A stretch of DNA of 64,000 bases from Loxodes magnus (taxonomy: Eukaryota > Ciliophora > Karyorelictea > Loxodida > Loxodidae), in NCBI GenBank assembly GCA_946699065.1, contig CAMPDV010000509.1, positions 62,001 through 126,000 on the forward strand. The letters are read 5' to 3'. Under the pieces are notes generated by a model. That model was given only the letters and a program-made list of their open reading frames with translations. It was not told where the DNA came from and did not search any database. Positions 1 through 64,000 of this stretch are shown here, in pieces (position 1 is the first letter of the stretch; each line of letters opens with the position of its first letter). The translations under genes and the position numbers were made by a program.

Positions 1-410
1 TTATAAGTTCGAGTTAAATAATTTAATCTAGCTTAGACTAGAACCAAAATCAGTTTAAGCCAAAGAAAATAAAATCAATTAAATTTAAAAAGACAAAAGT
101 ATTCACTAGATGAAAGCTAAAGCATATTTTATAAGTTTTACATTAGGAATGCTATTTGTTTATTGTCAAATACTTAAATATTTAAAGTAAGAAGGAGAAA
201 TTAATACTAGATCATTGCAAGTAAAGTAAGGCCAAAATGACAAACAGTAAAAAAAATGGTAGTAAAAAACTAAAAGTGACAAAAATATGCAGAAGTAAGA
301 ATCTTAATGGATCAGCTTGGAAGGAAAAATTCATAAGTTATTACCAAAATAAATGAAATTGATATGGAAGAAGTAGCAATAGAACTTTTCCTGTATTAAT
401 TGAGCGTTTA
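1..410 (+). pseudogene. C-terminal end of a family U gene, cut by window start
   Basis: This is the left-truncated end of the large unrecognised protein seen complete at about 11880-14910. With TAA/TAG as Gln it reads a conserved tail with the motifs EGEINT and ESQWISLEGK. The Trp of ESQWISLEGK is TGG here and TGA in the copies near 14796, 28450 and 42097, which supports TGA as Trp. The end is set by loss of charged, conserved sequence and not by a proven stop. No function is recognised. Confidence 0.45.
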
Positions 411-810
411 GTTATATAATCTTGATTCAAAATGAGTATTGCTTTAAATAACCTAACAAAGAAAACTAAATTTATCTGACAATGAAGCAATATTAATCTC
501 AGATAATTAGCAGTTTCTAATTTTATAGCATATATTTCCCTTGTAATCTAATTAAATTCTTATATCTTAAGTAAGTTTATAAACATCAGTTATATTCTAA
601 ACATAAACTATGCTCCTAATTTTTTATCGTTTCTATATGTTTGATTAAAGAAATATAGACAATTTACCTTCGAATTTACACAATTAAATAAAATAAAGTT
701 TCTTTATTAACTGGTTATTTGACTTCAATTATTATTAAATTTAAATTCTTCAATCATTAATTAAAAGTTTAACTTTCATTTAAATAGAACATTATTTTAA
801 ATTTATAAAA
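411..810 (+). promoter_or_regulatory. Upstream region of RBK1
   Basis: About 400 bases of very AT-rich DNA lie between the end of the U gene and the RBK1 start. The region is conserved upstream of all five RBK genes, especially the last 100 bases (a CTTTCATTTAAATAGAA block followed by TTTTAAATTTATAAAA just before ATG). I infer that it holds the promoter and 5' leader. No specific factor site is recognised. Confidence 0.4.
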
Positions 811-3099
811 ATGTAGGTAACTACATGCTCGATATGTGATGATGAGTTTAATGAGACTATTAAAAAACCTAGAGAAATGGAGTGCAAATGTATAGCTTGT
901 GAAAAATGTCTAAATACAATGTATAAAAAGACTAATATGATAATATGCTATTTACATAACTTCAAATCAACTAAAATAGTACAGGAACTTAAAAAGGTAG
1001 AAGTTAAAGTTTATAATTTGTGTTAAGAGCATTAACTTGAACTAAAATTTATATGTTCCAAAGATAATCAATTTATATGCAATACTTGCTTAACATCAAC
1101 ACACAATCATGAAATTTTACTTATATAAGAAAAAATTAGAGGATTACAGGAGGAAGTTAAGACAAAACTACAATTACTACAAGAAATTATTCAGTTATAA
1201 CATAAGAGAATGTCCTTTAATAATAATCAATAATCAATAAGCAAAGCAAAATTTATTACTAGAAATATTATTTTAGAAACAATTAAGAGATTTAAATTCT
1301 AAGTAATATCTATTATCTAAAATTACTTTAACAAAAACTTAAATTTATCAGGTAAATCATAATAAGAGCTTTCTTCTAACTTAATGAAAGTTCATAGTAT
1401 GTAGAAGTAAATGTAAAATATAGCCTAGCTTGAAGAAACAACTATAGATCAATGTGAGTTAAAGAAACAGAAGATAGATAATTTATAAGAACAGTTACAT
1501 AATTAGGAATGAAACTAGCAGGAATGGAATATTTAAGATTAGGAAAGTTAAAATATTTAAAATATTATTTTGTAAGAGTTATATGAAAGTGAGTTGTTCC
1601 AAGAATAAAGAGAAAAAATAGATATTTAAAAATATAAATTAGAAGATAGAATATCAAATCTAAATTAAAAATTAACTGATTATGCTTAATAGTTATAAAA
1701 TCTAAACGAAGAATAAAAAAATAATAAAGATAAGATAGTTTAATTAGAACAAGAAAATTTAAAATAAGTATTAAAAATTAAAGAACAACTTGAATAGATA
1801 AAAAACTTGTAGGAGACAAATTAAATCATGAGAACTTAAATAGATGAATTGAAATAATAAAATATCAAGCTTAATCAAATAGTTTAGACATAAATTTAAT
1901 AAATATAAGAACTAGAATAAGTTAAATAGACCTTGAATTAAAAGAGAAAGGAATAAGAAGAACTAATAAGAAATTTATAAGTGAATAATTAAACTCTCAA
2001 TGAAAATATAGAGTCATTATCTTAATAGAAAACAATTTAAGAGTAAGAAATAAGAGAAAAGTAGTAATAAATTCAAAATTTAACAGAAAAAGTAAAATTG
2101 CTTAGTTAACTTAACGAAGAGAAAGAATAAATAAAAATATAATTATCCTAATAAAAAGATTTAATAAAATGAAGTATTGTAAATTAAGAATTAAAATTAT
2201 ATAAAAGAAAAAATAATAATTCTTTAATAAATTTAACTAATTACTTAAGAATTTAATGCAGATCTAATATTATTTAATCAGTAAATATATCAGTATAACC
2301 TTAGACTTAAATTGAGTCAGCAATATCTAATTTTTAAGCCGTATCTGATAATTATACTTCTTGCTATTAAATTAGTAACAATTAGATAATTTTAGTAGGA
2401 GGATTTGATTAAAATAGATATTAAAGGAATGTTTTAAAAATAGAAAATAATTAAATAGTAAATCAATATAATTTAATATTTCCCAGAAAAAGAACTTCAT
2501 TATCATACGATAATTTAAATATCATTTATATTATTGGAGGATATGATACTTAAGATAAATTTATAAACGAATGTGAGATATATGATATCAAAAATAATAA
2601 ATGTACTGAAATAGCACAACACATATATAAAGGAGTACGACATGGAACTTGTTATGCATATGATATGATATTTACATTTGGAGGATATTTAAATATAAAT
2701 AACTCTAATCAAAAAAAAGATTACATATGCTTTTATGATATAATAATTAATAAATGATAATAATCAACAACTATTAAATTGCCAAAAGAAGCATATTGTA
2801 TATAAGCAATTTATGTTTAAGAAAAAGAATAAGTATTTATATATGATAATTGAAATTGCTTATAGTAAACATTATAATTTGATTGAAAAAATATAACAGA
2901 TAATGGATAAGAATTTCCTAAATAAGGTTTATCGTTTTGATTTAATGGAATTTATGATAAAAATAAAATATGAATGTACTCTTCATAATCAAGTGAGCAA
3001 GATATTTTATATTATTATGATATAAATTTACCAAGCAATAGAAAATGGGAAAAGTGTTAGTTATGAAACAGTAATATAAACATATTTAATCTTATTTGA
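811..3099 (+). CDS. RBK1: RING-like/B-box/coiled-coil/Kelch protein (TRIM-like), intact
   Basis: A single 763-codon frame reads through with TAA/TAG as Gln and TGA as Trp. Residues 6-49 hold a RING-like Cys/His cluster (C6, C9, C25, C27, C30, C33, C46, H49). Residues 71-100 match the B-box consensus exactly: C71, H74, C82, D85, C90, C93, H98, H100. A long Gln/Glu/Lys-rich coiled coil runs from about 200 to 500. Kelch repeats follow, with paired Gly at 530, 576 and 624 and Trp at 649, 692, 710, 721, 746 and 752. Most of those Trp are TGA. By family knowledge such proteins are often E3 ubiquitin ligases whose Kelch blades bind the substrate; that role is inferred. The start follows the conserved leader. 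The end is the TGA at 3097, which is TTA in three other copies, so the true stop is uncertain. Confidence 0.85.
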
Positions 3100-3269
3100 T
3101 TAATTTTACTAAATTACCTAATAATTTATACTTAATTTAATAACTTTTAATTACTTAAAATAGTGTATAAATCTTATTACTTTATAATTAAAATGGAAAT
3201 AATAAAAATAGGTTAATTGATTCTAATTATCATTAAAAAATAAAATTTAATAAATTTAAACTTTAAAAA

Positions 3270-4125
3270 ATGAACAACTTCTTTTGACTTAATAAAGAAG
3301 AAATTATTAAATAAAGTAAATAATAAAAAAAAGGATATCCAATCCTTTAAAGATAAATAGAAATGTCTTGAAGTACTAGATCTATGGAAGATAGAAGAAC
3401 ATAATAGCTTTGAAGAATTAGTATTATTTATGCAACTTAAAAGAGAGTACTTTTTTAATTAAAAATAATCTAAAGCTCTTAAAGATCTACTAAAAATTTG
3501 AAATAAAAATATGAATATGGAAAGAGATCTTCAACTTAATGATATATTAAAGAAAATTAAAGAATAAAACTTAATATCAATAATTAAAGTAACATATTAT
3601 TAAAAAAATAGGGATTTATATAGTAGAAGCAGAATAGTAAATTATAATTAAGCGAAAATTGAAGGAGTAGACAAATTACAATAAAAGAATCTATAAAACT
3701 GATTTGATTAAAAGAAAAGCAAATAAATTTAAGAATCTAAAAATTCATTGAAAGAAAAGCTATAACAGTAACTCAATATATCATTTAGATAATATTAGTA
3801 ATATTTTCTGGAAATGGAAGAAGGAAAAAGATTGAGAATTATGAAGAACTAAAGCGAGATTAATTACGTTAATAGATATTAGTATAGAAAAAGCTCGAAT
3901 CTTATTGTGCATCCTACTGAATGTTTAATAGAAAATCAATAAACATTTCTTGATTTTAATATTTTATTAATTTTTTTTAATTAATACTTATATTTAAAAA
4001 ATAGAATATTATGATTAGCCTACTCTGATATATCAAAAAAATTAGGGAGATCGAAAATAGAGATAATATAGAAATCACTTAAGTAAAAATTTTACGTTTG
4101 TCAACATTTCAATTAAATTATGCCT
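3270..4125 (+). pseudogene. G2 copy 1, unknown helical protein with HTH-like end
   Basis: This gene lies about 170 bases downstream of RBK1 on the same strand. All five copies begin with a Met-rich leader related to MKLGFWFNKEEI. The body is Lys/Glu/Leu-rich (LEVLDLW is conserved) and the C-terminus reads SDISKKLGRSKIEIIQKS, which resembles a Myb/SANT or other helix-turn-helix segment. The N-terminal leader and the body lie in different frames in this copy, so it is probably broken. The family is not recognised. Constant position after RBK suggests co-inheritance or a partner role, but nothing shows an operon. Confidence 0.4.
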
Positions 4126-4149
4126 CTCTTATTTCCTTTAATATTTAAT

Positions 4150-6733
4150 ATTTTTTAAAATTTCTGCAAGCTTGCTTATTAATTTATTTTTAATTAAGTA
4201 AAATTAAAATTCTTCTAGGTATAAAATTAATTTTCTATTATATCTATGTTTTTCTTTTTAATATCGGATTCAGGAATATTATAATATTTCTTTTTATATT
4301 ATTATTTTAATGAGACAGATTATGATTTTTATCTTTATTTTTTTGGAATGGCATGAAATCCTGATATTTTTAAAATATCCAATCTGTCATTATCACATCC
4401 AATCTTTGATATCGATCTTACTATATTAAACTTGTTTTTTGCTTAGATATTTATGTATTTATCTATAATATCTTATTTTGATGCTTATTATTTACCTTTC
4501 TCTATTTTAAATCTTAGATATTTTTTAAAATAATTAGGCACTTAATTATCTTTTATAAGTGTCGTTTCCGTAAGTTCACTTTATTAGCACTATTTATTTT
4601 TTTAGTGTTTATTTAATAACTTAAGATATACTACTCTTATAAAATATTCTTTACTATGTTATTAACTACATTTTTTCAATGATATTATTCTTCTCTTATT
4701 CATTATTTATACTATCAAAACTTAGACTACTTAATTCAGGTCATTTTTTTAAAGTTATTTTTCAAACTGAAATATTTACTCATTTGTTTATTTTAAGTAT
4801 TAGATTATTTTTAATGGACCTATTTTATTTAATTTTAAGTAAGTGATATGACTTTTAATATTTCTTATTCACGATATTAGTACTTATATTTAATTTTACT
4901 AATTATCTCTTTCTTATATAATTTTTTATAAATTTATTTTTAAAGTTTTTAATTTTAGTCTATAGTAACTTTTTTTAAGCTTTATACTTTAACTACTACA
5001 TAAAATCTTTCCTTTCCTACATTGCTGATATTCCTTCAATTAATGCCATTTTAAATATTTTTTATTTTATCTCCTATTTTAGTTTTTAAATATTAAGTAA
5101 GATTCTTAAAAATTTAGTATTTCTAATATTTTTTTACTTATAGATATAAGGTATAAATTTTAAGCGCTTTTTAATTAGCCTACTTACTTATGATATCGCA
5201 TCTACTATATATATATTTAATTTTATATTTTATTTAGCTATTTAATTAATTAATTTAGCAAGTATTTACTTCTAATAATCCTTATCCCTCCTATTTTTTT
5301 AAACATACCTCTTTTTATTTAATTACTTATATATTTTTTATTAAATTTTACTAATTATCTATTAAGATCTTTTACAGTTTTAACTTAGTTACTATTTAAT
5401 TATTTTATGTTATTGATTTTAATATTTTTATGTATTTTAGTGTCTTAACTATTATTACTTTTTTAAAGCTTTGTTATTGTTTCATTCTGATTAACTAATT
5501 AAATTTGACTTTCTTTGTATAAAAGCATTGTAATTAATTAAAAATGTTATTTTAATTTATTCTCTGTCTTTTCTTGATTGAGCTACTTGATCTTTAAAAT
5601 ATAATTATTTATTTCTCATCTTTTTATCTAAACACTCACATTCTCTTATATAACTTTACTTGTACTTATTTTAAATACGTTCTCTTTAATTTTGCCTTAA
5701 TAAATATATTTAATTTATTTTATAGTAGCATTATTCTTTTTATTAAGTCAAATTTATTTATATATTAAGATTAATTAATATTGTAAAATTATAAAATAGC
5801 ATATTAATGATGCTTAACTATATTACCTATTTATTATTTAATACTTTTGACAAATTTTATTTATAATTTCTTTACTTTAATGTCTCTCTCTTTCTCATAT
5901 CCTCTCATTTTTAATCATTTCTTCTTCATCCTCAACAAGTTATCCCTTTATAATCATAGTTATATATCACATTATTTTTGATTATCTTAATTACTACCTC
6001 ACATCAACTATTATGATATTTTAATAGATACTGCTATTTCGAAAGGATGCTTTAGCTTTATGTGGATATTAATGATATTCTTTGCGATTTTCTTTTAATT
6101 ATGTAGGATATTTAATTTAGATTATTGGTATTGTCCCATATGTACATTTTTTCATCCTCATCTACCAGTATACTTTCTAACTGACATGCAAGTATAAGTA
6201 ATAGAATTTAAAATACATGTTATTCATTTAAAGAGATATCGTATGAAGATATTAAGATATTTAACTTATTAACTAGTAATCATTAATTTAATTTTGTTGT
6301 TAAGTATCTTCATCTATTACAAAGAGACTATCTCATTAAGTATATATCGCATTATATGCTATTAAGTTTTTGTAATAAACTAATTATTTTGTATTTTAAC
6401 TTTTATGCATTTACTTCACTGTGATTAAGATAATTATTGTATTGATTCTTTTAGGTCTTTGAATTTTAATTTAATTTTGGATTCTTTTCTCCTATTTTAA
6501 ATATTAAATTAGCATTGTCATATCTCAATCGTGCTATTGCTCTTTATTATAAAATCAGTTTAAATATAAATAATATTATTGTTGGTGTTTATTTATCAGA
6601 TTTTATTTAAATAAGGTCTTTACTTTTTATCTTCTACTTGTATTAGAAGATTATCATTAATCTAATAAATTGCTGCTCTTTTGGCTTTTTTAAATATTAT
6701 ACTATAGTAGTAACCATCTCTCTCAAAATACAT
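4150..6733 (-). CDS. Unknown minus-strand gene, copy 1 (possibly broken)
   Basis: About 2.6 kb reads on the minus strand from Met at 6733. The N-terminus contains FERDGYYYS followed by DNLLIQVEDKKQRPYL. A middle acidic motif VDEDEKMYIWDN maps near 6133-6175. Downstream is a Lys/Gln-rich, probably coiled-coil stretch containing ECECLDKKMRNKQ. A diverged copy lies at 59400-61867 with the same motifs. Good protein composition moves between frames along the gene, so one or more indels are likely. The N-terminal segment faintly resembles a BAH-like chromatin domain, but I do not claim this. Its first codons share a sequence block with gene GX (see findings). Confidence 0.4.
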
Positions 6734-6737
6734 GTAT

Positions 6738-6885
6738 AGTGTTTCTAATTAATGATAAACTTAATTAAATGAATTATGATAATATGAAATATAGATAAAC
6801 TATAATAATGGTATAAAAGATAAGGTTAATAATAGTGTATAAGGATAGTGACTAGTTTTAATATAAGGATAATAAGAATTAGGTA
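6738..6885. other. Intergenic leader between divergent genes
   Basis: Short AT-rich region containing the presumed 5' leader of the minus-strand gene. It resembles the sequence upstream of gene GX (for example 22896-23000), including a shared TTTTAATATAAGGATAAT-like block. Confidence 0.3.
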
Positions 6886-6889
6886 ATGT

Positions 6890-7165
6890 TTATAATAAAT
6901 AACTAGTTATTACTTATATATTAGATACTATATTTCTATTATCTTTAATTCTCTTAGTTAATTCTAAACCTAATTCATATTATTACTCTTATTTTTACTA
7001 TTAACTTAACTTATTTCAACTTTAACTCTCATATTGTTCTTGTACTCATATTTTCATCTTTCTATCTGCTTTTTATCAACCAGTCATATCCTTTGCTTCA
7101 GTCATAAATCTTAAACTTTCCTTTAATGCTTATTTTATTACTTTTATAAGTGCTATTTTAAGTCT
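6890..7165 (-). repeat. Arm repeat, U1-A
   Basis: This is a copy of the roughly 300 bp arm repeat at the left end of every U block. Its minus strand reads well as protein (ALIKVIKQALKE and ELGLELTKRIKDN), so the arm may be a coding exon and not a passive repeat. Confidence 0.6.
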
Positions 7166-7289
7166 TAAGTAATCTATCTATCTATTATCAGATCCTTGTT
7201 ATATGTAATCCTATATACCTTAGTCTATCTTACTACCTTTAATATCTTAGAAGTAACATTAACTAACATATAACTTTAAGTATTCTTAT

Positions 7290-9650
7290 TCAAACTTCTA
7301 TATAGTAATACCATTAAAAGATTAAATACCTTAGAAGATAGAACAGTGAAGGAGCTAAGCTAGGATTAAGAAATCTTAAGCTTTTAGAAGTAGCAAGTTA
7401 TAACTTAGTGGCTCGATTAGACCGTAGATAGATGGGAGTAGATACTAATAGCATATAAGAAACTGAGTTAGATGGCAATAAAACTTAGTTGAGACTATCT
7501 GGAATAAAGTGCTGTCTAGTACAAAAATTGGTTAGCTGAACTAATCATGTAAACGTATTCAATAATTTTAGTTACAAGCTTGTAAGGTTTACATTAGTAA
7601 CGCTTGACGCCTGATAAAATAATTAAGTAAATAAATTTGGACCTATGAAAAGTGAAGATAAAGCTAATTAGAATGCTAGAATCAATCGAGAGATGAAATT
7701 AAAAGAGAGTAAACTAGGATTTAAAGAGTAAAAGTAAGCTAAAGTTGAGAAGCTGAGGGTGGAAAATGAGATATCGTGACTTATCGGTTACAAACTATAT
7801 CAGTAAGCTGAATCTTAAAATTGGAAACTCTACAACTGACTTTTACTAATTTATACAGCTATTTCTTTACCTTTTCTAAAAACATATTGTATTCTCTATC
7901 TTGCTGAGGCTTTTCTAATGAAGAAGATTAGAATCAAATTGAAGCAAAACCAAACCAAATAATTATATCAACATTAATAAAGCAAAATCAGAAAATGAGC
8001 TCAAGCATATAGCTGAAGAAGATTTATATAAAGTTATAAATTATCAAGAAATAGTCTTTCAAAGCTAATTTTTCTAACAACTTTATTATCTTTAGGTTTA
8101 AACTTTATTTAATACTAAGAATTTAAAAGAAGCATCAATTATCAAAGCATTTTAAACTTAAAGTTGCTCTTTCATATAAATACAATAATTAAATTAAATT
8201 TATTCAATATAGATCTACAGCAATTCAATAGACTCTCAACCAAATCGTTATTCGATCTCTTAACAAAGAGAATTAGATAGAACAATAAATATTTTTATTA
8301 AAAACTAACTACAGAAGACCGATCCAAATAATAGTCTTAAAGAGAGATAGATACATAAGATTTATTCTACCATTTTAAAATCAGTTAGCTTAGAAATAAA
8401 TTTTCGCTTTCCACATCTAAATATGCGTATAATGTAGAATGTAGCTAAATGGTCAGCTTAATTCCCAATTTTATCTTTAGAAGAGAATAAAAAAAGATAA
8501 AGTTTCAAGTTTTTCTCACTCTGGCAAAAAATCCACTATGAAAAATGAAATAAAAAGCTGGAATCTTTAGATGATTCAGAGCTAAAAGTACAAGAACAGG
8601 AGATGGACTAGGTAAAAAAGTAGGTCTGGAAACATTTAGATCTTAATAGGATTTAGAAAGGATTAGCATCTCATTCATTAACATAAAATTGAGAAATAAA
8701 AAAATAGCAGATAATACAAAGATTTTAGTCTATTAATAAAAGTAAAGAAATGAAGGCAATTACAATTATAATCAAGATTATAATTTTACTTTGCAAACAA
8801 AATCTTCAATAAATTATTCTTCTCATATACAAAGGAACTTAAATAGATCTAGTAGTATAAATAACATAAACGAATAAGGATATATCTAGCATCTCAAGCT
8901 ATAATAATCATAACTTAATATTAGTCAAGACTAAAACGAAATTAAGCATTGATAATAAGACAGTTTTGATATTAAGTATTAATAAATGAATATACAATAT
9001 TAAGAAAATACAACTGGCCTAATTATTTCCACTGATAAAGGTAGAGCTTGAAAACAAATGTAGGATTGAAATAGAAAATAGATTAGCTGAAGGATAAGTT
9101 AAGAATGAAATCTTGTCTTAATGAAAATGTAACTTCTGAAGTTTCTACTATGTGGCAAAGACTTTCGAGAAAATGGGAAATCGTGACTGAAGACATTTAA
9201 AAAAAAGAAAAAAAGAAGGTAAAAGTTAGAGGTAGAATTAAATAGTATTGGCTATATAAATGAGTTTAAGAAAAAGGAGAAAAGAGATTCTTTTAGTAGA
9301 AAGACTTAAAAACAAGATTCTAAGTTAGAAATTAGTGAAACTAACTGTAGACGATCAATAATATTTCGGAAAGTTAGATGAAGCTTCACATATAAATAGC
9401 TTTCGAATTAATCATCTTTTCTCTTAGTTTTATACCCAAATCTTCAAGAATCACTATTTCTATATTTAGATTTATTATTAATCTAGTGCTTATCATACTT
9501 TTGAGATAGGAACTAGCTAGAAGTGATTTTCTATCTTTATTTCTAAAATTTAGATTTAAGTTAAAACTAGAAAGTATCATGATGCTCGCTTCTAGAAGTT
9601 ATGCTTAAAGATTATGTTAAATATGCTTAAAAGATATATATTGATTTATA
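7290..9650 (+). pseudogene. Family U gene, U1-A copy, large unknown protein
   Basis: A roughly 2.3 kb plus-strand gene of an unrecognised family. Conserved with the diverged copies at 23500 and 50220 are NLVARLDRRQMGVD (near 7402-7443), ETELD, then SWTNHVNVFNN (near 7535-7570). A second segment has SWGWKMRYRDLS (near 7753), where one Trp is TGA and the other TGG. Later motifs are KLYLILR and KTDPNNSLKER. The protein looks soluble and helical with no membrane segment. The best frame changes near 7.75 kb, so this copy is probably broken. The 3' end differs from U2 copies and lacks the ESQWISLEGK tail. Confidence 0.5.
9386..9580 (-). other. Conserved small minus-strand frame in the U1 3' end
   Basis: A 64-codon frame, open even under the standard code, starts MILSSFNLNLNFRNK and contains IEIVILEDLGIKLREK. 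The copy at about 48890-49085 keeps the same reading (IEIVILKDKGIKLRER) with several synonymous changes. It overlaps the plus-strand U1 reading, so only one is likely real, and I cannot decide which. Confidence 0.3.
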
Positions 9651-9689
9651 GTTTTTAAAGATATAAAGAGCTAAGACATTCTCCACCAT

Positions 9690-9786
9690 CTCTCTCAAAA
9701 ACATCCACATTCCTATTTTCTAGTTCTTCTACTTTTGACTTATAAATTCTAAATATAAAGTGGAAGATGTTTTTCTTCTATTACAT
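9690..9786 (-). pseudogene. 5' fragment of gene GX
   Basis: Only the first 30-odd codons of gene GX remain (Met at 9786, then KSKVEELENTNVDVFERDGG). The sequence leaves GX homology at about 9675 and joins the end of block U1-A. The intact counterparts start at 22896 and about 36550. Confidence 0.5.
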
Positions 9787-9906
9787 GAATATATAGGAAT
9801 AAGAATGGTATACTTAAATGAAATAGTAGATATTAAAGGTTATTATAATAAAGAGATGGTTTTGATATAAGGATTATATAATAACTATTAGCTTTTCTTT
9901 ATAAGT

Positions 9907-10180
9907 AATAACTAGTTGCTACTTATATATTAGATACTATATTTCTAGTTGTTATCTTTAATTCTCTTAGCTAGTTCTAAAGCTAATTAATATTATTACT
10001 CTAATATTTTAATTAACTAAACTGCTTTAAACTGAAACTTTAACTGTCATATTGTTGTAGTTGTATTTAAATCTTAGTTTTAATCTATTTTAAATCAACT
10101 AGTTATCTATCTGCTATAGTTATAAATCTAATATCTTTCTTTAAATGCTTATTTAATTACTTTTATAAGTGCTATTTTAA
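9907..10180 (+). repeat. Fold-back core R1, left arm
   Basis: Left arm of an inverted repeat paired with 10537-10802. The arms match over about 270 bp at roughly 80 percent by eye. The arm is homologous to the arm repeat at the left of each U block. Confidence 0.7.
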
Positions 10181-10536
10181 ACCTTTTAGCTTAGTAATCT
10201 ATCTATCAATTATCAGATCCTACCTATAAGCTAGTCATAGATAACATTATCATAATCGATCATACTTCTTTATTATTCCCCATCCTATCTTTAATATCTT
10301 AAAGCCATATTAGCCAATATAAAGTCTTTTAATAAAAACTTAGTCTTAAGATATAATAATACCATAAAAAGGTTTACCAGTATAGAAGATAGAATGGTGA
10401 ATCAGCTAATGTAGGATAATAAAAATCTAAACTTTGTAGAAGTACCAAATTATAATATAAGCTAGTGACTACATTGGATGCTAGATAGAAGGGAGTTGAT
10501 AAAAATAACTAGGAATAGCTATTTATTCGAAAGAAC
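10181..10536 (+). pseudogene. Loop of R1: truncated N-terminal part of family U
   Basis: The loop between the arms reads plus-strand family U sequence, with an RRQNGES then KLVTRLDA-like motif. Compared with R2 it lacks about 330 bases. The junction follows ACTAGGA, matching a short GGA microhomology in R2. Confidence 0.45.
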
Positions 10537-10802
10537 TAAAAAGACACTTATAAATCTAATAAATTAAGAATTTAAGGATAGATATAAGATTTATAAATAT
10601 AGCAAATCATATAGCTCGTTGATTTAAAATAGATTCAAATTAAGATTTAAATACGACTACAACAATATGACAGTTAAACATCAAGTTTAAATCAATTAAG
10701 TTAATAGTAAAAATATAGTAATATATTAATTAGCTTTAGAATTAGCTAAGATAATTAAAGATAATAACTAGAAATATAATATCTAATATATAAGTAACTA
10801 CT
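10537..10802 (-). repeat. Fold-back core R1, right arm
   Basis: Inverted partner of 9907-10180. On the plus strand it reads LINLINQEFKDRYKIYKYS and LALELAKIIKDN, homologous to the minus-strand reading of the left arms. Confidence 0.7.
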
Positions 10803-10926
10803 ATTATTGTTAATTGAGAAATGTTAATAGTTATAATTCTTATATTAAAGCTAGTCTCTTTATTATCTTAAGTTTTATTTTCTATTTCTTTAACTTACTA
10901 TTATGATTAAGTTTTATAACAACTTT

Positions 10927-11509
10927 CTCTTATAAGAGGAACAGAACTAAAGACTTTAGCTAAGTTGTTTAGTAGTATTAAACTTTAAATTGTTTTAAGA
11001 TTGTTAAATATTTTAATATAATTACAATAAACAAGCAAACATATTAAATAAAGGGCTATTTTACATCTACATAATTTCATATAAAATATCTTATTCAATA
11101 ACTAAAAAGAATTTAACTTTATAAAAGAGATTTCCTTTTATTTTATTAATCAATTACCTTATTAAAGTTTTAGTTTAAGTTGATCTAATAGTTTTCTTTC
11201 TCTTGATTAATGCACTTTTATAATTATTGAATATCTCTTATAAAGTACTATCATTATATTATACTTCTACTCTACTTTTAATAGAACTTTATTAAATATT
11301 AAATCTTAAATCTTAATATAAAGACTTTAAAGCTTTAGCTTGTTTGAACAATTAGAATTTCCGCTGAATCTATAAGATTATTTTACTAGATATGTCCAGT
11401 AAATTGAGCCTTCTCTTATACTCAAATATAAATTGAGTGCCTTATATGATTTAAATTGTATATTACTAAACAACTTAATTAAGGTTTAACTTTAGTTCCT
11501 CTTATAATA
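10927..11509. mobile_element. MITE-like element, copy 1 (583 bp)
   Basis: The ends are inverted: CTCTTATAAGAGGAAC at the left against GTTCCTCTTATAATAG at the right. The inverted similarity extends 60-70 bp inward through an AAGTTGTTTAGTA block. The interior is AT-rich with no protein motif. Copies sit at the same position in units II and III, so it inserted before those duplications. No flanking target duplication is clear. Confidence 0.65.
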
Positions 11510-11534
11510 GTAAATTTAAGAAATAAGGATAGAG

Positions 11535-11790
11535 ATATCTTTAATTATCTTAGCTAATTCTAAGCTAATTAATATTATTACTCTTATATTTAAATTAACT
11601 AAACTGTTTTAAACTTAATCTTTAATTGTAATGATGTTGAAGTCATGTTTAAATCTTAGTTTGAATCTATTTTAATCAAAGAGTTATATAATCTGCTATA
11701 GTTATAAATCTTATACTTATCTTTAAATGCTTACTTTATTAATTTATATAAGTGTTATTTTAGTTTTTTAATCTAAAATAGTTATTTCTC
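11535..11790 (-). repeat. Arm repeat, U2-1
   Basis: Copy of the arm repeat in left-arm orientation immediately before gene U2-1, starting near ATCTTTAATTATCTTAGC. Confidence 0.6.
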
Positions 11791-11879
11791 TATTAGTTAT
11801 TAGATTATATTTATAGCTAGTTATATACTAGTAATAGAAAACGCTATCTTTCTTACTCTATCATATTTCTTGATTATAT

Positions 11880-14800
11880 TTCTATGATATCTTAAAAGAG
11901 AAATTAATTAATATTAAGTTTTTAATCAAGTTTCGTAATCAAAACTAGTCTGCAGATATAATAATAGGACTAAAAGAGTAACCAATATAGATAATAGAAA
12001 GGTGAAAGAGTTAAATTAGGATTAAAAAATCTAAACTTACAGAAGTAGCAAGTTATAATATAATTTTGTGACCAGTTGAGTTAAAGGTAGATGCGAGCAT
12101 AAAGCAATAACTAGAAAATGTATCTGATAATATAGAAATTGAAACTAGATTGTGATTTAATTTAGTTGAAGAGTATTGTAGATTAAAATGCTGTTTTGGT
12201 TTAAGATTTGGCTAGATAAGCTTATTATATCTACATATAGATTTAAGTTTCAAGTTTGCAAGATTAAGTTAATTAACGTTGGGATTGATAAAAAAATTAA
12301 AATAGCTAACCCTGGAGAGTTAGAATAGAATTATATGAAAGGTATAGATAAAGCTAAAAGAATATAAGGATCTGCTGAGAGATAAAATTAAAAAAGTATA
12401 AGCTAGTGATTATAGAATAGAAGTGAAATTAATTCTGAAAAGCTGAGGGTGAAAATGAGCTCTTAGGACTTATCGTTTGCTTATCATATTGTAGACTACA
12501 TCCTTAAAATTGGAGACTCTACAGCAGACTTTTAATCTTTCATATAATTATTTCTTATTTGCTCTAGAAACTTGTTGAAACTAATATTGAACTGAGGTAT
12601 TTTCAAAGAAGAAGATTAGGATTCAATGGGATAAATCCATACAAAGTTCTCAATGTCAATAATACTAAAACAAAAAAAAGAAAAGAAAAGCAGTACAAGT
12701 GGAAAGCTGAAGAACATTTAAAGCAAATCTCTAAATTATTAAGAAGTAATCTTTCAAATATATATTACTAACTCCATTATTTCTAGTCTTAAGTTTTTTT
12801 AATACTAAGAAAGTTAAAAAAGCATTAGCTATCAAAGTACTCTTATGTTGTCTCATAATAAAACCTTCAATAATTATTTTATAGATCACTTACAGATAAT
12901 AGAATTAGATACTTGTCTTAAGAAAGACAGATATGTAAGAATTATCCTAGCACTTTAAAAACAGTTAGCTTAGGAATAAAGATTATTTGCTTACTAATGT
13001 GATTGGATATACTAATAGTGTGGAATGTATTTAAAAGGATAGGCAATTTAAAGAAATTTATATTTAAAGGGAGAGAAAAATAAAATTTTGCTGTATAGTT
13101 GCTTTACTTCTAACGATATGCACACATAGATAAAATGAAATAAAAAGCTTGAATTGCCCAGATGACTTAATCTAAATTACAAGACTAGGAAATAGACTTA
13201 GAAAATGGGCGGCCCTGGAAAAATTTAGATCTTTAAAGGATTTAGAAAAAATAGCACCTCATATAATAACAAAAACTTGAGAAACCAAAAGAAAAGCTGG
13301 TAAGGTAAGGATCTTAGACTATTGATAAAGTTTAAGAAAGTAAGGCAATTACAAATATAATAAATAGTACTATTCACTTTCTAATAAAAATTTCAAAAAA
13401 CTATATCTCGTAAATAAAAAACCTTAAAGAACTCTTATTAGTAATAAAAATTAGAAAGGAATAAGGAAGTATCTACAAAGACAAACAAAGGAAGTAAAAC
13501 TTTAATATCAGTAAAGCTTAAAAAGGATTTTTAAGATATATAATAGGAAAGTTTTAATGCAAAGATTCAATAAAAGAATATATAGTATTGAGAAGAAATA
13601 GTAGACCTTATTATTTCCATAGGTAAATATAGAATTTTGATTGTAGATATAGGATTAAAATAGAGAATAGATAAAATCCAGGATAAATTAAGAATTAATC
13701 TTGGTTACTCTAAAATAATTGCTTGAAATTTCATATATGTAGCAAAGACTTACTGGAGGATCTGAAATTGGGAATGGGGATAGTTTAATTGAAAAGAAAA
13801 AAGGCAAAATTGGATGAGAGAAGTAAAGGGTACTGGCTAGATATAAATGAGTTTAAGAAGAAACGAGAAAATGAAAAACTTTAAATCCTGAAAATGAGTT
13901 ATTTAGATGAAACATCTTTCAACGGAAAGATTAAAAGTATAAATTATAGAGATAATAATTAGAGAAATAAACAATAAAAATTACTGTTATTTCTTTAGAT
14001 TTGATGAAGAAACTTAAAATTACATTTGACAAATAAGTTGCAGGATAAAGCAATAGTTCAATAGAAAAAACGAAAATAAAAGAGATAATAAAAAGGGATA
14101 TTTGGTATAGCAGATTTTGATTATCGTTAGTCTAGTAAATTATTTAATTTGTATTACTAGATGAGAAAAGTTACATAAAATTAGAGAAAATACTTAAATA
14201 GAATTTTTAAACTTGAAGATTATTAGAGAGAATTTAAAAAAATTTGGATAAAGTTAAGGTGAAGAGCTTGTTTTAATCTTCTCTTTACATAATTTAATCA
14301 AAGAAATTAATAAAAAGATACTGAGCCTACTACAAAACTGCGAACATAAGAATGGTATTTCAAACCTAAAGAAAACTTTCAGATAAGTATATAGCAAGTT
14401 TAATATAAGAAAAGCTTAATCATAAAGTATAAAGCACAATATTTCAAGAAAATTTAACTGAAATGAACGAAAAATATTCAATTCTAAGACAATTTTATAA
14501 GTTCAAGTTAGTTTATTTAATCTAGATTAGGCTAGAACCAAAATCAGCTAAACCAAAAAAATAAAGTGAATAAAATTAAAAATACAAAAATATTCAATAG
14601 ATAAAGCTAAACCAGATTTTAGAAGTTTTTCATTAGAAATTCTATTCTTTTAATAGTCAAATACTTAAATCTAAAAGTATGAAGGAGAAATTAATACTTG
14701 GTCTATGCAGGCAAAGCAAGGTTAAAATTACTAGCTGTTTAAAATAAATGGCAGTAAAAAACTAAAAGTGGCAAAAAGGAAGTAGAAGTAAGAATCTTAA

Positions 14801-14910
14801 TGAATCAGCTTGGAAGGAAAATTTTGTAAGATTTCAGCAAAATAAATGAAATTTATATGGAAGAGGTAACAATGGAGCATTTTCCTGTATTAATTGAGTG
14901 TTTGTTTACC
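11880..14910 (+). CDS. Family U gene, U2-1 copy, about 1000-residue unknown protein
   Basis: A large plus-strand gene preceding RBK2. Motifs shared with U1, U2 and U3 copies include a SWGWK-type motif with two TGA Trp codons (near 12430), LKIGDSTADF and HICSKDLLEDLKLG (near 13740). Further on are YWLDINEFKKKRENEK, FNGKIKS, and the tail EGEINTWSMQ and ESQWISLEGK (near 14790). The product looks soluble, Lys/Gln-rich and largely helical. I recognise no known domain. Exact start and stop are undetermined because no codon is an unconditional stop. Parts read in different frames, so an intact frame is not proven. Confidence 0.5.
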
Positions 14911-15308
14911 TAATTTATATCTAAAATTAGTATTGCTTTAAATAACTTACCAAAAAGACTAAATTTATCTGATATTGAAGCAAGATTAATCTCAGATAAA
15001 TATCAGTTTCTAATTTTGTAACATATATTTCCCTTGTAATATAATTAAACTCTTAAATCTTAATTAGTTTTTAAAGATCAGTTATATTCTAAACATAAGT
15101 TATTCTCCTCATTTTTTATCTTTTCTATCTGTTCTCTTTAAGAAATCTAGTTAATTTACCTTCTAATTTATATAATTAAATAAAATAAAGTTTCTTTACT
15201 AACTGCTTATTTGATATTCAATTATTATTACATTTAAAGTCTTCAATCATTAATTAAAAGCTTGATTTAACTTTCATTTAAATAGAATATTATTTTAAAT
15301 TTATAAAA
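14911..15308 (+). promoter_or_regulatory. Upstream region of RBK2
   Basis: About 400 AT-rich bases conserved with the other RBK leaders, including the CTTTCATTTAAATAGAA block before the start. No coding signal is seen. Confidence 0.4.
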
Positions 15309-17619
15309 ATGTAGGCAACTACATGTTCGATATGTGATGATGAGTTTAATGAGACTAGTAAGAAACCTAGAGAAATGGAGTGTAAATGTATAGCTTGTGA
15401 AAAATGTCTAAATACAATGTATAAAAAGACTAATATGATATTTTGTGTTCTTCATAACTTCAGGTCGACTAAATTAGTGCAGGAACTTAAAACAGTAGAA
15501 ATTAAAGCTTAAAATTAGTGTTAAGAACATTAACTTGAATTAAAATATATATGTCCCAAAGATAATTAACTTATATGTAGTACTTGCTTATTATCAACTC
15601 ACAATCACGAAGTTTTACTTATATAGGAAAAAATTAAGGGTTTATAGGAGGAAATTAATACAAAACTTAAATTATTACAAGAAAATATACAGTTATAACA
15701 TAAGAGAATGTCCTTTAATAAAGATCAATAATCAATAAGCTAATAAAAATTTGTTACTAGAAATATGATTTTAAAAGCAAATGACCAATTACTTTCCTAA
15801 ATTTTTTCTAATATTTAAAATTTATTTAACAAAAATTTTAGTTTATTCGATGAATAAGAATAAAAGGTATAATCCAATTTGTAGAAAGTTCATAGTATTT
15901 AAAAGCAAATAAAGATATAGCCTAGCTTGAAGAAACAACTATAGATCAGTGTGAGTTAAAGAAACTGAAGATATATAATTTATAAAAGCAATTACTTAAC
16001 TAGGAATAAAACTAGCAGGATTGGAACATTTAAGATTAAGAAAGCTAAAGTACTTATAAAACATTGTTTTATAAGATTTATATGAAAGTGAGTTGTTCTA
16101 AGAATAAAGAGAAAAAAGAGATATTTAAAAATATAACTTAGAAGATAGAATATCAAATCTTAATTAAAAACTAACTGATTATGCTTAATAGTTATAAAAT
16201 CTAAACGAAGAACAAAAAAATAATAAAAATAAGATAATTTAACTAGAGAAAGAAAATTAAAAATAAATTATATAGATTTAAGAACAACTTGAATAGATAA
16301 AAAACTTGTAGGAGAGAAATTAAATCGTGAGAACTTAAATAGATGAATTGAAATAATAAAATACTAAGCTTAATCAAACAGTTTAGACATAAATTTAATA
16401 AACATAAGAATTAGAATAAATTAAATAGACCTTGAATTAAAAGAGCAAGGAATAGAAAAGCCAAATAAGAAATTTATAAGTGAATAATTAAACTCTAAAT
16501 GAAAATATAGAGTCATTAACTTAATAGAAAACAATTTAAGAGTAAGAAATAAGAGAAAAGTAGTAATAAATTTAAAATTTAACAGAAAAAGTACAATTAC
16601 TAAGTTAATTAAATGAAGAGAAAGAATAAATAAAAATATAATTATCCCAATAAAAAGATTTAATAAGATGAATTATTATAAATTAAGAGTTAAAACTAGA
16701 TAAGAGTTTTGAAATAATAACTATTAGAAACAATAATAAATCTTCTATACAGTTAACTAATTATTTAAGAATAAAACAAGGATCTAATATCATTCAATCA
16801 GCAAATATATCAGTATAACCTTAAACTTAGACTTAGTCAGCAGTATCTAATTTGTAAAATTTATATTAAAATAATACTTCATGCTATTAAGCTAGTAATA
16901 ATTAGATAATTTTAGTAGGAGGATCAGATTAAAATAGATATTAAAAGAATGTTTTAAAAATAGAAAATAATTAAATAGTAAATCAATATAATTTAATATT
17001 TCCCAGAAAAAGAACTTCATTATCATACGATAATTTAAATATCATTTATATTATTGGGGGACGTGATGCTTAAGATAAATATATGAACGAATGTGAGATA
17101 TATGATATAAAAAATAATAAAGTTAGTTAAATATCACAACATTTATATAAAGGAGAACGACATGGAACTTTTTATGCATATGATATGATATTTACATTTG
17201 GAGGATATTATAATATAAATAACTCATATCAAAAAGAAGATTACATATGCTTTTATGATATAATAATTAATAAATGATAATAATCAGCAACAATTAAATT
17301 ACCAAAAGAAGCAGAATGAGTATCAACAATTTATATATAAGAAAAAGAATAAGTATTTATATATGATAATGAAAATTATTTAAAATAAACATTATCATTT
17401 GACTGAAAAAATATAATAGATAATGGTGAATCATTTCCTTAAATTGGTTGATCGTTTTGATATAATGGAATTTATGCTAAAAATAAAATATGAATGTACT
17501 CTTCATAATCTAATAAGCAAGATATTTTATATTATTATGATATAAATGTAGCAAGCAATAGAAAATGGGAAAAGTGTTAGTTATGAAACAGTAATATAAA
17601 CATATTTAATCTTATTTGA
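15309..17619 (+). pseudogene. RBK2, frameshifted copy
   Basis: Full-length copy of the RBK gene, near-identical to RBK3. The RING-like cluster and B-box (C-x2-H, C-x2-D, C-x2-C, H-x-H) are intact. The distance from ATG to the aligned terminal TGA is 2311 bases, not a multiple of three. Against RBK3 it lacks one base near 15915 (AAATAAAGATATAG versus AGATAAATGATATAG) and gains two near 16060. The Kelch part is therefore out of frame with the N-terminus unless recoded. The TGA Trp codons of the Kelch repeats are retained. Confidence 0.75.
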
Positions 17620-17809
17620 TTAATTTTATTAAATTACCTAATAATTTATACTTAATTTAATAACTTTTAATTACATAGAATAGTGCATAAATCTTATTAC
17701 TAAATAATTATAATAGAAATAATAAAAAATAGCTTAATTGATTCTAAATATCATAAAAAACAGAAATTAAATTAATTTTATTAATTAAAACTTGTAAAAA
17801 TGAAACTGG

Positions 17810-18660
17810 GCTTTTGATTTAATAAAGAAGAAATTTTTAAATAAAGTAATAATAAAAAAAGGATATTAAGTCCTTTAAAGATAGATAGAAATGTCTTAGA
17901 AGTATTAGATCTATGGAAGGTTGAAGAAAATAATTTTATTAGAGAATTAAAACATTTTTTTAGAACTTAAAAGAGAGAATTTGCTTACTAAAATAAGATA
18001 ATAAAAAGCCCTTAAAAATTAAAAATTTTAAATAAAAATATGACTAAAGAAAGAGATCTCCAAACTTAATGATATATTTAAAGAAATTTAAAGAATAAAA
18101 CTTAATATCGATAATTAAAGTAGCCCATTATTAAAAAAATAGGGATTTATATTGTTGAAACGTAATAGAAAATTATAATTAAAGCGAAAATTGAAGAAGT
18201 AGACAAATTGCAATAAAATGAATCTATAAAACTGATTTGATTAAAATAAATACAACTAAATTAAAAAAAATAAAAATTCATTGAGAGAAAGACAATATAA
18301 TTAAATCAACTTATCATTTAGATAATATTGTGAGTTATTCTGTAAGTGGAAGAAGGAAAATATTAAGAATAGTGAAGAACTATAGCAAGATTAATTACAT
18401 TAATGGATATTAGTATAGAAGATGTTTGCATCTCATTATGCATCTTACTGAATGTTAAATGGAAAATAAATAAACATTTCTTGACTTTTATATCTTATTA
18501 ATTTTATTAAATGAATACTTATATTTATAAAATAGAATATTATGATTAGCATACTCTGATAAATCAAAAAAATTCGGGAGATCGAAAATAGAGATAATAT
18601 AGAAATCAATTAAGTGAAAAGTTTTCGTTTGAAAACATTTCAATTAAATTATGCTTTTTT
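17810..18660 (+). pseudogene. G2 copy 2
   Basis: Begins MKLGFWFNKEEIFKQ with TGA as the Trp, and continues in the same frame through RNVLEVLDLWKVEENN, the best N-terminus of the family. The C-terminal HTH-like block (SKKFGRSKIEIIQKS) is present but in another frame, so the copy is probably broken. It sits about 190 bases after RBK2. Confidence 0.45.
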
Positions 18661-18864
18661 AATTTCCTTTAATATTTAATATTTGTAAAAATTCCTTCAA
18701 GTTTATTTATTAATTTATTTTTACTTATGTTAAATTAAGATTCTTCTTGGTGTAAAATTAGTTTTCTATTATATCTATTTTTTTGTTTTAATATGGAGAT
18801 TCAGGAATCAGATCTTTTTTTATTATTATTCTAAACTGCGGTTTATCAAATGTCAACACCTTCA

Positions 18865-20780
18865 TTTAACTCCTTGATTTAAGTTATTAGGATCTTAGTC
18901 TCCTATCTCAGTTGTAATAGTTCCTTTTAATAGTACATACTCAAGGCTATTCCGTCTTTCCCTTAGAAGTAGTATAGTTACTTTTGTAATATAGACATTT
19001 AGACAGGAATAATATTTATATATCATGATATGCAATTCAAACGTAGAAAAGGAAGTAAAACTATAAGTAACTGAAGAAAAACAATGAGATAAGATAAAAT
19101 ATATTAACATTAATGTCTCATAACTAACATTTTTCCCACTTCCTACTGCTTGCTGCATTTATATCATAGTAATATAACATCCGCTGTTGATAAAAAGATG
19201 GCATGTACATTCATACTTTATTTTTATTATAAATCCCATTATATCAAAACGATGAACCAATATTAGGAAATGCTTCTCCGTTATCTGTTATAGTTTTTCA
19301 ATCAAACAACAATGCTTACTAAAAGCAATTGTTATTATCCCATATAAGCACTTATTCCTTTTCTTATATATAAATGACTGATACAGATGAGGCTTATTTT
19401 TGTAATTTTATCGTAGTGGATTGTTGCCATTTATTAGTTGTTATATCATAAAAGCATATATAATCTCTGCTTTAATTAGAGTTGATTATATTGTAATCTC
19501 CTCCGAGTGTAAATATCATATCATATGCATAACTAATTCCATGTAGTACTCCTTTATATATATGTTGTGCTATTAAAAGGCATTTATTATTATTGATATC
19601 ATATACCTCAAATTCGTTCAAGTAATTGCCTTAAGCATCTAATCCTCCTATAATATAGATGGCATTTAAATTATCAAATGATAATGAAGCTTTCTTTCTG
19701 GGGAATAGTAAATTTGAATGTTTTACTATTTTATCGCTTTCTATCTTTAAAACATTCTACATGTTCGTGCTTTAATCTTACACTCCTATTAAAATTATCT
19801 AACTGTTACTAGTCTAATAACAGGAAGTATAATTTTAATATAAAATTGACTAATTGAATACTACTGACTAAACATATGTTTAAGATGATATGCTTTTTGA
19901 CTATATAATATTTGATGCTTGCTTTATTCTTAAATATTTAGTTCACTGTATGGAAGACTTGTTGTTGTTTCTATAAGCTATTATATCAAAACTCTTTCCT
20001 TATTTTAATTCTTAACTTCATTGTAATTATCTTAGTAAATATTTTTATTGTATCAGTTGCATTTTTATTTATTCTCTCTCTTCGTTTTGCTAACTTAGTA
20101 ATTGAACTTTCTCTGTTAAATTTTAAATTTATTATGTCTTTTCTCTTATTTCTTAGTCTAAAGCTATTTTCTATTATGTAAGCTATTCTATGTTCTCATT
20201 AAGGGTTTAATTATTCAAATTTCTATTCCCTATCAGCTCTTCTAGTTACTTGTTCTTTTAACTTAAGGTCTTGCTAACTTATTCTAGTTCTTCTTTTATT
20301 ATGTTTTTGTCTTAATCATTTAGTTTAGCTCTGAATTTTATTAAGTCAGTTCATCTTTTTACTTCCTCATGCTTTAATTTTCCTCCTACAAGTTTTTTAT
20401 CTACTCACTCTGTTCTTAAATATTTAAGCTTTATTTCTAATTGTCTTCTTCTAGTTATACTATCTTATCTCTACTACTTCTTTACTCTTAATTTAGACTT
20501 TACAACTACTAAGCATAATCAGTTAACATTGAATTCAGTTTCGATATTCTATCTTCTTATTAACTCCTTTAAATATCCATTTTTCCCTTTATTCTCAGAA
20601 CAACTTGCTTTCATATAGTTCTTACAAGACATTTTTATACACATTTTAGCTCTCTTAACTCTATATATTCCATTCCTACTATTTTTGGTCCTATTTATGC
20701 AACTGTTCTCATAACCTATCTATCTTCTATCTCTTTAACTCACACTGATCTATAGTTGTTTCTGCAATTTATTGCAAGCA
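18865..20780 (-). pseudogene. Inverted, N-truncated RBK copy 1
   Basis: The minus strand reads the RBK coiled coil and the complete Kelch region. It lacks the RING-like cluster and B-box: homology fades upstream of the ETTIDQCE-like segment near 20765. It is diverged from the direct copies but keeps the Kelch hallmarks (YIIGG, FTLGG, NKWQQ, FDWK, FWYNGIY, KVWMY, RKWEKC). NKWQQ is written with TGG CAA CAA at 19431-19439, where RBK1 has TGA TAA TAA. This is the clearest code evidence in the window. The frame is good across the Kelch part. With no clear start or zinc domains it is called a pseudogene. Confidence 0.7.
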
Positions 20781-20954
20781 TTATTTAAGTTTCCCTCTTT
20801 AATTTGATTTTAAATAAGATCCTAAGTTATCTACTCTTATTTAGTTTAATTCTCTTTCTTATACAATTAGCAAATATCTAAACTTCTATTATGATAGTCT
20901 TATTTATTATAGCTTAAAAAAGATGACTTAAAAAAGCAAAAATCTTAAAATAAA
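20781..20954. other. Junction between inverted RBK and ORF1-like element
   Basis: AT-rich sequence of unclear origin linking the truncated 5' end of the inverted RBK copy to the ORF1-like element. Minus-strand coiled-coil-like reading may continue here but is not conserved. Confidence 0.3.
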
Positions 20955-21704
20955 ATGAGCAATCAACAATAAGATAAACTCATTGAAATTTACTCTTTGA
21001 TAGCTGATATTAAAAAGCTTTAAGATTCAGTTTAAGACTTAACCTAAAGGGTTAGTTCATTAGCTAGTACTATCACTCAGCTTTATAACGAAAACATTTG
21101 GCTAAAAATGGAAATCTCTCTCAAACCTTCAATGCTCTTCTTAGCAAAGAAATGAAAAAATTCAAGCAAATTGAAAAATTGAATCATAACAATCAACTAA
21201 TTTCGAATCCTTAATATGATCCTATGGAAGTAGAAAATGAAATTAAACCAATTCCCACGAAGAAAATTAAAATAATATAACGCTACTGAAAATACTAAAA
21301 GATAGAGTACATTTCAAGAAACTGTACAATTAAATGCTTTTATTGCTAAAAAATCTGACATATCTTCATAGATTGTTATTACTTCAAGAGAAAATAATAA
21401 TAAGAAAACTGAAATACTTGGATCAAATAACATAAACTATACTGCTCCAAAGAAGGTTAACTTTACAAGAAAGAGTTATACAGCAGTGATTAATTATTGC
21501 AGGATATTATAAATGCTTAAAATAGGAGAGCGAGGTAAATTTTAGGTAATAATTGAGATTGAAGCAAAATACCAATCATTAAGAAGGATTATTTCTGTGA
21601 AAATCGGTATGCAATAGAAGAGCAAGATTCTGGAGAATTCTTGAATTTTTGAATCAATTTATAAACATACTCGTGATAAACCTAACGAGGATGATTCACG
21701 TTAA
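20955..21704 (+). mobile_element. ORF1/Gag-like element with (ATT)n tail, copy 1 (broken)
   Basis: A roughly 250-codon gene starts MSNQQQDKLIEIYSLI. Its N-terminus is a strong coiled coil (DIKKLQDSVQDLTQRV), followed by a Lys-rich stretch with DPMEVENE, a motif it shares with the element at 45498-46325. The C-terminal third is basic (APKKVNFTRKSY, then IGERGKF). It ends just before a run of ATT repeats at 21708-21726, like the simple-repeat tails of some non-LTR elements. It is broken in about two places and identical in its duplicate at 34610. No reverse transcriptase lies beside it. It may equally be an orphan host gene. Confidence 0.5.
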
Positions 21705-21730
21705 TACATTATTATTATTATTATTTATAA
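21705..21730. repeat. (ATT)n short tandem repeat tail
   Basis: A short run of ATT units directly after the last codon of the ORF1-like frame, interpreted as the 3' tail of the element. Confidence 0.6.
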
Positions 21731-21739
21731 CAGATTTTT

Positions 21740-22896
21740 TACTTATTTAGTAGATAAAATTGATTATTAAGATCCTAGGATTAATTAAATTTAATTAAGG
21801 TCTATAAATTAAATTATCCTTTTATTAGTTAAAAATTATCTTTCATAATCAAATGTTTCATTAGCTTTCCTCAATTTTCTATTATATATAGTTATACTAA
21901 TTGTTTACTTAGACTAGATGGTTTATTTATCATAAATATCCAATTAATAGTAATTATTATTTAACTTTTATAATTAAATAATTTCTTTATTATTCTATCA
22001 TTTTATTAAATTCTTATTTCTATGCATTAAGATGTTATTCTTTTTGAACCTAGTCAGTATTTTAAATAAAAGCACTCCTATTACTATCCTATTATACTTC
22101 TAATTGCTACTTTAATGGTAAGTATTATCTAAACTACTTTAGATATCTTAATTATTAATAGATTTATACTTAGCTATTAATATAGCTCTTATATAGTTAA
22201 CTAATACTATTTTATTTCCTATCTTAATTATTTTGATAAGTCATTCTTATTTAACTCTATTCCATTAAATACTTAGATTTACTAGATATTTCTTTTAACT
22301 TTATATTTTCATATCTTCTCTAAATCCTTAGTATCTGATAAATCTTATCTATTTAACTGTATCTTATTTAGTTACTTTTTATATAGTGAAATAGGTATAG
22401 AGTGTAGTTACATATCTGACTTATAATATTTAACTGCTTAGTATAAGTAGAATTATTATGTTAGATTTCCTTATTATAGTAACTTTTCTATCTATTAACA
22501 GTTATCTTAAACTCTAATTTTTCCCTTATACCTTTGCTAAGTAAATCCCATCCAATTGTAAAACATTCTCCTACTTAATAAATTTGGTTTCTGGATGTGA
22601 TGTTTACTCTCATTATATACAGAGACTTAATAATATTACTTGTAGTATAGAGTTAAATGCTACTAGTAAATCTAACTAGGGTTTTTACTTCTATTCCTCT
22701 TATTAGCCTTAGATTAATATCTACTGTATCAAGAGATCTTTCAGTAACTTAGTTATACTTGTTAAACTTCAACTACAGAGCTAAGATTCTCTCCACCATC
22801 TCTCTCAAAAACATCCACATTCGTATTTTCTAGTTCTTCTACTTTTGACTTATAAATTCTAAATATAAAGTGGAAGATGTTTTTCTTCTATTACAT
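21740..22896 (-). CDS. Gene GX copy 1, unknown minus-strand protein
   Basis: Reads from Met at 22896 (MQQKKNIFHFIF) into KSKVEELENTNVDVFERDGG. Then follow a mixed region with ERSLDTVDINLRLIRGIEVK and GECFTIGWDLLSKGIREK, and a long Gln/Lys coiled coil with KYLMEQSQIRMTYQ and YINSQVQIYQQLRYLKQF. The later part is one consistent frame from about 22760 down to 21960. A shift after ENLSSVVEV separates it from the N-terminus, so the gene may be broken there. The family is not recognised. A partial inverted copy of its first part lies at 24440-24575. Confidence 0.5.
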
Positions 22897-23006
22897 GAAT
22901 ATATAGGAATAAGAATGGTATACTTAAATGAAATAGTAGATATTAAAGGTTATTATAATAAAGAGATGGTTTTGATATAAGGATTATATAATAACTATTA
23001 GCTTTT

Positions 23007-23292
23007 CTTTATAAGTAATAACTAGTTGCTACTTATATATTAGATACTATATTTCTAGTTGTTATCTTTAATTCTCTTAGCTAGTTCTAAAGCTAATTAA
23101 TATTATTACTCTAATATTTTAATTAACTAAACTGCTTTAAACTGAAACTTTAACTGTCATATTGTTGTAGTTGTATTTAAATCTTAGTTTTAATCTATTT
23201 TAAATCAACTAGTTATCTATCTGCTATAGTTATAAATCTAATATCTTTCTTTAAATGCTTATTTAATTACTTTTATAAGTGCTATTTTAAAC
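23007..23292 (+). repeat. Fold-back core R2, left arm
   Basis: Left arm of the largest fold-back core, paired with 23977-24238. It is essentially identical to the left arms at 9907 and 36668. Confidence 0.7.
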
Positions 23293-23976
23293 CTTTTAGC
23301 TTAGTAATCTATCTATCAATTATCAGATCCTACCTATAAGCTAGTCATAGATAACATTATCATAATCGATCATACTTCTTTATTATTCCCCATCCTATCT
23401 TTAATATCTTAAAGCCATATTAGCCAATATAAAGTCTTTTAATAAAAACTTAGTCTTAAGATATAATAATACCATAAAAAGGTTTACCAGTATAGAAGAT
23501 AGAATGGTGAATCAGCTAATGTAGGATAATAAAAATCTAAACTTTGTAGAAGTACCAAATTATAATATAAGCTAGTGACTAGATTGGATGCTAAATAGAA
23601 GGGAGTTGATAAAAATAACTAGGAAAGTTGCTTGATTAGATAAGAATCTGTAGCTCAACTTAGTCAAGGGATATCGAGGGTTAAAGAGCTATTCCAGTTT
23701 GAGATTTGACCGAGAAAACTAACCTTGTCGAAGTGCTCAACAAATTTAGTTTCTGTCTAGCAAGGTGTACACGAATAATGCTGACAATAGCTAACAAAAT
23801 TAAGCAGCTAAACTTGGAGATTTATATTAGGATTATATGAAAGGAAAGATAAAGCCAAATAGACTGTCAGGATCAATTGATAGATAAAATTAAAAGAAAG
23901 CAAGCAAAGTTTAAAGGGTAAGATGAAGTTAAAGAGATGATTGAGTGAGGAATAGCTATTTTAAACGAAAGAACTA
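23293..23976 (+). pseudogene. Loop of R2: N-terminal part of family U
   Basis: The plus strand reads RRQNGESANVG, YKLVTRLDAKQKGVDKNN and a SQGISRVKELFQFEI-type segment. These align with NLVARLDRRQMGVD in U1 and with QRQNGEIAKEDR in U3. A helical segment KIKQLNLEIYIRIIWKERQ then leads into the right arm. It looks like a family U gene whose C-terminal part was replaced by the arm. Confidence 0.45.
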
Positions 23977-24238
23977 AAAAGACACTTATAAATCTAATAA
24001 ATTAAGTATTTAAGGATAGACATAAGATTTATAACTATAGCAAATCATATAACTCGTTGATTTAAAATAGATTCAAACTAAGATTAAATACGACTACAAC
24101 AATATGACAGTTAAGTTTCAGTTTAAATCAATTAAGTTAATTTAAATATTATAGTAACGATATTAATTAGCTTTAGAATTAACTAAGATTATTAAAGATA
24201 ATAACTAGAAATATAATATCTAATATATAAGTAACTAC
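23977..24238 (-). repeat. Fold-back core R2, right arm
   Basis: Inverted partner of 23007-23292, about 80 percent identical by eye over 260-280 bases. The plus-strand reading continues as helical protein (KTLINLINQVFKDRHKIY). Confidence 0.7.
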
Positions 24239-24578
24239 TATTATTGTTAATTGAGAATGTTAATAGTTATAATTCTTATATTAAAGCTAGTCTCTTTATT
24301 ATCTTAAGCTTTATGTTCTATTTCTTTAACAAATTATTTAAGATTGGGTTTTATAATATCATTGCATTATCCCTATTTGTTATATAAATATAATAGAAGG
24401 GAAAAATATCTTCTGCTTTATAAATATAATAATAAAAAGGATTTAAAAGATCTTTAAATTAAGAAAAATGATAAGTTTAGTTAGAGAAGGTAGAGAATAT
24501 CTAAGCTCTGTAGTTGATGTGCTACAAGCATAATACAATTACTGAAATATTTTTCGATAGGTAGAAATAATAGACTTT
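24239..24578 (+). pseudogene. Inverted fragment of the gene GX 5' end
   Basis: Near 24440-24575 the plus strand reads GREYLSSVVDVLQAQYNYW. This is homologous to the minus-strand GX start GGENLSSVVEVQQVQLSYW at about 22790. The palindrome therefore extends beyond the arms to include part of the two flanking genes. The rest of the stretch is AT-rich without a clear signal. Confidence 0.5.
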
Positions 24579-25170
24579 CTCTTATAAGAGGAACAGAACT
24601 AAAGACTTTAGCTAAGTCTTTTAGTATTATTAAACTTTAAATTGTTTATAAGATTGTTAAATATTTTAATATAATGACAATAAACAAGCAAACATATTAA
24701 ATAAAGGGCTTTTTTACATCTACATAATTTCATATAAAATATCTTATTCAATAACTAAAAAGAATTTAACTTTATAAAAGAGATTTCCTTTTATTTTATT
24801 AATCAATTACCTCATTTAAGTTTTAGTTTAAGTTAATCTAATAGTTTTCTTTCTCTTGATTAATACACTTTTATAATTATTGAATATCTCTTATAAAGTA
24901 CTATCATTATATTATACTTCTACTCTACTTTTAATAGAACTTTATTAAATATTAAATCTTAAATCTTAAATCATAATATAAAGACTTTAAAGCTTTAGCT
25001 TGTTTGAACAATTAGAATTTCCGCTGAATCTATAAGATTATTTTACTAGATATGCCCAGTAAATTGAGCCTTCTCTTATACTCAAATATAAATTGAGTGC
25101 CTTATATGATTTAAATTGTATATTACTAAACAACTTAATTAAGGTTTAACTTTAGTTCCTCTTATAATAG
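24579..25170. mobile_element. MITE-like element, copy 2 (592 bp)
   Basis: Near-identical to copy 1 in the same context, with the same inverted ends (CTTATAAGAGGAAC and GTTCCTCTTATAATAG). Confidence 0.65.
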
Positions 25171-25194
25171 TAAATTTAAGAAATAAGGATAGAG

Positions 25195-25425
25195 ATATCT
25201 TTAATTATCTTAGCTAATTCTAAGCTAATTAATATTAATACTCTTATATTTAAATTAACTAAACTGTTTTAAACTTAATCTTTAATTGTAATGATGTTGA
25301 AGTCATGTTTAAATCTTAGTTTGAATCTATTTTAATCAAAGAGTTATATAATCTGCTATAGTTATAAATCTTATAATTATCTTTAAATGCTTACTTTATT
25401 AATTTATATAAGTGTTATTTTAGTT
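25195..25425 (-). repeat. Arm repeat, U2-2
   Basis: Arm repeat copy before gene U2-2, near-identical to that at 11535. Confidence 0.6.
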
Positions 25426-25539
25426 TTTTCATCTAAAATAGTTATTTCTCTATTAGTTATTAGATTATATTTATAGCTAGTTATATACTAGTAATAGAAA
25501 ACGCTATCTTTCTTACTCTATCATATTTCTTGATTATAT

Positions 25540-28500
25540 TTCTATGATATCTTAAAAGAGAAATTAATTAATATTAAGTTTTTAATCAAGTTTCGTAATC
25601 AAAACTAGTCTGCAGATATAATAATAGGACTAAAAGAGTAACCAATATAGATAATAGAAAGGTGAAAGAGTTAAATTAGGATTAAAAAATCTAAACTTAC
25701 AGAAGTTGCAAGTTATAATATAATTTTGTGGCCAGTTGAGTTAAAAGTAGATGCGAGCATAAAGCAATAACTAGAAAATGTATCTGATAATATAGAAATT
25801 GAAACTAGATTGTGATTTAATTTAGTTGAAGAGTATTGTAGATTAAAATGCTGTTTTGGTTTAAGATTTGGCTAGATAAGCTTATTATATCTACATATAG
25901 ATTTAAGTTTCAAGTTTGCAAGATTAAGTTAATTAACGTTGGGATTGATAAAAAAATTAAAATAGCTAACCCTGGAGAGTTAGAATAGAATTATATGAAA
26001 GGTATAGATAAAGCTAAAAGAATATAAGGATCTGCTGAGAGATAAAATTAAAAAAGTATAAGCTAGTGATTATAGAATAGAAGTGAAATTAATTCTGAAA
26101 AGCTGAGGGTGAAAATGAGCTCTTAGGACTTATCGTTTGCTTATCATATTGTAGACTACATCCTTAAAATTGGAGACTCTACAGCAGACTTTTAATCTTT
26201 CATATAATTATTTCTTATTTGCTCTAGAAACTTGTTGAAACTAATATTGAACTGAGGTATTTTCAAAGAAGAAGATTAGGATTCAATGGGATAAATCCAT
26301 ACAAAGTTCTCAATGTCAATAATACTAAAACAAAAAAAAGAAAAGAAAAGCAGTACAAGTGGAAAGCTGAAGAACATTTAAAGCAAATCTCTAAATTATT
26401 AAGAAGTAATTTTTCAAATATACCCTAAAAAATCCATTAGTTTTAGTCTTAAGTTTTTTTAATACTAAGAAAGTTAAAAAAGCATTAGCTATCAAAGTAC
26501 TCTTATGTTGTCTCATAATAAAACCTTCAATAATTATTTTATAGATAACTTACAGATAATAGAATTAGATACTTGTCTTAAGAAAGACTTATATGCAAGA
26601 ATTATCCTACCACTTTAAAACAGTTAGCTTAGGAATAAAGATTATTTGCTTGCTAATGCGATTGGATATACTAATAGTGTGGAATGTATTTAAAAGGAAA
26701 GGCAATTCAATAAAATTTATGCTTAAAAGGGAGATAAGATCTTGTTGTATAGTTGCTTTACTTCTAACGATATACACACATAGATAAAATGAAATAAAAA
26801 GCTTGAATTGCCCAGATGACTTAATCTAAATTGGAAGACTAGGAAATAGACTTAGAAAATGGGCGGGCCTGGAAAAATTTAGATCTTTAAAGGATTTATA
26901 AAAAATAGCACCTCATATAATAACAAAAAATTGAGAAACCAAAAGAAAAGCTGGTAAGGTAAGGATCTTAGACTATTGATAAAGTTTAAGAAAGTAAGGC
27001 AATTACAAATATAATAAATAGTACTATTCACTTTCTATTAAAACTTTCAAAAAACTATATCTCCCGTAAATAAAAAAACTTAAAGAACTCTTATTAGTAA
27101 TAAAAATTAGAAAGGAATAAGGAAGTATCTACAAAGACAAACAAAGGAAGTAAAACTTTAATATCAGTAAAGCTTAAAAAGGATTTTTAAGATATATAAT
27201 AGGAAAGTTTTAATACAAAATATTCAATAAAAGGATATATAGATTTGAGAAGGAATAGTAGACCTTATTATTTCCATAGGTAAATATAGAATTTTGATTG
27301 TAGATATAGGATTAAAATAGAGAATAGATAAAATCCAGGATAAATTAAGAATTAATCTTGGTTACTCTAAAATAATTGCTTGAAATTTCATATATGTAGC
27401 AAAGACTTACTGGAGGATCTGAAATTGGGAATGGGGATAGTTTAATTGAAAAGAAAAAAGGCAAAATTGGATGAAGAAGTAAAGGGTACTGGCTAGATAT
27501 AAATGAGTTTAAGAAGAAACGAGAAAATGAAAAACTTTAAATCCTGAAAATGAGTTATTTAGATGAAACATCTTTCAACGGAAAGATTAAAAGTATAAAT
27601 TATAGAGATAATAATTAGAGAAATAAACAATAAAAATTACTGTTATTTCTTTAGATTTGATGAAGAAACTTAAAATTACATTTGACAAATAAGTTGCAGG
27701 ATAAAGCAATAGTTCAATAGAAAAAACGAAAATAAAAGAGATAATAAAAAGGGATATTTGGTATAGCAGATTTTGATTATCGTTAGTCTAGTAAATTATT
27801 TAATTTGTATTACTAGATGAGAAAAGTTACATAAAATTAGAGAAAATACTTAATCAGAATTTTTAAACTTGAAGATTATTAGAGAGAATTAAAAAAAATT
27901 TGGATAAAGTTAAGGTGAAGAGCTTGTTTTAATCTTCTCTTTACATAATTTAATCAAAGAAATTAATAAAAAGATACTGAGCCTACTACAAAACTGTGAA
28001 CATAAGAATGGTATTTCAAACCTAAAGAAAACTTTCAGATAAGTATATAGCAAGTTTAATATAAGAAAAGCTTAATCATAAAGTATAAAGCACAATATTT
28101 CAAGAAAATTTAACTGAAATGAACGAAAAATATTAAATTCTAAGACAATTTTATAAGTTCAAGTTAGTTTATTTAATCTAGATTAGGCTAGAACCAAAAT
28201 CAGCTAAACCAAAAAAATAAAGTGAATAAAATTAAAAATACATAAGTATTCACTAGATAAAGCTAAACCAGATTTTAGAAGTTTTACATTAGAAATTCTA
28301 TTCTTTTAATAGTCAAATACTTAAATCTAAAAGTATGAAGGAGAAATTAATACTTGGTCTATGCAGGCAAAGCAAGGTTAAAATTACTAGCTGTTTAAAA
28401 TAAATGGCAGTAAAAAACTAAAAGTGGCAAAAAGGAAGTAGAAGTAAGAATCTTAATGAATCAGCTTGGAAGGAAAATTTTGTAAGATTTCAGCAAAATA

Positions 28501-28565
28501 AATGAAATTTATATGGAAGAGGTAACAATGGAGCATTTTCCTGTATTAATTGAGTGTTTGTTTAC
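25540..28565 (+). CDS. Family U gene, U2-2 copy
   Basis: Near-identical duplicate of U2-1, offset by about 13,660 bases, with the same motif order. The motifs are the double-TGA SWGWK (near 26100), LKIGDSTADF, HICSKDLLEDLK (near 27400), YWLDINEFKKK and ESQWISLEGK (near 28450). A few single-base differences from U2-1 occur near 26420, 27240 and 27470. Function unknown; integrity unproven. Confidence 0.5.
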
Positions 28566-28964
28566 CTAATTTATATCTAAAATTAGTATTGCTTTAAATA
28601 ACTTACCAAAAAGACTAAATTTATCTGATATTGAAGCAAGATTAATCTCAGATAAATATCAGTTTCTAATTTTGTAGCATATATTTCCCTTGTAATATAA
28701 TTAAACTCTTAAATCTTAATTAGTTTTTAAAGATCAGTTATATTCTAAACATAAGTTATTCTCCTCATTTTTTATCTTTTCTATCTGTTCTCTTTAAGAA
28801 ATCTAGTTAATTTACCTTCTAATTTATATAATTAAATAAAATAAAGTTTCTTTACTAACTGCTTATTTGATATTCAATTATTATTACATTTAAAGTCTTC
28901 AATCATTAATTAAAAGCTTGATTTAACTTTCATTTAAATAGAATATTATTTTAAATTTATAAAA
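28566..28964 (+). promoter_or_regulatory. Upstream region of RBK3
   Basis: Conserved AT-rich RBK leader, near-identical to 14911-15308. No other signal is seen. Confidence 0.4.
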
Positions 28965-31310
28965 ATGTAGGCAACTACATGTTCGATATGTGATGATGAG
29001 TTTAATGAGACTAGTAAGAAACCTAGAGAAATGGAGTGTAAATGTATAGCTTGTGAAAAATGTCTAAATACAATGTATAAAAAGACTAATATGATATTTT
29101 GTGTTCTTCATAACTTCAGGTCGACTAAATTAGTGCAGGAACTTAAAACAGTAGAAATTAAAGCTTAAAATTAGTGTTAAGAACATTAACTTGAATTAAA
29201 ATATATATGTCCCAAAGATAATTAACTTATATGTAGTACTTGCTTATTATCAACTCACAATCACGAAGTTTTACTTATATAGGAAAAAATTAAGGGTTTA
29301 TAGGAGGAAATTAATACAAAACTTAAATTATTACAAGAAAATATACAGTTATAACATAAGAGAATGTCCTTTAATAAAGATCAATAATCAATAAGCTAAT
29401 AAAAATTTGTTACTAGAAATATGATTTTAAAAGCAAATGACCAATTACTTTCCTAAATTTTTTCTAATATTTAAAATTTATTTAACAAAAATTTTAGTTT
29501 ATTCGATGAATAAGAATAAAAGGTATAATCCAATTTGTAGAAAGTTCATAGTATGTAAAAGCAGATAAATGATATAGCCTAGCTTGAAGATACAACTATA
29601 GATTAGTGTGAGTTAAAGAAACTGAAGATAGATAATTTATAAAAACAGTTACTTAACTAGGAATAAAACTAGCAGGATTGGAACATTTAAGATTATGAGA
29701 GCTAAAGTACTTATAATAATGTTTTATAAGAGTTATATGAAAGTGAGTTGTTCTAAGAATAAAGAGAAAAAAGAGATATTTAAAAATATAACTTAGAAGA
29801 TAGAATATCAAATCTTAATTAAAAACTAACTGATTATTCTTAATAGTTATAAAATCTAAGCGAAGAACAAAAAAATAATAAAAATAAGATAGATTAACTA
29901 GAACAAGAAAATTAAAAATAAATTATATAGATTTAAGAACAACTTGAATAGATAAAAAACTTGTAGGAGACAAATTAAATCATGAGAAATTAAATAGATG
30001 AATTGAAATAATAAAATACTAAGCTTAATCAAACAGTTTAGACATAAATTTAATAAACATAAGAATTAGAATAAATTAAATAGACCTTGAATTAAAAGAG
30101 CAAGGAATAGGAAGACCAAATAAGAAATTTATAAGTGAATAGTTAAGCTATCAATGAAAATATAGAGTCATTAACTTAATAGAAAACAATTTAAGAGTAA
30201 GAAATAAGAGAAAAGTAGTAATGAATTTAAAATTTAACAGAAAAAGTACAATTACTAAGTTAATTAAATGAAGAGAAAGAATAAATAAAAATATAATTAT
30301 CCCAATAAAAAGATTTAATAAGATGAATTATTATAAATTAAGAGTTAAAACTAGATAAGAGTTTTGAAATAATAACTATTAGAAACAATAATAAATCTTC
30401 TATACAGTTAACTAATTATTTAAGAATAAAACAAGGATCTAATATCATTCAATCAGCAAATATATCAGTATAACCTTAAACTTAGACTTAGTCAGCAGTA
30501 TCTAATTTGTAAAATTTATATTAAAATTATACTTCATGCTATTAAGCTAGTAATAATTAGATAATTTTAGTAGGAGGATTTGATTAAAATAAATATTAAA
30601 AGAATGTTTTAAAAATAGAAAATAATTAAATAGTAAATCAATATAATTTAATATTTCCCAGAAAAAGAACTTCATTATCATACGATAATTTAAATATCAT
30701 TTATATTATTGGGGGACGTGATGCTTAAGATAAATATATGAACGAATGTGAGATATATGATATAAAAAATAATAAAGTTAGTTAAATATCACAACATTTA
30801 TATAAAGGAGAACGACATGGAACTTTTTATGCATATGATATGATATTTACATTTGGAGGATATTATAATATAAATAACTCATATCAAAAAGAAGATTACA
30901 TATGCTTTTATGATATAATAATTAATAAATGATAATAATCAGCAACAATTAAATTACCAAAAGAAGCAGAATGAGTATCAACAATTTATATATAAGAAAA
31001 AGAATAAGTATTTATATATGATAATGAAAATCATTTAAAATAAACATTATCCTTTGACTGAAAAAATATAATAGATAATGGTGAAGCATTTCCTGATTAA
31101 GATTTATCGTTTTGATATAATGGAATTTATGCTAAAAATAAAATATGAATGTACTCTTCATAATCTAATAAGCAAGATATTTTATATTATTATGATATAA
31201 ATGTAGCAAGCAATAGAAAATGGGAAAAGTGTTAGTTATGAAACAGTAATATAAACATATTTAATCTTATTTTATTAATTTTATTAAATTACCTAAAAAA
31301 TTATACTTAA
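28965..31310 (+). CDS. RBK3: RING-like/B-box/coiled-coil/Kelch protein, in frame
   Basis: Same architecture as RBK1. From ATG to the conserved RKWEKC Trp codon is 2256 bases, divisible by three, and no compensating shifts were noticed, so this copy appears intact (about 770 residues). The B-box reads C-Q-E-H, C-P-K-D, C-S-T-C and H-N-H. TGA encodes Trp at the Kelch positions. Where RBK1 ends with TGA this copy has TTA (31272), so termination must occur later. I mark the first downstream TAA (31308-31310), a guess. RBK2 differs by a few bases only. Confidence 0.8.
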
Positions 31311-31454
31311 TTTAATAACTTTTAATTACATAGAATAGTGCATAAATCTTATTACTAAATAATTATAATAGAAATAATAAAAAATAGCTTAATTGATTCT
31401 AAATATCATAAAAAACAGAAATTAAATTAATTTTATTAATTAAAACTTGTAAAA

Positions 31455-32320
31455 ATGAAACTGGGCTTTTGATTTAATAAAGAAGAAATTTTTAAATAAA
31501 GTAATAATAAAAAAAGGATATTAAGTCCTTTAAAGATAGATAGAAATGTCTTAGAAGTATTAGATCTATGGAAGGTTGAAGAAAATAATTTTATTAGAGA
31601 ATTAAAACATTTTTTTAGAACTTAAAAGAGAGAATTTGCTTACTAAAATAAGATAATAAAAAGCCCTTAAAAATTAAAAATTTTAAATAAAAATATGACT
31701 AAAGAAAGAGATCTCCAAACTTAATGATATATTTAAAGAAATTTAAAGAATAAAACTTAATATCGATAATTAAAGTAGCCCATTATTAAGAAAATAGGGA
31801 TTTATATTGCTGAAACGTAATAGAAAATTATAATTAAAGCGAAAATTGAAGAAGTAGACAAATTGCAATAAAATGAATCTATAAAACTGATTTGATTAAA
31901 ATAAATACAACTAAATTAAAAAAAATAAAAATTCATTGAGAGAAAGACAATATAATTAAATCAACTTATCATTTAGATAATATTGTGAGTTATTCTGTAA
32001 GTGGAAGAAGGAAAATATTAAGAATAGTGAAGAACTATAGCAAGATTAATTACATTAATGGATATTAGTATAGAAGATGTTTGCATCTCATTATGCATCT
32101 TACTGAATGTTAAATGGAAAATAAATAAACATTTCTTGACTTTTATATCTTATTAATTTTATTAAATGAATACTTATATTTATAAAATAGAATATTATGA
32201 TTAGCATACTCTGATAAATCAAAAAAATTCGGGAGATCGAAAATAGAGATAATATAGAAATCAATTAAGTGAAAAGTTTTCGTTTGAAAACATTTCAATT
32301 AAATTATACTTTTTTAATTT
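31455..32320 (+). pseudogene. G2 copy 3
   Basis: Near-identical to G2 copy 2. The start MKLGFWFNKEEIFKQ is in frame with RBK3, 830 codons after its ATG. With no unconditional stop between them a read-through fusion is formally possible, but it is not seen in other units. The HTH-like C-terminal block is in a different frame. Confidence 0.45.
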
Positions 32321-32519
32321 CCTTTAATATTTAATATTTGTAAAAATTCCTTCAAGTTTATTTATTAATTTATTTTTACTTATGTTAAATTAAGATTCTT
32401 CTTGGTGTAAAATTAGTTTTCTATTATATCTATTTTTTTGTTTTAATATGGAGATTCAGGAATCAGATCTTTTTTTATTATTATTCTAAACTGCGGTTTA
32501 TCAAATGTCAACACCTTCA

Positions 32520-34435
32520 TTTAACTCCTTGATTTAAGTTATTAGGATCTTAGTCTCCTATCTCAGTTGTAATAGTTCCTTTTAATAGTACATACTCAAG
32601 GCTATTCCGTCTTTCCCTTAGAAGTAGTATAGTTACTTTTGTAATATAGACATTTAGACAGGAATAATATTTATATATCATGATATGCAATTCAAACGTA
32701 GAAAAGGAAGTAAAACTATAAGTAACTGAAGAAAAACAATGAGATAAGATAAAATATATTAACATTAATGTCTCATAACTAACATTTTTCCCACTTCCTA
32801 TTGCTTGCTGCATTTATATCATAGTAATATAACATCCGCTGTTGATAAGAAGATGGCATGTACATTCATACTTTATTTTTATTATAAATCTCATTATATC
32901 AAAACGATGAACCAATATTAGGAAATGCTTCTCCGTTATCTGTTATAGTTTTTCAATCAAACAACAATGCTTACTAAAAGCAATTGTTATTATCCCATAT
33001 AAGCACTTATTCCTTTTCTTATATATAAATGACTGATACAGATGAGGCTTATTTTTGTAATTTTATCGTAGTGGATTGTTGCCATTTATTAGTTGTTATA
33101 TCATAAAAGCATATATAATCTCTGCTTTAATTAGAGTTGATTATATTGTAATCTCCTCCGAGTGTAAATATCATATCATATGCATAACTAATTCCATGTA
33201 GTACTCCTTTATATATATGTTGTGCTATTAAAAGGCATTTATTATTATTGATATCATATACCTCAAATTCGTTCAAGTAATTGCCTTAAGCATCTAATCC
33301 TCCTATAATATAGATGGGATTTAAATTATCAAATGATAATGAAGCTTTCTTTCTGGGGAATAGTAAATTTGAATGCTTTACTATTTTATCGCTTTCTATC
33401 TTTAAAACATTCTACATGTTCGTGCTTTAATCTTACACTCCTATTAAAATTATCTAACTGTTACTAGTCTAATAACAGGAAGTATAATTTTAATATAAAA
33501 TTGACTAATTGGATACTACTGACTAAACATATGTTTAAGATGATATGCTTTTTGACTATATAATATTTGATGCTTGCTTTATTCTTAAATATTTAGTTCA
33601 CTGTATGGAAGACTTGTTGTTGTTCCTATAAGATATTATATCAAAACTATTTCCTTATTTTAATTCTTAACTTCATTGTAGTTATCTTAGTAAATATTTT
33701 TATTGTATCAGTTGCATTTTTATTTATTCTCTCTCTTCGTTTTGCTAACTTAGTAATTGAACTTTCTCTGTTAAATTTTAAATTTATCATGTCTTTTCTC
33801 TTATTTCTTAGTCTAAAGCTATTTTCTATTATGTAAGCTATTCTATGTTCTCATTAAGGGTTTAATTATTCAAATTTCTATTCCCTATCAGCTCTTCTAG
33901 TTACTTGTTCTTTTAACTTAAGGTCTTGCTAACTTATTCTAGTTCTTCTTTTATTATGTTTTTGTCTTAATCATTTAGTTTAGCTCTGAATTTTATTAAG
34001 TCAGTTCATCTTTTTACTTCCTCATGCTTTAATTTTCCTCCTACAAGTTTTTTATCTACTCACTCTGTTCTTAAATATTTAAGCTTTATTTCTAATTGTC
34101 TTCTTCTAGTTATACTATCTTATCTCTACTACTTCTTTACTCTTAATTTAGACTTTACAACTACTAAGCATAATCAGTTAACATTGAATTCAGTTTCGAT
34201 ATTCTATCTTCTTATTAACTCCTTTAAATATCCATTTTTCCCTTTATTCTCAGAACAACTTGCTTTCATATAGTTCTTACAAGACATTTTTATACACATT
34301 TTAGCTCTCTTAACTCTATATATTCCATTCCTACTATTTTTGGTCCTATTTATGCAACTGTTCTCATAACCTATCTATCTTCTATCTCTTTAACTCACAC
34401 TGATCTATAGTTGTTTCTGCAATTTATTGCAAGCA
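32520..34435 (-). pseudogene. Inverted, N-truncated RBK copy 2
   Basis: Duplicate of 18865-20780 at an offset of 13,655 bases with very few differences. It has the same truncation (no RING-like cluster or B-box) and the same TGG CAA CAA spelling of the NKWQQ motif. Confidence 0.7.
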
Positions 34436-34609
34436 TTATTTAAGTTTCCCTCTTTAATTTGATTTTAAATAAGATCCTAAGTTATCTACTCTTATTTAGT
34501 TTAATTCTCTTTCTTATACAATTAGCAAATATCTAAACTTCTATTATGATAGTCTTATTTATTATAGCTTAAAAAAGATGACTTAAAAAAGCAAAAATCT
34601 TAAAATAAA

Positions 34610-35359
34610 ATGAGCAATCAACAATAAGATAAACTCATTGAAATTTACTCTTTGATAGCTGATATTAAAAAGCTTTAAGATTCAGTTTAAGACTTAACCT
34701 AAAGGGTTAGTTCATTAGCTAGTACTATCACTCAGCTTTATAACGAAAACATTTGGCTAAAAATGGAAATCTCTCTCAAACCTTCAATGCTCTTCTTAGC
34801 AAAGAAATGAAAAAATTCAAGCAAATTGAAAAATTGAATCATAACAATCAACTAATTTCGAATCCTTAATATGATCCTATGGAAGTAGAAAATGAAATTA
34901 AACCAATTCCCACGAAGAAAATTAAAATAATATAACGCTACTGAAAATACTAAAAGATAGAGTACATTTCAAGAAACTGTACAATTAAATGCTTTTATTG
35001 CTAAAAAATCTGACATATCTTCATAGATTGTTATTACTTCAAGAGAAAATAATAATAAGAAAACTGAAATACTTGGATCAAATAACATAAACTATACTGC
35101 TCCAAAGAAGGTTAACTTTACAAGAAAGAGTTATACAGCAGTGATTAATTATTGCAGGATATTATAAATGCTTAAAATAGGAGAGCGAGGTAAATTTTAG
35201 GTAATAATTGAGATTGAAGCAAAATACCAATCATTAAGAAGGATTATTTCTGTGAAAATCGGTATGCAATAGAAGAGCAAGATTCTGGAGAATTCTTGAA
35301 TTTTTGAATCAATTTATAAACATACTCGTGATAAACCTAACGAGGATGATTCACGTTAA
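34610..35359 (+). mobile_element. ORF1/Gag-like element with (ATT)n tail, copy 2 (broken)
   Basis: Duplicate of 20955-21704, carried along by the 13,655 bp tandem duplication and not by a fresh insertion. It has the same coiled coil, DPMEVENE motif, basic C-terminus and ATT tail. It is broken like its twin. Confidence 0.5.
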
Positions 35360-35394
35360 TACATTATTATTATTATTATTTATAACAGATTTTT

Positions 35395-36551
35395 TACTTA
35401 TTTAGTAGATAAAATTGATTATTAAGATCCTAGGATTAATTAAATTTAATTAAGGTCTATAAATTAAATTATCCTTTTATTAGTTAAAAATTATCTTTCA
35501 TAATCAAATGTTTCATTAGCTTTCCTCAATTTTCTATTATATATAGTTATACTAATTGTTTACTTAGACTAGATGGTTTATTTATCATAAATATCCAATT
35601 AATAGTAATTATTATTTAACTTTTATAATTAAATAATTTCTTTATTATTCTATCATTTTATTAAATTCTTATTTCTATGCATTAAGATGTTATTCTTTTT
35701 GAACCTAGTCAGTATTTTAAATAAAAGCACTCCTATTACTATCCTATTATACTTCTAATTGCTACTTTAATGGTAAGTATTATCTAAACTACTTTAGATA
35801 TCTTAATTATTAATAGATTTATACTTAGCTATTAATATAGCTCTTATATAGTTAACTAATACTATTTTATTTCCTATCTTAATTATTTTGATAAGTCATT
35901 CTTATTTAACTCTATTCCATTAAATACTTAGATTTACTAGATATTTCTTTTAACTTTATATTTTCATATCTTCTCTAAATCCTTAGTATCTGATAAATCT
36001 TATCTATTTAGCTGTATCTTATTTAGTTACTTTTTATAAGTGAAATAGATATAAAGTGTAGTTACATATCTGACTTATAATATTTAACTGCTTAGTATAA
36101 GTAGAATTATTATGTTAGATTTCCTTATTATAGTAACTTTTCTATCTATTAACAGTTATCTTAAACTCTAATTTTTCCCTTATACCTTTGCTAAGTAAAT
36201 CCCATCCAATTGTAAAACATTCTCCTACTTAATAAATTTGGTTTCTGGATGTGATGTTTACTCTCATTATATACAGAGACTTAATAATATTACTTGTAGT
36301 ATAGAGTTAAATGCTACTAGTCAATCTAACTAGGGTTTTTACTTCTATTCCTCTTATTAGCCTTAGATTAATATCTACTGTATCAAGAGATCTTTCAGTA
36401 ACTTAGTTATACTTGTTAAACTTCAACTACAGAGCTAAGATTCTCTCCACCATCTCTCTCAAAAACATCCACATTCGTATTTTCTAGTTCTTCTACTTTT
36501 GACTTATAAATTCTAAATATAAAGTGGAAGATGTTTTTCTTCTATTACATG
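35395..36551 (-). CDS. Gene GX copy 2
   Basis: Duplicate of 21740-22896 with few changes. It shows the same Met start, VFERDGG motif, GWDLLSKGIREK segment and Gln-rich coiled coil. Unknown function; a frame change after the first 50 or so codons is shared with copy 1. Confidence 0.5.
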
Positions 36552-36667
36552 AATATATAGGAATAAGAATGGTATACTTAAATGAAATAGTAGATATTAA
36601 AGGTTATTATAATAAAGAGATGGTTTTGATATAAGGATTATATAATAACTATTAGCTTTTCTTTATA

Positions 36668-36950
36668 AGTAATAACTAGTTGCTACTTATATATTAGATA
36701 CTATATTTCTAGTTGTTATCTTTAATTCTCTTAGCTAGTTCTAAAGCTAATTAATATTATTACTCTAATATTTTAATTAACTAAACTGCTTTAAACTGAA
36801 ACTTTAACTGTCATATTGTTGTAGTTGTATTTAAATCTTAGTTTTAATCTATTTTAAATCAACTAGTTATCTATCTGCTATAGTTATAAATCTAATATCT
36901 TTCTTTAAATGCTTATTTAATTACTTTTATAAGTGCTATTTTAAACCTTT
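36668..36950 (+). repeat. Fold-back core R3, left arm
   Basis: Left arm paired with 37622-37882, identical or nearly so to the R1 and R2 left arms. Confidence 0.7.
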
Positions 36951-37621
36951 TAGCTTAGTAATCTATCTATCAATTATCAGATCCTACCTATAAGCTAGTC
37001 ATAGATAACATTATCATAATCGATCATACTTCTTTATTATTCCCCATCCTATCTTTAATATCTTAAAGCCATATTAGCCAATATAAAGTCTTTTAATAAA
37101 AACTTAGTCTTAAGATATAATAATACCATAAAAAGGTTTACCAGTATAGAAGATAGAATGGTGAATCAGCTAATGTAGGATAATAAAAATCTAAACTTTG
37201 TAGAAGTACCAAATTATAATATAAGCTAGTGACTACATTGGATGCTAGATAGAAGGGAGTTGATAAAAATAACTAGGAAAGTTGCTTGATTAGATAAGAA
37301 TCTTTAGCTCAACTCAGTCAAGGAATATCGAGGATTAAAGAGCTATTCCAGTTTGAGATTTGACGACAAAACTAATCTTGTCGAAGTGCTCGACAAATTT
37401 AGTTTCTATCTAGAAAGGTGTATACAAATAACGCTGACAAAATTAAGCAGCTAAACTTGGTGATTTATATTAGGATTATATGAAAGGGAAGATAAAGCCA
37501 AACAGAATGTCAGGATCAATTGATAGATAAAATTAAAAGAAAACAAGCAAAGTTTAAAGGGTAAGATGAAGTTAAAATGATGATTGAGTGAAAACAGCTA
37601 TTTTAGACGAAAGAACTAAAA
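36951..37621 (+). pseudogene. Loop of R3: N-terminal part of family U
   Basis: Same loop as R2. It is nearly identical up to about 37260 and noticeably diverged after that, marking the right edge of the recent duplication. It carries the RRQNGES and KLVTTLDA-like family U motifs. Confidence 0.4.
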
Positions 37622-37882
37622 CAACACTTATAAATCTAATAAATTAAGTATTTAAGGATAGATATAAGATTTATAACTATATCAAATCATATAGCTCGTT
37701 GATTTAAAATAGATTTAAACTAAGATTTAAATACGACTACAACAATATGACAGTTAAAGATCAAGTTTAAATCAATTAAGTTAATAGTAAAAATATAGTA
37801 ATACATTAATTAGCTTTAGAATTAACTAAGATAATTAAAGATAATAACTAGAAATATAATATCTAATATATAAGTAACTACT
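37622..37882 (-). repeat. Fold-back core R3, right arm
   Basis: Inverted partner of 36668-36950. Confidence 0.7.
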
Positions 37883-38221
37883 ATTATTGTTAATTGAGAA
37901 ATGTTAATAGTTATAATTCTTATATTAAAGCTAGTCTCTTTATTATCTTAAGCTTTATGTTCTATTTCTTTAACAAATTATTTAAGATTGGGTTTTATAA
38001 TAACAATGTGTTATCCCTATTTGTTATATAAATATAATAGAAGGAAAAATATCTTCCACTTTGTAAATATAATAATAAAAAGGATTTAGAATATCTTTAA
38101 ATTAAGAAAAATAATAAGTTTAGTTAGAGAGGGTAGAGAATATCTAAGCTCTGTAGTTGATGTGCTACCACATAATATAATTACTGAAATATTTATCGAT
38201 AGGTAGAAATAATAAACTTTT
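37883..38221 (+). pseudogene. Inverted GX fragment, R3
   Basis: Equivalent of 24239-24578. It contains the GREYLSSVVDVL-like reading near 38120-38165; otherwise no signal is seen. Confidence 0.4.
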
Positions 38222-38806
38222 CCTTATAAGAGGAACAGAACTAAAGACCTTATCTAAGTTGTTTAGTATTATTAAATTTTAAATTGTTTATAAGATTGTT
38301 AAATATTTTAATATAATGACAATAAACAAGCAAACATATTAAATAAAGGGCTATTTTACATCTACATAATTTCATATAAAATATCTTATTTAATAACTAA
38401 AAAGAATTTAACTTTATAAATGAGATTTCCTTTTATTTTATTAATCAATTACCTCATTAAAGTTTTAGTTTAAGTTGATCTAATAATTTTCTTTCTCTTG
38501 ATTGATGCACTTTTATAATTATTGAATATCTCTTATAAAGTACTATCATTATATTATGCTTCTACTTTACTTTTAATAGAACTATATTATATATTAAATA
38601 TTAAATATTTAATATAAAGACTCTCAAGTTTTAGCTATTTTGATCAATAAGAACCTCTGCCAGAACTTATAAGATTATTTTACTAGATATATCCAGTAAA
38701 TTGAGCCTTCTCTTATACTAAAATATAAATTGAGTGCCTAATATGATTTAAATTGTATATTACTAAGCAACTTAATTAAGGTTTAACTTTTGTTCCTCTT
38801 ATAATA
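38222..38806. mobile_element. MITE-like element, copy 3 (585 bp)
   Basis: Same position and ends as copies 1 and 2 but clearly more diverged, especially near 38580-38650. Confidence 0.6.
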
Positions 38807-38839
38807 GTAAATTTAAGAAATAAAGATAGAGATATCTTT

Positions 38840-39060
38840 AATTATCTTAGCTAATTCTAAGCTAATTAATATTAATACTCTATTATTTAAATTAACTAAA
38901 CTGTTTTAAACTTAATCTTTAATTGTAATAATGTTGAAGACATGTTTAAATCTTAGTTTAAATCTATTTTAATCAAAGAGTTATATAATCTGCTATAGTT
39001 ATAAATCTTATAATTATCTTTAAATGCTTACTTTATTAATTTATATAAGTGTTATTTTAG
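38840..39060 (-). repeat. Arm repeat, U2-3
   Basis: Arm repeat copy in left-arm orientation before gene U2-3. Confidence 0.55.
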
Positions 39061-39179
39061 TTTTTTCATCTAAAATAGTTATTTCTCTATTAGTTATTAG
39101 ATTATATTTATAGCTAGTTACATGGTAGTAATAGAAAACTTTATCTTTCTTACTCAATCATATTTCTTGATTATATTCC

Positions 39180-42100
39180 TATGATATCTTTAATATCTTA
39201 AAAGCGACATTAGCTAATGTTAAGTTTGTAATAAAATCTTGTAATAAAAGCATGCCTTAAGTTATAAAAGCAGGACTAAAAAATTAACCGACAAAGGAAA
39301 TAGAACAATGAAGGATCTAAATTAGGATTAAAAAATCTAAGGCTTGCAGAAGTAGCAAGTTATAATATAAGTTTGTGACTAGTTGAGTTGTGGGTAGATG
39401 CGAGCATAAAGCAATAACTAGGAAATATATCTGATCATATAGAAGCTTAACTAGATTGTGATTTAACTTAGTTGAAGAATATTGTAGATTCAGATGCTGT
39501 TTCAGTTTAAAATTTGGCTAGGTGAGCTTATCATATTAATGTATTTGACAGATTTAACCTTCAATTTTGCAAGATTAAGCCAACTAACGTTAAAATCTGA
39601 TAAAAATAATTAAAATAGCTAACCCTGGAGAGTTAGAATATAATTATATGAAAGGCGGAGATAAAGCTAAATAGAATATAAGGATCTGTTTAGAGATAGA
39701 ATTAAAGGGGATAAGCTAGTGTTTATAGAGTAAAGGGACGTTAATTTTTAAAAGCTGAGGGTGAAAAACGAGATCTTAGAACTTATCGATTGAATATCAT
39801 ATTGTATAAGGCATCCTTAAAATTGGAGACTCTGCAACAGACTTTTACTCGTTCATATAACTATTTCTTGCTTATTCTAGAAACTTGTTGAAACTAATAT
39901 TGAACTGAGGTATTTTCAAAGAAGAAGATTAGTATCTTATGGGATAAATTCATACAAAGTTCTCAATTTCATTAATACTAAAACGAAAAAAGAAAAGCAG
40001 CATAAGTGGTTAGCAAAGAACTCTTAAATCAAAGCTCTAAATTATTAAAAAGTAATCTTTCAAATATATATTACTAACTCCATTATTTCTAGTCTTAAGT
40101 TTTTTTAATACTAAGAAAGTTAAAAAAGCATCTGCTATCAAAGTACTTTAAGCTCTAAAGTTGCTCTATAATAAAACCTTCAATAATTATTTTTATAGAT
40201 CACTTATAAATAATAGACTTAGATACTAGTCTTAAGAAAGACAGATATATAAGAGTTATCCTACCACTCCAAAAACAGTTAGCTTATGATGAAAGATTAT
40301 TTGCTACTACGATGATTGGAAATTCTAATAGTATGAAATGTATCTAAAAGGAAAGTCAATTCAATAAAATTTATATTTAAAAGGGAGAGAAAAATAAGAT
40401 CTTGCTGTATAGTTGCTTTACTTCTAACCATATGCACACATAGATAAAACGAAATAAAAAGCTTGAATTGCCCAAATAACTTAGAACTATATTGCAAGAC
40501 TAGGGAATAAAATTAGAAAATGGACAGGCATGGAAACATTTAAATCTTTAAAGGATTTAGAAAAGATAGCACCTCATATAATAACACGAACTTGAAAAGC
40601 CAAAAGAAAAGCAGTAAGGTAAGGATCTTAGACTGTTGATAAAGTTTAAGAAAGGAAGGCAATTACAAACATTATAAATAATACAATTCACTTTCAAATA
40701 AAACTTAAAAAAAACTATATCTCTCATAAATAAAAGAACTTAAAGAACTCATAGTAGTAACAGAAATTAGAAAAAAGTAAGGAAGTATCTACAAAGACAA
40801 GCGAAGAAGTAAAATTTTAATATCAGTAAAGCTTTAAAAAGGATTCTTAAGATATTAATAGGAAAGTTTTAATAGAAATTATTCAATAAAAGGAATAGTA
40901 GACCTTATTATTTCCATAGGTAAATATAGAATTTTGATTTAAGATATATGATAAGATAGAGAAAAGATAAAATCCAGGGTAAATAAAAAATTAATCTTGG
41001 CTATTCTAAAATAATTGTTTGAAATTTCATATATGTAGCAAAGACCAACTGGAGGATCTGAAATTGGGAATGAGAATTTAATTGAAAAGAAAAAAGGCAA
41101 AGTTGGGTGAGAGAAGTAAAGAGTACTGGCTAGATATAAATAAATTTAAGAAGAAACGAGAAAATGAAAAGCTTTAAATCCTGAAACTTAGCTATTTTGA
41201 TGAAAGATCTTTCAACGGAAAGATTAAAAAGTATAAATCCTAGAAATAATAATTAGAGAAACGAACAATAATGAATTGAAGTTATTTCTTTAGACTAGAT
41301 GATGAAACTTAAGATTACATTTGACAAGTAAGTTACAGGATAAAATAATAGTTCAATAGAAAAAAACGAAAATAAAAGAGAGCATAAAGAAGATATTTGG
41401 TATAGCAGATTTTGGTTATCATTAGTCTAGTAAATTATTTAATTTGTATTAGTAGATAAAATCAGTTACATAAAGTAAAAAGAGAAAATACTTAAATATA
41501 ATTTTAAAACTTGAAGATCATTAGAGAGAATTTAAAAGAGATTTAGATAAAGTCAAGGTGAAGAGTTTATTCTATTCTTCTCTTTATAGAATTTAATCAA
41601 AGAAATTAATAAAAAATTACTAAATCTACTACAAAACTGCGAACATAAAAACGATAGTTCTGACCTAAAGAAAACTAGCAGATAAGGTTAATAACAAGCC
41701 CAATAAAAGAAAAGCTTAATCATAAAGTAGAAAGCACAGTATAAAGAAAATTTAACTGAATGAAAAATCTTCAGCTCTAAGACAATTTTATAAGTTCAAG
41801 TTAGAATATTTAATCTAGCTTAGGCTAGAGTCAAAATCAGTTTAAACCAAAGAAAATAAAATCAATAAAATTAAAAAAGACAAAAGGATTCACTAGATGA
41901 AAGCTCAGCCTAATTTTAGAAGTTTTACATTAGAAATTATATTCGTTTAATTGTCAAATACTTAAATATTAAAAGTAAAAAGGAGAAGCTAATACTTGGT
42001 CTATGCAAGTAAAGCAAGGTTAAAATTACTAGCTGTTTAGAATAAGCGGCAGTAAAAAACTAAAAGTGACAAAATGATGCAGAAGTAAGAATCTTAATGA

Positions 42101-42200
42101 ATCAACCTGAAAGGAAAAATTCGTAAGTTATTAGCAAAGCAAATGAAATCGATATGGAAGAGGTAACAATAGAACTTTTCCTGTATTAATTGAGCGTTTA
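39180..42200 (+). CDS. Family U gene, U2-3 copy
   Basis: A diverged U2 copy in which the protein signal is clearest. It has YDIFNILKATLANVKFVIKS near 39180 and SWGWKTRSQNLS with two TGA Trp near 39755. Near 40525-40590 it reads KWTGMETFKSLKDLEKIAPH. Then follow HICSKDQLEDLKLGMR (near 41030), EYWLDINKFKKKRENEK, FDERSFNGKIKKYKSQK and MNWSYFFRLDDETQDYIW (near 41275-41325). The family is not recognised. The product is highly charged and helical with no membrane segment. The later half reads in one frame over about 1 kb. Start and stop are not fixed. Confidence 0.55.
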
Positions 42201-42605
42201 GTTATATAATCTTGATTCAAAATGAATATTGTTTTAAATAACCCAACAAAGAAAACAAAATTTATCCGACATTGAAGCAATATTAATCTCAGACAAATAG
42301 CAGTTTCTAATTTTGTAACATATATTTCCCTTTTAATACAATTAAACTCTTATATCTTAATTAAGTTTATAAAAATCAGTTATTCTCTAAACATAAGCTA
42401 TGCTCCTCATTTTTTATCACTTCTATCTGTTATCTTTATGAAATATTGACAATTTACCTTCTAATTTACACAATTAAATAAAATAAAGTTTCTTTACTAA
42501 CTGTTTATTTGATATTCAATTATTATTACATTTAAAGTCTTCAATCATTAATTAAAAGTTTGACTTAACTTTCATTTAAATAGAACATTATTTTAAATTT
42601 ATAAA
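42201..42605 (+). promoter_or_regulatory. Upstream region of RBK4
   Basis: Conserved AT-rich RBK leader. No coding signal. Confidence 0.4.
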
Positions 42606-44916
42606 ATGTAGGCAACTACATGTTCATTGTGTGATGATGAGTTTAATGAGACTATTAAGAAGCCTAGAGAAATGGAGTGTAAATGTATAGCATGTGAAAA
42701 ATGTCTAAATACAATGTATAAAAAGACTAATTTGATAATATGCTATCTTCATAACTTCAAATCAACTAAACTAGTACAGGAACTTAAAAAGGTAGAAGTT
42801 AAAGCTTAGAATTAGTGTTAAGAACATTAACTTGAACTAAAATTTATATGTCCCAAAGATAATCAACTTATATGTAGTACTTGCTTATTATCAACTCACA
42901 ATCATGAAGTTTTACTTATATAGGAAAAAATTTAAGGCTTATAGGATGAAATTAAAGCAAAGCTTAAATTATTGCAAGAAACTATACAGTTATAACATAA
43001 AAGAGTAACCTTTAATAAAGATCAATAATCAATAAGCAAAGCAAAATTTGTTACTAGAAATATGTTTTTACAAGCTAATAAACGAATAAAATTCTAAATT
43101 TATTCAATTAGATAAAATTATTTTAACTAACATTTCAGTTTATTCGATGAATAAGAATAAAAGGTATAATCCAATTTGTAGAAAGTTCATAATATGAAAA
43201 AGCAAATAAATGATATAGCCTAGCTTGAAGATACAACTATAGATTAGTGTGAGTTAAAGAAACAGAAGATAGATAATTTATAATAACAGTTACATAACTA
43301 GGAATAAAACTAGCAGGAATGGAACATTTAAGATTATGAGAGTTAAAATTTTTAAAATATTGTCTTATAAGAGTTATATGAAAGTGAGTTGTTTTAAGAG
43401 TAAAGAGAAAATAGAGATATTTAAAAAAATTACTTAGAAGAAAGGATATAAAATCTGAATTAAAAAATAACTGATTATGCTTAATAGTTATAAAATCTAA
43501 ACGAAGAATAAAGAAATAATAAATATAAGATAGTTTAACTAGAGAAAGACAATTAAAAATAAATTATATAGATTTAAGAACAACTTGAATAGATAAAAAA
43601 CTTGTAGGAGGCAAATTAAATAATGAGAACTTAAATAGACAAATTGAAATAATAAAATATCAAGCTTAATCAAACAGTTTAGACATAAATTTAATAAATA
43701 TAAGAAATAGAATAAGTTAAATAGACCTTGGATTAAAAGAGAAAGGAATAGGAAGAACTAATAAGAAATTTATAAGTGAATAATTAAACACTCAATAAAA
43801 ATATAGAGTCATTAACTTAATAGAAAACAGTTTAAGAATAAGAAATAAGAGAAAAGGAGTAATAAATTCAAAATTTAACAGAAAAAATACAATTACTAAG
43901 TTAATTAAGTGAAGAGAGAGAATAAATAAAAATATAATTATTCCAATAAAAAGATTTAATAAGATGAATTATTATAAATTAAGAGTTAAAACTAGATAAA
44001 AGTTTTGAATTAATAACAATTAGAAACAATAATAAATCTTCTATACAATTAACTAATTATTTAAGAATAAAATAAGGATCTAATATTATTTAATCAGCTA
44101 ATATATAAGTATCACCTTAAACTTAGATTTAGACAGCAGTATCTAATTTGTAAGCTGTATCTTCAAATAATACTTCTTGTTATTAAATTAGTAACAATTA
44201 GATAATTTTAGTAGGAGGATTTGATTAAAATAGATATTTATAGAATGTTTTAAAAATAGAAAATAATTAAATAGTAAATCAAACTAATTTAATATTTCCC
44301 AGAAAAAGAACTTCATTATAATTTGATAATTAGAATATCATTTATATTATTGGGGGATAAGATACTTAAAATAAATATATGAACGAATGTGAGATATATG
44401 ATATAAAAGATAATAAAGTTAGTTAAATATCACAACATTTATATAAAGGAGAACGACATGGAACTTTTTATGCATATGATATGATATTTACATTAGGAGG
44501 AGAATATAATATAAATAACTCTATATCAAAAAAAAGATTACATATGCTTTTATGATATAATAATTAATAAATGACAATAATCAACAACATTAAAATTACC
44601 AAAAGAAGCATCTTATGTATCAGCAATTTATATATAAGAGAAAGAATAAGTATTTATATATGATAATAAAATCATTTAAAGTAAACATTATCATTTGACT
44701 GAAAAAATCATAATAGATAATGGATAAGCATTTCCTAAATAAGTTTATTCGTTTTGATATAATGGAATTTATGATAAAAATAAAATATGAATGTACTCTT
44801 CATAATTTGATCAATAAGATATTTTATATTATTATGATATAAATGTAGCAAGCAATAGAAAATGGGAAAAGTGTTAGTTATGAAACAGTAATATAAACAT
44901 ATATAATATTATTTTA
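42606..44916 (+). pseudogene. RBK4, frameshifted copy
   Basis: Full-length RBK copy with intact RING-like cluster (C-S-L-C near 42624) and B-box. From ATG to the conserved RKWEKC Trp is 2257 bases, one more than a multiple of three, so at least one indel is present. Differences cluster in the Kelch part (near 44520, 44670 and 44710). TGA Trp codons are kept. The terminal TGA of RBK1 is TTA here. Confidence 0.7.
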
Positions 44917-45097
44917 TTAATTTTATTAAATTACCTAATAATTTATACTTAATTTAATAACTTTTAATTACATAAAATATTTTATAAATTTTATTACTTT
45001 CTAGTTATAATAGAAATAATAAAAATAGCTTAATTGATACTAATTATCATTAAAAAACAAAAATTAAATTAATTTTATTAATTAAAACTTATAAAAA

Positions 45098-45463
45098 ATG
45101 AATCTTGGCTTTTTACTTAATAAAGAAGAAATTATTAAATAAAAGTAAAATATAAAAAAAAAGAATATTCAATACTTTAAAGATAAATAGAAATGTCTTA
45201 TAAGTATTAGATCTATGGATAGAATAATATAATAACTTTGAAGAATTAACATTATTTGTAAACTTAAAAGAGAGTACTTTATTAATTAAAAGAAAATAAT
45301 CAAAAGCCCTTAAAGATCTACTAAAAATTTGAAATAAAAATATGAATAAGGAAAAAAATCATCAAAATTAATGATATATTTAAGAAAGCTAAAGAATAAA
45401 ATTTAATATCAATAATTAAAGTAGCATTTTATTAAAAATAGGGAATTTTAATGTAGGAACAGA
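45098..45463 (+). pseudogene. G2 copy 4, truncated
   Basis: Starts MNLGFLLNKEEIIKQ, with Trp of the other copies replaced by Leu. It follows copy 5 until about 45463, where homology stops at GGAACAGAG and the tail of the next element begins. The C-terminal HTH-like block is missing. Confidence 0.5.
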
Positions 45464-45497
45464 GTTAAAGTTAAAGTTAAAAAGCTTTGTTAAAGCC
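45464..45497. repeat. Short tandem-repeat tail (TTAAAG)n
   Basis: Imperfect TTAAAG units, read as CTTTAA repeats on the strand of the adjacent ORF1-like gene. They lie directly after its end, interpreted as a 3' tail. Confidence 0.5.
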
Positions 45498-46325
45498 TTA
45501 GTAGTCAGCCATCTGACCTATTCTATCAGCTTGTCTCTATTAGTTTGTCTTGAATTTCTACTAGGCTTAGTTAGGCGGTGTAGCACTTCATTAGTGCACC
45601 ATCCTTTAATATTCGGAATAGTTTTGGTCTTGCACTTAGCGTTCCTAATTATTTATCCAAGGATTAAGATTTGAATTAAAGAATTTTTTTCTATAAATTT
45701 TTCCACTTTATGTTGGATATATCCTAAATAGTTTTCTAAAAATATCTTATTTATTCTTTCTTTAAATTTCGCTTAGTTAGTAGCAGTATTTTCATTGGTG
45801 TTATTTATTGCACACGTAGCATTTTATTCTTCTTTTAAACTATTATTCCTGTAACACTTATTTAATTTAAATTTACTACTTATTTTAAATAAACGTTTAC
45901 TGTTTATTTTAATTTGAGGCTTCATTTTCTATTTCCATAGGATCTGATTAATTCCGTTAAAACGAAAATGGCGTTACCTGAATTTATTATTAAATTTAAA
46001 GAATTCTTTGCTCCAGTTTGTTATCTGCTTCTTATGATTATTAATATTGTTTCTCAAGTAAAGACGTTATTAGTTTTTCTAATTTTTCTACTTTATCAGT
46101 GAGGTATCTATTTTTAAACATAAACTCTTTTGATGACTTAGATAATATTTCTATTTGAGTTTGTGTCGGAAGTTTTTTTAGTTCTGGATTTCCAAGTGGT
46201 TAATGTTCGTCATATCAATCATATTTCTCACTTTCGCTCATTGTAATTATTTGGCTTTTTTATTTTTTAGAGAATTTTCCTGCTTAAATGTTTTGTTCAA
46301 AGTTCTGTTATTTCTTAGAAGCCAT
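45498..46325 (-). mobile_element. ORF1/Gag-like element with CCHC knuckle, looks whole
   Basis: A 275-codon frame from Met at 46325 to TAA at 45498 is open throughout. It starts MASKKQQNFEQN. Residues 75-110 form a coiled coil (VEKLEKLITSLLEKQ), DPMEIENE is at 128-135, and C169, C172, H176 and C181 form a CX2CX3HX4C knuckle followed by a basic region. RMVHQWSAT sits near 241-249. Such layouts occur in ORF1p and Gag proteins that bind RNA. No reverse transcriptase, LTR or transposase is adjacent. The TTAAAG tail suggests a LINE-like origin. The base composition is visibly less AT-rich than its surroundings. It may instead be a small host gene family. Confidence 0.55.
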
Positions 46326-46349
46326 TTTATATATAATATAATAAATAAC

Positions 46350-46605
46350 TAGTTATTACTTATATATTAGATACTATATTTCTATTATCTTTAATTCTCT
46401 TAGTTAATTCTAAACCTAATTCATATTATTACTCTTATTTTTACTATTAACTTAACTTATTTCAACTTTAACTCTCATATTGTTCTTGTACTCATATTTT
46501 CATCTTTCTATCTGCTTTTTATCAACCAGTCATATCCTTTGCTTCAGTCATAAATCTTAAACTTTCCTTTAATGCTTATTTTATTACTTTTATAAGTGCT
46601 ATTTT
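46350..46605 (-). repeat. Arm repeat, U1-B
   Basis: Identical or nearly identical to the arm at 6890, in left-arm orientation. Confidence 0.6.
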
Positions 46606-46749
46606 AAGTCTTAAGTAATCTATCTATCTATTATCAGATCCTTGTTATATGTAATCCTATATACCTTAGTCTATCTTACTACCTTTAATATCTTAGAAGT
46701 AACATTAACTAACATATAACTTTAAGTATTCTTATTCAAACTTCTATAT

Positions 46750-49165
46750 AGTAATACCATTAAAAGATTAAATACCTTAGAAGATAGAACAGTGAAGGAG
46801 CTAAGCTAGGATTAAGAAATCTTAAGCTTTTAGAAGTAGCAAGTTATAAGTTAGTGGCTCGATTAGACTTTAGATAGATAGGAGTAGATACTAATAGCAT
46901 ATAAGAAACTGAGTTAGATGGTGATAAAACTTAGTTGAGACTATCTGGAATAAAATACTTCTTAATACAAGAATTGTAGCTGAGCTAATCATGTCAAAGT
47001 ATTCGATAATTTTAGTTACAAGCTTGCAAGGCTTATATTAGTAACGCTTGACGCCTGATAAAATAATTAAGCAGCAAAATTTTTTACCATGAAAAGTGAA
47101 GATAAAGTTAATTAGAATGACTGGATCTATCAATAGTTGAAATTAAAAGAGAGTAAACTAGGATTTAAAGAGTAAAAGTAAGTTAAAGTTGAGAAGCTGA
47201 TAGTGGAAAATGAGATATCAGGATTTATCGGCTACAAACTATATCAGTAAGTTGAATCTTAAAATTGGAGACTCTACAACAGATTTCTACTAACTTATAC
47301 AGCTATTTCTTACCTGTTCTAAAAACGTATTGCATTCTCTAATTTACTGTGGCTTTTCCAATAAAGAAGATTAGTATCAAATGGGGGTAAAACCATACCA
47401 AATAATTAATATCGACATTAATAAACCAAAATCAGAAACTAGCTCAAGCGTATAGCTGAAGAGGAATTATAGAAAAGCTCTAAATTATCAAGAAGTAGTC
47501 TTTTAAGCTAATTGTTCTAGTAACTCCATAACCTTTAGGTTTAAACTTTACTTAATACTAAGAAATTTAAAAGAAGCATCATTATCAAAATACTTTAAAT
47601 TTAAAGTTGCTCTTTCATATAAATATCAATAATTACTTTTAATTTATTGAATATAAGTCTACAGTAGTTTAAAAGTCTCTCAATCAAATCGTTATTAAAT
47701 CCTTTAAAAAAGAGAATTAGATAGAACAATAAGCTTTTTAATTAAAAAATAACTACAGAAGACCGATCCAAATACTAGTCTTAAAGAGAGATAGATATAT
47801 AAGAGTTATTCTAGCACTTTTAAATCAGTTAGCTTAGAAAGAAAATACTTTTCGTTTGCTACAATTAATATGCGTATAATGTAGAATGTGTCTAAATGGA
47901 AAGTTTAACTCACAAATTTATCTTTAGAAGAGAATGAAGAAAGATAAAGCTTCAAGTTTTCCTCACCTCCGACAAAAATTCCACTATGAAAAATGAAATA
48001 AAAAGCTTGAATCTATAATGATTTAGATCTAAAAGTATAAAAATAGGAGATGCACTAAGTAAAAAGGTAGGCTTGGAAACATCTAGATCTTAAAAGGATT
48101 TAGAAAGGATTTAGAAAAGATTAGTATCTCATTCATTAACATAAACTTGAGAAATCAAAGAATAGCAGATAAGATAAAGATTTTAGCCTATTAATAAAGG
48201 TAAAGAAATGAAGGCAATTACAAGTATAATCAAGAATACAAGTTTACTTTACAAACAAAACCTTTAATGAACTATTCTTCTCATATGCAAAGGAACTTAA
48301 ATAGCTCTAATAGTAATAAATATTATAAACGAGTAAGGAAATATCTAGCATCTCAAGCTATAGCAATCATAACTTAATATTAATCAAGGCTAAAAAGGAA
48401 TTTAAGGCTGGTAATAAGACAGTTTTGATATTAAAGATTAATAAATGAATATACAATATTAAGGAATACAACTGGCCTAATTATTTCCACAGATAAAGAT
48501 AGAGCTTGAAAACAGATGTAGGATTAAAATAGAAAATAGATCAGCTGAAGGATAAGTTAAGAATGAAATCTTGTCTATATGAAAATATAACTTCTGAAGT
48601 TTCTACTATGTGGCAAAGACTTTCTAGAGAGTGTTAAATCGTGACTGTAGATATTTAAAAAAAGGAAAAAAAGAAGGTAAAAGTAAGAGGTAGAATTAAA
48701 TAGTATTGGCTATATAAATGAGTTGAAGAAAAAGGAGAAAGGAATTAGATAGAAAGATTCTTTAAGTAGAAAGACTTAAAAAACAAGATTCTAAGTTAGA
48801 AATAAGTGAAACTAGCAATAGACGATCAATAATATTTCTGAAAGTTAAATGAAGATGCATATGATTGTGCTTCACAAATAAATAGCTTTTGAATTAATCA
48901 TCCTTTCTCTTAGTTTTATGCCCTTATCTTTAAGAATCACTATTTCTATACTTGGACTTACTATTATTCTAGTGTTCATCTACCTTTTGAGTTAGGAATT
49001 AGCTAGAAGTGATTTTCTACCTTTATTTCTAAAATTTAGGTTTAAGTTAAAACTGGATAGTATCATGATACTCTAGTTTCTAGAATTTACGCTTAAAGAT
49101 TATGTTAAATATAATTAAAAGATATGTAGTGATTTATAGTTTTTAAGGATATAAGATTATTAACT
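46750..49165 (+). CDS. Family U gene, U1-B copy
   Basis: Closest to U1-A. From about 47190 it reads in one frame for almost 2 kb: SWQWKMRYQDLSATN (TGA and TGG Trp), KIGDSTTDF, FRFKLYLILRNLKEAS (near 47540). It then continues through KTDPNTSLKERQIYKS (near 47760), ATINMRIMQNVSKW, NLSLEENEERQSFKF and DDQQYFWKLNEDAYD (near 48820-48860). The first 400 bases fit another frame (NLVARLD-like motif near 46850), so it may be broken near 47.0-47.2 kb. Function unknown. Confidence 0.5.
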
Positions 49166-49274
49166 AATATCTAACAATATTACTATTTTCATACTTCTCC
49201 TCCAAATAAAAGGATAAATTTACAGTTTTTAATAGCAATTAAAGGAGATAATTTTTATCCTAACTTATTGCTTA

Positions 49275-49510
49275 TATATTAGATACTCTTTTCTATTTTC
49301 TATAATTATCTCTCTTAGTTCATTCTAAAGCTAATTAATATTACTAGTCTACTTTTTTAATAATTAATCTGCTTTAAACTGAAACTTTAGCTGTAATATT
49401 GTTACTTTAGTCATATGATACATTTTTGCTATAATCTGTTTTTTTATCTGTTTGAGTCATAAATTTTATACTTTTCCTTTAATGTCTATTTTATTACTTT
49501 TATAGGTACT
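49275..49510 (-). repeat. Diverged arm repeat 1 in U3
   Basis: A clearly older copy of the arm. The minus strand reads IKVIKQTLKEKYKIYD, homologous to IKVIKQALKE of the other arms. Confidence 0.5.
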
Positions 49511-49559
49511 ATTTTTCATCTTAGTTGCCTATCTCAATCAGTCATCTAATGCTAGTATA

Positions 49560-49860
49560 TGCTAGTCATAGATAACACTATCAATTATACTTGATTGTAC
49601 TTCTTGCTTATATTTCCTTACTACAAAATAAATCTATTTAGTAGGTAAAAGATTTAAAATTACTAACTGAGAATCAGCTGAAAGTATATTTAGCAGTACA
49701 GATCTACCAAAGCTAGATGTATTTCCAAATATGTAGATCTCTCGTTGCAATATAGCTAAGATAACTGAAGCCCTAGCTTTAAGCAATAACTATTTATTAT
49801 TTATAGACTTGATATCTTCTTTTTTTGACAATTTTTAATCCTCTTTTCTAAGTATGAGTT
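49560..49860 (-). pseudogene. P-loop GTPase-like segment, degenerate
   Basis: The minus strand reads ILQREIYIFGNTSSFGRSVL (about 49745-49690) followed by LNILSADSQL and LLPTKQIYFVVRK. GNTSS-GKS followed by LLN is the Walker A form typical of dynamin-like GTPases. Here the loop has an extra Phe and Arg in place of Lys. LPTK after it recalls the switch region of such proteins. It lies between two arm copies, and the frame runs on into Lys-rich helical sequence on both sides. I infer a decayed dynamin-like or related GTPase; confidence is limited because the downstream motifs are not seen. Confidence 0.35.
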
Positions 49861-50010
49861 CCTTTTAAAGCTATTTAATGCTACCAACCTAATTTTTGAG
49901 CTAATAAAACTGTATTCAGATGAAAATTGAGCTGTGATATTATTGCTAAAGTCAAAGGAGGCATTTTTGTTTCTGCCTTTCCTTAGTCAGCAATTTAATC
50001 ACTCTTAAGA
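49861..50010 (-). repeat. Diverged arm repeat 2 in U3
   Basis: Second diverged arm. The minus strand reads KALLRVIKLLTKERQKQK, aligning with IALIKVIKQALKE of the younger arms. Confidence 0.45.
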
Positions 50011-50119
50011 GTGCTTTTTTAGGTATTTCAGCTGGGTTATCTTTCTTATCTATCATCAGATGCTAGTTATATGCTAGTCATACACAAATTTTGTCTATAA
50101 TACTCAGTTATAATGCTTT

Positions 50120-51065
50120 ATTATATCCCTATGGTATCTTTAATATCTTAGCTAATTTAAAATAGAAGTCAAGATATGAGAAAAAGAATCAGCTTCAAGA
50201 TATAAAAAGAAAGTTAAAGGATTTAAAGCATTAGAGATAGAATGGTGAAATAGCTAAAGAGGATAGAGAAATTCTAAAGCTTGTAGAAGTAACAAGATGT
50301 AGATAAAGTTAGTGGCAAGAATCGATAGTGGATAGATGCATGTAAATAATGATACCAGGGAATTGTATCTGATCATATAAGAAACTGACCTAGATTGTGG
50401 TTTAACTAGATTGAGGGATATCGTAGAGTAAATTGCTGCTTCGGTAAAAGAATCAGTCAGCTGAATTAATCTTGTCAACGTATTTTACAATTCTAGTTCT
50501 AAGATTACAAAGTTGCACTCAGGTAAGGCTTTCGGAAGCTAAATCTGGAGAGTCAGGTAAGGATTGTAAAATAAGGAAAAATAAAGCTAGACTAAGTATC
50601 GGGATCATATGAGAGAAGAAGTTAAAAGTGATTGAAAGCAAGGGTTTAAAAGGAAAAATGGAAAAAGCTAAGTTAAAATTGAGTTGCTGAGAATGAAAAA
50701 GGAGATCTTAGTATTTTAAGGGTAGCAAACTATAACAATAAGCTCTGTCCTTGGATTGAGGTCATATAACAGGTTTTTACCCTTTCATATTGCTAGTTTC
50801 TTCCAGTTCTATAAACATTGTACGGCTAATCATTTACTGAGCTCTTTTTAATAAAGAGATCAGAATCTAGCTAAGAAAGATTTATTCCAAGTAATTATAA
50901 TCGGATAGACTAAAATAGCAAGATAATCAACACTAGCGGTAAATAAAGTAGACTTATAACAAATTTCTGAAATATAAAGAAGCTTCAAAGCTAATTATCC
51001 TAATAATTCCATTAACTTTTAGTTTAAACTCTATTTAATACTAAGAAACTTTAAAAAATAGCGAC
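50120..51065 (+). pseudogene. Family U gene, U3 copy, N-terminal half
   Basis: The most diverged U copy, useful for fixing the frame. It has FNILANLKQKSRYEKKNQLQ (near 50140) and KRKLKDLKHQRQNGEIAKED, then KLVARIDSGQM (near 50297) and NNDTREL. ETDLDCGLTRLRDIVEQ (near 50384) is followed by SWINLVNVFYNSSSKI (near 50460-50505) and FKLYLILRNFKK (near 51020). These align with U1 and R-core readings at the protein level, supporting a real family. It stops where the partial MITE begins. Confidence 0.45.
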
Positions 51066-51094
51066 TATTAAAGTACTTTAAGCTCAAACCTGCT

Positions 51095-51357
51095 TTATCA
51101 TATAATATTATATTATGTTTCTACTCACTTTTAATAGAAATTTATTATATATTAAATCTTTAATATAAAGACTCTCAAATTTTAGCTTGTTTGAGCAATT
51201 AGAATCTCCGCTGGAACCTATAAGATTATTTTACTAGATATGTCCAGTAAATTGAGCCTTCTCTTATACTAAAATATAAATTGAGTGTTTAACACAATTT
51301 AAACTGTAAATTACTAAACAAACTAACTAAGGTTTTTGCTTCTATTCTCTTAAAATA
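51095..51357. mobile_element. MITE-like element, copy 4, right half only
   Basis: Matches the right 260 or so bases of the other copies (CTATAAGATTATTTTACTAG and the right end). The left half is absent, replaced by the U3 block. Confidence 0.55.
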
Positions 51358-51379
51358 GTAAATTTAGGAAATAAAAATA

Positions 51380-51620
51380 GAGATATCTTTAATTCTCTTA
51401 GCTAATTCTAAGTTAATTAATATTAATACTCTATTATTTAAATTAACTAAACTGTTTTAAACTTAATCTATAATTGTAATGATGTTGAAGTTATGTTTAA
51501 ATCTTAGTTTGAATCTATCTTTTATCTATGAGTTATATAATCTGCTATAGTTATAAATCAAATATCTTTCTTTAAATGCTTACTTTATTACTTTTATAAG
51601 TGTTATTTTAGTTTTTTAAT
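51380..51620 (-). repeat. Arm repeat, U2-4
   Basis: Arm repeat copy before gene U2-4, in left-arm orientation. Confidence 0.55.
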
Positions 51621-51719
51621 CTAAAATAGTTATTTCTCTACTATTTATTAGATTATATTTATAGCTAGTTATATGCTAGTAATAGAAAACTTTATCTATC
51701 AAACTCTATCATATTTCTT

Positions 51720-54700
51720 GATTATATTCCTATGATATCTTTAATATCCTAAAAGCAGCATTATTTAATGTTAAATTTGTAATAAAATCTTGTTATAAAA
51801 AACTAACCTTAAGATATAATAATAGGACTTAAAGAGTAACCGATATAGAAAATAGAAAGGTGAAGGAGTAAGTCAGGATTAAAAAATCTAAGGCTTGCAG
51901 AAGTAGCAAGTTATAATATAAGTTTGTGACTAGTTGAGTTGTGGGTAGATGCGAGCATATAATAATAACTGAAATGTATCTGATCATATAGAAGCTTAAC
52001 TAGATTGTGATTTAACTTAGTTGAAGAATATTTTAGATTAAATGCTGTTTCAATTTAAGATTTGGCTAGTTGAGCTTATCATATTAATGTATTTGACAGA
52101 TTTAAGCTTCAATTTTTCAAGATCAAGCCAACTAACGTTGAAATTTGATAAAATAATTAAAATAGCTAACCCTGGAGAGTTAGAATAGAATTATATGAAA
52201 GGTGGAGATAAAGCTAAATATAATATAAGGATGGGCTGAGAGATAAAATTAAAAGGGAATAAGCTAGTACTTATAGAATAGAAATTAAATTAATTTTGAA
52301 AAGCTGAGGGTGAAAAACGAGATCTTAGAACTTATCGATTGAATATCATATTGTATAAGGCATCCTTAAAATTGGAGACTCTGCAACAGACTTTTACTCG
52401 TTCATATAACTATTTCTTGTTTATTCTAGAAACTTGTTGAAACTAATATTGAACTGAGGTATTTTCAAAGAAGAAGATTAGTATCTGATGGGGTAAATTC
52501 ATACGAAGTTCTCAATTTCATTAATACGAAAACGAAAAAAGAAAAGCAGCACAAGTGGAAAGCTGAATAACACTTAAAGCAAAGCTCTGAATATTAAGAT
52601 TTAATCTTTCAAATATATATTACTAACTCCATTATTTCTAGTCTTAAGCTTTTTTAATACTAAGAAAGTTAAAAAAGCATTAGCTATCAAAGTACTTTAA
52701 GCTCTAAAGTTGCTCTATAATAAAACCTTCAATAATTATTTTTATAGATCACTTACAAATAATAGACTTAGATACTAGTCTTAAGAAAGACTTATATGCA
52801 AGAATTATCCTACCACTTTAAAAACAGTTAGCTTATGATGAAAGATTATTTGCTACTACGATGATTGGAAATTCTAATAGTATGAAATGTATCTAAAAGG
52901 AAAGTCAATTCAATAAAATTTATGCTTAAAAGGGAGATAAAAATAAGATCTTGTTGTATAGTTGCTTTACTTCTAACGATATGCACACATAGATAAAACG
53001 AAATAAAAAGCTTGAATTGCCCAAATAACTTAGAACTATATTGCAAGACTAGGGAATAAAATTAGAAAATGGACAGGCATGGAAACATTTAAATCTTTAA
53101 AGGATTTAGAAAAGATAGCACCTCATATAATAACAAAAAATTGAGAAACCAAAAGAAAAGCTGGTAAGGTAAGGATCTTAGACTATTGATAAAGTTTAAG
53201 AAAGTAAGGTAATTACAAACATTATAAATAGTAAAATTCACTTTCTAATAAAACTTTCAAAAAACTATATTTCTCATAAATAAAAGAACTTAAAGAACTC
53301 ATAGTAGTAACAAAATTAGAAAGAAGTAAGGAAGTATCTACAAAGACAAGCGAAGAAAGTAAAATTTTAATATCAGTAAAGCTTTAAAAAAGATTCTTAA
53401 GATATTAATAGGAAAGTTTTAATAGAAATTATTCAATAAAAGAAATAGTAGACCTTATTATTTCCATAGGTAAATATAGAATTTTGATTTAAGATATATG
53501 ATAAGATATAGAAAAGATAAAATCCAGGGTAAATAAAAAATTAATCTTGGCTATTCTAAAATAATTGTTTGAAATTTCATATATGAAGCAAAGACCAACT
53601 GGAGGATCTGAAATTGGGAATGAGATAGTTTAATTGAAAAGAAAAAAGGCAAAGTTGGGTGAGAGAAGTAAAGAGTACTGGTTAGATATAAATGAGTTTA
53701 AGAAGAAACGAGAAAATGAAAAATTTTAAATCCTGAAACTTAGCTATTTTGATGAAAGATCTTTCAACGGAAAGATTAAAAGTATAAATCCTAGAAATAA
53801 TAATTAGAGAAACGAACAATAATGAATTACAGTTATTTCTTTAGAATAGATAGAGATACTTAGGAATAAGTTTCACAAGTAAGTTGCAGGATAAAGCAAT
53901 AGTTCAATAGTTCAATAGAAAGAAACGAAAATAAAAGTGAGCATAAATGGAGATATTAGATATAGTAGACTTTGATTATCATTAGTCTAATAATTTATTT
54001 AATTTGTATTACTAGACAAAATCAGTTACATAAAATAAAATAAAAAGAGAAAATACTTAAATAGAGTTTTTAAACTTAAAGATTATTAGAGAGAATTCAA
54101 AAGAGATTTGGATAAAGTCAAGGTGAAGAATTTACTTTAATTTTCTCTTTATATAATATTTATCAAAGAAATTAATGAAAAATTACTGAGCCTACTATAT
54201 AACTTCGAACATAAGAATGGCATTTCAAACTTAAAGAAAACTTTCAGAAAAGGTTAATAGCAAGTTTAATATAAGAAAAGCTTAATCATAAACTAGAAAT
54301 AAAGAATATTTAACTAAAATGAACGAAAATAATGGTTCTATGACAATTTTATAAGTTCAAGCTAGAATATTTAATCTAGCTTAGGCTAGAGTAAAATCAG
54401 TTTAAACCAAAGAAAATAAAAACAATAAAATTAAAAAAAACAAAAGGATTCACTAGATGAAAGCTCAACCTAATTTTAGAAGTTTTACATTAGAAATTAT
54501 ATTCGTTTAATTGTCAAATACTTAAATATTAAAAGTAAGAAGGAGAAACTAATACTAGGTCTATGCAAGCAAAGCAAGGCTAAAATTTCTAGCTGTTTAA
54601 AATAAACGGCAGTAAAAAACTAAAAGTGACAAAAAGATGCAGAAGTAAGAATCTTAATGAATCAGCTTAGAAGGAAAATTTCATAAGTTATTAGCAAAAT

Positions 54701-54755
54701 AAATGAAATTGATATGGAAGAGGTAACAATAGAACTTATCCTGTATTAATTTAAC
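51720..54755 (+). CDS. Family U gene, U2-4 copy
   Basis: Closest to U2-3, with the same motif order. It has SWGWKTRSQNLS near 52302, METFKSLKDLEKIAP near 53078-53120, CSKDQ-like near 53590, YW-DINEFKKK near 53680, then the EGE and ESQ-SLEGK tail near 54540-54680. Several small indels against U2-3 (for example near 53915, where TTCAATAG is duplicated) mean integrity is uncertain. Function unknown. Confidence 0.5.
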
Positions 54756-55162
54756 GTTTAATTACCTAATTTTAATCCTGAATGAGTATTTATTTTAAAT
54801 AACCAGCAAAGAAAACTAAAATTATCTGTCATTTAAGCAATATTAATCTCAGACAAATAGCAGTTTCTAATTTTGTAGCATATATTTTCCTTTTAATATA
54901 ATTAAACTTTAAAATCTTAATTAAGTTTATAAAGATCAGTTATTCTCTAAACATAAACTATGCTCCTCATTTTTTATCGCTATCTGTTCTCTTTAAGAAA
55001 TTTAGACAATTTATCTTCGAATTTACACAATTAAATAAAATAAATTTTCTTTACTAACTGCTTATTTGATAATTGATTATTATTACATTTAAAGTCTTCA
55101 ATCATTAATTAAAAGTTTGACTTAACTTTCATTTAAATAGAACATTATTTTAAATTATTAAA
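54756..55162 (+). promoter_or_regulatory. Upstream region of RBK5
   Basis: Conserved AT-rich RBK leader. No coding signal. Confidence 0.4.
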
Positions 55163-57514
55163 ATGTAGGCAACTACATGTTTGATATGTGACGATGAGTT
55201 TAATGAGACTATTAAGAAACCAAGAGAAATGGAGTGTAAATGTATAGCTTGTGAAAAGTGTCTAAATACAATGTATAAAAAGACTAATATGATATTTTGT
55301 GTTCTTCATAACTTCAGGTCGACTAAATTAGTGCATGAACTTAAAAAGGTAGAAATTAAAGAACATAATTTGTGTAAAGATCATTAACTTGAACTAAAAT
55401 TTATATGTCCCAAAGATAATTAACTTATATGTAGTACTTGCTTATTATCAACACACAATCTATGATCAACACATTATCACGAAGTTTTACTTATATATGA
55501 AAAAATAAAATATTTACAGGATGAAATAAAAGTAAAATTTTAATAATTACAAGAAACTATGCAGATAAAACATAAAAGAGTATCCTTTAATGAAGATCAA
55601 TAATAAATAAGCAAATCAAAAATTATTACTAGAAATATGATTTTACAAACATATAAGAGATTTAAATTTTAAGTAATATCTATTATCTAAAATTACTTTA
55701 ACAAAAGCTTAAATTTATCAGATAAATCGCAATAGGAGCTTTCATCTAACTTAATGAAAGTTCATAGTATGTAAAAGCAAATAAATGATATAGCCTAGCT
55801 TGAAGATACAACTATATAGCAGTGTGAGTTAAAGAAACTGAAGATAGATAATTTATAAGAACAGTTACTTAACTAGGAATAAAACTAGCAGGAATGGAAC
55901 ATTTAAGATTAAGAAATTTAAAATATTAAAAATATTATTTTGTAAGAGTTATATGAAAGTGAGTTGTTCTAAGAATAAAGAGAAAAAAGAGATATTTAAA
56001 AATATAAATTAGAAGATAGAATATCAAATCTAAATTAAAAAATAACTGATTATGCTTAATAGTTATAAAATCTAAATGAAGAATAAAGAAATAATAAATA
56101 TAAGATAGTTTAACTAGAACAAGAAAATTAAAAATAAATAAATTAGATTTAAGAACAACTTGAATAGATAAAAAACTTGTAGGAGACAAATTAAATCATG
56201 AGAACTTAAATAGACGAATTGACATAATAAAATACCAACCTTAATCAAATAGTTTAGACATAAATTTAATAAATATAAGAACTAGAATAAGTTAAATAGA
56301 ACTTGAAATAAAATAGCAAGGAGTAGGAAGAACTATCAAGAAATTTATAATAGAATATTTAAAATCTTAACAAATAAATAGATTCATTAATTTAGTAATA
56401 AACATTTTAAGAGTAAAAAATAAGAGAAAAGTAGTAATAAATTCAAAATTTAATAGAAAAAATAAATCTACTAAGTTAACTAAGTGAAGAGAGAGAATAA
56501 ATAAAAATATAATTGCTCTAATAAAAAGAATTATTAAGATAATATATATAATCAAAACTATATAAAAATTTTGAATTAATAACAATTAGAAACAATAATA
56601 AATCTTCCATACATTTAACTAATTATTTAAGAATAAAATAAGGATCTAATATTATTTAATCAGCAAATATATCAGTATAACCTTAAACTTAGACTTAGTC
56701 AGCAGTATCTAATTTATAAGCTGTATCTGCAAATGATACTTCTTGTTATTAAACTAGTAACAATTAGATAATTTTAGTAGGAGGATTAGATTAAAATAAA
56801 TATTTATAGAATGTTTTAAAAATAGAAAATAATTAAATAGTAAATCAAACTAATTTAATATTTCCTAGAAGAAGAACTTCATTATCATTTGATAATTAGA
56901 ATATCATTTATATTATTGGGGGATAAGATGTTTAATATAATTATATGAAAGAATGTGAGATATATGATATAAAAAATAATAAAGCTAGTTAAATAGCACA
57001 ACATATTTATAAAGGAGAACGACATGGAACTTGTTATGCATATGATATGATATTTACATTTGGGGGAGATTATAATATAAATAACTCTAATCAAAATAAA
57101 GATTACATATGCTTTTATGATATTCTAATTAATAAATGATAATAATCAGCAATAAAATTACCAAAAGAAGCAGAATAAGTATCAACAATTTATATATAAG
57201 AAAAAGAATAAGTATTTATATATGATAATGAAAATCATTTAAAATAAACATTATCATTTGACTGAAAATATATAACAGATGATGGTGAATCATTTCCTTA
57301 AAAAAATTATTCGTTTTGATATAATGGAGTTTATGATAAAAATAAAATATGAATGTACTCTTCAGAATCTAGTGAGTAAAATATTTTATATTATTATGAT
57401 ATAAATGCTGCAAGCAATAGAAAATGGGAAAAGTGTTAGTTATGAAACAGTAATATAAACATATTTAATCTTATTTTATTAATTTTATTAAATTACCTAA
57501 TAATTTATACTTAA
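55163..57514 (+). CDS. RBK5: RING-like/B-box/coiled-coil/Kelch protein, in frame
   Basis: From ATG to the conserved RKWEKC Trp is 2262 bases, divisible by three. The RING-like cluster matches RBK1 and the B-box starts C-K-D-H. An 18-base insertion near 55455 adds six residues in the B-box loop before the last His pair (STHNLW-STHYH); it looks like a local duplication of ATCAACACA. The Kelch Trp codons are mostly TGA. The terminal TGA of RBK1 is TTA here; I mark the next in-frame TAA as the end, which is a guess. Confidence 0.75.
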
Positions 57515-57655
57515 TTTAATAGCTTTTAATTACATAGAATAGTGTATAATTCTTATTACTTTCTAAATATATTAGAAATAATAAAAATAGCTTAATTGAT
57601 TCTAATTATCATAAAAATAGAAATAAGTAAAATTTTATTAGATATATTAGAGAAA

Positions 57656-58441
57656 ATGGCACCTAAGAAATAGACTTCTTTCGGCTCATTTAAAAAACAA
57701 GAATAATAATCTAACCTAACTGAATAAGAGCCGCAATAAATCTAAGGAATATATTCAAAGGAAGCTTATATATAATCGGTATAGCAAAGAGTATCAAATA
57801 TCTAATACGAATTAAAATTACAAAGATAAAGGATAGAAAAACTAGAATACAAGCTAGAAAAATTGATTGAATAATTAGACTTATAATTTCCCTTATAGAA
57901 GAATAACTCAGTAAAATCTAATAGTAAATAGTAATTAAATTGGAATAAATAGATAAATAATTTAGCGAAATCCCCCAAATATTACAATTTCATTTTTCTA
58001 AATTTGAATATAAAATAAAGTAACTTTAAGAAAAATAGGAATAATAACAAGTAATAATCTAAAAATAATTCGATTAGTAACCAAGTTTTTCAATTGAAAT
58101 CAAATCGGAATTCTAATAATAAGAAACAAAGTAGATTAAATTCTATCGGAGAAAAATAATTTGCTAAATATGCTAAAGGTACCACTGCTGGAGAAATTGC
58201 TATAAGAAACCAGAAATTGAAAGAAATAATAAGAATAAAATCTTAGAAGAACTATTTCGCTTTTGACCGACAAGGACAGGATAAATCTACAGAAAGAAAT
58301 TCTACAACTAAAAATCTAACGAACTTATATTAACGGGAGAAGGAATTTGTAGGACAATTGGATTTCGGGAAGGAGACAAGGATGGCGGACTAGTGAAGTC
58401 CTACAACATCCTTTAGTTTAAGAGAGAGCAGGAGAAAATGA
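57656..58441 (+). mobile_element. ORF1/Gag-like element inserted after RBK5, looks whole
   Basis: A 261-codon frame from ATG at 57656 to TGA at 58439 is absent from the other four units. It starts MAPKKQTSFGSFKKQ, close to MASKKQ of the element at 45498. Residues 55-75 are a coiled coil (RIEKLEYKLEKLIEQL). A basic Asn/Lys-rich middle follows, then KYAKGTTAGEIAIRNQ and TRMADQWSPT, which matches RMVHQWSAT of the sibling (both with TGA Trp, or both ending there). No CCHC is seen. An ACTTAA-type repeat tail follows at 58472-58500. It is probably a LINE-like ORF1-only insertion or a transposed small gene. Confidence 0.55.
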
Positions 58442-58471
58442 AAGATATCTGTGAAGCTCTCCCTAAGAACT

Positions 58472-58500
58472 ATAAACTTAAACTTAACTTAACTTAATTT
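58472..58500. repeat. Short tandem-repeat tail (ACTTAA)n
   Basis: Imperfect AACTTA units after the ORF1-like gene, before unit sequence resumes at GTTAATTAAAAC. Confidence 0.5.
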
Positions 58501-58523
58501 TTGTTAATTAAAACTAATAAAAT

Positions 58524-59385
58524 ATGAAGTTTGTCTTTTGACTTAATAAAAAAGAAATTGCTAAATAAAAGTAAAATATAAAAACAAAAAATTTATATCC
58601 AATCCTTTAAAGATAGATAGAAATGTCTTAGAAGCATTAGAACTATGGAAGGCTGAAGAACATAATATTATTAGAGAATTAACATTATTTATGCAATTTA
58701 AAAGAGAGTATTTTTTTAATTAAAAGAAAATAATCAAAAACCCTTAAAGATCTACTAAAAATTTGAAATAAAAATATGAATAAGGAAAAAATTTTCAAAA
58801 TTAATGATATATTTAAGAAAGCTAAAGAATAAAACTTAATATCAATAATTAAAGTAACATTTTATTAAAAATAGGTATTTTTAATGTAGGAACAGAGAAT
58901 AAAATTATAATTAAATCGGAAATTGAAGGATTAGACAAATTGCAATAAAATAAATCTATAAAACTATTTGATTAAAAGAAAAAAAAACTGATTTTTTTAA
59001 AATAAAAATTCATTGAGAGAAAGACTATATCATGAAATCAACTTATCATTTAGATAATATTAGACAGTTATTCTGTAAATGGAAAAAGGAAAAAAATTAA
59101 GAGATATGAAGAACTATATTAAAATTAATTACGGAAATAGATGCTGAATAGAAGATGTTCATATATCATTACACATCTTACTGAATGTTGAATATAAAAA
59201 TCAGTAAACATTTTTGACATTAATATCTTATTAATCTAATTAAAGAAATACATATAATTATAAAATAGAATATGATGATTAGCATATTTTGATATACCAA
59301 AAAAGCTAGGGATTTCGAAAATAGAGATAATATCGAAATAACTTAAGTGAAAAATTTTTGTTTGTTAATATTTCAATTAATTATC
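58524..59385 (+). pseudogene. G2 copy 5
   Basis: Starts MKFVFWLNKKEI (TGA as Trp). The body contains RNVLEALELWKAEEHN and the C-terminus YFDIPKKLGISKIEII. The pieces lie in more than one frame, so the copy is broken. In this unit it is separated from RBK5 by the ORF1-like insertion. Confidence 0.4.
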
Positions 59386-59399
59386 AATTAATTATGTCT

Positions 59400-61867
59400 T
59401 TCTATTTTTATTTTTAATATTTATCGTATTTTTAACAATTTTTGTAAGTTTATTTTATTAATTAATTTATAATTAAGTTAAATTAAGGTTCTTCTTGGTG
59501 TAAAATTTATTTTCTTTTATATCTATTTTTCTGTTAATTTGGAGATTTAGAAATCTGATATTATTTCTTTTTTATTATTATTTTAATGAGTCAGATTATG
59601 GTTTTTTCTTGATATTTTTGGAGTGACATGAAATCCTGATACTTTTTTAATATCTAATCAACAATATCACATCCAATCTCCAATACCGATCTTTCTATAT
59701 TAAATTTGTTTTTTACTTAGATATTCATTTAATTTATCTATAATACCTTTTTTTGATGTTTATTATTTACTTTCCTCTATTTTAAATCTTAATTATATCA
59801 TTTTTTAATAATTTGACATTAAATTATCTTTAATTATTTTTCATTTTAGTTATTTGACTCTATTAAAATTATTAATTACTTTTTCGTGTCTATTTAATAA
59901 CTTAATTTATTACTACTCCTACAAAATATTATTTACTATGTTATTAATTACGATGGTTCAATAATACTTCTCTTTCTTATTCTGTATTTATACTCCAAGA
60001 CTAGATTACCTCATTCCTGCCATTCTCTTAAAGTTATTTATTAAACTGAATATTTATTCGTTTGTTTATTTTATGTATTACATTATTTTAAGGACTTATT
60101 TTATTTAGTCTTAAGTAAGTGACATGAATCTTAATATCTTTAATTCACATATTAAAACTTATTCTTAATTTTGTAAATAATTTGTTATATAAATATTTTC
60201 TTTACTATTCACTTCTATTCTTTCAACAAAATTAGTTTTATATTTTTTTATTATAAATCTTATTTTAATGTTTTAACTGTCTAAGATCCTTAATTTTTAG
60301 TCTTTATTAATGCTATTTTACTTATAATTAAGTTATAATTAATTTACTTCCTTTAGATATTGAATCTACTTTAAATATTTATTTTCTTTTATATTTATTT
60401 AACAAATACTCGGAACTAATAATCCTTATCTCTCTTATTATTTTTAAACATACATCTTTTTATTAAATTATTTATATATATTTTATTAAATATTACTAAT
60501 TAACTATTAAGATCTTTTACAGTTTTAAATTAGTTACTATTTTATTATTTAAGTTGTTAATTTATATTTTTATGTATTTTTAGTGTCTTAACTATTATTA
60601 CTTTTTAAAGCTTTGTTACTGTTTAACTCTGATTAACTAATAAAATTTAACTTTCTTTGTATAATAGCGATGTAATTAATTAAAACTGTTATTTTAATTT
60701 TTTCTCCGTCTTTTCTTGATTGAGTTACTTGACCTTTAAAATATAATTATTTATTTCTCACTCTTTTTATCTAAACACTCACTCTCTTTATCTAACTTTT
60801 ACTAATACTTATTTTAAATACATTCTCTTTTTCTGTGCCTTAATAAATATATTTAACATATTTATTTTATAATAGAATTATTCTTTTAATTAAGCTAATT
60901 TTTATATAGATTAAGATTATTTAATATAGTAAAATTATAATAATAGCATACTAATGATACTTAACTGTATTAATACTTTTACAAATTTTATTTATAATTT
61001 CTTTACTTTAATGTATCTCTCTTTTTCCTATCCTCTCATTTTTAATCATTCCTTCTTCATCCACTCTCCAATCTCCCTTTTAATCATAGTCATATATCAA
61101 ATTATTTTGATTATCATAATCTCTACCCCATATTAATATTATGTTATTTTAATAGATGTTGCTATTTCAAAAGGATACTTTAGATTTATGTGAGAGTTAA
61201 TCGATATTCTTTACGATTGTCTTTTTATTATAAAGGCCCGATTAATTTAGATTATTAGTATTGTCCATTATGTACATTTTTTCATTTTCATCCACCAGTA
61301 TACTTGCTAACTGACATGCTGGTATAAGTAATTTAATTTCTTAATACATATCAATCATTTAAAATGATATCATATTAGGATATTTAACTTATTGACTAGT
61401 AATAATTAATTAATTTTTATGTTGTGAATCTTCATCTATTACAAAGAGACTTTCTTATTAAGTATAAATCGCATTATATGCTATTAAGTCTTTGTAATAA
61501 ACTAATTATTTTGTCGTATTAACTTTTATGTTATATGCTTACCTTTGATTAAATAATTATTGTATTGATTCTTTTAGGTCTTTGAATTTTAATTTAATTT
61601 TGGATTCTTTTCTCCTATTTTAAATATTAAATTAGCATTGTCATATCTAAATTGTGCTATTGCTCTTTATTATATCAATCAGTTTAAATATAAATAATAT
61701 TACTGCTGGTGTTTATTTATCAGACTTTATTTAAATAAGGTCTTTACTTTTTATCTTCTACTTGTTTTAGAAGATTATCATTAATCTGATAAATTGATGG
61801 CTAATACTGCTCTTTCAGTTTTCTTAAATATTATACTATAGTAGTAACCATCTCTCTCAAAATACAT
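59400..61867 (-). CDS. Unknown minus-strand gene, copy 2 (possibly broken)
   Basis: Diverged copy of 4150-6733, Met at 61867. It conserves FERDGYYYSIIFKK, QVEDKKQRPYLNK, FKDLKESIQ, SLFVIDEDSQ and VDENEKMYIMDNTNN (near 61255-61300). One frame is good for over 120 codons across about 61650-61250. Short stretches around it favour other frames, so indels are likely. Plus-strand open frames inside this gene are shadows. Confidence 0.4.
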
Positions 61868-62034
61868 GTATAGTGCTAATTAATGATAAATATAATTAAA
61901 TGAATTATGATAATATGAAATATAGATAAACTATAATGGTATAAAAGATAAGCTTAATAATAGTGTATAAGGATAGTGACTAGTTTTAATATAAGGATAA
62001 TAAGAATTAGGTAATGTTTATAATAAATAACTAG

Positions 62035-62290
62035 TTATTACTTATATATTAGATACTATATTTCTATTATCTTTAATTCTCTTAGTTAATTCTAAACCTA
62101 ATTCATATTATTACTCTTATTTTTACTATTAACTTAACTTATTTCAACTTTAACTCTCATATTGTTCTTGTACTCATATTTTCATCTTTCTATCTGCTTT
62201 TTATCAACCAGTCATATCCTTTGCTTCAGTCATAAATCTTAAACTTTCCTTTAATGCTTATTTTATTACTTTTATAAGTGCTATTTTAAG
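62035..62290 (-). repeat. Arm repeat, U1-C
   Basis: Identical or nearly identical to the arms at 6890 and 46350. Confidence 0.6.
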
Positions 62291-62429
62291 TCTTAAGTAA
62301 TCTATCTATCTATTATCAGATCCTTGTTATATGTAATCCTATATACCTTAGTCTATCTTACTACCTTTAATATCTTAGAAGTAACATTAACTAACATATA
62401 ACTTTAAGTATTCTTATTCAAACTTCTAT

Positions 62430-64000
62430 ATAGTAATACCATTAAAAGATTAAATACCTTAGAAGATAGAACAGTGAAGGAGCTAAGCTAGGATTAAGAA
62501 AGTCTTAAGCTTTTAGAAGTAGCAAGTTATAAGTTAGTGGCTCGATTAGACTTTAGATAGATAGGAGTAGATACTAATAGCATATAAGAAACTGAGTTAG
62601 ATGGCAATAAAACTTAGTTGAGACTATCTGGAATAAAATGCTTCTTAGTACAAGAATTAGTTAGCTGAGCTAATTATGTCAACGTATTCGATAATTTTAG
62701 TTACAAGCTTGCAAGGTTTATATTAGTAACGCTTGGTAATTGATAAAATAATTAGGCAGCAAAATTTATAGCTATGAAAAGTGAAGATAAAGCTAATTAG
62801 AATGACTGTATCTATCGATAGATGAAATTAAAAGAGAGTAAACTAGGATTTAAAGAGTAAAAGTAAGTTAAAGTTGAGAAGCTAATAGTGGAAAATGAGA
62901 TATCAGGACTTATCGGCTACAAACTATATTAGTAAGAAATTCTTAAAATTGGAGACTCTACAACTGACTTTTACTAATTTATACAGCTATTTCTTTACCT
63001 GTTCTAAAAATATATTGCATTCTCTAATTTACTGAGGCTTTTCCAATGAAGAAGATTAGTATCAAATGGGGGTAAAACCAAACCAAATAATTAATATCGA
63101 CATTAATAAACCAAAATCAGAAACTAGCTCAAGCTTATAGCTGAAGAGGAATTATAGAAAAGCTCTAAATTATCAAAAAGTAGTCTTTTAAGCTAATTGT
63201 TCTAGTAACTCCATAACCTTTAGGTTTAAACTTTACTTAATACTAAGAAATTTAAAAGAAGCATCATTATCAAAGTACTTTAAATTTAAAGTTCCTCTTT
63301 CATATAAATATCAATAATTACTTTTAATTTATTGAATATAAGTCTACAGTAGTTTAAAAGTCTCTCAATCAAATCATTATTAAATCCTTTAAAAAAGAGA
63401 ATTAGATAGAACAATAAGCTTTTTAATTAAAAAATAACTACAGAAGACCGACCAAGATACTAAACTTAAGAAAAATAGATACATAAGAGTTATTCTACCA
63501 CTTTAAAATCAGTTAGCTTAGAAATAAAATAATTTTCGTTTGCTACAATTAATATGCGTATAATGTAGAATGTGGCTAAAAGGTCAATTTAACTCACAAA
63601 TTTATCTTTAGAAGAGAATGAAGAAAGATAAATTTTCAAGTTTTCCTCGCCTCTGACAAAAATTCCACTATGAAAAATGAAATAAAAAGTTTGAATCTAT
63701 AGATGATTCAGTGCTAAAAGTACAAAAATAGGAGATGCATTAAGTAAAAAGACAGGTTTGGAAGCATTAGATCTTAAAATTATTTAGAAAGGATTAGTAT
63801 CTCATTCATTAAACTTGAGAAATCAAAGAATAGCAGATAAGATAAAGATTTTAGCCTATTAGTGAAGGTAAAGAAATGAAGGCGATTACAAGTATAATCA
63901 AGAATACAATTTTACTCTACAAACAAAATCTTCAATAAGCTATTTTTTCATATACAAAGGAACTTAAATAGCTCTAGTAGTAATAAATAACATAAACGAA
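62430..64000 (+). pseudogene. Family U gene, U1-C copy, cut by window end
   Basis: Third U1-type copy, closest to U1-B. It carries the NLVARLD-like motif near 62535, the W-Q-W-K motif near 62885, KIGDSTTDF near 62945 and FRFKLYLILRNLKEAS near 63220. A one-base difference near 62500 from U1-A and U1-B changes frame early in the gene. The 3' part lies outside the window. Confidence 0.45.

Follow-up and report, generated by a model that had tools for sequence, protein, structure and literature searches.

Genetic codes in which UGA can be read as a sense codon within genes are known from the Karyorelictea, Condylostoma and Plagiopyla. For some ciliates, decoding of UGA by a tRNA-Trp with a 4-bp anticodon stem is reported (PMC13092985). 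The Tetrahymena-type code (table 6) has UGA solely as a stop, and goes with a very AT-rich genome. The gene family described here, which we call RBK, shares with Tetrahymena the richness in A and T and, probably, the reading of UAR as glutamine, but differs from it in that the reading frame is kept past TGA codons that the gene copies have in common. The passages of PMC4967479 on Condylostoma magnum (table 28) describe UGA as translated as tryptophan, with a UGA usage of 0.042%, and in that species, as here, any of the three stop codons can have a sense meaning. In C. magnum, UAA and UAG also terminate. The karyorelict code of Loxodes and Parduczia (table 27) is like that of RBK in having UAR as sense and UGA as sense inside the gene, with UGA as a probable stop at its end. 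For Loxodes, the relevant text of PMC11441545 gives table 27, in which UGA means stop or tryptophan, and states that in Loxodes magnus the roughly 20 codons ahead of the stop are depleted of UGA and UAA, not of UAG. In RBK (D1 to D5 and I2, as defined below) the last TGA lies 31 codons, the last TAA 22-66 codons and a TAG two codons before the terminal TGA, a weak match to the depletion described in that text, and one drawn from a single gene family. The same source gives 33.5% G+C for L. magnus coding sequences, as against about 21% in the coding DNA of D1. RBK also carries four to seven internal TGAs per about 750 codons, a figure for one gene rather than for a genome. The UGA usage that the corresponding part of PMC4967479 gives for Parduczia, 0.120%, is well below this.

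The window, that is, the whole 64,000-nucleotide stretch that was analysed, has a G+C content of 19-27% across its length (2-kb steps) and consists mostly of five units in tandem, which begin near 796, 15294, 28950, 42591 and 55148, with a unit length in the array (796-64000) of about 12.6-14.5 kb. Units 2 and 3 are almost identical over much of their length, and the other units are mosaic-like with differing inserts. Each unit opens with a direct RBK gene on the forward strand (D1, 811-3066; D2, 15309-17586; D3, 28965-31241; D4, 42606-44883; D5, 55163-57445). Two further copies, shortened at the 5' end, are inverted on the minus strand: I2 in unit 2 (19118-20765, spanning coiled coil to Kelch, with an approximate 5' limit) and I3 in unit 3 (32773-34420, limits approximate), which is near-identical to I2. 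The domain order is RING-like, B-box, coiled coil and Kelch; the B-box and Kelch repeats were found in D1 by Pfam under table 27, while the RING-like N-terminus is our own reading of the sequence. Searches of solved structures returned Kelch similarity and nothing further, and a structure model of the Kelch part (mean pLDDT 39.5) was set aside. Besides D1, no family reached its curated cut-off in six-frame Pfam scans of 1-15000, 20500-26700 and 44900-47400, the single other match in these three stretches being Shugoshin_N, under its curated cut-off. Strong signal in a codon-bias scan was confined to the RBK copies; that scan was trained on RBK itself, and so favours RBK-like sequence. ARAGORN, run with the bacterial code, found no tRNA in the window, and nothing in it matched Rfam at E 0.1. 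The Tetrahymena chromosome-breakage motif gave one two-mismatch site where 0.28 was expected, which is not above chance. No relative turned up among the viral or genome contigs searched, and our literature search found no paper on a tandem ciliate RING/B-box/Kelch gene family.

Three direct copies are open from ATG to terminal TGA when UGA is read as sense: D1 through seven internal TGAs to its last codon at 3064-3066, and D3 and D5 under table 27, with only indels of 18, 9 and 3 bases in D5. An in-frame insertion of 18 bases near the B-box of D5, at approximately 55458-55475, introduces a TGA at 55463. Frameshifts are present in two of the five direct copies, D2 (two indels, of 1 and 2 bases) and D4 (three 1-base indels), and in both inverted copies, I2 having two frameshifts of 1 base each in its coiled coil. 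Decay is therefore real, and with several copies decaying some of their TGAs carry no evidential weight.

That TAA and TAG are sense codons is beyond reasonable doubt, with 53-72 in-frame TAA in each of D1 to D5 and I2, in a frame that the copies conserve. An earlier note on this DNA had claimed sense meaning for all three stop codons; for TGA inside the gene this is well supported, not by the single-column TGA/TGG pair alone but by conservation of the frame downstream of shared TGAs. TGA probably has a stop meaning as well, since TGA 3064 looks like the end of the gene. The note's reading of TGA TAA TAA at 2755-2763, in the Kelch NKWQQ motif, is exactly what the sequence contains. Four of the five direct copies share this spelling, although all had been said to do so, and D4 (near 44572) reads TGA CAA TAA. 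The inverted copies do carry TGG CAA CAA, at 19421-19429 in I2 and 33076-33084 in I3 on the minus strand, and not at 19431-19439 as first placed. Column 2755 thus holds TGA in each direct copy and TGG in both inverted ones. The eight TGAs listed for D1 all share the frame of the ATG at 811, and a ninth in-frame TGA lies at 3097, beyond the probable stop. Only four of the eight, rather than five or six, occupy tryptophan-compatible columns: 2755, 2884, 2938 and 2971. The last three, at 2884-2886 in FD-W-KNI, 2938-2940 in SF-W-(F/Y)N and 2971-2973 in K(I/V)-W-MY, are common to all seven copies (in I2, minus strand, at 19298-19300, 19244-19246 and 19211-19213). Other TGAs, in some of the copies, sit at glutamine, glutamate, leucine and other columns. 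At column 1510, D1 has TGA, the remaining direct copies TAA and both inverted copies CAA. Column 2170 is TGA in D1 to D4 and TAA in D5, I2 and I3. At column 2851, D1 has TGA and D2, D3 and D5 have GAA, with a gap in D4 and AAC in I2 and I3. Further TGAs in one or few copies (29640, 29754, 30219, 30222, 30333, 30408, 30972 and 31104, D3 numbering) coincide with a TGG column in none of the eight cases.

The best-surviving alternative is that TGA is an ordinary stop in a Tetrahymena-type code with UAR as glutamine, that the copies of RBK are dead repeats, their tryptophan TGG codons having decayed to TGA, and that the 2755 pair reflects decay on the direct branch. Decay of this kind had been named in the earlier note as a way in which its claim could fail, and signs of it are partly present, in the frameshifts of D2, D4, I2 and I3 and in the lineage-limited TGAs at columns other than tryptophan. 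The near-neutral change of the direct copies outside the N-terminus, and the lack of clear coding signal beyond the RBK copies in those parts of the window that were scanned, also favour this explanation. What speaks against it is age: three of the TGAs are older than the split between direct and inverted copies and another is common to the direct copies, but the frame has been maintained since. Direct and inverted sequences are about 20% apart around 2884, 2938 and 2971, and this difference around 2884 makes recent gene conversion there unlikely.

Maintenance of the frame was measured against flanking DNA, where frame-breaking indels occur at about 0.092 per substitution (95 per 1037, four comparisons), and where base-run density is similar to that in the open reading frame. 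For the strictest indel test we used D1, D3 and D5, picked as intact after inspection, which differ by 248-265 substitutions per pair (11-12%). Their indels across the reading frame, of 21, 18, 9 and 3 bases, are every one a multiple of three, as against 10 of 153 flanking indels (six overlapping comparisons). From the ATG to 3063 these copies have no frame-breaking indel where 35.4 would be expected, and none where 13.1 would be expected after 2170, 4.6 after 2755, 2.5 after 2884 and 0.9 after 2971, all expected numbers of breaks, here and below, being rough, since they use a star-tree approximation. Adding I2, the two 1-base breaks of which lie upstream in the coiled coil, again gives no breaks, with 27.4 expected after 2170, 9.6 after 2755, 5.2 after 2884, 3.3 after 2938 and 2.75 after 2971; the test after 2938 and 2971 is weak (P 0.02-0.4). 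I3 was omitted from these counts owing to its near-identity with I2; its frameshifts were read from the alignment. When D1 to D5 and I2 are all included, six breaks, of which D2 has one, D4 three and I2 two, are found from 29614 on (D3 numbering) as against 59.3 expected, and after 2170 D4 contributes three breaks as against 32.9 expected for the set. Flanking control windows of 300 columns each in units 1, 3 and 4 had frame-breaking indels in 13 of 13 cases.

With three TGAs common to all seven copies and the frame kept after them, the shared TGAs are not accounted for by the decay of dead genes. The absence of breaks after 2755 and 2884 in D1, D3, D5 and I2 and the low divergence up to 3064 tell in the same direction, and we consider the dead-repeat explanation distinctly unlikely. 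That TGA is a sense codon inside genes is well supported by the frame past the shared TGAs, in one gene family. UGA here is not confined to stops as a Tetrahymena-type code requires, a comparison made on one gene family with an approximate neutral yardstick.

Plain dN/dS with equal mutation rates suggested strong selection, with a direct-inverted ratio of 0.27-0.33 after 2755, but the deficit was much smaller under the observed AT-biased spectrum, and we relied on a nonsynonymous test with this empirical neutral spectrum. Between direct copies and I2, nonsynonymous changes after 2755 came to 0.79-0.85 of the neutral expectation (P 0.000-0.010; four comparisons, 400 simulations each). For the coiled coil this ratio was 0.84-0.90, for the linker 0.79-0.88 and for the Kelch part upstream of 2755 0.82-0.93; after 2884 it was a marginal 0.86-0.94 (P 0.045-0.21). 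Among the direct copies the same ratio was near neutral from the coiled coil through the linker, where it was lowest, to the Kelch part, at 0.83-1.09. The N-terminal RING-like and B-box part (811-1459 and counterparts) showed the clearest nonsynonymous deficit among direct copies (0.81-0.93, five pairs), despite high overall divergence. Given the frameshifts and the near-neutral change of direct copies outside the N-terminus, single-copy TGAs may be decay. Derived TGAs in D1, D3 and D5 number three, as against 8.1 under neutrality (P 0.035) and 0.7 if they were purged like frameshifts (P 0.032); this test used a majority start sequence with six TGAs, from which three TGA losses were seen and 3.3 expected. 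Derived TGAs are thus counterselected, though less than frameshifts, as a change to tryptophan would be.

The reading of TGA as tryptophan rests mainly on the one TGG/TGA column at 2755, together with profile scores for D3 and precedent. When eight residues were tried at TGA in the Kelch part of D3, tryptophan scored best in PF24681 (46.2 bits, as against 41.5-44.0 with the alternatives), Kelch_4, Kelch_6 and Beta-prop_ATRN-LZTR1, and other residues outscored it in Kelch_1 and Kelch_3. With ten residues tried in I2, which tests 2884, 2938 and 2971 only, tryptophan was best in none of the Kelch profiles (33.9 bits as against 36.0 for leucine in PF24681; 37.5 as against 38.6-40.9 for others in Kelch_6). 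It is very improbable that TGA is sense with another residue, such as cysteine as in Euplotes: the I2 scores at the three shared TGAs and the alternation of TGA with TAA in six columns would suit such a residue, but the sole exchange at a canonical Kelch tryptophan is TGG/TGA, tryptophan comes top in four Kelch-type profiles in D3, and UGA is tryptophan in C. magnum and tryptophan or stop in the table 27 of Loxodes (in the parts of PMC4967479 and PMC11441545 cited above).

For TAR, glutamine is suggested at most, by exchanges of TAA with CAA and by precedent. TAA exchanges with CAA in 17 columns, GAA in 10 and AAA in 17, and the D3 scores separate glutamine, glutamate and lysine poorly, with lysine, glutamate, serine and arginine above glutamine in Kelch_4, lysine about equal to glutamine in PF24681, and glutamine best in Kelch_6.

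The TGA at 3064-3066, which follows WEKCQL and is TGA in all seven copies, probably terminates RBK. Divergence between direct copies and I2 rises from 19-24% over 2884 to 3063 to 36-42% after 3064 (Fisher p 0.0003-0.03; D1, D3, D4 and D5 against I2), which points to 3064 as the end of the gene, though the homology of that flank is uncertain and it may be non-homologous. Between the direct copies themselves, five pairs excluding D2 show 2-4 differences in the 74-75 bases of the flank at 3067-3140 and its counterparts, a lower divergence than the 14-22 in 177 of the preceding coding part.

We consider it probable that the window comes from a ciliate-like eukaryote with a code like table 27, in which TAA and TAG are glutamine and TGA is tryptophan inside genes as well as stop. 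Under this code the RBK genes would have been translated through their internal TGAs during most of their history, with TGA 3064 and its counterparts as the probable stop, and D2, D4, I2 and I3 would later have become pseudogenes. Where TGAs are restricted to some of the copies, at glutamine, glutamate and other columns, they may be tolerated changes to tryptophan or decay. The meaning of TGA may be set by its nearness to the end of the transcript, as described for karyorelicts. A karyorelict or a relative of Condylostoma is a plausible source. It is conceivable, if rather unlikely, that the source belongs to a very AT-rich lineage of ciliates in which the meaning of UGA depends on context and tryptophan is written as UGA no less often than as UGG, far more UGA than the usage given for Condylostoma and Parduczia, and perhaps outside the lineages known for such a code; tryptophan-looking columns in the frame of D1 are TGA in four cases and TGG in two.

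The finding fits a kind of code already known in a few ciliates, and since that kind has been described its wider interest is moderate. The array offers a natural test, in which recent direct copies, older inverted copies and a flanking neutral yardstick help to separate TGAs that are sense codons from those that are decay. If this reading is right, gene prediction here would need UGA as both tryptophan and stop; otherwise genes would be cut at their first UGA.
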